Positions 1 to 64,000 of a stretch of 64,000 nt of DNA are shown here, one piece after another; within the stretch, counting starts at the first letter, position 1; each line of letters starts with the position of its first letter. The stretch covers positions 124,001 through 188,000 of the forward strand of contig JBBPBK010000095.1 of the NCBI GenBank assembly GCA_039720395.1, read 5' to 3'. The position numbers were made by a program, and so were the translations under genes. This stretch comes from Liquidambar formosana (lineage: Eukaryota; Streptophyta; Magnoliopsida; Saxifragales; Altingiaceae). A model generated the notes under the pieces. The model did no database searches, was not told the DNA's origin, and saw nothing but the letters and a program-made list of their open reading frames with translations.

Positions 1-30
1 TATAGTGGTTATGGCCACTGGCAAATGAAG

Positions 31-166
31 TAGGATTGGTCCCGCTACAGGAAAATAATTACACATCAATGACAACTAACTTCAAAGAAAATGGTTACTA
101 ACTTAACTAAGAATGAATACTAACTGTAATTATTTGTCCATAGCTGGACCAATCTGTAGTTCCCCC
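31..166. mobile_element. MITE family A, copy 1
   Basis: Short element with inverted ends: GGATTGGTCCCGCTACAGG near the left and its imperfect complement CTGGACCAATCTGTAGTTCC at the right. The same ~140-bp sequence recurs at 1672-1820 and 39201-39350, with a shared interior (ACTACTAACTTAACTAAGA-like). No coding capacity. Superfamily not determined; target-site duplication not clear. Confidence 0.6.
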
Positions 167-658
167 ATTTTTTAATATGCATCATTTTACAAAGAGAAAA
201 TTAGAGTTTCATCACTTATATTATTTAGTACTAAGGCCAAGATAAGTAATTATTGTTTATTCAGGCTCCCTTGCAAATAGATTGTAAATTTTCATAGGAA
301 AATACATATTGTAAGACTGCGTTTTATATAAAATTCTTATGCTCTTGTTGCATTTAAGAATATAATAAATTAAAATTTTATAGCCATTTGCAGTGATCTT
401 TCCTACAACAACTTCGCATCCAGAAACTCAGGGACTTTAAGTTGTCAACAATGGAGTGTGTAAGAATATTTCGAACCAAGTTCAGCTTTTGTTTTATTTT
501 ATATTTTACCCTTATCTTCTGGTGTACTAGCTAAATGTTTCACATTTTGTTATTTAATACAGGAACTTGTTTGGAAGCTCTTTACAGGGCAATAACTCGT
601 AAGTTTCTAATATTCCTTTTGATGAATTTGCATCATAAGGTTTTCTGATACTCAATGA
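167..658. other. intergenic, no gene recognised
   Basis: AT-rich sequence without a convincing open reading frame or recognisable element. Confidence 0.5.
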
Positions 659-1500
659 TCTATACTATCTATAAAAAGCTGAATGTGAGAAAAACTTTTG
701 ATTGACTAATATACTCTTATTTTAAATTTTAAATACACAACTACCCTTCTACACTCTTTTAATTTTATTGTAGTTGAATAGATGACAACTACTATTGTAG
801 TAAAGTTTATATAGGTAACATCTATACTCTTATAGTTAATTTATATAGGAAACATTTCTCTTTATATTTCATTAGAATCTATATATGCAGGGTCATTCTT
901 TAACTTTTTCATTGTGAATGGATGTTTCTCCATCAAAACTTTAAAGGAAATAGCAAAATTTATTGGTTTTCAATCGTTAGAGGTTAGAATTTGGTAAGCT
1001 TGAATTCATTATTTTTCTCCATAACATGTATGATGATCATATATGATTATGATATACTTACGAAATTCATTAATGTTACTTTGATTTGTACAAATAGCTT
1101 AATTACTTATTTTATTTTACTCGAACACATCGATTACCAAAATATAATACCTTTAACTTATTAAGCAACGACATTTTTTTAAATTGGTGATAACACATAT
1201 CTTCAATAATGATTAATATTTTTTATTTAAGTTTTCATTTTAAATTATTAAAGTTTTGTGGTTAATCAATATAATATTTGTGTTACTATATATTATTGGG
1301 AATTATTATATTTTAAATTTATTTGTGACTAACTTAAAATTTTTCAAATTAGTTATACTACTCATTATAAGTACGTTTCATTAGAAGTAAAAGTCTAATC
1401 AAACCGATATTAATATCTAATTCTTTAAAAATTACTTTTTCACTTATATTTCATATTATTGAAAAATAACCATATGCAACGCCCATGTGCCTACATCTAG
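659..1500 (+). mobile_element. non-autonomous Helitron
   Basis: Begins with TC (TCTATACTATCTATAAAAAG) after a host A and ends with CTAG before a host T, as expected for Helitron insertion between A and T. Just before the end is the GC-richer, partly palindromic CAACGCCCATGTG that stands for the usual 3' hairpin. The same left and right termini recur at 38062-38531 and, inverted, at 47838-50053, which defines a family. No Rep/helicase coding sequence, so it would depend on an autonomous partner. Confidence 0.75.
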
Positions 1501-1671
1501 TTGCATAAAAAAGATAGAAGTCCCTTTTGTTTTCACCGGCAAGATTAAAAATTTCCAACGTGGACAAGTGGGAGAACTAGCTGATTGCAAGAGCATTTGC
1601 ATGTTTTGATTTATTATAGATCCTAACACAAGACGTCAACTTCTAACCTCAATAGATTAATATATAATTTT

Positions 1672-1820
1672 GGGAGTATTTTAGATTGGTTGGGTTATGG
1701 GGCAATAATTACAGTTCAATAAAAATCACTATTAATGTTCTAACAAATTACTACTAACTTAACTAAGAGTGACTACTAATTATAATTATTTTCCTATAGC
1801 CAACCAATCTAAAATTCCCC
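1672..1820. mobile_element. MITE family A, copy 2
   Basis: Inverted ends GGGAGTATTTTAGATTGGTT and AACCAATCTAAAATTCCCC; interior matches the copies at 31-166 and 39201-39350. Non-coding. Confidence 0.65.
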
Positions 1821-2739
1821 TATAATCTTTATATATAAAGTGTTACGTACTTGTGTTTCTTTCTTTTCTTTTCTTTTATGGGTAAAGTACTTGTGACAAA
1901 TCATTAATAGAATAAATTGTTCATTTTGTTTTTCATGATGGAAACTTATCCCAAAGAGAAGTCTAGGTTGTAACCCAACATATTTAAAGCAGGGATTGCG
2001 ATGTTACGTTTGTGATGTGGCTTTTTAAAAACTTGACATAAGTCACCCTATGTAGTAATAATTCCATTTGGTCATTACTATTCAATGATGGGCATTTGGA
2101 TAAAAATTAAAGAATCATTTTGAGTTTGGATAGCCATGACTCCACAAATCCATTTCTAGTGCGTAAAGAAAGGGTTTTAAGTTTTGACGAGGCCGTACAG
2201 TGAGCACGAGTTTAGAGCAAACTATTCTTTGGCCTTTTCAGATGAATTTAATTAGACTAGAGGTCGAACTAATTGGGACCATTTTTAGATAAAAAAAAGT
2301 TTGAGATTCTTTTCTCCTTTTAGATAAATTCAAACCTCGTAATAAAAGTGATTGAAACAACATTCAAAACAAATAGTTTGTCACTAGATAATAAAATTAC
2401 AAAAAGCTCTCAAAAAATAAATAAAAAGTTATAATTCAAAATGAGAACAAAAGCTAATATTAAGTAGTTAAGGAGAGAGAGAATAAAAGGTAGTTATGAT
2501 AAAGGAAGAGAAAAGTGGGAGAAGGGAAGAACATAGTGGGTAGTTAAATTAAAGTTTATTTAGGAGTCTTTACTTAAAAGACTTTTCTAATCCCATTAAC
2601 CTTTACTTTATTTAAAATTGATGAGGGTTTTTTGGTAATCTATCTGATACATCCAACCAAAGTTCCAAACGTTTTCTATATTAGTATAGATGTAGATGAG
2701 TGGGAAGACCATGGCCAAATGCAAATTGGTATTTGTATG
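1821..2739. other. intergenic, no gene recognised
   Basis: AT-rich, no convincing coding region. Some purine-rich stretches near 2460-2540. Confidence 0.45.
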
Positions 2740-3599
2740 AATAAAAAATCTCGATAGTCAGCGGAGTGCTTCGATAGTGGTGATCCGACGATCCGAAACG
2801 CCGTAGCACGGTGACTAGAGAGAGTTGCAACGGCGAGGAATTGAGGTGAACAGCACTGCTTGGTTGATCAATGAATAGTGTCGCTCGATTCTTCGTCGAT
2901 GAACAGTGGCCTGAGATATCCTGAAAGAACTGGGGGCTCTGACATTTAAGTCAATCTCTGAGTCTAGAGAGAGAAAGAGAAAGATAGAGAATTTCTAAGG
3001 TTTTTCTTATGGCGGCGTGCGTACCTTGATTAAACAGTGTTCCTTTTATAAAGAGAGCTAGGTCTTAGGTTAAATTATCGCTTTAACCTGACCATGGTTA
3101 ATTTAGGGTTTTAGGTTTGGTTATCGACTGTTGTTCAACCATGGTCCAGTTATCAATAACCGTTTTGACCATGGTTGAGTTTTTTGTATTGGATTACCTC
3201 GAGGAATATTGATCTCTCATATATATCTGTTGCGTTCATAATTGGGACCGAATGTCGAACCCTGGTTCTACCGAAGACCAAACCTGAGCATCTAATCCCG
3301 ATTGGTCCCTAAAACAGGGACTGATGATATCGAGACTGAGTGCAAATGAGGCTGATCCAAGCATTTTAGGGCCAAGAAGGACTCAACCAAGAGTAGGGCT
3401 GGTAATTTACACCCAAACCCACGAACCGTCTAAACCCGCCCAAATTAAATGGGTGCAAATGGGTGATTTTATTGTAAATGGGTGCCCATAATAACCCAAC
3501 TAATAATTGGGTCTAATCGGGTTTGTGTAAAAAAAAATTGGGTGCGAATGAAACCCATTTGAAGTCTCTTCACAGTCGCTCTCCTTCGCAGTCGAGCCA

Positions 3600-3843
3600 G
3601 TCAGCCGGTGGCCGTGTGTTCGAGTGCAAGACCTGTAACCAGCAATTCCCGTCTTTCCAGGCACCAACAGCCACCGAGTGAGTCACAAGAAGCTAAGATT
3701 GATGATGGGCTCCGGCGGTGCCGGTTATGAAGAAATTGAGTAGTAGTAAGAGGGTTTTGTCGTTGGATTTGAACTTGACGCCGATGGAGAACGATTTGAA
3801 TTTTCAGTCGTGGAAGTTGTCGCCCATGGTGGATTGCTTGTAG
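3600..3843 (+). pseudogene. captured fragment of a ZAT-type C2H2 zinc-finger repressor gene
   Basis: One reading frame gives the zinc-finger start FECKTCNQQFPSFQA. In plant Q-type fingers this is normally followed by LGGH; here the segment is damaged, continuing as a TSHRVSHKK-like stretch. Further on, LDLNLTPMENDLNFQ appears, which contains the LxLxL EAR repression motif found at the C-terminus of ZAT/STZ-like proteins, and then a stop. Frames are broken between the two, so it cannot make a working protein. It lies inside the hAT-type element, so it is transduplicated sequence and not a resident gene. Confidence 0.7.
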
Positions 3844-4082
3844 CCTTAATTAGGACCTTTTAGCTTCTTATAATTCTCCAGCTTTTGGGAATTATTGTAC
3901 TCATATTCTTTCATTTGTTTTCAGATAGAAATAGGAGTTTCCCTTCTTTCATTTTTTTTTTCCTCTCTTTTCCCTTTGAAAAAACCCAAGAGAACAACAC
4001 AGACTCTCCTTCTGAGAAGAGAACATGTTCTCGGCAACAAATTGTACACCACAAAATCCACATTTGGAGGCAAAACTAGAGA

Positions 4083-4352
4083 AATCACAATAGAATGCAA
4101 CGTCAACGACGATCCCAACTCTGTTTCAGCATCGACAGCAAAAGGGTCATGCAGATTAAGCGATTGAAGTGGAAATTCAGAGGGAACGAGAGGATCGAAG
4201 TCGATGGAGTACCAATACAGGTCTCGTGGGACGTCTACAATTGGTTGTTTGAAGATGTAATTGATGGGCATGCGGTGTTCATGTTTCGATTCGAGAAGCT
4301 AATTGGGTTCGATGAGGAAGATGGGTTAATGACCAGCAGAGTACCAGATTGA
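4083..4352 (+). pseudogene. captured fragment of a DUF868-family gene
   Basis: Encodes LKWKFRGNERIEVDGVPIQV, then SWDVYNWLF and GHAVFMFRFE. These match the conserved core of plant DUF868 proteins as I know the family (KLKWKFRGN, VxWDVHDWLF, HAVFMFR). Only about 85 codons are open, far less than the roughly 300 residues of the family, with no proper 5' end, and the frame stops soon after. The upstream part (4083 on, EITIECNVNDDPNSVS-like) is also compatible with the family. Part of the hAT-type element; function unlikely. Confidence 0.65.
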
Positions 4353-5158
4353 AACCAGATGGAAAAGGAAAAGGAAAAGGAAAGGGGAAGGGACGAAAGC
4401 GGGACAAAGTTGGTAAATTTGGGTTGGGTTGGGTTTTATGTTTTCAATAAGTGGGTGAGTTTAGGTTTTGCTTAAATGGGCGCTTCACGTAAATGGGTTG
4501 GGTTGGGTTGGGTTTGGGTGACATTTTAACTAAATCCATCTAAACCTGCCCAAACGCACCCAAACCCACCCAATTACCAGGCCTAACCAAGAGTAATGAT
4601 CTTTTGTCTAAACTTATCTCTTGCTTTTGGATTCTTGATCCGAAAATTACCACATGTCAATGTTCTATTTGTCGGTGGGAATTATCCCACATGATATTAT
4701 TGACCTTTTAAAAATTTGTATGTTTGGGAAAAAATTTGAATGCATGGTTAATGGAAAAGTTTAACCGGATGAACCATGGAATACCCAATAAAATGAATGC
4801 TACTCCTTTCCTTTCTAATGGCTCTTCCCTTTGAAAAAACACACCTTATTCAATGCCTTCACATTAATATATGTGTTTTGACATTCTAATTTTGCTTTCA
4901 AGTGTACAAAACATTGGAAAAAGAGAGAATTCATTTCAAAAGTATTTTAAGAGGAAATGAAATAAAAAGAATTATTAACTTTTGAATTGTGACAATAATT
5001 TTGTAACGTCTAAAAAAAATGAGACTAATAATTTAGGAACGGAGTGAGTAAAATTCAAAATTGACACCTAGAAAAAAAAAATTAAAGAGAAAATCCCAAT
5101 TCAATTCCAAAAATTGGTGGAAAAATATAAAAAATTATAGGGGATGGCCCTCCCAGGG

Positions 5159-6134
5159 AATTTCCCATACAAAATTATTAAATTTATTAGATGTAACTAT
5201 TGAATTAGTTAAATTGATGTGTTTGAAACTAAAAATTTGTAAGATTTAAATATTTTGTGACTAAAATTTAGTCACAATTGACTTGAAAGTAATTGTTTTC
5301 ATGTAACTATTTCTTTGTGGGTTTAGTACATACTTCAGTTACAAGTAGATGTTTGCCCAGATTTAATTGATTTTATTTTATTTTTATTTTTTTTGAAAAA
5401 TTAAGAAAAAGACTCATGATGAATATAAAATTATGTATAAAAAAATAAAAAAAAGTTACATTGATTATATGTAACTTTCTAAGAGGAACCTTTTGTTACA
5501 TAATATGAAGAGGTAATATCGTTTGAAAATATCTAAGAGGGACCTTTGATTATATAAGATTTTATGATAAACTTATGGCTGCACAAGTCTAACTTTATGG
5601 ACTTGTGGCCAAAGACCCCTTAAATTTTTTGTTGGGGTTGGTGTGGACAAGCTAGTAAACCAAAAAATTAAAGGGGTCTTTGGCCACAAGTCCATAAAGT
5701 TAGACTTGTGTAGTCATAAGTCTACTATAAAATCTTATGTAATCAAAGGTCCCTCTTAGATATTTTCAAACGATATTACCCCTTCATATTTTGTAACAAA
5801 AGGTTCCTCTTAGAAAGTTACATATAGTCAATGTAACTTTTTTTTTTAATATTTTTTTATACATAATTTTATATTCATCATGAGTCTTTTTCTTAATTTT
5901 TCCCAAAAAAAAAAAAAAAAAATCAATTAAATCTGGGCAAACATCTACTTGTAACTGAAGTATGTACTAAACCCACAAAGAAATAGTTACATGAAAACAA
6001 TTACTTTCAAGTCAATTGTGACTAAATTTTAGTCACAAAATATTTAAATCTTACAAATTTTTAGTTTCAAACACATCAATTTAACTAATTCAATAGTTAC
6101 ATCTAATAAATTTAATAATTTTGTATGGGAAATT
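5159..6134. repeat. large near-perfect inverted repeat (foldback)
   Basis: Left arm 5159-5631 and right arm 5661-6134 are reverse complements with few mismatches, separated by a ~29-nt loop. Marker blocks: CAGATTTAATTGATTTT on the left against AAAATCAATTAAATCTGGGC on the right, and GGCCAAAGACCCCTTAA against AATTAAAGGGGTCTTTGGCC at the centre. 6135-6250 repeats part of the inner arm in direct orientation. Non-coding. A foldback transposon or a recent inverted duplication; a transcript would form a ~470-bp hairpin. Confidence 0.8.
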
Positions 6135-6504
6135 GTACAAAATTGAACCCACATTAAAATAGTTACATGTTTATTTATTTTAAAACCGATACATGTAAAT
6201 ATGTAATCAATGTAACTATTTTTTTTAATACATAATTTTATTTTCATCATGGGTCTTGTTTCGAAAAGTTCGACGAATAGATTTCAAATATATAAATTTT
6301 ATTGAAAATCGATATCTAGATCAAAAGTTATGTCATTTTAAAATTTGAATACAAAAAATAACACTTAAGGGTGAATTTGACTTTATGCATTTACCATGAT
6401 TACAAAAGTAAACTCATCTTACTTAAAAGTGGACTTATGGCCGTATAAGTTTACTGTATAGACTTATGCTTTTATAAGTCCTATAAAAATAGATTTTTCG
6501 CTAA

Positions 6505-7245
<741 letters not shown>

Positions 7246-7339
7246 ACTCAATTTAAAGCCCAGTGTCATGAGCTCTCAATAACCTCATCTTTAATATTAC
7301 GTCCCATATCTCACATATCATTTCTCTCCACCTCTGAAA

Positions 7340-9438
7340 ATGATCCTCCCTCCTCTTCTCCTTGCTACCCTTATTGCCTCCACTTGCTTCACCACCTTCG
7401 CCTTTGGAGCCCCTCGACTGCCAAACGATGAAGGTATATATGATGTGCTTTGTCCATGCATGAGATTTCTACTTCTATCTTCAAAATTGCGATAATTTCA
7501 ATAAAATATGAAATTAGATTGCTCCTGCCGTACTGGGTCTGACTTTTTCGATTGATCCCGGTCCGTTTAATGGTGCAGAATATCCTATTCGCTTTGTACA
7601 GTTAGGATTAAGTGCACTTTATAATAAAATGAATAAATATATATTTACTGAGAATTAATTTGGTGAATATATACAATTTACATATATTTACTGTGTGTGT
7701 TTACACTTTATAGTGGAAGCTTTGCGGGAAATAGGAAGGACACTGCGAAAGAATTGGGAATTTGGTGTGGATCCATGCAGCGGAGAGTCGGGAGGGGCTA
7801 CCCAGATACCGGTGGAAGGATTTGTGAATAACGTCACATGTGACTGCACTTTTTCCAATTCCACAGTCTGCCACGTCGTAACCATGTATGCCTACTTTCT
7901 CTCTCTCTTCATACATATTTGACCAGTTTCAATCATTGCATAGTAAAATATAGATAAATTTTTAGATAATTTTATGTTTTTCATAAAATTTGTATAATTT
8001 TCTATGTATTTTCATATTTTCTTACGTTATTTACTTCATTTTTTATTATTCAATAAATATCTCATTAAATATATCTTAACATTATAATGGTGGTTTTGGA
8101 TGAAAGATTTGTAAAAGAGATTTTGAGCTAAAATGACATTTCAACATCAATTTCTGTTATTGTTATCATCATAATTTGGCATTAAAATCTCATCTTAGCT
8201 TAAGTCACTCTTTTGTTAATAATCCTTAGGTCTAATAGCATGTCTCATCTTAATAAAGATATGGGCTTTGTGGAGGTCTTAGCCAAAAAAAGAAGGAGGG
8301 GTGGGGGGGCTTTTTTATCTAAGACCACAAGTTTTATATCGAAAGGGCCACAAGTTTTAATAAGGAGGGTGGCTATTGCAATCCCTCAACTTTATTTATA
8401 AACCCCATTTTTTTTCACTTTTTAAGATTTTATGAAAAATATAAAAGGTATTTATGAAAACTGATCAAATTGTCCACTAAAAAGCATCATTTTGAATAAC
8501 TTTGTAAAATAAATTTTTTCCAAAATTTATCATTTATGGATTTTTTGATCATTTATAATTTTTGTTTTTGTAAAAATAAATAAAGACTATAAATAGTTAA
8601 AAATGCTCTTAAACGATAGATTGTGGACAAATTTTATTTTACAAAGTTTTTCAAAATAATTTTTTTAAAAGAAATAATGCGGTTAATTTTTATAAAAAAA
8701 TCTTTTATATTTTTTATAATTAAAAAAAAAAAAAAAAAAGTGAAATTTAGAAATAAAGTTGAGAGGTTACAAGGGTCCCTCTTTAATGATAAGATGATAG
8801 AAGATGCGACATCTCGATTCTCAAGCGCCTAACAATTCTATTCACTTTGTCGGCGGGCCTTTTATTGGTCAGGGATTCGTGGTTGCTACTTGCTAGGGAA
8901 GCATCTAAAGAATCTGACTGTTGGTTGGCTCGGTTTTGGGTTAAAGCCGAAACAACTCAAACCGACCCGAGTCAATTATTTCCATTTAGACAACAAAACA
9001 AGCCCTTAGTCTATTCCAATCAAATCATAGACCATCGTATCAAATAAAGCCCATTTATAATTTTATTCTTGGGTTTTCTTAACATGTAACCTAGGAATAC
9101 ATGTTAAACTGTAATTAATAACTTATTCATTGCATTGGAAATAATGAAAATGAATTGGAAATTGTGAAGGTTGTTTAGAAAAATGTGAAAATATTTGCAA
9201 AACTGTAAAAACACATTTTTCTATGCAATGATTGGCTTACTAATTGCAACTTAACATGTGCCCTTAGGGCACACGTTAAGAAAGCCCTTTATTATTTGCT
9301 AGTTTGTGACTTGTGAGTTTACTTTTGAAATCAAGGCAACTATAGTTTTTTTTTTTGTAAATGCAGACTTCTCATATCTCAAAATCTCTCAGGGGTTCTC
9401 CCACCAAAATTGGGCAAACTACCTTACCTCAAATACAT
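7340..9438 (+). CDS. receptor exons 1-3: signal peptide, N-cap and first LRR
   Basis: Exon 1 (7340-7433) encodes [17 protein letters not shown] and further residues, a typical secretion signal, then LPNDE. Exon 2 (7714-7885) continues [11 protein letters not shown] and contains the paired cysteines of the N-cap, including NVTCDCTF and STVCHVV. Exon 3 (9367-9438, 72 nt) encodes one repeat, [20 protein letters not shown], and ends in phase 2. It is easy to miss because it sits alone in an intron 2.9 kb from the next LRR exon. The N-cap and exon 3 most resemble RKF1-type members (CHVV ... LPYL). Confidence 0.85.
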
Positions 9439-12400
9439 GTAAGAACTTCTCAAACTTCTTTATTTCATTTTAGCCCTCAACATTTGCTAAATTACTTCTA
9501 TATACATACAAGAAAATGTTTAGATCGATATTTGATGTCAAATGCTAAGATTGATGTCAAATCCTTACAACATTGATCATGACTATTGAACTTTGTTTGT
9601 GTAGAAGACATATATGCGTGCATGATTGTTAAAAAGTGTGTAAAATTGTTATAAAAATGTTGTAAGAAAAAAGTTTAGTCTCGATCCCAATCTTAACCCT
9701 GTCTAAAGGCAAAGTTACCTACACATGCCTTTCCTAAACTACTTAGAATTCTATCGTATACATTCATTATTTTATTGAGTTCTTCTATATGGGACTACTC
9801 TATAGACCTATTACATAGACCTACTGATGTGGTCACTTTCTATTGGTCTCCTCTTTAAAAGGTACATAATTTGAAATCAAATGAAATCCTCCAAAATCAG
9901 GCCAAAATAACTGAATAACCCCCATTTTGTGTTTGAGCGCGAAAATCAAGAACAACAATATCGGACGTTCTCTCCTTTTCTCGTTCCCTCCTCCTCAAAC
10001 CAGTCAGTTACAATATCAAACATTCTCTCATTCTCTCTTCCACAAACCAATCAGTTACTCTTCTGAATAGACATCATATCAAGTTGCGACGGAAGATCGA
10101 ACGGGCTTTGTTTGTTGATTGCCGACTATATACTGTCAAAGTTTAGTTATCAAGTGGTGATGCGATGGTTTGAAGAAATGGTCAGAATCATGCTCGTTTT
10201 TTAGGATTAGATCGTTTTTTGATAATTGGGGAAAACTCTATGTGAATAAGTTTATTTTAACAACTATGAAATGGTTTAAAACAATGAAAATCTTAATAAC
10301 ACCCAAAATTTTTGAAATAATTCGGTTTAATGCTGTCAAAGACTTAGTTATTCAGTTGATTTATACTTTATAATGCACATGTTCATTCGTATTCATGGTA
10401 AAAGAAGAGATTTTTCATGGTAAAAGAAGGGGCTTTGTACTATCAATAAAAAAAATATGGATATTTGTTCAAAAAAATTGACTTATTAAGTTGTAAAGTT
10501 AACCACGGTATCACAACAGGGTTGATTGAACTAGCCCTTTGTTATGCAACTCCTACAATGCTTGTCAAACCCTTACAATATATTTTAGTTATTAAGTGAT
10601 TTTATAAACTTGCATGAAACTCTTAGGTGGTGTTTAATTTTTCTTCAAAGTTCTCTTAGATTTGTTGCCCATTCTTGCTTAAAACAAGAATTATTTACAG
10701 AGAAACTATTGTTTGGCTTTGAAATTCTAACTAGGGATGGGGGGTTGTTCTTTGTTAATGCTTACTTAAGCTCGAAGCCTTGTAACCAAAAAACAATTAG
10801 AGAATTGTGAATGAATTATTAACCTTTGGCTTTTTAAAAGTTAATATTTGCTTTTAACCCCTTGGTGGATTTCTTAGAATGTCTTTTTGGTAGATTCTTT
10901 TGGCTAAAGAATTGAATTTTACCCAATTTCATCTTATCTCGCAGTTAATCGTGTTTGGTTCCTTTCTTTTTATTTGGTCACCTATTTTCTAGCATAAAAG
11001 AGAAAAAAAAAAAAAAAAAGGATAAATTATTTTGCCACTTATTTTGCTACTTATTAAGTTATGTAGTTGTATTTTTTCCCAGTTTTAATCTAGTTATTAA
11101 ATCACAAAAATACATTTGTGCAATAGAGTCTATGTATATAAAAAGCTATTAAGAGATATAATTAAGTTATAAAGTGATGTTGGTGCATTATTGCAATCTT
11201 AGTAAGTTATTAAGTGGATACAATGGATAATTCAAAATAATTCCAAGTAAGTCATATAATAACTTGATATCACAAAGTAACTTGTTGCTAGTAATTCACA
11301 TAGTAACTTGGTTTCTAGTAAGTCATATAATAACTTGATATCACATAGTAACTTGTTCTTGGGTAAGTTACATAGTAAGTCAAATGGCTGATCAGGGAGA
11401 GAAAGTGAGAAGGTGATGAGTATGGGAAGCAACTTTTGAAATTTAGGAAATTCAAGAAAACGAGGAAGGAAAATATTACTATTAAATGAAATCCGTACAA
11501 ATATGGGATTGTAGGGTGTAATTGATTCTTATCTAATTCCTTAAATGGTTGTAGGCCAATCTATTAGGCTAAAAGGTTAGCCCCCCTATCATTTTGCTTC
11601 TGTGTTATATAGACTTTTAATTGATTTTCTGATCATAGAAAAACTGAATTTCATTGATGATTCCTTGCCTACAACCAACCCTTTAGTGGGTGTATATAGA
11701 GAACAAGAATAAATTAGAATGAAATAAATAATAATGAAATCATATATAGAAGGAAACAAATTCAAAAATCTTCTCTGACTTTTTTCCATTATATTTTCTC
11801 AATCTCCTTCCATGATATGCTCTTTTGATTTGTTTCCAATCTTTCTTGATCCATTCCTTGATTGCCATTTTCTTGATTTAATTCCTTAATACTGAGAACC
11901 TGTGAAATATAAAGGCATTCTAAGATTTCAATAAATAATCTCAATTCTATGTCTTAGTGGTTATGTTGATGTTGCCGTATTAGTATTAGTGTTATTAGTT
12001 CCCAAAGTGGGAATGAGAAGTTGAAACGCCTTTTTCAGTAGTTAATGTCACAAGACATCCAAACTTGCGTTAAATCGTCTTAGTCTCATCAAATTAAAAA
12101 TTTATTGATCATCTTTCTAGGATTTAGCTGTCACTTTTCAAGCATGAACGACGTCATAATAAATTTTTTTTTTCCTGTTAATATTTTCATTGAATACAAT
12201 CTTCTAAGGACTAATGCCACTTCTTCAGAATTATATATATGTAGTCCCTCCAACAACCTAGTAGAATCCAACTACCAATTCTCCTCCAAAGTTGCAACCT
12301 TTTGTTTATTGACCATTTCAAATTGAGAAAGACTTGAAGTTTCTCTTTTTAAACAGTGATCTCTCTCATAACTATTTGACTGGATCAATCCCAGAGAGTC

Positions 12401-15400
12401 TTGCTCAGCTTCCTCTTGTCAATCTGTAAGTTGTTCTTTACTTGCATTTGTAATTGCGCGAGCCTTTATTTTCCAGATAATTAGTGAATAGTTATGGATT
12501 TGCAAATTTGTAATTGTTAGTACACTGCAGGTCTCTTTCGGGGAATTTTATCAGTGGTAATATTCCCGAGAAAATTGGTGACATTGCTACACTTGAGCGG
12601 CTGTAAGTTATTAAATTTATAGAATTGAATGTCTATTACGGAAATGACTGATGCCTGACCATTTTTATAATTTAAATTGTCTTTTCCAGGGACTTAGAAG
12701 ATAATGAACTTAGCGGACCTCTTCATGAAAATCTTGGAAATTTGAGCAACTTGCGAGTACTGTAAGACTATTTTCATTCCCTCTTTTAATATTTAAATAC
12801 CTTGAATTCTAGTTTTCAATCAATGAGTTTCTAAATCTCTTGTAGGGTTATGAGATGTCATGCATGTGTAGTAAATACACACGATGAACAAGATAAACGA
12901 ATATGTATTGAAATTCCGGTTTTACCAACCTTGTAATACCTAGAAGGGGGTTGAATAGGCCGGTATTTTAAAACGTTTTATCCAATTTTTATTCAATCAC
13001 TTCAAACCCTAAAAGCCATCAATCAATCACACATAAATTAAACTGTAAAAGAGTAAAAATATAACAAGAATTTTTACGTGGAAAACCCTAGAAGGGAAAA
13101 ACCACGGGACCTCGTCCAGTTGAAGCGAATCCACTAAGAAAGCAATGAGTACAAGACATAATACTTACAGACTCCATGGACTTAAGTAATCGCCTTCACT
13201 CCCACGACTCGTATGAGCACCCTGAAAAGTGGCCCACATGATTAAAAAGGAGTCGCCACCTCATTTTTTAAGGAAACGAGGAAAACCCTAAAAACATTTT
13301 TGTTTTAAGAAAAAAAAACAATTGAATGACTCCATCTTGAAAAACGGAAAGGCAAAAAACTAGTCTTTTTGGAAGACAAAGAAACTAGGGATTCGGAGGC
13401 TAAGTTATGACATGGGAAGATTCTAAATAAAGCCTATAGGCACCCATGTCACCCTAATTGGTCTCTTAGTTTATTTGGGCTAGCTAAATTAAAGACTTTT
13501 CCATACAAATCAATATATCATCACAAGAAAATATGCATGCAAATATTCCATCCATCCATCCACATAAAAAAGAAAAGTAAAATAGTAAAAAAAAAAAAAA
13601 AAAAAGGAAGGAAAGAAAACCTAGGATACTTGGATCCATGTGGTTCGAAAAGAATAGGGTTATAACCTAATATGGATTTATGGTAAAAACCCTAAGTTTC
13701 CTTATTTTAAAATATGGAAAGTGTGATAAATGAACCAAATTTAGAAAATAAGGTAACTTCTACAATATGGAAACTTTGGATAAAAAGATAACTTATTTTA
13801 TAAGGAAACTTCTAATAATTACCATAATTTCCTATTAAGAAATAACCCTAAAAGGGAAAAGGAAAAGATTAAGGAAAGAAAATTAAGGCACATAGTAACT
13901 TGATATCACAAAGTAACATGTTGCTAGTAATTCACATAGTAACTTGGTTTCTAGAAAGTCATATAATAACTTGATATCACATAGTAACTTGTTCTTGGGT
14001 AAGCCACATAGTAAGTCAAATGGCTGACCAGGGAAAGAAAGTGAGAAGGTGATAAGTATGGGAAGCAACGTTTGAAATTTAGGAAATTCAAGAAAACGAG
14101 GAAGGAAAATATTGCTATTAAATGAAATCCCTACAAATATGGGATTGTAGGGTGTAACTGATTTATTATCTAATTCCTTAAATGGCTGTAGGCCAATCTG
14201 TTAGGTTAACAGGTTAGGCCCCCTATCATTTTGCTTCTGTGTTATACAGACTTTTAATTTATTTTCTGACTATAGAAAAACTGAAGTTCATTGATGATTG
14301 CTTGCCTACAACCAACCCTTTAGTGGGTGTATATAGAGAACAAGAATAAATAATAATGAAATAATATATAGAAGGAAACAAATTCAATAATATTCTTTGA
14401 CTTTTTTACATTATATTTTCACAATCTCCTTCCAGGATATGCTCTTTTGATTTGTTTCCAATATCTCTTGATCCAATCCTTGATTGCCATTTTCTTGATT
14501 TAATTCCTTAATACTGAGCACCTGTGAAAGATAAAGGCATTCTAAGATTTCAATAAATAATCTCAATTCTATGTCTTGGTGGTTATTTTGCTGTTGCCAT
14601 ATTAGTATTAGTGTTATTAGTTCCCGAAGTGGGAATGAGAAGTTGAAATACCTTTTAAGTAGTTAACGTCACAAGACATCCAAACTTGCGTTAAATCGTC
14701 TTAGTCTCATCAAAATAAAAATTTATTGATCATCTTTCTAGGATTTAGCTGTCATTTGTCAAGCATGAACAACGTCATAATAAAATTTTTTTTTTCCTGT
14801 TAATATTTTCATTGAATACAATCTTCTAAGGACTAATGCCACTTCTTCAGAATTATATATATGTGGTCCCTCCAATAACCTAGTATTATCCAACTACCAA
14901 CTCCTCCAAAGTTGCAACCTTTTGTTTAATGACCATTTCAAATTGATAAAGATTTGAAATTTCTCTTTTTAAACAGTGATCTCTCTCTTAACTATTTGAC
15001 TGGATCAATCCCAGAGAGTCTTGCTCAGCTTCCCCTTGTCATTCTGTAAGTTGTTCTTTACTTGCATTTGTAAATGCGCGAGCCTTTATTCTCCAGATAA
15101 TTAGTAAATAGTTAGGGATTTGCAAATTTGTAATTGTTAGTACACTGGTCTCTTTCGGGGAATCTTATCAGTGGTAATATTCCCGAGAAAATTGGTGGCA
15201 TTGCTACACTTGAGCGGTTGTAAGTTATTAAATTTATAGAATTGAATGTCTATTACGGCAATGACTGATGCCTGACCTTGTTTAAAATTTAAATTGTCTT
15301 TTCCAGGGACTTAGAAGATAATGAACTTAGCGGACCTCTTCATGAAAATCTTGGAAATTTGAGCAACTTGCAGATACTATAAGACTATTTTCATTCCCTC

Positions 15401-18400
15401 TTTTAATATTTAAATACCTTGAATTCTAGTTGTCAATCAATGAGTTTCTAAATCTCTTATAGGGTTATGAGATGTTATGCATGTGTAGTAAATATGCACG
15501 ATGAACAAGATAAATGAATATGTACTGAAATTCTGGTTTTACCAACCTTGTAATACCTAGAAAGGGGTTGAATAGGTATTTTAATATATTTTATCCAATT
15601 TTTATTCAATCACTTCAAACCCTCAAAAGCTATCAATCAATCATACATAAATTAAACCGTAAAACAGTAAAAATATCACGAGAATTTTTACGTGGAAAAC
15701 CCTAGAAGGGAAAAACCACGGGACCTCATCCAGTTGAAGTGAATCCACTAAGAAAGCAATGAGTGCAAGACACAATACTTACAAACTCCGCGGACTTAAA
15801 GTAATCGACTTCACTCTGTAAACCCTGAAAAGTGGCCGACATGATTAAAAAGGAGTCGCCACCTCATTTTTTAAGGAAATGAGGAAAACCTTAAAAACCT
15901 TTTTGTTTTAAGAAAAAAAAAACAATGGAATGACTCCATGTTTAAAAATGGAAAGGCAAAAAACTAGTCTTTTTGGTTGACAAAAAAACTAAGGATTCGG
16001 AGGCTAAGTTATGACATAGATAGATTCTAGGCAAAGCCTATAGGCACCCATGTCACCCTAATTGGTGTCTTAGTTTATTTGGGCTAAATTAAAGTCTTTT
16101 CCATACAAATCAATATATCATCACAAGAAAATATGCATGCAAATATTCCATCCATCCATCCACATAAAATAGAAAAGTAAAATAGTAAAAAACAAGAAAG
16201 GAAAGAAAACCTAGGATACTTAGATCCTAGGGTGGACTTGAACCTTAAGGCGCCTACGTACCATGCATAGAAATTGATGGATCAAACTCCACGTGGTTCG
16301 AAAAGAACAGGGTTATAACCTAATATGGACTTATGGTAAAAACTTTATGTTTCCTTATTTTAAAATATGGAAAGTGTGATAAATAAACCAAGTTTAGAAA
16401 ATATGGTAACTTCCACAAGATGGAAACTTTGGATAAAAAGGCAACTTATTGGATAAGGAAACTTCTAATAATTACCATAATTTCATATTAAGAAATAACC
16501 CTAAAAGGGAGATGGGAATGATTAAGGAAAGAAAATTAGGGCACATAGTAACTTGATATCACAAAGTAACTTGTTGCTAGTAATTCACATAGTAACTTGG
16601 TTTCTAGTAAGTCATATGATAACTTGATATCTCATAGTAACTTGTTCTTGGGTAAGTCACATAGTAAGTCAAATAGCTAATCAGGGAGAGAAAGTGAGAA
16701 GGTGATAAGTATGGGAAGCAACGTTTGAAATTTAGGAAATTCAAGAAAACGAGGAAGGAAAATATTGCTTTTAAATGAAATCCCTACAAATATGGGATTG
16801 TAGGGTGTAACTGATTATTATCTAATTCCTTAAATGGCTGTAGGCCAATCTATTAGGCTAACAAGTTAGGCCCCCCTATCATTTTGCTTCTGTGTTATAT
16901 GGACTTTTAATTGATTTTTTTATTATAGAAAAACTGAATTTCATTGATGATTGCTTGCCTACAACCAACCCTTTAGTGGGTGTATATAGAGAACAAGAAT
17001 AAATTAGAATGAAATAAATAATAATGAAATCATATATAGAAGGAAACAAATTCAAAAATCTTCTTTGACTTTGTCCCATTATATTTCTCAATCTCCTTCC
17101 ATGGTATGCTCTTTTGATTTCTTTCCAATTTTTCTTGATCCATTCCTTGATTTTCATTTTCTTGATTTAATCCCTTAATACTGAGAACCTGTGAAAGATA
17201 AAGGCATTCTAAGATTTCAATAAATAATCCCAATTCTATGTCTTGGTGGTTATGTTAATGTTGCCATATTGGTATTAGTGTTATTAGTTCCCAAAGTGGG
17301 AATGAGAAGTTGAAACACGTTTTAAGTAGTTAATGTCACAAGACATCCAAACTTGCGTTAAATCGTCATAGTCTCATCTAATTAAAAATTTATTGATCAT
17401 ATTTCTACGATTTAGGTATCACTTGTCTAGCATGAACGACGTCATAATAATTTTTTTTCTCTTGTTAATATTTTCATTGAATACAATCTTCTAAGTACTA
17501 ATGCCACTTCTTCAGAATTATCTATATGTAGTCCCTCCAACAACCAAGTAGAATCCAACTACCAAGTCTCCTCCAAAGTTGCAACCTTCTGTTAAATGAC
17601 CATTTCAAATTAAGAAAGACTTGAAGTTTCTCTTTTTAAACAGTGATCTCTCTCGTAACTATTTGACTGGATCAATCCAAGAGAGTCTTGCTCAGCTTCC
17701 CCTTGTCAATCTGTAAATTGTTCTTTACTTGCATTTGTAAATGCGCGAGCCTTTATTTTCCAGATAATTAGTGAATAGTTATGGACTTGCAAATTTGTAA
17801 TTGTTAGTACACTGCAGGTCTCTTGCGGGGAATTTTATCAATGGTAATATTCCCGAGAAAATTGGTGACATTGCTACACTTGAGCGGCTGTAAGTTATTA
17901 AATTTATAGAATTGAATGTCTATTACGGCAATGACTGATGCCTGACCATTTTTATAATTTAAATTGTCTTTTCCAGGGACTTAGAAGATAATGAACTTAG
18001 CGGACCTCTTCATGAAAATCTTGGAAATTTGAGCAACTTGCGAGTACTGTAAGACTATTTTCATTCCCTCTTTTAATATTTAAATACCTTGAATTCTAGT
18101 TGTCAATCAATGAGTTTCTAAATCTCTTGTAGGGTTATGAGATGTCATGCATGTGTAGTAAATACGCACGATGAACAAGATAAACGAATATGTATTGAAA
18201 TTCCGGTTTTACCAACCTTGTAATTCCTAGAAGGGGGTTGAATAGGCCGGTATTTTAATATGTTTTATCTAATTTTTATTCAATCACTTCAAACCCTAAA
18301 AGCCATCAATCAATCACACATAAATTAAACATAAAAGAGTAAAAATATAACGTGAATTTTTACGTGGAAAACCCTAAAAGGGAAAAACCACGGGACCTCG

Positions 18401-21400
18401 TCCAGTTGAAGCGAATCCACTAAGAAAGCAATGAGTACAAGACATAATACTTACAGACTCCACGGACTTAAGTAATCGCCTTCACTCCCACGACTCGTAT
18501 GAGCACCCTGAAAAGTGGCCCACATGAAAGGAGTCGCCACCTCATTTTTTAAGGAAACTAGGAAAACCCTAAAAACATTTTTGTTTTAAGAAAAAAAAAA
18601 CAATTGAATGACTCCATATTGAAAAATGGAAAGGCAAAAGCCTAGTCTTTTTGGAAGACAAAGAAACTAGGGATTCGGAGGCTAAGTTATGACATGGGAA
18701 GATTCTAAATAAAGCCTATAGGTACCCATGTCACCCTAATTGGTCTCTTAGTTTATTTGGGCTAGCTAAATTAAAGACTTTTCCATACAAATCAATATAT
18801 CATTACAAGAAAATATGCATGCAAATATTCCATCCATCCATCCACATAAAAAAGAAAAGTAAAATAGTAAAAAAAAAAAAAAAAGAAAGGAAAGAAAACC
18901 TAGGATACTTGGATCCATGTGGTTCGAAAAGAATAGGGTTATAACCTAATATAGATTTATGGTAAAACCCTAAGTTTCCTTATTTTAAAATATGGAAAGT
19001 GTGATAAATAAACCAAATTTAGAAAATAAGGTAACTTCTACAATATGGAAACTTTGGATAAAAAGATAACTTATTTTATAAGGAAACTTCTAATAATTAC
19101 AATAATTTCCTATTAAGAAATAACCCTAAAAGGGAGAAGGAAAAGATTAAGGAAAGAAAATTAGGGCACATAGTAACTTAATATCACAAAGTAACATGTT
19201 GCTAGTAATTCACATAGTAACTTGGTTTCTAGAAAGTCATATAATAACTTGATATCACATAGTAACTTGTTCTTGGGTAAGCCACATAGTAAGTCAAATG
19301 GCTGACCAGGGAAAGAAAGTGAGAAGGTGATAAGTATGGGAAGCAACGTTTGAAATTTAGGAAATTCAAGAAAACGAGGAAGGAAAATATTGCTATTAAA
19401 TGAAATCCCTACAAATATGGGATTGTAGGGTGTAACTGATTTATTATCTAATTCCTTAAATGGCTGTAGGCCAATCTATTAGGTTAACAGGTTAGGCCCC
19501 CTATCATTTTGCTTCTGTGTTATACAGACTTTTAATTTATTTTCTGACTATAGAAAAACTGAAGTTCATTGATGATTGCTTGCCTACAACCAACCCTTTA
19601 GTGGGTGTATATAGAGAACAAGAATAAATAATAATGAAATACTATATAGAAGGAAACAAATTCAAAAATATTCTTTGACTTTTTTACATTATATTTTCAC
19701 AATCTCCTTCCAGGATATGCTCTTTTGATTTGTTTCCAATATCTCTTGATCCAATCCTTGATTGCCATTTTCTTGATTTAATTCCTTAATACTGAGCACC
19801 TGTGAAAGATAAAGGCATTCTAAGATTTCAATAAATAATCTCAATTCTATGTCTTAGTGGTTATGTTGATGTTGCCGTATTAGTATTAGTGTTATTAGTT
19901 CCCAAAGTGGGAATGAGAAGTTGAAACACCTTTTCAGTAGTTAATGTCACAAGACATCCAAACTTGCGTTAAATCGTCTTAGTCTCATCAAATTAAAAAT
20001 TTATTGATCATCTTTCTAGGATTTAGCTGTCACTTTTCAAGCATGAACGACGTCATAATAAATTTTTTTTTTCCTGTTAATATTTTCATTGAATACAATC
20101 TTCTAAGGACTAATGCCACTTCTTCAGAATTATATATATGTAGTCCCTCCAACAACCTAGTAGAATCCAACTACCAATTCTCCTCCAAAGTTGCAACCTT
20201 TTGTTTATTGACCATTTCAAATTGAGAAAGACTTGAAGTTTCTCTTTTTAAACAGTGATCTCTCTCATAACTATTTGACTGGATCAATCCCAGAGAGTCT
20301 TGCTCAGCTTCCCCTTGTCAATCTGTAAGTTGTTCTTTACTTGCATTTGTAATTGCGCGAGCCTTTGTTTTCCAGATAATTTGTGAATAGTTATGGATTT
20401 GCAAATTTGTAATTGTTAGTACACTGCAGGTCTCTTTCGGGGAATTTTATCAGTGGTAATATTCCCGAGAAAATTGGTGACATTGCTACACTTGAGCTGC
20501 TGTAAGTTATTAAATTTATAGAATTGAATGTCTATTACGGAAATGACTGATGCCTGACCATTTTTATAATTTAAATTGTCTTTTCCAGGGACTTAGAAGA
20601 TAATGAACTTAGCGGACCTCTTCATGAAAATCTTGGAAATTTGAGCAACTTGCAGATACTGTAAGACTATTTTCATTCCCTTTTTTAATATTTAAATACC
20701 TTGAATTCTAGTTGTCAATCAATGAGTTTCTAAATCTCTTGTAGGGTTATGAGATGTTATGCATGTGTAGTAAATATGCACGATGAACAAGATAAATGAA
20801 TATGTACTGAAATTCTGGTTTTACCAACCTTGTAATACCTAGAAAGGGGTTGAATAGGTATTTTAATATATTTTATCCAATTTTTATTCAATCACTTCAA
20901 ACCCTCAAAAGCTATCAATCAATCATACATAAATTAAACCGTAAAACAGTAAAAATATCACGAGAATTTTTACGTGGAAAACCCTAGAAGGGAAAAACCA
21001 CGGGACCTCATCCAGTTGAAGTGAATCCACTAAGAAAGCAATGAGTACAAGACACAATACTTATAGACTCCACGGACTTAAAGTAATCGCCTTCACTCTA
21101 TAAACCCTGAAAAGTGGCCGACATGATTAAAAAGGAGTCGCCACCTTTTTTTTTTAAGGAAATGAGGAAAACCCTAAAACCCTTTTTGTTTTAAGAAAAA
21201 AAAAACAATGAAATGACTCCATGTTTAAAAATGGAAAGGCAAAAAACAAGTCTTTTTGCATGCAAATATTCCATCCATCCATCCACATAAAATAGAAAAG
21301 TAAAATAGTAAAAAAAAAACAAGAAAGGAAAGAAAGCCTAAGATACTTAGATCCTAGGGTGGACTTGAACCTCAAGGCGCCTACGTACCATGCATAGAAA

Positions 21401-24400
21401 TTGATGGATCAAACTGCACGTGGTTCGAAAAGAACAGGGTTATAACCTAATATGGACTTATGGTAAAAACTTTATGTTTCCTTATTTTAAAATATGGAAA
21501 GTGTGATAAATAAACCAAGTTTAGAAAATATGGTAACTTCCACAAGATGGAAACTTTGGATAAAAAGGCAACTTATTGGATAAGGAAACTTCTAATAATT
21601 ACCTTAATTTCATATTAAGAAATAACCCTAAAAAGGAGATGGGAAAGATTAAGGAAAGAAAATTAGGGCACATAGTAACTTGATATCACAAAGTAACTTG
21701 TTGCTAGTAATTCACATAGTAACTTGGTTTCTAGTAAGTCATATGATAACTTGATATCTCATAGTAACTTGTTCTTGGGTAAGTCACATAGTAAGTCAAA
21801 TAGCTAATCAGGGAGAGAAAGTGAGAAGGTGATAAGTATGGGAAGCAACATTTGAAATTTAGGAAATTCAAGAAAACGAGGAAGGAAAATATTGCTTTTA
21901 AATGAAATCCCTACAAATATGGGATTGTAGGGTGTAACTGATTATTATCTAATTCCTTAAATGGCTGTAGGCCAATCTATTAGGCTAACAGGTTAGGCCC
22001 CCCTATCATTTTGCTTCTGTGTTATATGGACTTTTAATTGATTTTTTTATTATAGAAAAACTGAATTTCATTGATGATTGCTTGCCTACAACCAACCCTT
22101 TAGTGGGTGTATATAGAGAACAAGAATAAATTAGAATGAAATAAATAATAATGAAATCATATATAGAAGGAAACAAATTCAAAAATATTCTTTGACTTTG
22201 TCCCATTATATTTTCTCAATCTCCTTCCATGGTATGCTCTTTTGATTTCTTTCCAATTTTTCTTGATCCATTCCTTGATTTTCATTTTCTTGATTTAATC
22301 CCTTAATACTGAGAACCTGTGAAAGATAAAGGCATTCTAAGATTTCAATAAATAATCTCAATTCTATGTCTTGGTGGTTATGTTAATGTTGCCATATTAG
22401 TATTAGTTTTATTCGTTCCCAAAGTGGGAATGAGAAGTTGAAACACGTTTTAAGTAGTTAATGTCACAAGACATCCAAACTTGCGTTAAATCGTCATAGT
22501 CTCATCTAATTAAAAATTTATTGATCATATTTCTACGATTTAGTTGTCACTGGTCTAGCATGAGCGACGTCATAATAATTTTTTTTCTCCTGTTAATATT
22601 TTCATTGAATACAATCTTCTAAGTACTAATGCCACTTCTTCAGAATTATATATATGTAGTCCCTCCAACAACCAAGTAGAATCCATCTACCAAGTCTCCT
22701 CCAAAGTTGCAACCTTCTGTTTAATGACCATTTCAAATTAAGAAAGACTTGAAGTTTCTCTTTTTATACAGTGTTCTCTCTCGTAACTATTTGACTGGAT
22801 CAATCCCAGAGAGTCTTGCTCAGCTTCCCCTTGTCAATCTGTAAGTTGTTCTTTACTTGCATTTGTAAATGCACGAACCTTTATTTTCCAGATAATTAGT
22901 GAATAGTTACGGATTTGCAAATTTGTACTTGTTGGTACACTGCAGGTCCCTGTTGGGGAATCGTATCAGTGGTAATATTCCCGAGAAAATTGGTGACATT
23001 ACTACACTTGAGCGGCTGTAAGTTATTAAATTTATAGAATTGAATGTCTATTACGGCAATGACTGATGCCTGACCTTGTTTATAATTTAAATTGTCTTTT
23101 CCAGGGACTTGAAAGATAATCAACTTAGCGGACCTCTTCATGAAAATCTTGGAAATTTGCGCAACTTACGGAAACTGTATGACTGTTTCCATTCCCTCTT
23201 TTAATATTTAAATACCTTGAATTCTAGTTGTCAATCAATGAGTTTCTAAATCTCTTGTTGGGTTATGAGATGTCATGCATGTGTAATAAATATGAACGAT
23301 GAACATGATAAATGAATATGTATTTAAATTCCAGTTTTACCAACCTTGTAATACCTAGAAGGGGGTTGAATTGGTATTTTAATATATTTTATCCAATTTT
23401 TATTCAATCACTTCGAACCCTAAAAGCTATCAATCAATCACACATAAATTGAACTTTAAAACAGTAAAAATATCACGAGAAATTTGACGTGGAAAACCCT
23501 AGAAGGGAAAAACAACGGGACCTCGTCTAGTTGAAGCGAATCCACTAAGAAAGCAATGAATACAAGACACAATACTTACTGACTCCACTGACTTAAGTAA
23601 TCACCTTCACTCCCACGACTCGTATGTGAACCCTGAAAAGTGGCCCACATAATTAAAAAGGAATTGCCACCTCATTTTTTAAGGAAACGAGGAAAACCCT
23701 AAAACCTTTTGTTTTAAGAAAAAAAAAAACAATTGAATGACTCCATGTTTAACAATGGAAAGGCAAAAAACTAGTCTTTCTAGAAGACAAAGAAACTAGG
23801 GATTCGGAGGCTAAGTTATGACATGGGAAGATTCTAGGCAAAGCCTATAGGCACCCATGCCAGCCTAATTTGTCTTTTAGTTTATTTGGGCCAAATTAAA
23901 GTCTTTTCCATACAAATAAATATATCATCACAAGAAAATATGCAAGCAAATATTCCATCCATCCATCCATCCACATAAAAAAGAAAAGAAAAACAGTATA
24001 AAAAAAAATAAAAAAAAGGAAAGAAAACCTGGGATACTTGGATCCTAGGGCAGACTTGAACCTCAAAGCGCCTATGTACCATGCATAGAAATAGATGGAT
24101 CAAACTCGACGTGGTTCGAAAAGAACAGGGTTATAACCTAATATGGACTTATGTTAAAAACCCTATGTTTCCTTATTTTAAAATATGGAAAGTGTGATAA
24201 ATAAACCAAGTTTAGAAAATAAGGTAACTTCCACAAGATGGAAACTTTGGATAAAAAGACAACTTATTTGATAAGGAAACTTCTCATAATTACCACAATT
24301 TCCTATTAAGAAATAACCCTAAAAGGGAGAAGAGAAAGATTAAGGAAAGAAAATTAGGGCACATAGTAACTTGATATCACAAAGTAGCTTGTTGCTAGTA

Positions 24401-27400
24401 ATTCACATAGTAACTTGGTTTCTAGTAAGTCATATAATAACTTGATATCACATAGTAACTTGTTCTTGGGTAAGTCACATAGTAAGTCAAATGGCTGATC
24501 AGGGAGAGAAAGTGAGAAGGTGATAAGTATGGGAAGCAACGTTTGAAATTTTGGAAATTCAAGAAAACGAGGAAGGAAAACATTGCTATTAAATGAAATC
24601 CCTACAAATAAGGGATTGTAGGGTGTAATTGATTATTATCTAATTCCTTAAATGGCTGTAAGGCCAATCTATTAGGCTAACAGGTTAGGCCCCCCTATCA
24701 TTTTGCTTCTATGTTATATGGATTTTTAATTGATTTTCTGGGGATAGAAAAACTGAATTTCATTGATGATTGCTTGCCTGCAACCAACCCTTTTATGGGT
24801 TTATATAGAGAACAAGAATAAATAAGAATGAAATAAACAATAATGAAATCATATATAGAAGGAAACAAATTCAAAAATCTTCTTTGACTTTTTTACATTA
24901 TATTTTCACAATCTCCTTCCATGATATGCTCTTTTGATTTGTTTCCAATTTTTCTTGATCCATTCCTTGATTGCAATTTTCTTGATTTAATCCCTTAATA
25001 TTGAGAACCTGTGAAAGATAAAGGCATTCTAAGATTTCAATAAATAATCTCAATACTATGTCTTGGTGGTTATGTTGATGTTGCCATATTAGTATTAGTG
25101 TTATTAGTTCCCAAAGTGGGAATGAGAAGTAGAAACACCTTTTAAGTTGTTAATGTCACAAGATATCCAAACTTCGTTAAATCGTCATAGTCTCATCAAA
25201 TTAAAAATTTATTGATCATCTTTCTAGGATTTAGCTGTCACTTGTCTAGCATGCACAACGTCATAATAATTTTTTTTTTTTCCTGTTAATATTTTCATTG
25301 AATACAATCTTCTATGGACTAATGCCACTTCTTCAAAATTATATATATGTACTCCCTCCAACAACCTAGTAGAATCCAACGACGAACTCTCCTCCAAAGT
25401 TGCAACCTTCTATTTAATAACCATTTCAAATTAAGAAAGACTTGAAGTTTCTCTTTTTAAACAGTGATCTCTCTCGTAACTATTTGACTGGATCAATCCC
25501 AGAGAGTCTTGCTCAGCTTCCCCTTGTCGTTCTGTAAGTTATTCTTTACTTTCATTTGTAAATGCGCAAGCCTTTATTTTCCAGATAATTAGTGAATAGT
25601 TACGGATTTGCAAATTTGTACTTGTTGGTACACTGCAGGTCCCTTTTGGGGAATCGTATCAGTGGTAATATTCCCGAGAAAATTGGTGACATTACTACAC
25701 TTGAGCGGCTGTAAGTTATTAAATTTATAGAATTGAATGTCTATTACAGCAATGACTGATGCCTGACCTTGTTTATAATTTAAATTGTCTTTTCCAGGGA
25801 CTTGAAAGATAATCAACTTAGCGGACCTCTTCATGAAAACCTTGGAAATTTGAGCAAGTTGTGGAAACTGTAAAACTTTTTTCATTCCCTTTTTTAATAT
25901 TTAAATAACTTGAATTCTAGTTGTTAATCAATGAGTTTCTAAATCTCTTGTAGGGTTATGAGATGTCATGCATGTGTAGTAAATATGCACGATGAACAAT
26001 ATAAATGACTATGTATTGAAATTTCGGTTTTACCAACCTTATAATACCTAGAAGGGGGTTGAATTGGTATTTTAATATATTTTATCCAATTTTTATTCAA
26101 TCACTTCAAACCCTAAAAGCTATCAATCAATCACACATAAATTAAACTGTAAAACAGTAAAAATATCATGAGAATTTTTACGGGGAAAACCCTAGAGGGG
26201 AAAAACCATGAGACCTCATCCAGTTGAAGCAAATCCACTAAGAAAGCAATGAGTACAAGAAACAATACTTACAGACTCCACGGACTTAAGTAATTGCCTT
26301 CACTCCCATGACCAGTATATGAACCCTGAAAAGTGGACCACATGATTAAAAGGAGTCGCCACCTCATTTTTTAAGGAAACGAGGTAAACCTTAAAAACCT
26401 TTTTGTTTTAAGAAAAAAAAACAATTGAATGACTCCATGTTTAAAAATAGAAAGGCAAAAAACTAGTCTTTTTGGAAGACAAAGAAACTAGGGATTCAGA
26501 GGCTAAGTTATGACATGGGAAGATTCTAGGCAAAGCCTATAGGCACCCATGTCACCCTAATTGGTCTCTTAGTTTATTTGGGCTAAATTAAAGTCTTTTC
26601 CATACAAATCAATATATGATTACAAGAAAATATGCATGCAAATATTCCATCCATCCATCCACATAAAAAAGGAAAGAAATATCATAAAATAAAATAAAAA
26701 ATAGAAAGGAAAGAAAACCTAGGATACTTGGATCCTAGGGCGGACTTGAACCTCAAAGCACCTACGTACCATGCATAGAAATAGATGGATCAAACTTCAC
26801 GTGGTTAAAAAAGAATAGGGTTATAACCTAATATGGACTTATGGTAAAAACCCTAAGTTTCCTTATTTTAAAACATGGAAAGTGTGATAAATAAACCAAG
26901 TTTAGAAAATAAGGTAACTTCCACAAGACGGAAACGTTGGATAAAAAGGCAATTTATTTTATAAGGAAACTTCTAATAATTACCATAATTTTCTATTAAG
27001 AAATAATCCTAAAAGGGAGAAAGGAAACATTAAGGAAAGAAAATTAGGGCACATAGTTACTTGTTATCACGAAGTAACTTGTTGCTAGTAATTCACTTAG
27101 TAACTTGGTTTCTATTAAGTCATATAATAACTTGATATCACATAGTAACTTGGTCTTGGGTAAGTCACTTAGTAAGTCAAATGGCTGATCAGGGAGGGAA
27201 AGTGAGAAGGTGATAAGTATGGGAAGCAACGTTTGAAATTTAGGAAATCCAAGAAAACGAGGAAGGAAAATATTGCTATTAAATGAAATCCCTACAAATA
27301 TGGGATTGTAGGGTGTTACTGATTATTATCTAATTCCTTAAATGGCTGTGGGCCAATCTATTAGGTTAACAGGTTAGGCCCCCTTATCATTTTGCTTCTG

Positions 27401-30400
27401 TGTTATATGGACTTTTAATTGATTTTTTGATTATAGAAAAACTGAATTTCATTGATGATTGCTTGCCTACAACCAACCCTTTAGTGGGTGTATATAGAGA
27501 ACAAGAATAAATTAGAATGAAATAAATAATAATGAAATCATATATAGAAGGAAACAAATTCAAAAATCTTCTTTGACTTTTTTCCATTATATTTTCTCAA
27601 TCTCCTTCCATGATATGCTCTTTTGATTTGTTTCCAATTTTTCTTGATCTATTCCTTGATTGCCATTTTCTTGATTTAATTCCTTAATACTGAAAACCTG
27701 TGAAAGATAAAGGCATTCTAAGATTTCAATAAATAATCTCAATACTATGTCTTGGTGGTTATGTTGATGTTGCCATATTAGTATTAGTGTTATTAGTTCC
27801 CAAAGTGGGAATGAGAAGTTGAAACACCTTTTAAGTAGTTAATGTCATAAGACATCCAAACTTGCGTTAAATCGTCTTAGTCCAATCAAATTAAAAATTT
27901 ATTGATCATCTTTCTAGGATTTAGCTGTCACTTGTCAAGCATGAACAACGTCATAATAAATTTTTTTTTTCCTGTTAATATTTTCATTGAATACAATCTT
28001 CTAAGGACTATTGCCACTTCTTCAGAATTATATAAATGTAGTCCCTCCAACAACCTAGTAGAATCCAACTACCAACTCTCCTCCAAAGTTGCAACCTTTT
28101 GTTTAATGACCATTTCAAATTGAGAAAGACTTGAAATTTCTCTTTTTAAACAGTGATCTGTCTCGTAACTATTTGACTGGATCAATCCCAGAGAGTCTTG
28201 CTCAGCTTCCCCTTGTCATTCTGTAAGTTGTTCTTTACTTGCATTTGTAAATGTGCAAGCCTTTATTTTTGAGATAATTAGTGAATAGTTACAGATTTGC
28301 AAATTTGTAATTGTTGGTACACTGCAGGTCTCTTCTGGGGAATCGTATCAGTGGTAATATTCCCGGGAAAATTGGTGACATTGCTACACTTAAGCAGCTG
28401 TAAGTTATTAAATTTGTAGAATTGAATGTCTATTACGGCAATAGCTGATGCCTGACCTTGTTTATAATTTAAATTGTCTTTTCCAGGGACTTAGAAGATA
28501 ATCAACTTAGTGGACCTCTTCATGAAAATCTTGGAAATTTGAGCAACTTGCGGATACTGTAAGACTATTTTCATTCCCTCTTTTAATATTTAAATACCTT
28601 GAATTCTAGTTGTCAATCAATGAGTTTCTAAATCTCTTGTTGGGTTATGAGATGTCATGCATGTGTAGTAAATATGCACGATGAACAAGATAAATGAATA
28701 TGTATTGAAATTCCGGTTTTACCAACCTTATAATACCTAGAGGGGGATTGAATAGGTATGTTAATATATTCTATCCAATTTTTATTCAATCACTTCAAAC
28801 CCTAAAAGCCATCAATCAATCACACATAAATTAAACCGTAAAACAGTAAAAATATCACGAGAATTTTTACGTGGAAAACCCTAGAAGGGAAAAACCATGG
28901 GACCTCGTCCAGTTGATGCAAATCCACTAAGAAAGCAATGAGTACAAGACAGAATACTTACAGACTCCACGGACTTAAGTAATCGCCTTCACTCCCACAA
29001 CCCGTCTGTGAACCCTGAAAAGTGGCCCACATAATTAAAAAGGAGTCGCTACCTCATTTTTTAAGGAAACGAGGAAAACCCTAAAAACCTTTTTGTTTTA
29101 AGAAAAAAAAAACAATTGAATGACTTCATGTTTAAAAATGGAAAGGCAAAAAGCTAGTCTTTTTAGAAGACAAAGAAACTAGGGATTCGGAGGCTAAGTT
29201 ATGACATAGGAAGATTCCAGGCAAAGCCTATAGGCAGCCATGTCACACTAATTGGTCTCTTAGTTTGTTTGGGCTAAATTAAAGTCTTTTCCATACCAAT
29301 CAATATATCATTGCAAGAAAATATGCATGCAAATATTCCATCCATCCATCCACATAAAAAAGAAAAGAAAAATAGTTAAAAAATAAATAAATAAGGAAAG
29401 AAAACCTAGGATACTTGGATCCTAGGGCGGACTTGAACCTCAAAGCGCCTATGTACCATACATAGAAATAGATGGATCAAACTGCACGTGGTTCGAAAAG
29501 AATAGGGTTATAACCTAATATGGACTTATGGTAAAAACCATAAAGTTTCCTTATTTTAAAATATGGGAAGTGTGATAAATAAACCAAGTTTAGAAAATAA
29601 GGTAACTTGCATAAGATGGAAACTTTGGATAAAAAGACAACTTATTTTATAAGGAAACTTCTAGTAATTACCATAATTTCCTATTAAGAAATAACCCTAA
29701 ATGGGAGAAGGGAAAGATTAAGGAAAGAGAATTAGGGCACTTTCATACCCTACTTACCTTGTGCAATTTACTCCAAGTAATTGCAAAATTGAGCAATAGT
29801 AACCTTATTTGCAATAAGGCGATTACCACACCTATTTGCACCCTTACATATGCTCAAAAACAAATCAAAAAGAACAAATTACAAATCTAGACAGAATTGA
29901 ATTAAGGCCTAAAATCTTCCATTAATCATGTAAATAACAAGAATAATAAGATAACAAAAATCCTAATGCAACCCTAATACCATACCCTAACTAACATGAA
30001 TAAAAACTATGAAAAATATGAAAAAAGACCCTAATGATCATAGGAATATCAAACAACCTCATTAAATATGAAAATAAAGCAATATCAAGTCAAAGAAGAT
30101 GATATAATACCCCCATGTAAAACCCTATACTCTAAAAAGGATAATTATCCTTGCAAAAGAATAATGTCTCCAAAACCCTAGAAATCCACTACATGAATGC
30201 AACATTTATCATGATTATTCTACATGCATAACATATATAACAACCATGAAAAGAAACGACTCAAAAACCCTAACTTAGCATGCTATATGAAACTTACCCA
30301 AAATAAGGATAATAGAAACCCTAGAATCACAACTATGCGTTAAATCCCATAAAATAAGTCTAAAACATGTAAAACTTATCATGAACAGCATTTAAATCAT

Positions 30401-33400
30401 GTATATTAACTAATAAAAGCATTAATACATGATAAAAATTCAAGCTTTAACATGCAATGGCCTCATTTTACAAGAAACCCTAATTTCAGCATTGAAGAGA
30501 TAGAATATATACCTCAGAAGAACTTCCTAAATTATTGCTGTAGAAAATCTCCTTCTCTCTTGTGATCAACTTGAAACACTCTCCTTCAAGCCTCCCACAA
30601 GAACTCCAGCTCTCCTTTGGAACTCTCTCTCCCTTATTCTCTCTTAGAACTTAGGTTTAATGCATAAAAGCGACTCCCTTAATGCTAAAACATTGTGGGG
30701 GTATTTATAGGGTTTAGGTGGGATAAATCAATGGCTGAGATTAAAACCCTAAAAATTAATCCAAAGGTTGTTATTAACTCACTTGCGGGTCAAGGAACTC
30801 AAAGTTACCAAAAAATAAGAAGGAAATTCGTCCAAAAAAGTTAAAATTTGTCAAAATAGGAAGGGAATCTCGCTTCAGCAAAAAACAGGAAAATAGTCTC
30901 GGGTGACCACTTAGGGCTGGGTGGTTACCTGAGTCCGTCTTCAGATTTTGCCCTATTTTGGTCTTGTTTCCTTCCCGAAGTGTGTTTTTAGGTCAAATTA
31001 AATCTGATTTTGATAAAATAAAAGCCAAAACGACCGTGTTTCGATGAAGAACACATTTTTAAACATTTTGAGACCAAAACCCTTAACTATGGGTGCATGG
31101 TTAGGTTTTACAAAGTCAGTTAACCGCTATGCACTACCATTGCAAAGCTTAAGTATGCATAAAGGATTGAACCAAGTGCTTTCCAAACCAGAATTAAACA
31201 TTCCAAAACACTTTTAGGGATAAAATAAAGACTAATTAAAATCAATTGAAAAGAATTGATTGGTAATTATGAGTCGAATTGAGCCAACCCGAAATGGGTC
31301 TTTTAACCAACTTGAATTATTATTAGCCATTTTAACCCTAAGCCATTAATTCACCAAATTGAACCTATAAATACCTCATATGCACCAATATGAACTCCAA
31401 TTGACAATTTGGAGATCATTTCAAAGTCAAACAAAAAATTTATGAGTTAAAAAACAATTATGCCCCTCAAGTCACAAAAGCTCTTATTAACCCTCAACAT
31501 TAACTCCGAATTGAACCAAAATTCATACCCATTATCCTTAGAGCTCTAAAAAACTTATGCAAGTGACTAGACCCAAAAACAAAACAAAAACTTACATGGA
31601 ATGACAAACCCTAGTAAGGTGGTGCAAAAATGGGGTATAACACCGTCGACCGATCTCCGTGTCTTCACGGCTTCGGATAGTATCTGACCTCTTTCAAGTG
31701 ATTCTCTAACCCACCTCTGTCGCAATGGCTCTGGTAAACTACGGCCACACACACTCAAAGATGTGTTGAAGGTTATGGTTTGAATGAATCTCTAAAGATA
31801 TAAGTGAAAACCCTAGGTAGAAGAGCTCTAGAGAAAAACAAATAAGATGTTTAATGAAAACCCTAATATGGAGAGGCTTGCTTAGCCTCCTCTATTGTAA
31901 TAGCCTCTATATATAGAGACTAAGAGACCCCAAAAGAATAGGAGTCAAAATAAGATCAAATAGAAAGGTTTTTTTAAAACAAAAGATCTGATTTTTACGA
32001 ACCCCGATCGATCCGGGTCCAAGCTCGATCGATCTAGGGGTGGCAGAGGCAAAACACACTTTCTAGGTGTGCACTAATTGATCGGCCATCAACCTCAATT
32101 GATCGGAGGTTGCAGAAGCTAACAGCCAATTCTAAAATAGTACCGATCGATCCGGGTAAGACCCCAATCGATTCGAAGTGTCCAGAATAGCTCTAAAAAC
32201 TTTTAAAACACCTCAAAACATATGAGAAGCCATCTAATAACCAATTATGATTAAAATGAAATAAACCTATGGTATGGGGCAACTAAGGTCTCTTACCTTC
32301 CTAGATAATAAGTGTGAGCCGCGTAGTTTCGAACACTTGATCTTTAATGCACCTTTGCAGCTTCATATGTCTTCAATCACCCAAGACTCAACCGCACTTT
32401 GTCACGGAATATGCCAACATGAGAAAAATGGACATTACAATCTCCCCTTTAGGCAATTCTGTGACAAAACCAACATAAATCTCAACATGAGATATAAGAC
32501 CTATTCCCAAACCATAAAACTGAACAAGTCCCAAACTCAATTGAGAATTACAACTCGATATAGAAATATTACATGGAAAGAACCAAAAACAATATTAACT
32601 CTCACACTTAACCTACCTGTCATCTGTAAACAAGAACAAACAATACCCAAGCATAATATCACAGAAATAGATTAAAAACTCAAAGATATTCTATTCTCCC
32701 CCAAGCATATAAACTCAAAGATATTTTCCCCCTTTTTGTCATGAATTGACAAAGGAAGAAACACATATAAAATAATGAAACCACATTAGAGGAAATCAAA
32801 GAATAGCAAGAACCATGTGACTTCATTAAGCAACCTTAAAAACATTATATAAGAGAGATGAAAACATAAAAATAACACCAAAAGTCCTAAGCATAACTGT
32901 ATGTAGCCTAAAAGAGCTAACACAAGCCAAAGAAATCCTAAACTAGGATCCAATCTCAACACCACCAGCATCAATATCCTCACATCAAAAGACAAAACGA
33001 TATAGAAAAAAAACTATGTACTTAAGATGAAAGCACAAGAGATACCAACTCACATTCACTCTAACAAACACTCTTAACTTCCCCTCAAATAATGCACAAC
33101 AAGAAATAAAACTAAACAAAAAAATTTGCACTTGACAATACAATGACATGTTAGAGTGTTCCACAAATATAGAAAAAGAATTAAAATTGAGACACCATTC
33201 CACAATATAGAAGTACATGAGTCATCAAATATATAATAGAAAATTATCAATAAAGTCTTTCACACTTATTTACGATTAGAAAAGTTATTCAAGAAAGTTC
33301 ACATGCTAAGTGTATAATGCACTAACAACGCCAACAGAGTCGGTTGGCAAAACTACTCATGCTAACCAAAGTCTAACAATTCCAAATAAATAAAGAAAAA

Positions 33401-36400
33401 GAATTCAAACCATGTTAGAATAAAAAAGATTGCTTTTCACCCTGAATAATATTTTTCTTGTTCTTTTTCTATGAGCTTTGCGAAATATTTTGTAGGTATC
33501 AAGTTTTCGTACCTTTCCCATATTTTTCAATTTTTTTAAACTAGCATTGTCATGACCCAGAAAATAGGCCATGGCAGGTCAATTGTACAAGTCTAAATTA
33601 GATAGAATTTGAGGATGGTTTGTAATTAAAAAACGTAATTTAAGGAAATATTTTTAAGAAATCCAGCATGATCCCATCTGTAAATAGAACCTACCAAGTG
33701 CTCGACTTTTAAAACCTGTACAATTTAAAACAGAATTCATAACGATCCATAATTCAAAATATCAAAGTTAAGCTAGCATTCGATCCCATAAGGTTCTACC
33801 ATCAATACACACACATAGAATACATAACGTCTGTTTAAATATTATACAGACCATAAATAATATATTCATTTATCATGAAATGCCCATGCTAATCCCGATG
33901 AGATGCCTCCTCAAATGAGTCATCATTAAACTGTTCATAATCTGCGAAAAATGTTTGAAAAATAGGCGTGAGTAAAAACTCAGTAGAATACATTTTTCAA
34001 AGCTGTATATCAAAGTTTTAAAACAATCATGAGCATTTAAATGAAATGATATAAAAAGGGGTTGCATACCATAGTTTTTAAATTATATACGGGGGAACAT
34101 GTAAATCATCCGTAACATAATCCGTCATATCTGGCAATCCATATCATCAGTCTTTTAAACTGAATAATCCTCCCCAGGTCATTCGGGGCCCTCGCGCACG
34201 GAAATAAGAGGAAACATGATAAGACATCCCTATCTGGGACCGCAGTAACCTCAAGAGGAAACATGGCAAGACATCCCTACATGGGACCGCAATAACCTCT
34301 ATTCAGGCACATAGCCCAGGACTAAAGGATAGGAAGACACGGCAAGACGTCATTTTCCTCCGGGACCACAGAAATCCTGTTTCCAGCAGCCCTCACACCA
34401 TATCCATTTACATGTTAATCTCCCAAAACCATTTTATTTATAATGATAGAAAAACGGGTTTCCAACACTTGTATAAAAGTGACCTCCAATGTGCAATTAC
34501 AAGAATTTAACCAATAGGTTTTAACCTTCAACTCATTTAATCCAAAATCATGTTAGGATTTGCAATACAACTTGAATATAACTGAATAGGGTGTAAAACA
34601 AAACCCTAACTTTCCCAATTGTATGAATTTTAAAGGAATTCAAACCCCAATCCTATGTAAACATGTATCATGTCATGTAAACATGCAAAAATCCATGATA
34701 ATGTTATAAATCATGCATATAATAATCTACAACCATGAAAAATGCACCTACCTCTCAAATGAAAGCTAACAATGTAACCCCACAGGTGCACGCACGTAGA
34801 TCGGAGTAGAAATTGCAAGGTTGAAACTCCACGAGGTCGCGTGCCTTGCCCACAGCCTCCTCTTTCTCCCCCAAGCTTCACTCTCTCTCTCTCCTACTCT
34901 CTCTCTCTCTCTCGGCTAAGAAAAATGGAGAAGGGTGTAAAATTTCATGGGTTTGAGGGTTTATATAGAAGGAGGGGTAAAAGGGTCATTTCAACGCATA
35001 AAAAATCTCATTTCAGGCCATTCCCACAAGGTTTAGTCGACTACATCAATGATGTAGTCGACTAAACATTCCAGAAACCCTTTCTGGAATGTGCAATCGA
35101 CTATATGGATGATGTAGTCGACTACATGAATGTGTAGTCAACTACATTGCACATTTAGTCAACTAAACTCCCAATTTTTGGTAAAAATTGATATTTCATC
35201 CATTCTAATTGACAATAACTTCCAAAATACTCTAAATTAAGCTATAATAGCTCATCAATACATTCTTTAATCACAATATAACTCCAACAACTTCATACAT
35301 CAAGTGTTAGATCCTCACAATTACATTCTAAGTCCTCACAAGCATTCATTTGTATTTTTTGTATTGAAGCTCAAAATCAATTTAATTTTTTTTTAAATCA
35401 ATATGATAGCTTTCACACTTTCAAGCAGCCAGCCCTCTCCATGAATTACCTCACGTTAGTTTCAGACAACACTAAGGTAGCCCTTCTCATAAGACATAGG
35501 AATATGTATAACATATAGGTCATTCAAATTCTAGCATTCTAAGAAATTTTCAGACATAGATTTAACAATTCATAAAATGAGCCTAAAAACCCCAAAGTTA
35601 TATGTCAGTGGTGAAGTGTAAAGTGTATAGCATGTAAATTCAGAACTACTTCACTAAGTGTGCTTAAGAGAGTGAGATTAAATATCAAATTTATCAATTT
35701 ATAAATTTCCACTCAATATGACAATCATGACGAAAATAGTTTCAAAATTTTAGTGCAAATCATATATAATTAAAACACATAACTAGCCAAGAATAGTAAA
35801 GCACACAAGAAAATCTTTTTGGTTTTTCTGAATTTTTCATTTTTTTTATACCAATGAAAAAATAAAAACAAATAAACTCCAAAGAAAAACAAAAACACAC
35901 ACAAAAGCAATAAATCCTAAATACTCCATAACTCTAGGAACAATATGAATTAAATTAATGGAACAATTACTCTAGGAACAATATGGACATGGTTGAATGC
36001 TTATGGATGTGTTATTTGGTCATTTATTCTTACATATTAATTGATTTTATAGATATTTTATTTATTTATTTATTAATTTATTTGTTATATATTATTGATG
36101 TTTTAGAGCAAATATTAATAGATTTAATTATTAACATATCCCTACCGTATCGTATCCTCCTTTATTTGAGAATGACCAAATCGGTGTATTCGACTATTCG
36201 TATCCCGTATCCATATTCGTGCTTCGTAGCTCTATCCATATATGAATTGATTTTTATTTTTATTTTTATTTTCATCTTTTTATTTTTAATTTTGTATTTT
36301 GTATTTTTTGATGCGGTAATTTCACACACCTCATAATGTCGTAAGGGCAAGACATTACTTACCACTACTAACTCCACTTAACTAGTACTAGTACTAATTC

Positions 36401-39400
36401 TCTTTTTTTTTTCTTTTTTTTTTTCTCATGTTGCACATATAGATTTCTTGACAGACTGTTTTTTACTGCTACAGCATTCTTTCTGGAAACAATTTCAATG
36501 GAAGTATACCGGAAAGTTTTATCAATTTAATGAATTTAAAAGATTTGTAAGTAATATTTACAACTATTTGGACATCTATCATTTTCTAGTTTGAACTCCC
36601 CTGACTCCATGTACTGCTTGCAGTAGGATAGATGGAAGTAGTTTATCTGGCAAGATACCTGATCTCATTGGGGCCTGGGGAAAGATTACGAGACTGTGAG
36701 TACTCTAATTGATTTCATTGTTCTGTCACTGTTTTTACCCACTAGGATTTATTTGAAGACATTCAAAATTTACTCTTAATCTGACCTTTTGTAGGGATAT
36801 GGAAGGCACAGGCATGGTGGGCCCCATACCTTATAGCATAAGCAAGCTGATGTACTTAGGAGAGTTGTGAGCACATGTTCTTCTACTATCTGATAGTTGC
36901 TATATTCAGTTCAGTGATGTTATGCATGGTTGCAAACTTTAAATATAGAGAGATGGAGCAATTAATTTAATGAGATGCTTCTTCTTTGTCAGGAGGATAT
37001 CTGATTTGAAAGGATCATATATAAGGTTTCCTGATTTGAAAAATCTGACACAATTGGAAATACTGTGAGTTAAATATGGATTTATTTTTCTTCAAGGTGC
37101 AGTCATCTTTATTGTTTAGCTTGTCATTCCACTAATATATCAAGCTGGTTCGTTTTATCTTGTGTGGTGCAGGGTATTGAGAAATTGCGCAATTAAGGAT
37201 TCAATCCCAAACTATATGGGAGACATAGAATCTCTATACGTTTTGTAAGTTGCTTTTTGTGGGCTTTCCTGTACAGATGCTTGGATTCTTGAATTTATCT
37301 TTTCAGCCAGTGCTGATATCCTCTTGTTTTATTTTATTTTATCTTGCTGGAAAGGAAAGTCATTAACATAAACTAGAAACATAATAGAAGCGGGTATAAA
37401 ATTCTTCTTTGAAATAAAATACTACGTAATTCACTGGGAGGACTTTGTAAGATGGTGCAGTTAAGGTGGTCACTCTCTTCTCTAGAAAGTTGTGTCACAC
37501 CCCTAATTTTCAAGAGTGGTTAACAAAAACCACATCCAATTTTTTGAGCCCCATAAGAAGCAAAACTTTCCAAAAATGAAATTTCCTCTGAAATTATAAA
37601 ACATTGAACAACTAGGAAGCTATGGCTAACCCAAAAATCAGCAATATTACATTCGTCAATATTACATTCGTCAACTAAGTAGATAAAATTTGCTCCAACT
37701 TTATACAAATAATAAATAATATAAATTGATACAATAATTTATCCAAATTTGGACCCTTCTTCTACTACGTGCCTTCAACGATGATTACCTAAAAATTATT
37801 GGGGTGAGCTACAACTGCTCAATACAAAAAATAATCCCTACATGATAGATGAAGTTTTAAATATCATAAGAACAGTACATAAAACATAATAATACAAATT
37901 CTCAATTATATTCTTCAAATACCATTTGATGAATGATGATCAACACTAAATTATCTCCTCAAATCAATAATGACAATGATCATAATTTCTCAAATCAAAT
38001 AATATCATATATATATATATATATATATCAATCACCCTACATAAAATTAGAGTTTGATATATCTATACTACCTATAAAAGGTTGAATCTCAAAAAAACTT
38101 TTGAATGACCAATATACCCTTATTTTAAATATAAAAAAAAAACATATCTACCTTTCCTTTAATTGAAACACATAATAAACATTCTTATCATTTGGTAACA
38201 AATGAAAGTTAGATTTTAACTCAAACTCTTAACAAATTAAAGTTAGATTCTTACTCAAATTCTTTTTCCTAGAGCAACTATCAAATTGCATGATAATATA
38301 TATAAATATAAACTCTTTAAATATTCCGTTTTATGAAGAAAAAAAAATTATGAATGTATATCTAAAGAGTTTTTAATCTTTCGTTGACAATTTTGATATA
38401 AAAAAAAATGTACTTTCGAATTTTAAACTTTATCTTTTATGAAAAAATATAAAATCTTTATGTATTTATTATTTTGTATAACTAATATTATTTAAAAATA
38501 TTCACATGCAACGCACGTGTGCTATATCTAGTACACAAAAATAACCATAACTCATTGCACAAGAATTTACTCTCCCAAAGTTGTTAAAACAATGTCTAAC
38601 TATAAGGATATATACAGGGCTGATCATGTCAGAATATCCCAGAGTATCCCATTCGATTACGGCCGTCCGTGAGTGACACGTGCACATTCATGCGTCCATT
38701 CGATTACGGCCGTCCGTAAGTGACACGCACAACCGTGATCAAACGGGATATCCCGGATATCCCGTACATGATCAAAGCTTAGGATATATATATTTACACT
38801 TCTTGCATGAAATCAAATTGTCATGTGTCCTTTGTTGCCAAGTGTCTTTGTACATGCATTCTTGCATGAAACCTAGTTACCAAGTATCCCTTGATGTGTC
38901 CATCATTTAGGTATCCACCTAAACCAAGTTGCCACCTCATGTTTTGTGTGCCACCTCATGCTTCTACAATTGCCGCTTATTGTTATTTATTTGCCACCTC
39001 CTACTATTATTGCCACATCATGCTTAATCAAATGATTCTATTTAATACTAACAATATTCATAACATAACAACAATAACAATATTTTTACCTTTCAAATGA
39101 AATTCAATCCTGACATAAACATATAATTAACTTATAATAACTATAAGGGTATTACAGTTACCTTATAATTTTTTTTTTTTTCTTTTGGCAATTGATATAG
39201 GAGGAATTACAGATTGGTCTGGCTACAGGCAAATAATTATAGTTCAATGCAATTGACTACTAACTTCGTAGTAAATGACTACTAACTTAAATAAGAATGA
39301 CTACTGATTGTAATTATTTGCCTGTTGCCAGAACAATCTGTAATTTCCCCCCTACCCCTAATCCCTAACAACCGAGGACTTTCTAAGATGATAAAAGGTA

Positions 39401-42233
39401 TTTTTAAAGTGGTCCCTCTCTTGTCTAGAAAGTTAGCTTATATTTTTATTTATTTTTCTAACAATTGATAGAACCTACTCCTAATCCAAACAACCCACCC
39501 CCAAAATATCAACAAAAGGGTATCAGTGCTCCTCCATGAGCTTGAATCCAATAACACTCTCTCAAGGTGTGAAGAGATTGCCACTATGCTATCATGCCAT
39601 CTGCGAGAAACTAATAATTGGCTTCCTTTAAAGATTTTTACTATCTCCACTTCCAAATTCTTCTCTGAACCACCATGCGATCAAGTATTATAGCACCATA
39701 CTAAAGTAAGTTATTAGCATTGGAGTTAATCAAGGTGAATGCTGCTTATGCATCCAACTCCACTTGAAACTTCGTAATGCCTCTTTCATAAGCCATTTGG
39801 AGGCCGTCCCTTAGGGCCCATAACTCCGCTACAACACTTTAACTCCGGCCCACATGTCTTGCATAACTTGCAATATCCGCTAGCCATTACGATTGCGAAT
39901 AAACCCGCCCACTCCAGCGGGAATGGGATTGTCAAAAGTAGATGCTTCGGTGTTTAACTTGGCCCAATTCATTTTAGGAGGGGTTCGAACCCGAATGCAA
40001 TGCATTTGTGAAATGTTTTGGCAACTGCATTCTATGGAATGGATCGGTGAACTGTTTTGGAAAACAAATTTGAGGGGCTCCATTCTGAATGAATTAGATT
40101 ACAATATAGTCCATCATTCATGAAAACAATTTTATCTGATTTATGTCATATGAACTTTTTTCTTGTAGAGACTTGAGCTTCAACAGGTTAACTGGTGAAA
40201 TACCACGGACATTTACAGCTGATAGCATGGGATATCTAGGTTACTTGTAAGTTAATAAGTACATGGAACAAAGTTTATATCCGAACATGTGTACATTTAG
40301 TCCTAAACTTGATGTAGTTTGTCCTTGATCGATTACTTCTTTTTTACAAGTGAAACATGATATTGTTTATGGATGTAGGTTTCTGACTAACAACTTTCTC
40401 AGTGGCGAAATACCCAGATGGATATTGGATAGTGACCAAAAATTGTTAGTGTTTCTTTAATCTTTGGAATTTTTATGTTTTTTTATTTGCTATAAATGAT
40501 TCTTATATAGTAGAATGTTACATACGTGTGGTGTATGTACTTTCTCTGATTATGATCTCTAGAGATCTGATGCGATTGATCTTAATCTCTCATTCAGTAA
40601 TCATTCTGCTCTATTGCAGTGATGTATCTTACAACACTTTTTCAAAGCCACCTTTAGAAGTCTGTGCGTCGGCACAAGTGTAAGCATTTCTCCATTCATG
40701 AAGTTATATATATTTTTCCTTTTTTTTCTCGTGTCATCTACAAGTCATTCTTTTTTCTATCATTCGACAGGAATTTAGTTTCCAGTTTTTCATATTCGGA
40801 GAACGAAACGTAAGTTCATACTTGTTTTACTAATCTGCACTGCATTAGAAATATAAATGAGCAACTAAACCGAAAGTAATTTCATTTTTTATAGAATTCT
40901 ATGGTGCTTGAAGAAGGACCTCCCCTGCCCCCCCACCCACAAACCTCGTTGTAAGTATTGAGTCCTATTATACATGTATTACCATTATGCAGTGGCATTA
41001 ATTTTTAGAGATTATATAAAAGCAGGTACTGTGCATTGAGGAGTGCTATATGCACCAACTCTTTGCACTAAGTCACCAATTGACGTGACTGATGATGTGA
41101 CTCTAACTCATTAAGAAAATAACAAATTAAACCATCTTACACCATTTCATCATCCACATGAGTTGGTATAAAGAGGTGATGCAAGTGGCATTTTCCTTGT
41201 GCATCATAGAGGTGCTGAGTTCACTCTAGAAACATGGTTTTACAGAGTCTAATGAGATTGATGTATAAATACCAATTCTGCCTAGTGAGAATCATAGTTC
41301 TAAATGAAATGGAACTATAGCTAATCGTGGGAGGAGAAAGAAAAATAGAGTGAATTTTGCTATTGTGGGAGGAAATTGGGCTGAGATTCAACTGCCTGAA
41401 AGTGAAGTCATCTCTCTCATTGAAGATAGGCTCAAGTTTTTGGATTTTTAATTAAAAGAAACTCTATTTCTCTTTCTATTTCTATTTGCGGGCGCTATCA
41501 CCACCACAATTTTTTTTTCATTTTTTTTTTTTTTTTTTTGGTTTTCTTGCACTCCCCACTTATTTTAAACTTCTTAAAGTTTTATGAAAATATTAAAGGT
41601 CTTCATGAAAACTAGTCAGACTAACCACTAAAAAACATCATTCTGAACAACTTTGTTTAGGAAAGTTTTTCTAAAATCTGTTGTTTAAATGGAGTTTTTG
41701 GCCATTTTTCATGAAATAATTTATAAAAATGAAATAAATGTTGTAAATGGCCAAAAAGTCCACTTAAATGATAGATTTTGAAAATATTTTCTTTTACAAA
41801 GTTATTCAAAATGATGTTTTCTAATAGACAACTTAACTAATTTTTATGACAACCTTTTATATTTTCATAAATCCTTGAAAACTATAAAATAAATGGGGGT
41901 ACAAAAGAATTTTGCAGTGGCAATAGCCCCCACTTTCTATTTTACCATTTATTTTTCAATTAGGTCCTCATATCTCTTTATTGTTTTACAAACAATCAAA
42001 GTTTATTTTATTTTGAGTAAATTACATATACACTCCCTGTGTTATCTCACAAATGTACTGCAACCCCTTCTATTTTCAGAAAATACACTGACCCCCCCTG
42101 TTAGAAACGGTTATTAGACGGTGTAATAAATATGTAAAATATAAATAAAACTCACCGTTTAACAATGTTAACTTGAAACATTATTTTAAGTGAAATGGTT
42201 CGTTTCAAGCACCTGAGGGCAGGGGACATACGC

Positions 42234-42274
<41 letters not shown>

Positions 42275-45200
42275 ATACACATGCACACATTTGCCTCACC
42301 TTCTCTCTCCCCTACACCGCTTTTAGCACCGTGGACTGGAGGACCTTTACGAATGCCCAACATCCCGTGAAAAGGAAATATCTCCAATTTCTTGTGATGC
42401 AACCTTCTAGTTGTGTGTAATTCCAGCATTCCTTGTAGATTTCCACAAAATTGCAGACCACAAATATATGTTCCTTTTTTTGACCCACACATATTCATTC
42501 TTAATTTTCTAGAATTATTCAGGTAATGATCTGGTTGATTCTAAAAATCACTTGCAGAGGCAAACCTATTACTCCGTATTTTGTTTGAAATAGCCTCTGC
42601 ATAACTAACTAATAATCAACCTTCGAAAATCCTGCATTGACGAAGCCAAAATAGAGAACCCTTTTTGTGCTCATTTGTCCTTTTTGTTTTGTTTATTTTT
42701 CTTGCTTTCTTTCTTTCTCTTCATTTGGTTCTTCGATCAAAGCTGTTCTTGGGATGGAATTTTGTGACATGCTTCTTGATCCAGCTTCCTCAAGCATGGT
42801 GTCAATGCAAATTTGATTTCATGCTCTATTTTCATAATTCTCTCTTCTCCCTTTACATCTTGTCTTCAAAATAATGAGAAAGGAGAAAGAGAGAATTGGT
42901 TTGGAAGAGATAAGAGGAGAAGCTAGAGAGGAATCAATTTTCCAGAGCAGAGAGACAGAAATAGAGAAAGAATTGTGCATACCCATTCACCCTTGCGAAA
43001 TTTGATGATGGTTGTGATTATTTTGGATGATTTGAGTTGGTGGTGACTGAAATGGAGGTGGTGGTTGATGACATGAGTTACAAATATAGTTTAAAAAGTG
43101 TGAGTGTCCATGCCTGAGAGAGAGAGAGAGAGAGGAGGTGTGGGACTGAAATGCTCTTAACGGGTGTTTGAACGGAGGGGAGGTAGGTGTATATTATTTC
43201 TGAAAGTAGTAGAGTGCAAAGTAATTTCAGAAAAATGAAGGGGTAGTATGTGTATTTGTCAAATAACACGGGGTGTACATTTAATTTACCCTTTTAATTT
43301 TTAAGACCCCCCAAAATAAATTGTTCTGACAATTCCCCAAAGTTTCAGAATTTTTGTAAATTTACCCCTATATATATATATATATATATATAGAAAATTT
43401 ACCCCTTTTATTTTTTCAAATTTTCCTTTGGCTAGATGGGATCCCAAGTCAACCTATATACATATACAGTATATCATACCCCAAACCCTGGACTCTTCTA
43501 TGTGACCAAGCTTCATACCCCTACTTCTGGCCCCACTTTTTATTTTGCATTCCTCATCTTTACAGCTTTACTCATGAATCTTAATGAAATTATTATTTTC
43601 ACATTATTTTCATCGCATCTGCAGACCATACTCTGCGTATCAATTGCGGAGGAAATGAGATAAACGTGGAGGGGAAAATATTTGAAGAGGACTCAGACCG
43701 ATTTGGAAAATCATACTTCTCAGCCACTGAGAAAAAGAATTGGGCTTATAGCAGTACAGGGGTTTTCACAGGCAACTTCCAAACTAAATACGTAGTAGAA
43801 AACACATCGAATCTGAGTGTAACGGCTCCAGAGTATTACCAAACAGCCCGCATTGCTCCCTTGTCACTCAAGTACTATGCCCTTTGCTTGCGAAAGGGCA
43901 ATTATACAGTGCGGCTCCATTTTGCTGAAATAATGTATACTAGTGACCAGAACATTAGCAGCAACGGGAGGCGCATTTTTGACATATTTATCCAAGTGAG
44001 TTATAGTCCCCTCAACCAGAATTCTAAGTGATCTTTACTTTTTTAAAAAATCAATCTTCATGGGGACGTGTAAGCCGTTTTGTTTCCTTTCAAGATTTTG
44101 TTCAATTATGGTTAGCCTGATGGTTCATAATTGTGAAAAGCAACAATGGTATTATGGGGCTTTGGTCATTACCTTTTTGAGAATTTCAGGCCTGACATTC
44201 TCAAAAGTAGTAATCTGCGAGGGTCAGACCGTCATTACTGAGAGCAATGATGGACCATCATGAAATCATTTTCCATTTTTGTGCTGCTTCGGAAATAGAA
44301 AGATTGTTGACTTTTGGTGCAAGTTTACACGATGTTAATTTGACATTTTTCCCAGGGAAAGCTAGAAAGGAAGAATTTTAATATTATGGACAAAGCCAAA
44401 GTAGTCGGTAATGGAACCTTCGAGGAGTTTCCTGAAGTTAGTGTTAAGAATAGCACTCTGGAGATCCACTTATATTGGTCAGGGAAAGGCACTAGTGCGA
44501 TTCCTCAGAGAGCTGTCTATGGACCTCTTATATCTGCTATTGAGGTGACACCAAGTGAGTTCATCTTGTGGTCTTAGATTTCCACTTTTCTATCTAATCT
44601 CTCTCTGGTCATGTAGTTATATATTTTCCTGCTTGTAGACTTCGATGTTAGTACAGGGCTGTCAGCTGGAGCTATTGCTGGCATTGCTGTTTCTTCATGT
44701 GTTCTCCTTGTATTGATTTTGGTACTCCTACGAATGAACGGGTTCCTAGGAGGGAAAGACCTTGAAGATAAAGGTGAGGTCCATTAAACACAAATTTCTT
44801 TCATATTAAATATTCACTTTCACTCTATGATTGCTAATTCTTGCAAGGCAAGGCCATGTTACTTGGAAAATAGGCCAGATACATACATGTGCATTTTGAG
44901 AGATTAATTTACCTCTGCAGTATGTTTACTTAAAAGCAATGTCTATGACTACCTTGAAAAGACACACACACACACACAGCTGAAATGGTGACCTCTTTGA
45001 GTAGCTTCGAAATTAATGCCGATTGAAGAGTCTAAACCATCTAAGCATCTTTCTCCATGATTCCACCAGTTGGAATTTTACTATTCATAATAAAAATATA
45101 AAAATAAGCTGAGCCTCTTTTGATTGTAACATTATGTCCTAGATAACCTATTGACACTATTTAGAAAAGAAGTTAATTGAGAAAGGAGGCTGGCTCTAAA

Positions 45201-45810
45201 ATGACTCTTATGGGTAATATTCAACTTCTTTCTTGTTGCAGAACTTCGTGGGCTAATAGAGCTACAAACAAGTTATTTCACCTTACAACAAATCAAAGCT
45301 GCAACCAATAACTTTGACTCTGCAAATAAGATAGGTGAAGGAGGATTTGGGCCGGTTTACAAGGTAACCATGGACCTTTTTTCGTTTTACACCTTAGGTT
45401 ATTAACCTGTCTAAACAAAGAGATGCAACAATTAGGCCTTGTGTCAATTTATGTGCACATGCTTAAATCAGTGAAAAAAAGGAAAAGAAATATCATCTCG
45501 GGAAGAGTATGATTTTGATAATCTGCCATTCTTGATTTTAGGGTGTAATGTTAGATGGCACAATGATCGCTGTTAAGCAACTCTCCTCCAAATCAAGGCA
45601 AGGGAACCGCGAATTTGTCAATGAGATAGGCATGATATCTGCCTTACAACACCCGAATCTCGTGAGGCTCTATGGCTGTTGTATTGAAGGAAACCAGTTG
45701 TTGCTAATATATGAATACATGGAAAACAATAGTCTTGCCCGTGCGCTTTTTGGTACATACCTCACTAACATCTCTAGTATTATTTTACATACAAGAATAA
45801 AATTATGACT

Positions 45811-45852
<42 letters not shown>

Positions 45853-48110
45853 ATCGAGGGGAACATTGGCTAAACTTGGGTTGGCGAAAAAGAAAGGAGA
45901 TATGCTTGGGAATAGCAAAGGGATTAGCTTATCTTCATGAGGAATCAAGGTTGAAAATTGTTCATAGAGACATTAAGGCAACAAATGTACTGCTTGATAA
46001 GGATCTAAATGCTAAGATATCTGACTTTGGTTTAGCTAAGCTTGATGAAGAAGAGTACACCCATATTAGCACACGAATAGCTGGAACAATGTGAGTCCCC
46101 AACACCCCCCCCCCTCTCTTTTCTCCCATATACTTGCTTCCTTAATTTTTTATTTTTTTTCTCTTAAAATTTTTATTTTATTTTGTAAGTTGTAAGCAGT
46201 TTTTTTAAAGGCTTAAGTGTAAGGCGAGGCATTTTACCTCTCGTTAGATGAGGTGTTACCTCAAGAAATTAAGGAGTGAGCCTTTTGAGTTTTAAATTGT
46301 GTATTAAAAAGACGTATAAATATAATTAAAAGTTGTTCAAAAAGTATGAATATATATATATATATATAGACACACACACATATGGATCATAAAAAAAATT
46401 TCCATACATTTTAAAAGCATTATAGCCTTGTAGGTTTATAAAAATAGTTGATTAAATAATTTCATATAAAAAGGTTATCATAACATCACAAGAGGCCGGG
46501 CTTATCCTTGCCTCGGTGGTTGGTAGAGTGACTGGAAAGTAGTGGCCAGAGTGGCCAGAGTAGTCACTTTTCTCTTCTTTTCACGGGTTGTATCTGTTTT
46601 CGAACCGCAGTTAGGCTTAAATCTAACTGTGGTTACCCACTCCTAGGAGGCATACGCCTCATTTGAAAGGGCTCAAAAGGCACGCCTAAATCACTTCGGG
46701 CATGTGCCCAATGGGACTCCAACATAAATTTTCATGCCTTGAGGCGTTTGTGAGGCGCCTTGCCTTCAGGCGTTCCCCAAACATGCTTTTGTAAGCACTA
46801 GTTATAACTTATAAACAACAACTTGACATTGTTGCTGAAAATAAAGATCAATACCTTCTCCCTAATGGAGTGTATATCAGATAATCAGGTGGATGCTATT
46901 AGCTTGAAGTTATTACATTTGGTACAAAACATAGTTAACCATGACTAATGTATTTTAGATGTTATAAAGAGGAAGCATCTACTGTGTAAATGCTGGAAAT
47001 ATTTCCATTCAATCACTCGAGTGTGTTTTTTATTTTTCATTCTGTTTTCTCTTATCCCCTAGTGGTCCCTGTGCTATCTGGGCTTCTTGGTAACTACAAC
47101 ATGGTTCATTTTCCATAATGAACTTCTAGTTCCAACACAACAAAGAAACTACGCAGAATCTGCCTCAGACCCTGCAAATATTTGTTCCAAAGTGTTAAGG
47201 AAAAATCAGAGAGATCAAATTTGAAGACATGTGTCTTATTCACAAGTAGTCTTTTTAATGTTGTTTGAGTGCAGAAAGTAAATACTATTAGGCCTAAAAG
47301 GTCTGCAACTTGCAGTTACAATTATATTTTATTGGATATAAAATTTTTATTTGAATTTGACTGATCTATTCTCTTAGGCTTCATTTGGTAATTAGGTAAA
47401 GTACATAAGGGAATCTTTCTAGAAAACTCTCAGTCGTGTTACTGCACAAGAAAAACTTGACTCTCGTGTTACAAAATCTGTTACGATAGAGTCAAGATTA
47501 TTTTATTTACATCTTAGCTAAGAAGCACGGACATAGACACGTGACACGGATACGATACGACATGAACATTCGATTGCAGAAAATCCTCAAAATTTAGGAC
47601 ACGACACGGCAGGGATACGGTATTAATAAAACATTTATTTTTATACACATAGATCATTCAAAATGTATACTTTTGTCTGTAAAAAAATAAAAAATAAAAT
47701 AAAGGAAAAAAAATGGCAAAGAAAGAGATGTCATGTCGGACAAGTGTTGTGTCTGATACATGTCCGACACGGACACGTGGCCTTTGGGAAGTGTCCATGC
47801 TTCTTAGCTTCTTAGGGATGTGTCCCTTTTTAGGAAACTAGTTGGTACACACGTGCGTTGCATGTGAATATTTTTGTATTATAAAATATATATTTCATCA
47901 ATGGTATACGAATTTATGCTAAAGTGGACCATATAAATTGTCTTTTAAAGAAGAGATTTTTGTGATGGGAAAAAAAAAAAAAAAAAATCAGTGCCAAAAC
48001 TAATAAATTAATTAAATGTGTCATCAATAACTTAAATAAATATAAAAAAATATATGTAAATTTCAGTTGTACACTTGCCTATCAAAAGGATATTTCTCAT
48101 GGCTCTGTCG

Positions 48111-48168
<58 letters not shown>

Positions 48169-49345
48169 TAATTTTTGTAAGGAAAAAGCTAAATAGTTTA
48201 AACCTTTTTTTCAAACTTGTTTGGCAACTAACCTAGTTATGTACTTATTTCAAAGAGTAATCATTTTTAAAAAAAATTATTTCATAAATAAATTGAACAA
48301 ATAACATCGTGTTTAAATTCAAAAAATAAGAAATAAATTAAAATAAATGTCATCCAACTCATTGAAAATATTATTCTATGAGTGGGGAAGTTGGGTTTTT
48401 TTTATAAAATTTTTTTATAATATAAAAAATTAAATGAAATTATGATAAATATACTTATTTTTAAAATTTTCTCAATGAAAAATGTGCTTACTAAAACATG
48501 GAAATTCTCCTGGGTTGTCCTTTGTTGAGATGATGCTCTGTTGACCAGATAAGGTAGAATTTTTAACATCGTTACATATAGAATTTGGGTTTCTTAATGC
48601 CAGTTTTTGATAGTCTAGGAACCTCATTCGGTTTTATTATATTATATTTTAATAAAAGGTTCTATGTGAGAAAACAAACCAAATCCAAAAATAAATAATT
48701 AAATAAAAAGAAAGGTATCCTCATAAAATATTTGTGAATCACGATTTGTCAAAAACTTACACCAAAAAAATAAAATAAAAAAATACTCAAAAGTAATAAT
48801 ATCTAACATAACTAAAATAGAACCCTACTGCGTTTGTAAGGAATCTTGTAGGTAGGGCATTCAATAAGAATAGAGGTAGGAGGACCAAAATTACAGAAAT
48901 ATATGAAGTACTTGACCGACATGGAAAACAGTATTTTCTATAGCAATTAGAACAAACCCTAAAACCCTATAGTTTGAAAAAGAAAAGAAGATGAGAGCTC
49001 TATTAAAATAGGTTGAAGTTACTGTTAATGGAGAAAGTAGAATTTAGAATCCCATTGTTAATGAATAGATGATATATGTTATGAAATAGAGTTGACTTAC
49101 AATTCTGTGTTTTATTTATTTATATGAATTATAGTTTCCTTAAAATTCCTATTTATGTATGTGTTTTATATTTCTATATTTCCTATATATGTAGAAGGGT
49201 AATTATGCATTTAAAATTTAAAATAAGGGTATATTAGCCAATCAAAAATTTTTCTCACATTCAACTTTTTATAGGTAATATATCTATATATATATAGGCA
49301 CACGTGCATTGCACATGAATATTATTTAAATAAAAAAATTTATAA

Positions 49346-49402
<57 letters not shown>

Positions 49403-51754
49403 AACATGAAAATCTAATTATTTGTTACTTTTGTGTTAATTTAACTTATTAGAATAAACACTCAACACAATAAGTCAAAATTCCTTCAATTGTTAGGAGT
49501 TATGGTAGGAATAAAAAGTTAGCTAGAACACATGCATAGTAGTGGAGACTGTATAGAATTTATGAAGTGAACATAATAAAACAAATTCAACGTTACATGA
49601 ATTCTCACCAAATTTCAAGAAATACATAATAAAAGTATAAAACACTCACGCAATAGCCCCTTGAGATCCGGTATCGTCTCCATGATGTGGATATTTGGTT
49701 TGTAACTGCGCTGGGAAGTAGGTGTGCCTCTAACAGGCCATTCTCATTTGCTAGAGAATGAGAGGAAGAAGGAGATATGAAGTCAACGTGCTTTAGAATT
49801 ATATGTATAGTATTAAATGGAGTATTTGATTTAGGGTTTCCTTTGAATTCCTATTTGTGTTTTATATATTAAGGTATGTGTTTTAGAATATATTAAGGTA
49901 TGTGCCTTAGAATTATAGTTTCCATATTACTATATTTCCTATATATGCAGAAGGGTGGGTAGTTGTGTATTTAAAAATTAAAATAAGGGTATATTAGTCA
50001 ATCAAAAGTTTTTCTTACATTCATCTTTTTATAGGTAGTATAGGTAGTATAGATATACTTGCTCTATGCACTTCTCTCATCTGTTATTATGCAAATACTT
50101 TAGTACATTGGTTACCACTTACCAAATATAAAATGATAATGATAATCACCTCGTCCTCCCTCCAGTATTAACACGTTCACATTCTTTGAGCTTTTATCCT
50201 TTCCCCATCACACATAGACGAATCATTCTTCTTTTTTAGCCTTAAAAGTAAAAGATGGTGCTTTAGTGACATTGTAGTGAATTTCTAATACAACTTAGTG
50301 TACATCCAGAAAGTTTTGTCTCTTCGACATGGTTTCTAGTTATTTATTTTTTCCTTACTAAATTATCATTTTTCTATTGGACATAGTTCATAGTACACCA
50401 TCCAAAGGAAACCAGCTTGTGACTACTGCTCTCAATACTGATTTTCTTTTGAGGATGCATGTGCATAAAATGAGTGCCATAGTTTCAGTCTTGGTTAATG
50501 ACGTAATACTTACCATTCTGATGCTACCCTTTTTCTCTCCAGAGGTTATATGGCTCCTGAATATGCGATGAGGGGTTACTTAACTGATAAAGCAGATGTT
50601 TACAGCTTTGGAGTTGTTGCTCTAGAGATTGTCAGTGGGAAGTGCAACACAAATTACAGGCCAAAGGAGGAGTTTGTTTATCTTCTTGATTGGGTAATCA
50701 ACATTTCACTGTGCCCTTTCTAGTCAATTTTTCATTCTACTACCCTGCTTGATTTTTTTACTGGTGTTTTCTCTTCTTTAAAAGATTAATGGTGGTAAAG
50801 GCATTTAGAGGTGAAGAGCTAGTTTGGGAGTTCAATTCTTACCATTAACCAAAAAATGAAAAATTAAAGTGATTGCATGTGCATAGACACATGGAAATAA
50901 AATTCTTTTATTTTGCTTTTGGTAATAGAATTTGAATGACTAAATTCATCATTCTATATTCATTTATCATATAAAATTTAAAGTTGTAATTAATCAATAA
51001 TATAAAAACTAAACAATTGAAATGACATTATTGTTTGGATGCCTAATAAGATCCTCTATACATTAGTAAACAGATAAAACAGATCATACAAAATGGAAAA
51101 CAAACTCAACCAAATGTGCTGCAAAACAAAGCAAAATGCTTTTCCTTTCAAAACCCAAAATGCCTTCTAATCATCCTTTTGATACATATGTCTTTTTTAC
51201 TTTTTTATCTCTTTATCTATGTATTCTTGAATGCATATATTATACTTTGAAATTATTGCTTGGAGCATAGAATTTAGTAAGTAAAACTAGTGCGTTCTGT
51301 TTTTTCCTACATGGAATTCTAGGCGTATGTGCTACAAGAGCAAGGAAATCTTCTTGAACTTGTTGACCCAAGTCTCGGTTCAAAGTACAACGAGGAAGAA
51401 GCAATGAGGATGCTAAACTTGGCTCTCTTATGCACCAACCAATCTCCCACTCTCAGGCCATCCATGTCTTCCGTAGTGAGTATGCTCGAAGGCAAAATTG
51501 CACTACAAGCACCAATAATAGTTGAACGCAGTTCTGTGAACCAGGATATGAGGTTCAAAGCCTTTGAGAAGCCATCACAAGACAGCCAGACACATGTTTC
51601 GTCATTCTCTCAAGATAGTCAGGTACAGAAGAGCATGTCAATGGATGGGCCGTCGGTCGATTCATCTATTTCTCTCCAAAGTAAGGATGAGACACGAGAC
51701 CATTCTTCATCAAGCAAGCTTCTTCAGGATCTTTACGACGTAAACATAGTCTGA
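7340..51754 (+). CDS. LRR-VIII-2 malectin-like receptor-like serine/threonine kinase, complete multi-exon gene
   Basis: Plasma-membrane receptor kinase. Exons with clean GT/AG sites and continuous phase: 7340-7433, 7714-7885, 9367-9438, one or more copies of a three-exon LRR module (first copy 12357-12425, 12531-12602, 12690-12761), then 36475-36546, 36624-36695, 36795-36866, 36993-37064, 37173-37244, 40169-40246, 40379-40444, 40620-40679, 40771-40809, 40895-40950, 43625-43995, 44356-44554, 44639-44773, 45242-45363, 45542-45752, 45853-46090, 50543-50693, 51323-51754. With one module the protein is 1022 residues: signal peptide ~1-23, LRRs ~90-375, malectin ~404-593, membrane helix ~601-625, kinase ~655-930. 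[13 protein letters not shown] (Lys ~691), HRDIK (Asp ~789) and DFG (Asp ~807) are all present, so catalysis should be intact (RD kinase). The ATG heads a hydrophobic leader and is the first in frame. Closest named relatives by motif: RKF1, LIK1, At1g53440. Ligand unknown. Confidence 0.9.
8371..8779. mobile_element. palindromic MITE family B, copy 1
   Basis: Left end GGCTATTGCAATCCCTCAAC and right end GTTGAGAGGTTACAAGGGTC are inverted and imperfect. The interior is also an inverted repeat around 8540-8600 (CACTAAAAAGCATCATTTTG against CAAAATAATTTTTTT-type sequence). A second copy lies at 41490-41931. Non-coding. Confidence 0.55.
9071..9287. mobile_element. MITE with 17-bp inverted ends
   Basis: Starts GGGTTTTCTTAACATGT and ends ACACGTTAAGAAAGCCC, inverted with two mismatches. 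The flanks TTTATTCTT and TTTATTATT look like a 9-bp target duplication with one mismatch, which fits a Mutator-like element. Non-coding, within intron 2. Confidence 0.6.
9439..11255. other. intron 3, left part, nothing recognised
   Basis: AT-rich intron sequence between exon 3 and the LRR array. Several short open frames are present, none resembling a protein family. No terminal repeats found by eye. Confidence 0.5.
12357..12761 (+). CDS. LRR module copy 1 (exons 12357-12425, 12531-12602, 12690-12761)
   Basis: Three exons of 69, 72 and 72 nt, entering and leaving in phase 2, encode 71 residues, three LRRs: [40 protein letters not shown] and [20 protein letters not shown]. Acceptors AACAG, TGCAG and TCCAG and donors GTAAG, GTAAG and GTAAG are all good. 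Joins in frame to exon 3 before it and to 36475 or another module after it. Confidence 0.88.
14977..15378 (+). pseudogene. LRR module copy 2, splice-defective (14977-15045, 15148-15219, 15307-15378)
   Basis: The coding parts are open and similar to the other copies, but two splice signals are broken. Before the second exon the other copies read ACTGCAGGTC and this one reads ACTGGTC, so the acceptor AG is gone. At the end of the third exon the donor GT is AT (ATACTATAAG where others have ATACTGTAAG). The first exon keeps good sites (ends GTCATTCT then GTAAG). Using the next upstream AG (TTAG) for exon two would shift the frame. Confidence 0.85.
17644..18048 (+). CDS. LRR module copy 3 (17644-17712, 17818-17889, 17977-18048)
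   Basis: Open and in phase 2. Differences from copy 1: DLSRNYL (His to Arg), SIQES (Pro to Gln) in the first repeat, [10 protein letters not shown] in the second; the third repeat is identical (ends LRVL). The first donor is GTAAAT, a little weaker than the GTAAG of other copies. All other sites are standard. Confidence 0.85.
20256..20660 (+). CDS. LRR module copy 4 (20256-20324, 20430-20501, 20589-20660)
   Basis: Open, phase 2, all splice sites good. First repeat as in copy 1. Second repeat ends LELL instead of LERL. Third repeat ends LQIL as in copy 2, but with a normal GTAAG donor. The exon region and ~400 bp upstream match copy 1 while both flanks match copy 2. Confidence 0.87.
22772..23176 (+). 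CDS. LRR module copy 5 (22772-22840, 22946-23017, 23105-23176)
   Basis: Open, phase 2. The first repeat begins VLSRNYL (Asp to Val, acceptor ATACAG). The second is [10 protein letters not shown] ... DITTLERL. The third is [10 protein letters not shown] ... LRNLRKL. Last donor GTATG. Compared with copies 1-4 it changes Phe to Arg and Glu to Lys at positions predicted to lie on the exposed face of the beta strand. Confidence 0.85.
25465..25869 (+). CDS. LRR module copy 6 (25465-25533, 25639-25710, 25798-25869)
   Basis: Open, phase 2. First repeat DLSRNYL ending LPLVVL, second as in copy 5 ([10 protein letters not shown]), third [10 protein letters not shown] ending LSKLWKL. Donors GTAAG, GTAAG and GTAAAA; the last is somewhat weak. 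Closest to copy 5. Confidence 0.85.
28154..28558 (+). CDS. LRR module copy 7 (28154-28222, 28328-28399, 28487-28558)
   Basis: Open, phase 2, good sites. First repeat DLSRNYL ending LPLVIL, second [16 protein letters not shown] ending LKQL, third [10 protein letters not shown] ending LRIL. It lies nearest to the downstream LRR exons, and only its unit is followed by the complete LTR, so it may be the original unit. Confidence 0.86.
29007..31642 (-). mobile_element. solo LTR, 2.64 kb, target duplication CCGTC
   Basis: Begins TGTGAACCCTGAAAAGTGG and ends GGGGTATAACA, flanked by perfect CCGTC copies at 29002-29006 and 31643-31647. Read on the minus strand it opens TGTTATACCCCATTTTTGCA, a start shared by many plant gypsy LTRs, so the minus orientation is likely. 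No internal coding region remains. Its first ~730 bp (up to 29740) are also present in array units 1-6; the remaining 1.9 kb occurs only here. Confidence 0.8.
31648..33542. mobile_element. remnant of an older retroelement (copia-like 3' region)
   Basis: Continues the sequence interrupted by the solo LTR. The left part lies in every array unit, from TTACCAACCTTGTAATACC to the CCGTC site. It includes iterated GATCGATC-type palindromes at ~32000-32170. Near 32692-32760 it has CTCCCCC and CCCCCTTTTTGTCATGAATT; on the minus strand this is the AAAAAGGGGGA-type sequence found near the 3' end of many plant copia elements. No intact protein. Assignment tentative. Confidence 0.4.
33548..35340. mobile_element. 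solo LTR, 1.79 kb, target duplication AGCAT
   Basis: Starts TGTCATGACCCAGAAAATAG and ends AAGTCCTCACA, with perfect AGCAT copies at 33543-33547 and 35341-35345. Carries repeated GAAACATGGCAAGACATCCC segments, CT-rich patches at 34870-34915, and several GTAGTCGACTAC-type palindromes at ~35033-35165. No coding region; a solo LTR left by LTR-LTR recombination. Confidence 0.8.
35346..36474. other. end of the large LRR intron, AT-rich
   Basis: Continuation of the retroelement-derived sequence, then low-complexity T-rich stretches (36060-36310) and a poly-T tract just before the acceptor at 36474. A 117-codon open frame at 35983-36336 is low-complexity and not considered a gene. Confidence 0.5.
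36475..40950 (+). CDS. receptor LRR exons after the array and the C-cap
   Basis: Five exons of 72 nt (36475, 36624, 36795, 36993, 37173) encode one LRR each: [65 protein letters not shown] and [17 protein letters not shown]. They are followed by 40169-40246 ([16 protein letters not shown]), 40379-40444 ([16 protein letters not shown]), 40620-40679 ([16 protein letters not shown]), 40771-40809 and 40895-40950. The last ends in the C-cap motif [12 protein letters not shown], which matches the WCL...PC signature of LRR-VIII-2 receptors. All junctions are phase 2 until the last, which leaves phase 1. A 2.9-kb intron (37245-40168) is filled with transposon sequence. Confidence 0.88.
37493..39156. 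mobile_element. LTR-like segment with a nested Helitron
   Basis: Begins TGTCACACCCCTAATTTTCA, a common plant gypsy LTR start, and could end at GGGTATTACA near 39156. I could not find a matching target duplication, so the ends are tentative. Contains the Helitron at 38062-38531 and an AC/GT-rich patch with two CATTCGATTACGGCCGTCCG copies near 38650 and 38697. No coding region. Confidence 0.4.
38062..38531 (+). mobile_element. non-autonomous Helitron, short copy
   Basis: Starts TCTATACTACCTATAAAAGG after a host A. Ends GCAACGCACGTGTGCTATAT then CTAG before a host T. ACGCACGTGTGC can form the short 3' hairpin. About 470 bp, non-coding, same family as 659-1500. Confidence 0.8.
39201..39350. mobile_element. 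MITE family A, copy 3
   Basis: GGAATTACAGATTGGTCTGG at the left and CCAGAACAATCTGTAATTTCC at the right, inverted; same interior as the other two copies. The best-preserved of the three. Confidence 0.7.
39450..40083 (-). pseudogene. LINE-type RNase H-like fragment
   Basis: On the minus strand the translation contains [14 protein letters not shown] and [12 protein letters not shown]. This is the start of the RNase H-like domain found at the end of plant LINE proteins, where the pattern is PPxGxxKxNTDGA ... AGxGGVIRDxxG; the catalytic Asp of NTDG is Glu here. Next, in another frame, come [12 protein letters not shown] and FQVELDA. Stops and frameshifts break it, and it ends near 39450. It lies in an intron of the receptor, antisense to it. 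Confidence 0.65.
41490..41931. mobile_element. palindromic MITE family B, copy 2
   Basis: Left end GGGCGCTATCACCACCACAA; right end TTGCAGTGGCAATAGCCCCC (inverted, imperfect). Interior arms are inverted too: CTAAAAAACATCATTCTGAA against CAAAATGATGTTTTCTAATA. Related to 8371-8779. Confidence 0.6.
42015..43291. mobile_element. TIR transposon, probably Mutator-like, with unassigned interior
   Basis: Left end GAGTAAATTACATATACACT and right end GGTGTACATTTAATTTACCC are inverted over about 90 bp. The order of motifs is the same in both arms (TGTGTTAT, CAAATGTACT or CAAATACACA, ACCCCTTC). GGTAAATTAC-type ends are frequent in plant Mutator-like elements. The interior has a CT run (42239-42271) and a 97-codon minus-strand frame (42498-42205) of no recognised family, which could be captured gene sequence. 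Confidence 0.6.
43625..44554 (+). CDS. receptor malectin-domain exons
   Basis: Exon 43625-43995 (371 nt) starts in phase 1 after CTGCAG and encodes [51 protein letters not shown] and [10 protein letters not shown]. Exon 44356-44554 (199 nt) continues [32 protein letters not shown] and [11 protein letters not shown]. These are the hallmark blocks of the extracellular malectin domain of LRR-VIII receptors, a fold known to bind carbohydrate in some proteins. The domain is complete. Confidence 0.9.
44639..51754 (+). CDS. receptor transmembrane and kinase exons
   Basis: 44639-44773 carries the membrane helix ([20 protein letters not shown], then basic residues). 45242-45363: [13 protein letters not shown] and the Gly-rich loop. 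45542-45752: [20 protein letters not shown] with the ATP-binding Lys and the helix-C Glu. 45853-46090: [14 protein letters not shown] and DFGLAKL. 50543-50693: [20 protein letters not shown]. 51323-51754: the C-lobe ([28 protein letters not shown]) and a Ser-rich tail ending [11 protein letters not shown] and TGA. All catalytic residues are intact. The intron 46091-50542 (4.45 kb) interrupts the activation segment between AGT and GYMAPE and is packed with Helitrons and MITEs. Confidence 0.9.
45812..45852. repeat. CT microsatellite serving as polypyrimidine tract
   Basis: A CT dinucleotide run of about 20 repeats that ends directly in CTCAG, the acceptor of the exon with the HRD and DFG motifs (45853-46090). 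No other pyrimidine tract is available for that acceptor. Confidence 0.85.
47516..47809. mobile_element. MITE with AGCTAAGAAGCACGGACA-type ends
   Basis: Left end GCTAAGAAGCACGGACATAG, right end GTGTCCATGCTTCTTAGC, inverted with one mismatch over ~17 bp. The interior is rich in GACACG and CACGTG motifs, also in inverted arrangement. Non-coding, inside the kinase intron. Confidence 0.6.
47838..49284 (-). mobile_element. Helitron, minus orientation (first of an adjacent pair)
   Basis: Reading the minus strand, the 3' end is the hairpin region GCAACGCACGTGTGTACCAA followed by CTAG at 47841-47838. The 5' end near 49284 reads ATATTACCTATAAAAAGTTG, a degraded version of the family start. Contains the TA/GT microsatellite at 48114-48170. 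Non-coding. Confidence 0.6.
48114..48170. repeat. compound GT-TA-TG microsatellite
   Basis: GTGTGTGTGT, then a TA run of about 10 repeats, then TG repeats. Low complexity; the 60-codon frame across it is not a gene. Confidence 0.9.
49290..50053 (-). mobile_element. Helitron, minus orientation (second of the pair)
   Basis: On the minus strand it starts TCTATACTACCTATACTACC at 50053 (the family start with a 10-bp duplication) and ends in GCAATGCACGTGTGCCTATA near 49290, where the final CTAG is degraded. An AT run at 49351-49400 lies inside. It abuts the previous element in the same orientation. Confidence 0.6.
49351..49400. repeat. AT microsatellite
   Basis: About 25 uninterrupted AT repeats within the second Helitron of the pair. 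Confidence 0.9.
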
Positions 51755-51871
51755 TTATGAAAATATGAGGAATTAGAACAATGCTATGAAACTTTGTCTG
51801 CACTTAAAGGGTTAAAATATGAATACTGAAAAAAAAAAAAAAAAAAAAAACATGTTAAGATTCTTGTGTAA

Positions 51872-52106
51872 GGGGCTGTTTGGCAAATCTGAAAACCTGG
51901 CCAGCTGAGAATAAGAGCGGCCAGTTTTGTTTCCACACTGTTTGATAAGTCTCTTTTTCCTACTAAACACTTCTGCTTTGTTCTGAAAATAAGGCATAAA
52001 TACAGTTTTTTTTCAAACCAACTATGAGTTAGTTTATTTAAAAACCAGATAACAGTTGTGGACTGGACCTAATCTGATCCAGTTTTTTAAGTTCCCAAAC
52101 AGGTCC
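51872..52106. mobile_element. Tourist-like (PIF/Harbinger) MITE in the 3' flank
   Basis: Ends GGGGCTGTTTGGCAAA and TTCCCAAACAGGTCC are inverted, flanked by TAA on both sides (51869-51871 and 52107-52109). A TGTTTGG end with a TAA/TTA duplication is the Tourist/Harbinger signature. Begins only 118 bp after the receptor stop codon, behind a 22-nt poly-A tract, so it may be part of the 3' UTR. Confidence 0.7.
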
Positions 52107-52384
52107 TAAACGTTAGCAACTTGAGTACAATGCAAGGTATTGTTTTGAATTTAGTGACACCGGTGCCATTTGGTTTATACATGATGAGCTGATCTAAAGA
52201 TTTTATGAACTAGAGGTGGCAATGGACTGGATTTAAGACTTAGACCTGGAATTGCCCAATGAAGCAAGCCTGATAAGCTTGAAAGGCATGGCTGTCATTT
52301 AATTGGTATAAGTCAAGCTGGCCTGTTTGGACCCGACAAGCCTTGTTTTACACTTTTTTAATTTTCGTTTTTCGTTTTTAATAA

Positions 52385-52885
52385 TAAAAAATGCCAAAGA
52401 TGAAGATGGCATGATCATGCTTGCTACCCCAAAAACCAGCTGACATGAATATCTCGAACTAAGCTCAAGGAGCCCATGTGTAACCATAAAATAGCACCAC
52501 AAAAACAACAAACAAGGAGGATGTGAAACACCAGGGGCTGCATATAAATTACATCTTGAAGATCTCCACTCTCCATGAAGAAATACATTTTTCACATTAT
52601 CTTGATAAAGTTGCCACCTTAGCAGTAGGGGCAAAGGTATCTTCATAATCAATCCTACACTTTTGAATAACACCATGAGCAATAAATCGAGCTTGTAACG
52701 CTCAATAGAACCATTTGAACGAATTTCAATCTTGTAGAACAATTTGCTAGAGTTTTAATTTTATAAACCCATTTGCAACTACAAGGAACCTTGCCTTGTG
52801 GGAAGACGAAGAATATTCCAATTTCCAAGTCTGAAATAACTTGAAGGGCAATGAGATCCCCAGCCATTGCCTCCTGCCACTGAAA
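52385..52885 (-). pseudogene. Ty1/copia reverse-transcriptase relic
   Basis: Minus-strand translation across several frames shows the order of copia RT motifs: PQGKVPCSCKWVYKIK, then NGSIERYK, then KNVFLHGEW, then a WF(E)IFMSAGF-like segment. Multiple frameshifts and stops; no LTRs recognised around it. An old fragment with no capacity to function. Confidence 0.75.
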
Positions 52886-52889
52886 AACA

Positions 52890-53032
52890 CTATGTTTGGA
52901 TAAAGAATTTGTAGGTGGAATTTGTCTTTGAAATGGAATTTGTAAAAATTTTGTAAGGAAATTTCTTATAAAAATTTTACAAATTCCATCTCAAAGACAA
53001 ATTCTACCTACAAATTCCTTATCCAAACATAG
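52890..53032. mobile_element. small palindromic MITE
   Basis: The whole 143 bp is a near-perfect inverted repeat: CTATGTTTGGATAAAGAATT at the left, AATTCCTTATCCAAACATAG at the right, and GGAATTTGTAAAAATTTT meeting its complement near the centre. Non-coding; superfamily uncertain. Confidence 0.75.
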
Positions 53033-54571
53033 CATTAGTGCTTTTTGATTACTCTGGGGTTCTTGGTTTTCTACGAAATTTCTCATTCATCATGGGTGTT
53101 GTTTTGAAAGTCTTAACAGTAAAATTCAAAAATATAATTATAAACAGTGCCTACAATTTACCAAAATGTTTGGGGCTTACCAATTTAGCTAGCACCAATC
53201 GGCCTATAAATGATTTCCATAATTTCCCTTCACAGAACGGAGCATCGCCTAGGTTCCGCTAGTAACTGGGATTAAGGCATACTACAAAAGAGCAAGCCAA
53301 GCTATTTTCTCCTCCATTGGCATCTCGATGAACAGCCCTAACATAAGTGTCATTATCGATGGACAGTGACAAACTTGCTAACCGAGTATAGATGGCTCGG
53401 TCCGCATTTTATTTTATTTTATTTTCCAAAGAAAAAAAAAGAGCTAAAAGAATCAAAGAGTAGCAAAAAATCCCAACTAGGTTGACACCCTAAGAACTCA
53501 CTTTCATTTGCCCTCAGCTCTAAATGTTATTAACAAAGAAAAGAGAATAAAAGAAAAATTACAACGAGATAATGAAACGAAAAAGAGACTTGTCTGGTCT
53601 TGATGGTTTATAATGCCATGATCCAGCTCACAAAGATAAATATAAGGAAAAAAAAAACCGATAAAATGGTAACCCGCATATCTCTAGCACGTTTAATGGT
53701 AACCCAACCTTTCCGCTTTCGGGTGTGCCTAAACACTAAAATCATACTTAAATATTTCACAATCAGTAATCACAACCACATGCACTTCATAAAATGGCAA
53801 CAAAAAAATTAATTTATTAGAAAAAAGAAGAAAAAAAGTGGTAAAAAACACTTTCGTACACTATACTTTGGGGACTTTTCAATCTAGGATCCAATAAAAA
53901 AAAATTAAAAATTTCCAATTTAATGCCAAAACTACAATTAAGTGTTCAATGTAGTCCAATCGAATACGACTTTTTATGAATTAAACGGAAAATGCACATG
54001 ACCTCGTATTCGTGCCTTACCATTCTGAAGCCTATGTGGCATCTATTCATGGACGGAAAATGTCTGAAATTTTTAGGCCTACTACAAGGGTTGGTCTGAA
54101 AATGGAGCCCTCATTTTTGGTCTAAAATTTGGAGCCCTAGGCAACACCACCTTAGTCACCTAAGCTCAAAACCAAGCCTGCCATTGGGTGCCGACCTAAT
54201 TGGGATTCAATGTCCTTGTTGATGCTTCTACTCTTTTTATGAAAAAATGAAAAATAATATTTTTTTTTAAAAAAAATTTACATGGGATTGATATAATAGT
54301 GGGGATGTTGAACCCAATATGGACAATTCAAGTGATAAATGAGTACGAAAGTGATGAGCGAGAATATTCATTTTCATCAAATTCGAATGACGGTCTTGGA
54401 GATCTTACAATGATTAATATGGCCATTAATATTATAGATAAGACATTGGTTGTTCCAACATCCAAATGCCATTAGGTACAAATGTACAATGTTGAAACTC
54501 AAAGAGAGTTACTAGATTTCTCTTAATCATATCATCAATTTTTATTTTTTTTAATTTATTTTATAGCAAAG
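53033..54571. other. intergenic, nothing recognised
   Basis: AT-rich, short open frames only, no recognisable domain or terminal repeat. Separates the receptor's 3' flank from the gypsy element. Confidence 0.5.
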
Positions 54572-55530
54572 TGTACGGGGAAAAGTCCGGACAGTCGGCG
54601 GGGCGCTTTGAAAGAGTAATCCGAAGATTCGGAACGCCACGCAGATATGGCCCGATTGGGTTGTAAGGACTGAGATGGCTCGTGCTCATGCGGGGATACA
54701 GAACCTTCTCGATGAATAGGAGAGCTGGGCGTCGCCTAAAACGGGGACCTGAAATCAAAGAGGATCGTCAGGGGAGACCGGGGGTTTCCCGGTCTAAAAC
54801 CCTCCGACGGTTAAGTCAGATTTTGAGGGAAAGAGAGAGAGAGAGAGGAATTTCTAGGGTTTTGTGCTGGAGGAACTTACCTTTCTCATCATGAATAGTG
54901 TTCCTTTTATAGGCAGACGCTAGGTTTCGGATTGGTCCAATGCTTTGACCTGACCGTGGTCAAATTAGGGTTCCGAGCTAACCATGGTTAGATAGGGGTT
55001 TCAGACCAGATCGCGGATCTTTCGGAGTTACAGGCCTGGCCGCTGACAGTCGTTCCCCTAGTTCGGTTTCCAGGAGCGTGCTCTACTCCCGGTCTGATTT
55101 TCCTCTGTCGGATCTGAGATGTAGGACAAATTTGACGCACGTGAGGGGTGCGTGCTTATGCGGCCCGAAAGGGGTTCATTGGACCGAGAGGTATTAAGGC
55201 CTGAGGGCCCATATACCCGAAAGCAGGCAGGACCGAGCGCTCGGATGCTCCGAGGACGTGCTTGCCCGATGGAGCAGGGTACCCCGAGCTCATTACCAAG
55301 ATCATACACGTGTCGTCGTTTCATTTGCTCTTCATAATTATCCCACACAACTTCTCCCGAGCCATCGTGTCCTCGGTCACTCGGTTACCGAGGATGTGAT
55401 GGTTCTGACATGGTGGTACTGCCTTTCAATCAAGCGCCGTTTCGTATGCCCGAGGCAGCCTTTCGGCACAAATCACGAGGGGGTGACGTCAGCCTCGGGA
55501 AGCTAGGTATATAAGGGATTTTCCTCCCTT
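54572..55530 (-). repeat. 3' LTR of the gypsy element (inner end approximate)
   Basis: Outer end TG at 54572; the inner end could not be fixed because the other LTR is outside the window, and it may lie anywhere near 55.5 kb. On the minus strand GCCTATAAAAGG (54902-54913) is a good TATA box for the element's own RNA. Carries the sequence blocks also seen in the LTR relic at 2740-4760. Confidence 0.6.
55508..55515 (+). promoter_or_regulatory. TATA box for the antisense extra gene
   Basis: TATATAAG on the + strand, ~450 bp upstream of the extra gene's ATG and followed by a pyrimidine-rich leader (TTTTCCTCCCTTATTTTCCC). Position and leader fit a start of transcription near 55540; inference from sequence only. 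Confidence 0.55.
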
Positions 55531-55959
55531 ATTTTCCCATTTTCATTCCCAGAGCCAGAGCCTTGCCAACCGAAGAGAATTCGCCGGAGAAAGGAATTCC
55601 ACCGTCGACAGCCGCCGGAAATCGCCCTTCTTGAGTTTTCCGGTAAGTTCTTCATCTGTTCTTGGTGTTCTTCATTTTTCTCAATGCATTTGCCTGTGAT
55701 CTCCTTTTTTCAATCCGTTCGTAAAAACCAAGTTGTGTGCTCGGTTGTTTGTGGAATGTCTGAACCGAGCACATCACATGTGCTCGGTTTCCTGCAATGT
55801 GTTTGAACCGAGCACAACATATGTGCTCGGATAAGACTAGGATTTAAACCGAGAGACTAACTTACCTAGGATTGTCCGGGGATTCCCTTAAAGATAGGAT
55901 TATTATTTGTTTCATGCATCCTAGGGCATTTTATCCTTACCGAGCTCTGTACTTAACAG

Positions 55960-58201
55960 ATGACTCATCAAATTCGAGGGAACCCGAACAAGGAGAGGGA
56001 CTTCGGGGAGAAGTTTGGTTTTGGGACCGAGATAACGTTTCGGTCTGCCGAGGTCGGTGAAGAGATCGGTTCCACCGACAACCGAGGGGGAGTTCCAATC
56101 CACAACATCAACTTCTTCGAGAGTGGTGTTCGGGTCCCGTTCCCTGACCTCCTAGTGGACTTCCTCAACTTCATCAATTTGGCACCCATCCAGTTGAAAC
56201 CGAACACATACAAAGTAGTGCTCGGGGTTGTAGAGCTCAACAGAATTCTCGGGACCAACTTAGGAGTTGAAGAGATATTCAGCTGCTATCAGCTGTCTCG
56301 GTCACCGAGCGGGTTCTATCTCAGATCCCGAGACCCCGAGCGGGTGCTCGTTACTCACATCCCCGACAGTAGCCAGGGGTACCAATCGGACATAGTATTT
56401 GTCTATGGTGATTTTGAGCCTCCCCTGCTCGGGCGAGAAGGGCGAAGAGTCCCTCGGGAGCTCGAGGAGCCTCGTAAGTTTATTTACACTTGGTATTTTT
56501 AATCACTTGTTTCTTTCTGTTTTTTCTTCCTTCTCGGTTCATGACTTGTTCTTTTTTCCACAGCTAAGGCTGCCTTTGAGCTTCCTCTTGAAGTTAGGGA
56601 GGAAGAGATCCAGAGGGTACTGAACTACCGAGGGGAAGACAGCTTTAGTCGGGCTGCCCACGTCCTCCTCAAGAACCCTCCTCGGTACCGAAGCTTCCAG
56701 GCCACGAGCGTTCCCAGAGGGTACCCTTCTTTTGGTCAAGCAAAGAAGAAGAAGGCTCCCGAGTGAGAACCGAGCATAGTGGTCGCTCTCGGTACGCAGC
56801 AGGGCCGAGCTGAAGGAGAGGGTTCAAATTCCCCTCAAGAGTGGTCGCCCGATAATATGGCTGACCGAGGAACTTCCATGAAGGTTCCTGCGCCAAAAAA
56901 GAAAGGCGCAGGCCCGAGCAGGCAGAAGGGGTCTGACCCCATCAAAGAGGCTATGCGTAGGAAGCAGCAGGGGAGAGTCCCTCCAGTTAATCCGCCCGAC
57001 AAGGCTGCCCCGAGGGAAACGACCCCGAGGGTACCGGAGAAGAGGCCAGCTCCGGAAATTCCTCGGTCCTCAGAGCCGAACATTCCTTGGGAGATTGGGC
57101 CCTCGGAGAGGCCAGGGAAGACAATCGTGATCGAGGACCAATCTCCCGAGCAGGCAAAGAAAAAGCATAGGGTTGAGATGGATTACCCCTTCCCCTCCTC
57201 GGAGTACCAGCCCCTCACAATAGACCGAGGACGCCGGGAGATAATGAGGGACTTACCCCAGTTCCCCCTTCCAACCGACCGGAGGCTCTCGGTCATGACC
57301 GACCCTGAGTTCACGTATCATTCCATCGGGAACTTACTGAAGTTCCCGTCGGACATGGCTAGCCACAAGAAACACCGGTCGGTGGACTTGGGCTACGAGA
57401 CGCTCATCCACCAACTCTTGGTAAGCTTCTGTTCTTCCAACACTTAGAAAATTTTGAGTTTGTTATCTACATACTAATTGTGCTCGGTGAACGCAGGCCG
57501 CGCAACAAACCATGCTCCTAACCGAGCGCCTCTTGAAGACCGAGGACCGGTACAAAAAGGAGGTGGTTGAATGGTCGACCAAGAGGTCCGACCTTAAAGC
57601 CGAGGGAAGCCAGCTGAGGGAGGAGCTGGCCAAGGTGCAGTCGGAGTTGGAGAGCATCCGAGAGGCTGCTCGGTTGTCCCAAGACGAGCTCGCCAAGTCT
57701 CAGGCCCTGACCGAGGACCTAAGGTCCAAGCTTGATCAGTCCCGAGGCGATGCTTCTCACTGGAAGAAGCAAGCCGATGAATGGTATGATCAATGGCAGA
57801 CCGAGGTCGAATCTCGGGCGACCCAGATTAAACAGGTCGAGGATAAAGCCGCCGACGAGTACGTCGAAAAGATGGAGCTGTATCTGGAAAAGAATTACAG
57901 ACTCGGTTGGGACTCCCTCGGTGCTCGGGTCAAGGAGGCCTACCCGGAGGTGGACTTAAAAAAGATCCCCTTTGAGAGGGTGATGCTACCCCTCTCGGAC
58001 GATGAGGGAGAGGAGGAAGGGGATGACGTCGAGGATGGGGAGGCCTCACCCGAGGAGCCTGGGGCAACCGAGCGCCCGGATGTCGTGCCAGCCACCGAGC
58101 AACCAGCCACCGACAACACCGAGCTTCCTGCCCCCGAGGACCTTCAGAGCCCTGCTGCCGAGGACCCCAAGCACTCTAACACCGAGGCTCGTCCCACTTA
58201 G
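55960..58201 (+). pseudogene. antisense extra gene of the gypsy element, three coding exons, one internal stop
   Basis: Exons 55960-56473, 56564-57420 and 57497-58201, introns of 90 and 76 bp with GTAAG/CAG-type ends. A 5' UTR intron probably spans 55643-55959 (CCGGTAAGTT ... ACTTAACAG directly before the ATG). The first exon resembles the putative gypsy-type transposon domain (Pfam PF04195): VPFPDLLVDFLNF, LAPIQLKPN, FSCYQLSRSPSGFYLRSRD. The second is basic and Pro-rich. The third is a long coiled coil with a very acidic C-terminus (GEEEGDDVEDGEASPEEPG). A TGA at 56764-56766 interrupts exon 2 in an otherwise continuous frame. Function in the family is not established. Convergent with pol, 547 bp apart. 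Confidence 0.75.
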
Positions 58202-58748
58202 GATTTTTATTTTTTATTTTTTTGCCCGAGGGGCTTATTATGTACAGGGATCTATTTGTAAAAAACTTCAATTTTTGAATATATATATGCTCTTTTTTGG
58301 CCCGATGGGCTCCCCTTGTATGCTTGTCTTGAGTGTTTATGCTTGTTTTCGGCCCGATGGGCTTTTCGTTTTATGTTTGGTTATATTTCAATGCATGTTT
58401 TAAGCGCTAGAACCTATTTTTCTTCGGATGTTTCCCTTCTTTTAGATGCACTTGTGCTTGCGCCCTTTGTTTTATGTTCCAAGGCGTCGCTGTTCGGGAT
58501 CCGAGACTTAAGTAAGTATCCCTTTGTCGCCCAAGTGGGGCTAGGGTGATCGGCCCTCACCACTTTGGCGAGACTAAGGTTTTCTGTATGCATTTCCTTG
58601 TTGTCATGGTGAGGCTAGGGTGATCCGTCCTCGTCATCATGACAAGACTAGGAGTTTCTAATAATGGCAGCATTTTCATTGAACAAAAAGACTTCATTGA
58701 TTGGGTCGAGCTGGTGTTTTGCCGACCACGCTCATATTACATCTTTCT
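58202..58748. other. spacer between convergent gypsy genes
   Basis: Non-coding; contains three GCCCGATGGGCT or GCCCGAGGGGCT-type hyphenated palindromes (~58224, 58301 and 58352) and two copies of a GGTGAGGCTAGGGTGATC-like repeat (~58535-58560 and 58608-58640). Confidence 0.55.
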
Positions 58749-60995
58749 TCATTTGTGGAATATTCTAAGGTTCAACACGTTTACCGACCTTGGTAGGTCC
58801 CTATTGTCTTCACAATGCTTTAGATCATAGGAACCTTTTTCTCCGACAGCGATGACTTCATAGGGGCCTTCCCAGGTTGCCCCGAGTTTTCCTTCCTTTG
58901 GGTCCCGAGTTCCCAAGTTTACTTTTCTGAGGACGAGATCACCGACTTTAAATTCTCGAGGGCTGATTTTCTTCTCATAATACTTCCGGAGTTCTTGTTG
59001 ATAGATCACCATTCGGATCATTGCTTCGCCTCTTCTTTCTTCAGCTAGGTCAAGCTCGCGCGCCATGTTCTCTTCGTCCTGCTCCTGACTGAGTTCTTCT
59101 GTTCTTAGAGTCGGATATTCCATTTCTGCTGGGATGACTGCCTCTATCCCGAAAGCGAGTGCAAAAGGGGTTTCGTTTGTCGACCTCCGGGGGGTCGTCC
59201 TGTATGCCCATAGGACCGCATGAAGCTCCTCGGGCCACCTCCCTTTTGCTTTCTTCAGCCTCTTCTTGATTCCTTTTACAATTACTTTGTTTGTCGCCTC
59301 TGCTTGACCATTTGATTGCGGATAACTCGGACTAGCGTAGAAGAACTTCGCTCCGAATTGTGCGCAGAACTCTTGAGTTCTTCGACTCTCGAATTGAGTA
59401 CCGTTATATGAGATGAACGCTTGGGGAACCCCAAATCTCGTGAAGATGTTTTCCCAAAGGAAACTGATGATATCCGAGTCCCTGATGAAGGCTAGGGCAG
59501 CGGCCTCCACCCACTTTGTGAAGTAGTCGGTTGCGACAACGAGGTATCTCCTATTGCCGCTCGCTCGGGGGAGCGGTCCGACCAAATCAAGGCCCCATTT
59601 TGCAAAGGGCCAAGGGCTTGATAATGGGTGCAGGTTTCCTGCTGGTCGGTGGATTTTATCCGAGAAGAATTGGCAATTCGGACATTTCCGGGTGTACTTA
59701 AGGGCATCCTTTTGCATGTACGGCCACCAGTAGCCGTGCGTTATTGTTCGGTGCGCCAGCGAGCGTCCCCCAGCGTGACCTCCGCAACTTCCATCATGCA
59801 GTTCTTGCAAGACTCCTTCCACTTCGTTCGGATGAACGCATCTCAAATACGCTCCGGTGAAAGATCGCCTGTATAGCAAGCCTTTTGGAGAGAGCCAGAA
59901 TCGTGCCGATTTGATCCTAATCCGGTGCTTCTGATGGTGGTCTTCAGGAAGGACATCATTTTTGAGATATTCGATTATTTTGTCCATCCAGCTTGGACCA
60001 AGTTCGACAATTTCATTGGCTTCCGGGCTTGGCTCTATGCTTGGGGCATGGATAGTTTCGATATTAATTGTTCTTCGGGATTCTGTTTCCAATGCCGACG
60101 CGAGAGATGCTAGCACGTCCGCGTGCTTGTTCCGTTCTCGGACAAGTTGTTGGATGCAAACGCTTTCGAAATTCGAAATAAGCTTCTTGGTGAGCTCGAC
60201 GTAAGCTCTCATCCTTTCATCCCGGGCCTCATACTCGCCGTTCAGCTGCCGAACCACCAATTGAGAATCACTGAAAAGATTTAATTTGGTCGCCGATAAT
60301 GCCAGGGCAAGCCTCAGTCCTGCTATAGTGGCCTCGTACTCGGCCTCGTTGTTAGAGGCGGAGAACTGCAGTCTGATGGCGCTTTCTAGAACTTCACCTG
60401 TCGGAGATCGGAGGACAATCCCGATTCCTGCCCCTCGATTGTTCGAGGCCCCGTCGACATACAGCTCCCATCTCTTACTATCCTCGCCCCCGAGTTCGGC
60501 CGAGGAAGAGGTATCCGATTGTTCAGGCGAACTTTGGTTTGCCTCATCTCGCTCGCTGTTACAATCGGTAAACTCAGCAACGAAATCGGCTAAGATTTGC
60601 CCTCTTATTGCCGTCCTCAGTCTGAACTGTATATCAAATGCCGCTAGCTCGATCCCCCATTTAGAAATTCTTCCGGAAAGGTCGGGCTTGCGAAGTACGT
60701 CTTTTAGGGGTTGGTTCGTCAGGACGATGATGGTGTGTGCTTGAAAATAGTGTCGGAGCTTTCTCGAAGCTGTCCGGAGTGCTAGGGCAATCTTTTCGAG
60801 AGGCAAGTACCGTGTTTCGGCATTAAGTAAGGTCTTACTTACGTAATACACAGGTCTCTGTTCTTTTCCATCTTCTCGGATCGCGACGGCGCTTACCGCG
60901 TGCTGGGAAACTGCTAGGTATAAGAACAATGGTTCTCCGTGTCTTGGTTTTGACAAGACAGGAGGGCTTTCCAAATGTCTTATTAAATTTTTCAA
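58749..60995 (-). pseudogene. gypsy pol, RNase H - second RNase H - integrase part
   Basis: Open for ~748 codons. In order: retroviral-type RNase H remnant (LYLAVSQHAVSAVAIRED), an extra RNase H (WELYVDGASNNRGAGIGIVL, NNEAEYEA), the integrase zinc finger (HDGSCGGHAGG ... CPNC), the catalytic core starting WGLDLVGPL, and a C-terminal domain (FKVGDLVLRKV, WEGPYEV). The second catalytic Asp of the D,D-35-E triad is Tyr here (SYNGTQF for the usual SDNGTQF). The final Glu (QAEATNK) is present. Continues the RT frame directly, separated from it by one TGA. Confidence 0.85.
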
Positions 60996-61001
60996 GGCAA
61001 C

Positions 61002-62033
61002 TCAACATTCCTCCGTCCAAACGTGCTTTGTTTTCTGCTTCTTTAGAGCTTGGAAGAAGGGCTGGCACTTGTCCGACGATCGTGAGATAAAGCGCCCGAG
61101 TGCCGCGATCATTCCGCTCAACCGCTGAACCTCTCGGTATGTGCTCGGTTCCTTTAGTGATCGCAATGCCTCTATCTTCGTGGGATTTGCCTCAATCCCT
61201 CGTCGAGTAACCAAGTGTCCGAGGAACTTTCCTGACCGCACCCCGAAAGAGCTTTTCTTAGCATTGAGTTTCATCCCGAATTGCCGCAATCTCCCAAAAG
61301 CCTCGGCTAGGTCAGCTATGTGGTCGCACTCAGCCGGGCTTTTTACGATGGTGTCATCAACGTAGGCTTCCAAATTCCTTCCAATTAGTCCCTCGAACAT
61401 CCGAGAGACAAGTCGATGATATGTTGCCCCGGCGTTTTTGAGACCGAAGGACATCACTTTGTAACAATAGGTGCCGGTGGGGGTGATAAATGCTGTTTTC
61501 TCTTGGTCCTCTTCAGCCATCGGCACCTGGTGGTATCCGGAAAAGGCGTCGAAGATGCTTAACCGAGCGTACCCGGCAATCGAGTCTATGACTTGGTCGA
61601 TCTTTGGTAGTGGGAAACTATCCTTCGGGCAGGCTTTGTTTAGGTCCGTGAAATCAACACATATTCTCCATTCGCCACTTTTCTTCCTGACACAGACTGG
61701 GTTGGCGAGCCATGTCGGGTACATTACTTCCCGTATGAATCCAGCTTTCGAAAGTTTCTTTACTTCCTCGTTTATGGCCCGAGCTCGATCATCGGACAAC
61801 CTCCTTTGCTTCTGTGTGACGGGCTTGGAGCTCGGATTCACTCTGAGCCTGTGTTGGACTATACTCGGATCGATTCCTGGCATCTCATGTGGCGACCAGG
61901 CAAACACATCAGCGTTTTTCTTCAAGAACTGAAACAACTTCGAAGCTTCCTCCTCTGAAAGAGAGCTTCTGAGAAGAAAGTATCGTTCGGGGCATTTCTC
62001 ATCAATGATCATCTTGCGGAGCTCTTCACCCAT
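61002..62033 (-). pseudogene. gypsy pol, reverse transcriptase part
   Basis: 344 codons including the stop. Contains the RT blocks WRICVDFTDLNKACPKD, FDAFSGYHQVPM, MSFGLKNAGATYHRL and the catalytic YVDD (AYVDDTIVKS), then FLGHLVTRRGIEANPTK. Ends at a TGA (61004-61002) just after HVWTEEC, in the middle of the RT-to-RNase H linker. The same frame continues open beyond it, so this stop is most likely a mutation. Confidence 0.85.
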
Positions 62034-62084
62034 TCGGTCGTCGGGCTCGTGTAGAGTATCTTCAACCCCGAGCCGCCCGTGCTT

Positions 62085-62093
62085 TAATTGCTA
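62085..62093 (-). promoter_or_regulatory. possible leaky stop codon between gag-protease and RT
   Basis: On the minus strand the gag-protease stop reads TAG CAA TTA, and the RT frame continues in the same frame. UAG followed by CARYYA is the well-described type I translational readthrough context. It would yield a gag-pol fusion in a minority of translations. Readthrough itself is inference. Confidence 0.6.
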
Positions 62094-63740
62094 TAAGGGA
62101 TCGATGTCCCTTTTAGATTTTTTTGGCTCGACGGAGCAGTCCTCCATCATCTCAATCCGAACGTTGCTCTTTTCCTTCTTCTTGGCCGCCGACGACGGAG
62201 TGTGACCTGTAAGTTCATACATAAAACATTCTCGGGCTACAGCTTGGTTTCCGCGGAGTTCCATTATGCCTTCAGGTCCCGGGAAGCGAACGGACTGGTG
62301 GTAAGTGGAGGGGACCGCTTCGATGGCGCGGAGCCAGGGCCTTCCTATTATCACGTTGTATGCTGATCGTTCTTCTAGAACGACAAAGTGCTGGATGGTC
62401 TGGACTGGGCCGGTTCGGACGGCTAAGGCGACCTGCCCGAGGGGGTAAGAAAGATTCCCGTTAAATGCTTTCAAGCTCAAATTACTCGGGGAGAGATCGT
62501 CCTTCTTCAACCCTAACTGGTCGAAGAGTTTTTTGAACATGACATTCACCGAGGCTCCGTTGTCGACATAGACCTTCCCCACGTTGTAGTTTGCGATCAT
62601 CATTCGGACTATCAGGGCGTCATTGTGGGGATGGTGTGTTTCCGTGGTCGGATAATCTCTCCCGAAGAATAGGGCGGAGCTCAGATCATCCTTCCCTCTT
62701 TCAGCCACGAGCGTTGGCTCTGATTTTACTTCGAACACCTCCCGAAGGTGGGAGGCTTTCTGATATTGCGCTCGAAGGGCGTTTATAGAGACCGAAGCTC
62801 TGTCATATGTTCCGCTAATTACGTCGATGGCTCCCAAAACGGTGTATCCCTCGATCTCAGTTCTTGGTTTCTCGACCTTTTTGTCCTCGGGCTTCTTCCG
62901 ATCGTCGTTCTTAACTATGAACTCACTCAGGTGTCCGGCTTTTGCCCAGGTCTCCAGGTTATGCTTTAGGGTTTTGCAGTCTTCAGTTTTATGGCCGTGA
63001 TCTTTATGGTATTCGCAAAACCATTTTTTGTTCCTCCTTTCGGGGTCTCCGCCCATCGGCCTTGGTTTTTCGAAGAAATCCTTATTTTCGACGATTCGCA
63101 AGAGTCTGTAGATTGGCATAGTGAAAACAGTGAGGACCGCCTGATTTGGATTTGCTGGTACCTTGTCTCTTGTCGACTCATGTTTTGCTCGGTCGTCCCT
63201 TGCTCGGTCCGTTCGGGGATTCTTATCTTTCTTCTTATCCGCCTGTTCGGTTTGCTTGGCCACCCGAAAAGCATCATCGAGTCGTATGTACCTCTGTACT
63301 CGATCAAGCAGCTTTCCGATGCTGGACGGCGGGTCGAGGGTGAGCTGCTCAAATAGCCGAGAGGATCGAATCAATCCTAGTCTGAAGATGTCGAGAGCGC
63401 TTCGCTCGTCTGGCTCCTCGATCTCGGTGTAAAGCTCCCAGAATCTCTGGGAATAGTCTCGCAAGGGCTCCTCCGCCCCTTGCCTCATCTCGTACAGGTT
63501 TTGCATGGTCTTGGCGTACTTCTTGCTTGTTATAAATCGATCCCGAAAGAGCTTGACCAAATCTTCCCACCTTCGGATCGATTTCTCTGGAATCTTCGCC
63601 CACCATCTGAGGACAATCTCCCCAAGGCTCATCGGAAAGATTTTACACATAAAGCCTTCATTGTCAATATAGAGGGACATCTTTTGGACATAGTACGTCA
63701 GATGGTAGTCGGGATCCGTTATAGGGGAGTAAGGTGTGAA
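62091..63740 (-). pseudogene. gypsy gag-protease
   Basis: Contains the retrotransposon gag core (LRWWAKIPEKSIRRWEDLVK, FRDRFITSKKY, LRDYSQRFWEL), a zinc-knuckle-like CEYHKDHGHKTEDC, and the protease (VYVDNGASVNVMF; Asn follows the catalytic Asp, which I recall as common in this group, and IIGRPWL). The frame is open from about 63786, but the sequence typical of the gag N-terminus (KISLRELDPNHANPKE) lies in another frame just upstream. That points to a single-base indel near 63740-63760. The frame ends at TAG (62093-62091), and RT follows in the same frame. Confidence 0.8.
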
Positions 63741-64000
63741 AGTGACGGCACTGTAATTCTTTGGGGTTGGCGTGGTTTGGATCTAGCTCGCGAAGGGAGA
63801 TCTTCCTACTAGCAAATAATTCGGCGTCGGTCACACTGGCTCCCTCATTATCTTGATCTCCTCTCGAATCTTCCTCGCGAATTCGTCCGAGGTTAAATCT
63901 GCAACCCTTCTTCTCCTCTCCTCTCGAGAGCTTTTCCCATATCGACTTGGCTCCGCCGAGCCCTCGACTACTGCCTCGTAACGCTCTCTATCTCTCCGGT

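Follow-up and report, generated by a model that had tools for sequence, protein, structure and literature searches.

Seven tandem copies of a three-exon LRR module in an LRR-malectin receptor kinase gene of Liquidambar formosana

A single LRR-malectin receptor kinase gene of Liquidambar formosana, at positions 7340..51754 (forward strand) of the 64,000-nucleotide stretch analysed here (the window), carries a segment with the exons for LRR2, LRR3 and LRR4 in seven tandem copies, and within these copies the exposed residues of the xxLxLxx motif have changed about 2.4 times faster than the neutral rate while the LRR scaffold was held. Judging by this pattern of substitutions, the set of modules appears to be translated, to fold and to diversify. 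The best reading, which we consider rather probable, is that the duplicated modules would be spliced in series to produce a long LRR solenoid with a diversified recognition surface.

The gene and its array

The gene is At1g53430-like and consists of 21 non-module and 21 module exons; all non-module exons are open, with no internal stops in the gene model outside the array. It begins with exon 1, which by eye encodes a signal peptide (7340..7433), exon 2, the N-terminal cap (7714..7885), and exon 3, LRR1 (9367..9438). Downstream of the array, and likewise on the forward strand, follow the exons for LRR5 (36475..36546), LRR6 (36624..36695), LRR7 (36795..36866), LRR8 (36993..37064), LRR9 (37173..37244), LRR10 (40169..40246) and LRR11 (40379..40444), three short post-LRR exons (40620-40679, 40771-40809 and 40895-40950; span 40620..40950), two exons of the malectin domain (43625-43995 and 44356-44554; span 43625..44554), a transmembrane exon, again recognized by eye (44639..44773), and the kinase exons (45242-45363, 45542-45752, 45853-46090, 50543-50693 and 51323-51754; span 45242..51754). 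In the gene product, Pfam detects LRR families, Malectin (PF11721; 7.3e-39 at 406-589) and a kinase domain (5.5e-50 at 666-934), and the resulting order, LRR ectodomain, malectin, transmembrane segment and kinase, is that of the At1g53430-like LRR-malectin kinases, a subfamily that we take to be LRR-VIII-2. Many of the 120 best relatives listed are annotated as At1g53430/At1g53440-like, with identities in full-length matches mostly of 62-69%, and 112 of the 120 are 960-1045 aa long, which leaves room for one module. The Liquidambar gene thus shares its domain order with these kinases but has seven copies of LRR2-4 in place of the usual one; a version of its product with a single module would be 1022 aa long, a normal receptor size.

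The seven direct units of about 2.6 kb occupy positions 11253-29740, flanked by exon 3 on one side and the LRR5 exon on the other, all on the forward strand, and are 92.9-97.5% identical in pairwise comparisons; repeats this long and this identical are far beyond chance. Each unit contains three exons, e1, e2 and e3, that encode LRR2, LRR3 and LRR4 and are 69, 72 and 72 nt long, every one in phase 2. These are unit 1 (11253..13888; e1 12357-12425, e2 12531-12602, e3 12690-12761), unit 2 (13889..16541; e1 14977-15045, e2 15148-15219, e3 15307-15378), unit 3 (16542..19166; e1 17644-17712, e2 17818-17889, e3 17977-18048), unit 4 (19167..21668; e1 20256-20324, e2 20430-20501, e3 20589-20660), unit 5 (21669..24359; e1 22772-22840, e2 22946-23017, e3 23105-23176), unit 6 (24360..27049; e1 25465-25533, e2 25639-25710, e3 25798-25869) and unit 7 (27050..29740; e1 28154-28222, e2 28328-28399, e3 28487-28558). 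The 21 module exons contain neither stops nor indels, and the homologous exons are equal in length and phase across the units, as in a Dscam-like array. In the number, orientation and placement of the copies, their location within one receptor kinase gene and the presence of the same three stop-free exons in each, these results agree with an initial sequence-only reading of this DNA. That reading also had every exon flanked by splice sites, which holds for 40 of the 42 dinucleotides; both exceptions are in module 2, where the e2 acceptor was lost through deletion of CAG before 15148 and the e3 donor was changed from GT to AT (15379-15380). The donors of e1 in module 3 and of e3 in modules 5 and 6 deviate from the commoner donor form.

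The seven module peptides are all distinct, with identities of 59-68/71 to one another, and module 7 is the closest to the homologue consensus (53/70 residues). Because the module is 213 nt long, begins and ends in phase 2 and consists of phase-2 exons, any number or combination of modules preserves the reading frame. The units are mosaics of one another over two-unit blocks, with JC distances of 0.025-0.075, a pattern suggesting that, after the initial tandem duplication of the LRR2-LRR3-LRR4 segment, the copy number would have been raised to seven by unequal exchange between units.

Selection on the module exons

Since the duplication is recent and the copied introns can still be aligned, the array comes with a built-in neutral yardstick, namely the non-coding columns of the units themselves (355 events in 2137 columns). 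In the main count, each exon change was assessed within its own codon as found in that module. The number of synonymous changes is in line with neutrality (11 against 9.96 expected). In contrast, non-synonymous changes in the LRR scaffold number 1 against 10.35 expected (P = 8.5e-5 given 25 non-synonymous events), whereas those in the xxLxLxx positions number 15 against 6.31 expected (P = 1.0e-4 given the same 25 events); the other non-synonymous changes (9) are close to expectation (10.17). When changes are judged against the consensus instead, the count is 10 synonymous and 16 xxLxLxx events, the difference being the codon 25 change in module 7, which is synonymous on its own background; the pattern survives the dropping of any single module (7/7). 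The scaffold and xxLxLxx masks come from the standard LRR consensus and were drawn up after the variable columns had been seen, a circumstance that is offset in part by two tests on the consensus-judged set of 26 non-synonymous events. With residue classes taken from 112 homologues, hydrophobic positions show 0 changes against 5.93 expected and N/G/P positions 1 against 5.12. In the shift control, none of the 69 shifted masks matches the real one, and the runners-up in xxLxLxx hits are shifts of 24 and 47 codons, that is, one and two LRR periods. The scaffold deficit combined with the xxLxLxx excess suggests translation of, and selection on, the modules as a set; for an individual module, constraint cannot be proven from so few private amino-acid changes (0-3 each).

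Expansions in relatives

The sequence-only reading knew of no array of this type in any plant receptor kinase, a claim that fails for predicted proteins. Three protein searches yielded 353 proteins among the matches listed, and in 12 of the 193 ectodomains that could be measured, more than 345 residues separate the cap from the malectin motif. Nine of these 12 were inspected (P0340, P0305 and P0034 were left out). Among them, the closest counterpart is a predicted protein of Acacia pycnantha (P0324, 1116 aa, K1719_032020), with four tandem LRR2-4 modules of 23+24+24 residues in the same position; a related, larger LRR block is repeated in a predicted protein of Acacia crassicarpa (P0044, 1319 aa), and one extra three-LRR block is present in that of Aristolochia fimbriata (P0350). 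Of the remainder, P0315 has duplicated its entire LRR block, P0339 carries a short repeat in its tail, and P0333, P0347, P0303 and P0345 contain either unrelated insertions or a further stretch of malectin. The Acacia expansions are known from gene prediction at the protein level, whereas the Liquidambar array is read in DNA. An AlphaFold2 model of P0324 places a beta-strand at intervals of ~24 residues between residues 95 and 476, with moderate confidence (LRR block-mean pLDDT 63-95, whole-chain mean 69.0, pTM 0.48). The A. pycnantha modules are 61-68/71 identical to one another, and the two of the four that were compared with those of Liquidambar share only 39-43/71 residues with them, so that the expansions in Liquidambar and Acacia look independent. 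A search with the seven-module LRR region gave 120 listed matches, mostly bacterial and other LRR proteins, among which there was no relative with the array; the matches listed for a lengthened query are mostly long or fused gene models.

How the modules may be used

Under serial inclusion, the intact modules would be spliced one after another, with module 2 supplying e1 only. The resulting receptor would be about 1400 aa long, its LRRs would number about 27 rather than 11, and an unchanged malectin domain and kinase would follow them. Given that the scaffold is conserved and the exposed beta-strand face changes faster than neutral, the array probably builds, lengthens and diversifies the recognition surface. 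Serial inclusion also seems to fit better than alternative choice, and the Acacia relatives are annotated that way.

A different and rather unlikely possibility is that each intact module serves as an optional cassette, such that receptors differ in the number or choice of modules, at the extreme with one per transcript. Arthropod Dscam is an example of such one-per-transcript exon choice and, like the gene described here, encodes a recognition protein of the cell surface with homologous exon cassettes arranged in tandem. The preservation of frame in every exon combination, the normal size of a one-module receptor, the distinctness of the seven peptides and the weakness of several donors relative to others are all compatible with this possibility, and the surface-diversifying pattern suits alternative modules equally well. 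However, the inter-module introns are 2111-2288 nt long and hence impose no steric block, the intact splice sites are all GT-AG, and double inclusion of a 213-nt module would incur no frame penalty. Nor do the antisense matches of the unique flanking introns to unit 2 rise above 40 shuffles (upstream intron, 22.3 bits against a shuffled mean of 24.0 and maximum of 30.2; downstream intron, 26.3 bits against a mean of 26.4 and maximum of 32.2). The module-end residue, R in 102 of 111 homologues, is R in 0/7 modules here, which is weak evidence because module 7 lacks it as well. Thus, the earlier suggestion that these are alternative ectodomain exons finds no support, the features looked for that could enforce a choice being absent or not above shuffled controls. 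Unlike Dscam, the array consists of three-exon modules, signs of exclusive choice are absent, and docking/selector-like pairing with unit 2 is not above shuffles; with no enforcing sequence device found, Dscam-like exclusive choice is not preferred and is kept as a rival. That module number or choice is set by tissue, treatment or chance, giving a one-locus repertoire of recognition surfaces, seems to us unlikely.

It is less plausible still that most of the copies are dead, with one or two modules in use and the remainder being intronic relics skipped in splicing. The two broken splice sites of module 2 point in this direction, as does the fact that the module exons, at a mean divergence of 6.2%, are not less diverged than the module introns (5.1%) or the remainder of the unit (5.9%). 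Taken as a class, the splice sites show no detectable constraint in the 12 dinucleotide columns, where ~2.0 substitutions are expected and one, plus one deletion, is seen. Against this stands the scaffold deficit, which persists with any module dropped, along with the absence of stops (0 against 1.18 expected, alone not significant) and of exon indels (none where 2.9 would be expected; P = 0.055, or P = 0.24 without events near homopolymers). A dead array is rejected on the grounds that the exon substitutions of the modules as a set depart from the neutral pattern.

An assembly artefact, with copy number or order wrong through, for example, two haplotypes or misjoined reads, appears very improbable: 2.6-kb tandem repeats at 93-97% identity are indeed hard for short-read assembly, but the JC distances and the mosaicism of the units argue against simple assembly duplication, and a comparable array is present in a predicted Acacia protein.

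Relation to known systems and implications

In rice LRR-kinases, one-LRR exons of 72 nt in phase 2 split the first Leu of xxLxLxx, and LRRs are said to stem from exon duplication (PMC3050792); there, duplication is inferred from old repeats, whereas the Liquidambar duplication happened recently, reached seven copies and took kilobases of intron along. Tetrahymena has tandem arrays of uniform phase-2 90-bp LRR exons, thought to have spread via unequal crossing over, possibly with retrotransposition (PMC6564038); this, however, is a ciliate with single 90-bp exons, as opposed to a three-exon module. PMC3228551 contains none of the five mechanism terms looked for. Among the matches listed in the open-licence literature, judged by titles and abstract openings, no plant receptor kinase was reported to have an array of this type. 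In the wider LRR-malectin family, CORK1 is described as a receptor needed for cell-wall-fragment responses (PMC9563578).

The Liquidambar array exemplifies exon duplication as a known route of LRR growth, and what is new is that this growth, usually inferred from old, diverged repeats, is caught while recent. That predicted proteins of Acacia and Aristolochia are enlarged in the same LRR block suggests that the family has a preferred site for growth, and if copy number varies between individuals, it might be possible to tie it to recognition.

The repeat array and its gene

The single LRR-malectin receptor kinase gene at 7340-51754 (forward strand), recognized by translation, Pfam domains and homologues, contains at 11253-29740 seven direct repeat units of 2502-2691 bp (pairwise identity 92.9-97.5%). 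The sequence-only reading, which described seven direct units of about 2.6 kb with three LRR exons each and no stop codon in any of them, is borne out on both counts: every unit carries exons for LRR2 (69 nt) and for LRR3 and LRR4 (72 nt each), all of which are in phase 2 at entry and exit and have neither stops nor indels. Its further claim, that all module exons are flanked by splice sites, holds for 40 of the 42 dinucleotides and fails for module 2, where the acceptor of the second exon is deleted and the donor of the third is AT. The module spans 213 nt, or 71 codons; translated with one module, the gene encodes 1022 aa with no internal stops, and the frame is kept with all seven (1448 aa predicted) as with none (951 aa).

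Pfam detects LRR families, Malectin (7.3e-39) and a kinase (5.5e-50) in the product, and a solved relative of the ectodomain, PDB 9hhu, matches query residues 30-593. The full-length relatives among the best 120 database matches are plant proteins of the LRR-malectin kinase family, many of them named At1g53430/At1g53440-like; lengths of 960-1045 aa, found in 112 of these matches, leave room for one module. Among the matches listed, the closest stretch belongs to a gene model from Liquidambar formosana, at 95.8% across 191 aa of kinase and 78% across 241 aa, and the kinase part has its closest relative in P0005 (L. formosana L1049_000849). In the second half of the latter gene model, the cap passes directly into LRR10, without LRR1-9; perhaps an LRR region there confused gene prediction.

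Directly upstream of the start codon (6565-7246) lie long CT microsatellites and tandem repeats of 197 bp (x2.1) and 68 bp (x2.4), and several repeats in this stretch carry a splice-like CTCCAGGTAAACG motif. On the reverse strand, ORFs of a Ty3/gypsy-type retroelement occupy 58749-63782, named by eye from their translations as gag/protease-like (62091-63782), reverse-transcriptase-like (61002-62090) and RNase H/integrase-like (58749-61001).

History of the units and related expansions

When nearest-neighbour identity is tracked along the aligned units in 300-column windows, the nearest neighbour shifts: unit 1 is closest to unit 4 in windows 600-1500 and to unit 3 in later ones, unit 3 is closest to unit 5 from 0 to 1200, and units 2 and 4 are mutually nearest in 6 of 9 windows. 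Together with the 96.4% match between the two-unit blocks 11253-15975 and 16542-21258, these shifts form the pattern expected from unequal exchange and conversion. Jukes-Cantor (JC) distances among the units are 0.025-0.075 which, at what we take to be plant rates, gives an age of roughly millions to ten-odd million years.

Could the array be shared with other plants? The predicted Acacia pycnantha protein P0324 (1116 aa) repeats the same 23+24+24-residue module four times in tandem and in the same position, the predicted Acacia crassicarpa protein P0044 (1319 aa) repeats a related block, and the predicted Aristolochia fimbriata protein P0350 has one additional, diverged three-LRR block. Modules are identical at 59-68 of 71 residues within the window array and at 61-68 within P0324, but at only 39-43 between the two, as judged from two of the four Acacia modules, which suggests that these arrays grew independently. 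An AlphaFold2 model of P0324 built with 45 relatives (mean pLDDT 69.0, pTM 0.48; LRR block means 63-95) has beta-strands that recur at intervals of ~24 residues between positions 95 and 476, and its predicted LRRs read as one unbroken solenoid. A different internal duplication in the same family is seen in P0315 (At3g14840-like, 1241 aa), which carries the greater part of its LRR block twice, in frame.

Selection on the modules

As a neutral yardstick we used the non-coding columns of the units themselves, excluding exons and splice surroundings, and counted as events the distinct changes from the consensus of the units. The 355 events in 2137 such columns predict, from their spectrum, 38.0 exon events, and 36 are observed. 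With each change scored on the codon that carries it, synonymous changes number 11 (9.96 expected) and stops 0 (1.18 expected). Non-synonymous changes number 1 at the 30 scaffold codons (10.35 expected), 15 at the 15 x positions of xxLxLxx (6.31 expected) and 9 at the remaining codons (10.17 expected); conditional on their total of 25, the P values are 8.5e-5 (scaffold) and 1.0e-4 (xxLxLxx). Scoring against the consensus codon instead moves one change (codon 25 of module 7; synonymous 10, xxLxLxx 16), and in that count the pattern holds with any single module left out (7 of 7). Counting codons once, 18 vary, of which 1 belongs to the scaffold (P = 1.2e-4) and 9 to xxLxLxx (P = 1.5e-3).

The scaffold and xxLxLxx masks follow the LRR consensus. 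Since they were set after the variable columns had been seen, two further checks were made on the 26 events of the consensus-codon count. In position classes drawn from 112 homologues alone, hydrophobic positions (hydrophobic in at least 90%) took 0 changes against 5.93 expected, N/G/P positions 1 against 5.12, five other conserved positions 6 against 1.78, and variable positions 19 against 14.0. None of 69 shifts of the masks came near the real one: the lowest scaffold count among them was 6 and the highest xx count 12, the latter reached by two shifts, of 24 and 47 codons, which equal one and two LRR periods. The five conserved positions, module codons 0, 5, 28, 49 and 69, hardly vary among the homologues and are mostly occupied by polar residues. 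At the last full residue of the module, 102 of 111 homologues have R; the seven window modules all have V, I or K there, and the four of A. pycnantha have V.

Exon indels are absent against 2.9 expected (P = 0.055; P = 0.24 without events near homopolymers). Constraint on the splice sites as a class is not significant, with about 2.0 substitutions expected by our arithmetic against 1 plus one deletion. From the scaffold deficit, the xxLxLxx excess and the related counts, it appears that the modules, taken together, were translated and folded, and that diversification of their exposed face went on meanwhile. One or two of them, module 2 first, could nonetheless be dead, because private changes number 0-3 per module, too few for a single-module test.

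Splicing and standing of the array

The sequence-only reading also took the modules for alternative ectodomain exons. Elsewhere, exclusive choice of one cassette per transcript, as in arthropod Dscam, is enforced by an intron so short that it blocks splicing sterically, by the mixing of U2 with U12 sites, by a frame penalty or by docking/selector pairing. We sought such devices in the array (intron length, splice-site type, frame penalty, antisense pairing) and found none: introns between modules measure 2111-2288 nt, the intact module splice sites are GT-AG, the 213 nt of a module make 71 whole codons, and antisense pairing of unit 2, the one unit compared, with the unique introns that flank the array does not exceed that in 40 shuffles. 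Dscam-like choice is thus possible but unsupported, and serial inclusion is favoured on the genomic evidence. Serial inclusion restricted to exons with intact sites would yield a predicted product of 1400 aa with about 27 LRRs by our count, above the common peaks of 5, 10, 20 or 21 given in a survey of LRR-kinases (PMC5380761).

In the literature, among the matches listed, we found no plant receptor kinase with an array of this kind. Related studies describe 72-nt phase-2 LRR exons and LRR growth via exon duplication in rice LRR-kinases (PMC3050792), arrays of 90-bp phase-2 LRR exons in Tetrahymena (PMC6564038), positive selection in four LRR-RLK subfamilies, VIII-2 among them (PMC5296948), and a requirement for the LRR-malectin kinase CORK1 in cellooligomer responses (PMC9563578). 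The expansion of the LRR exon module in the window is real and recent, and the expanded modules look functional.
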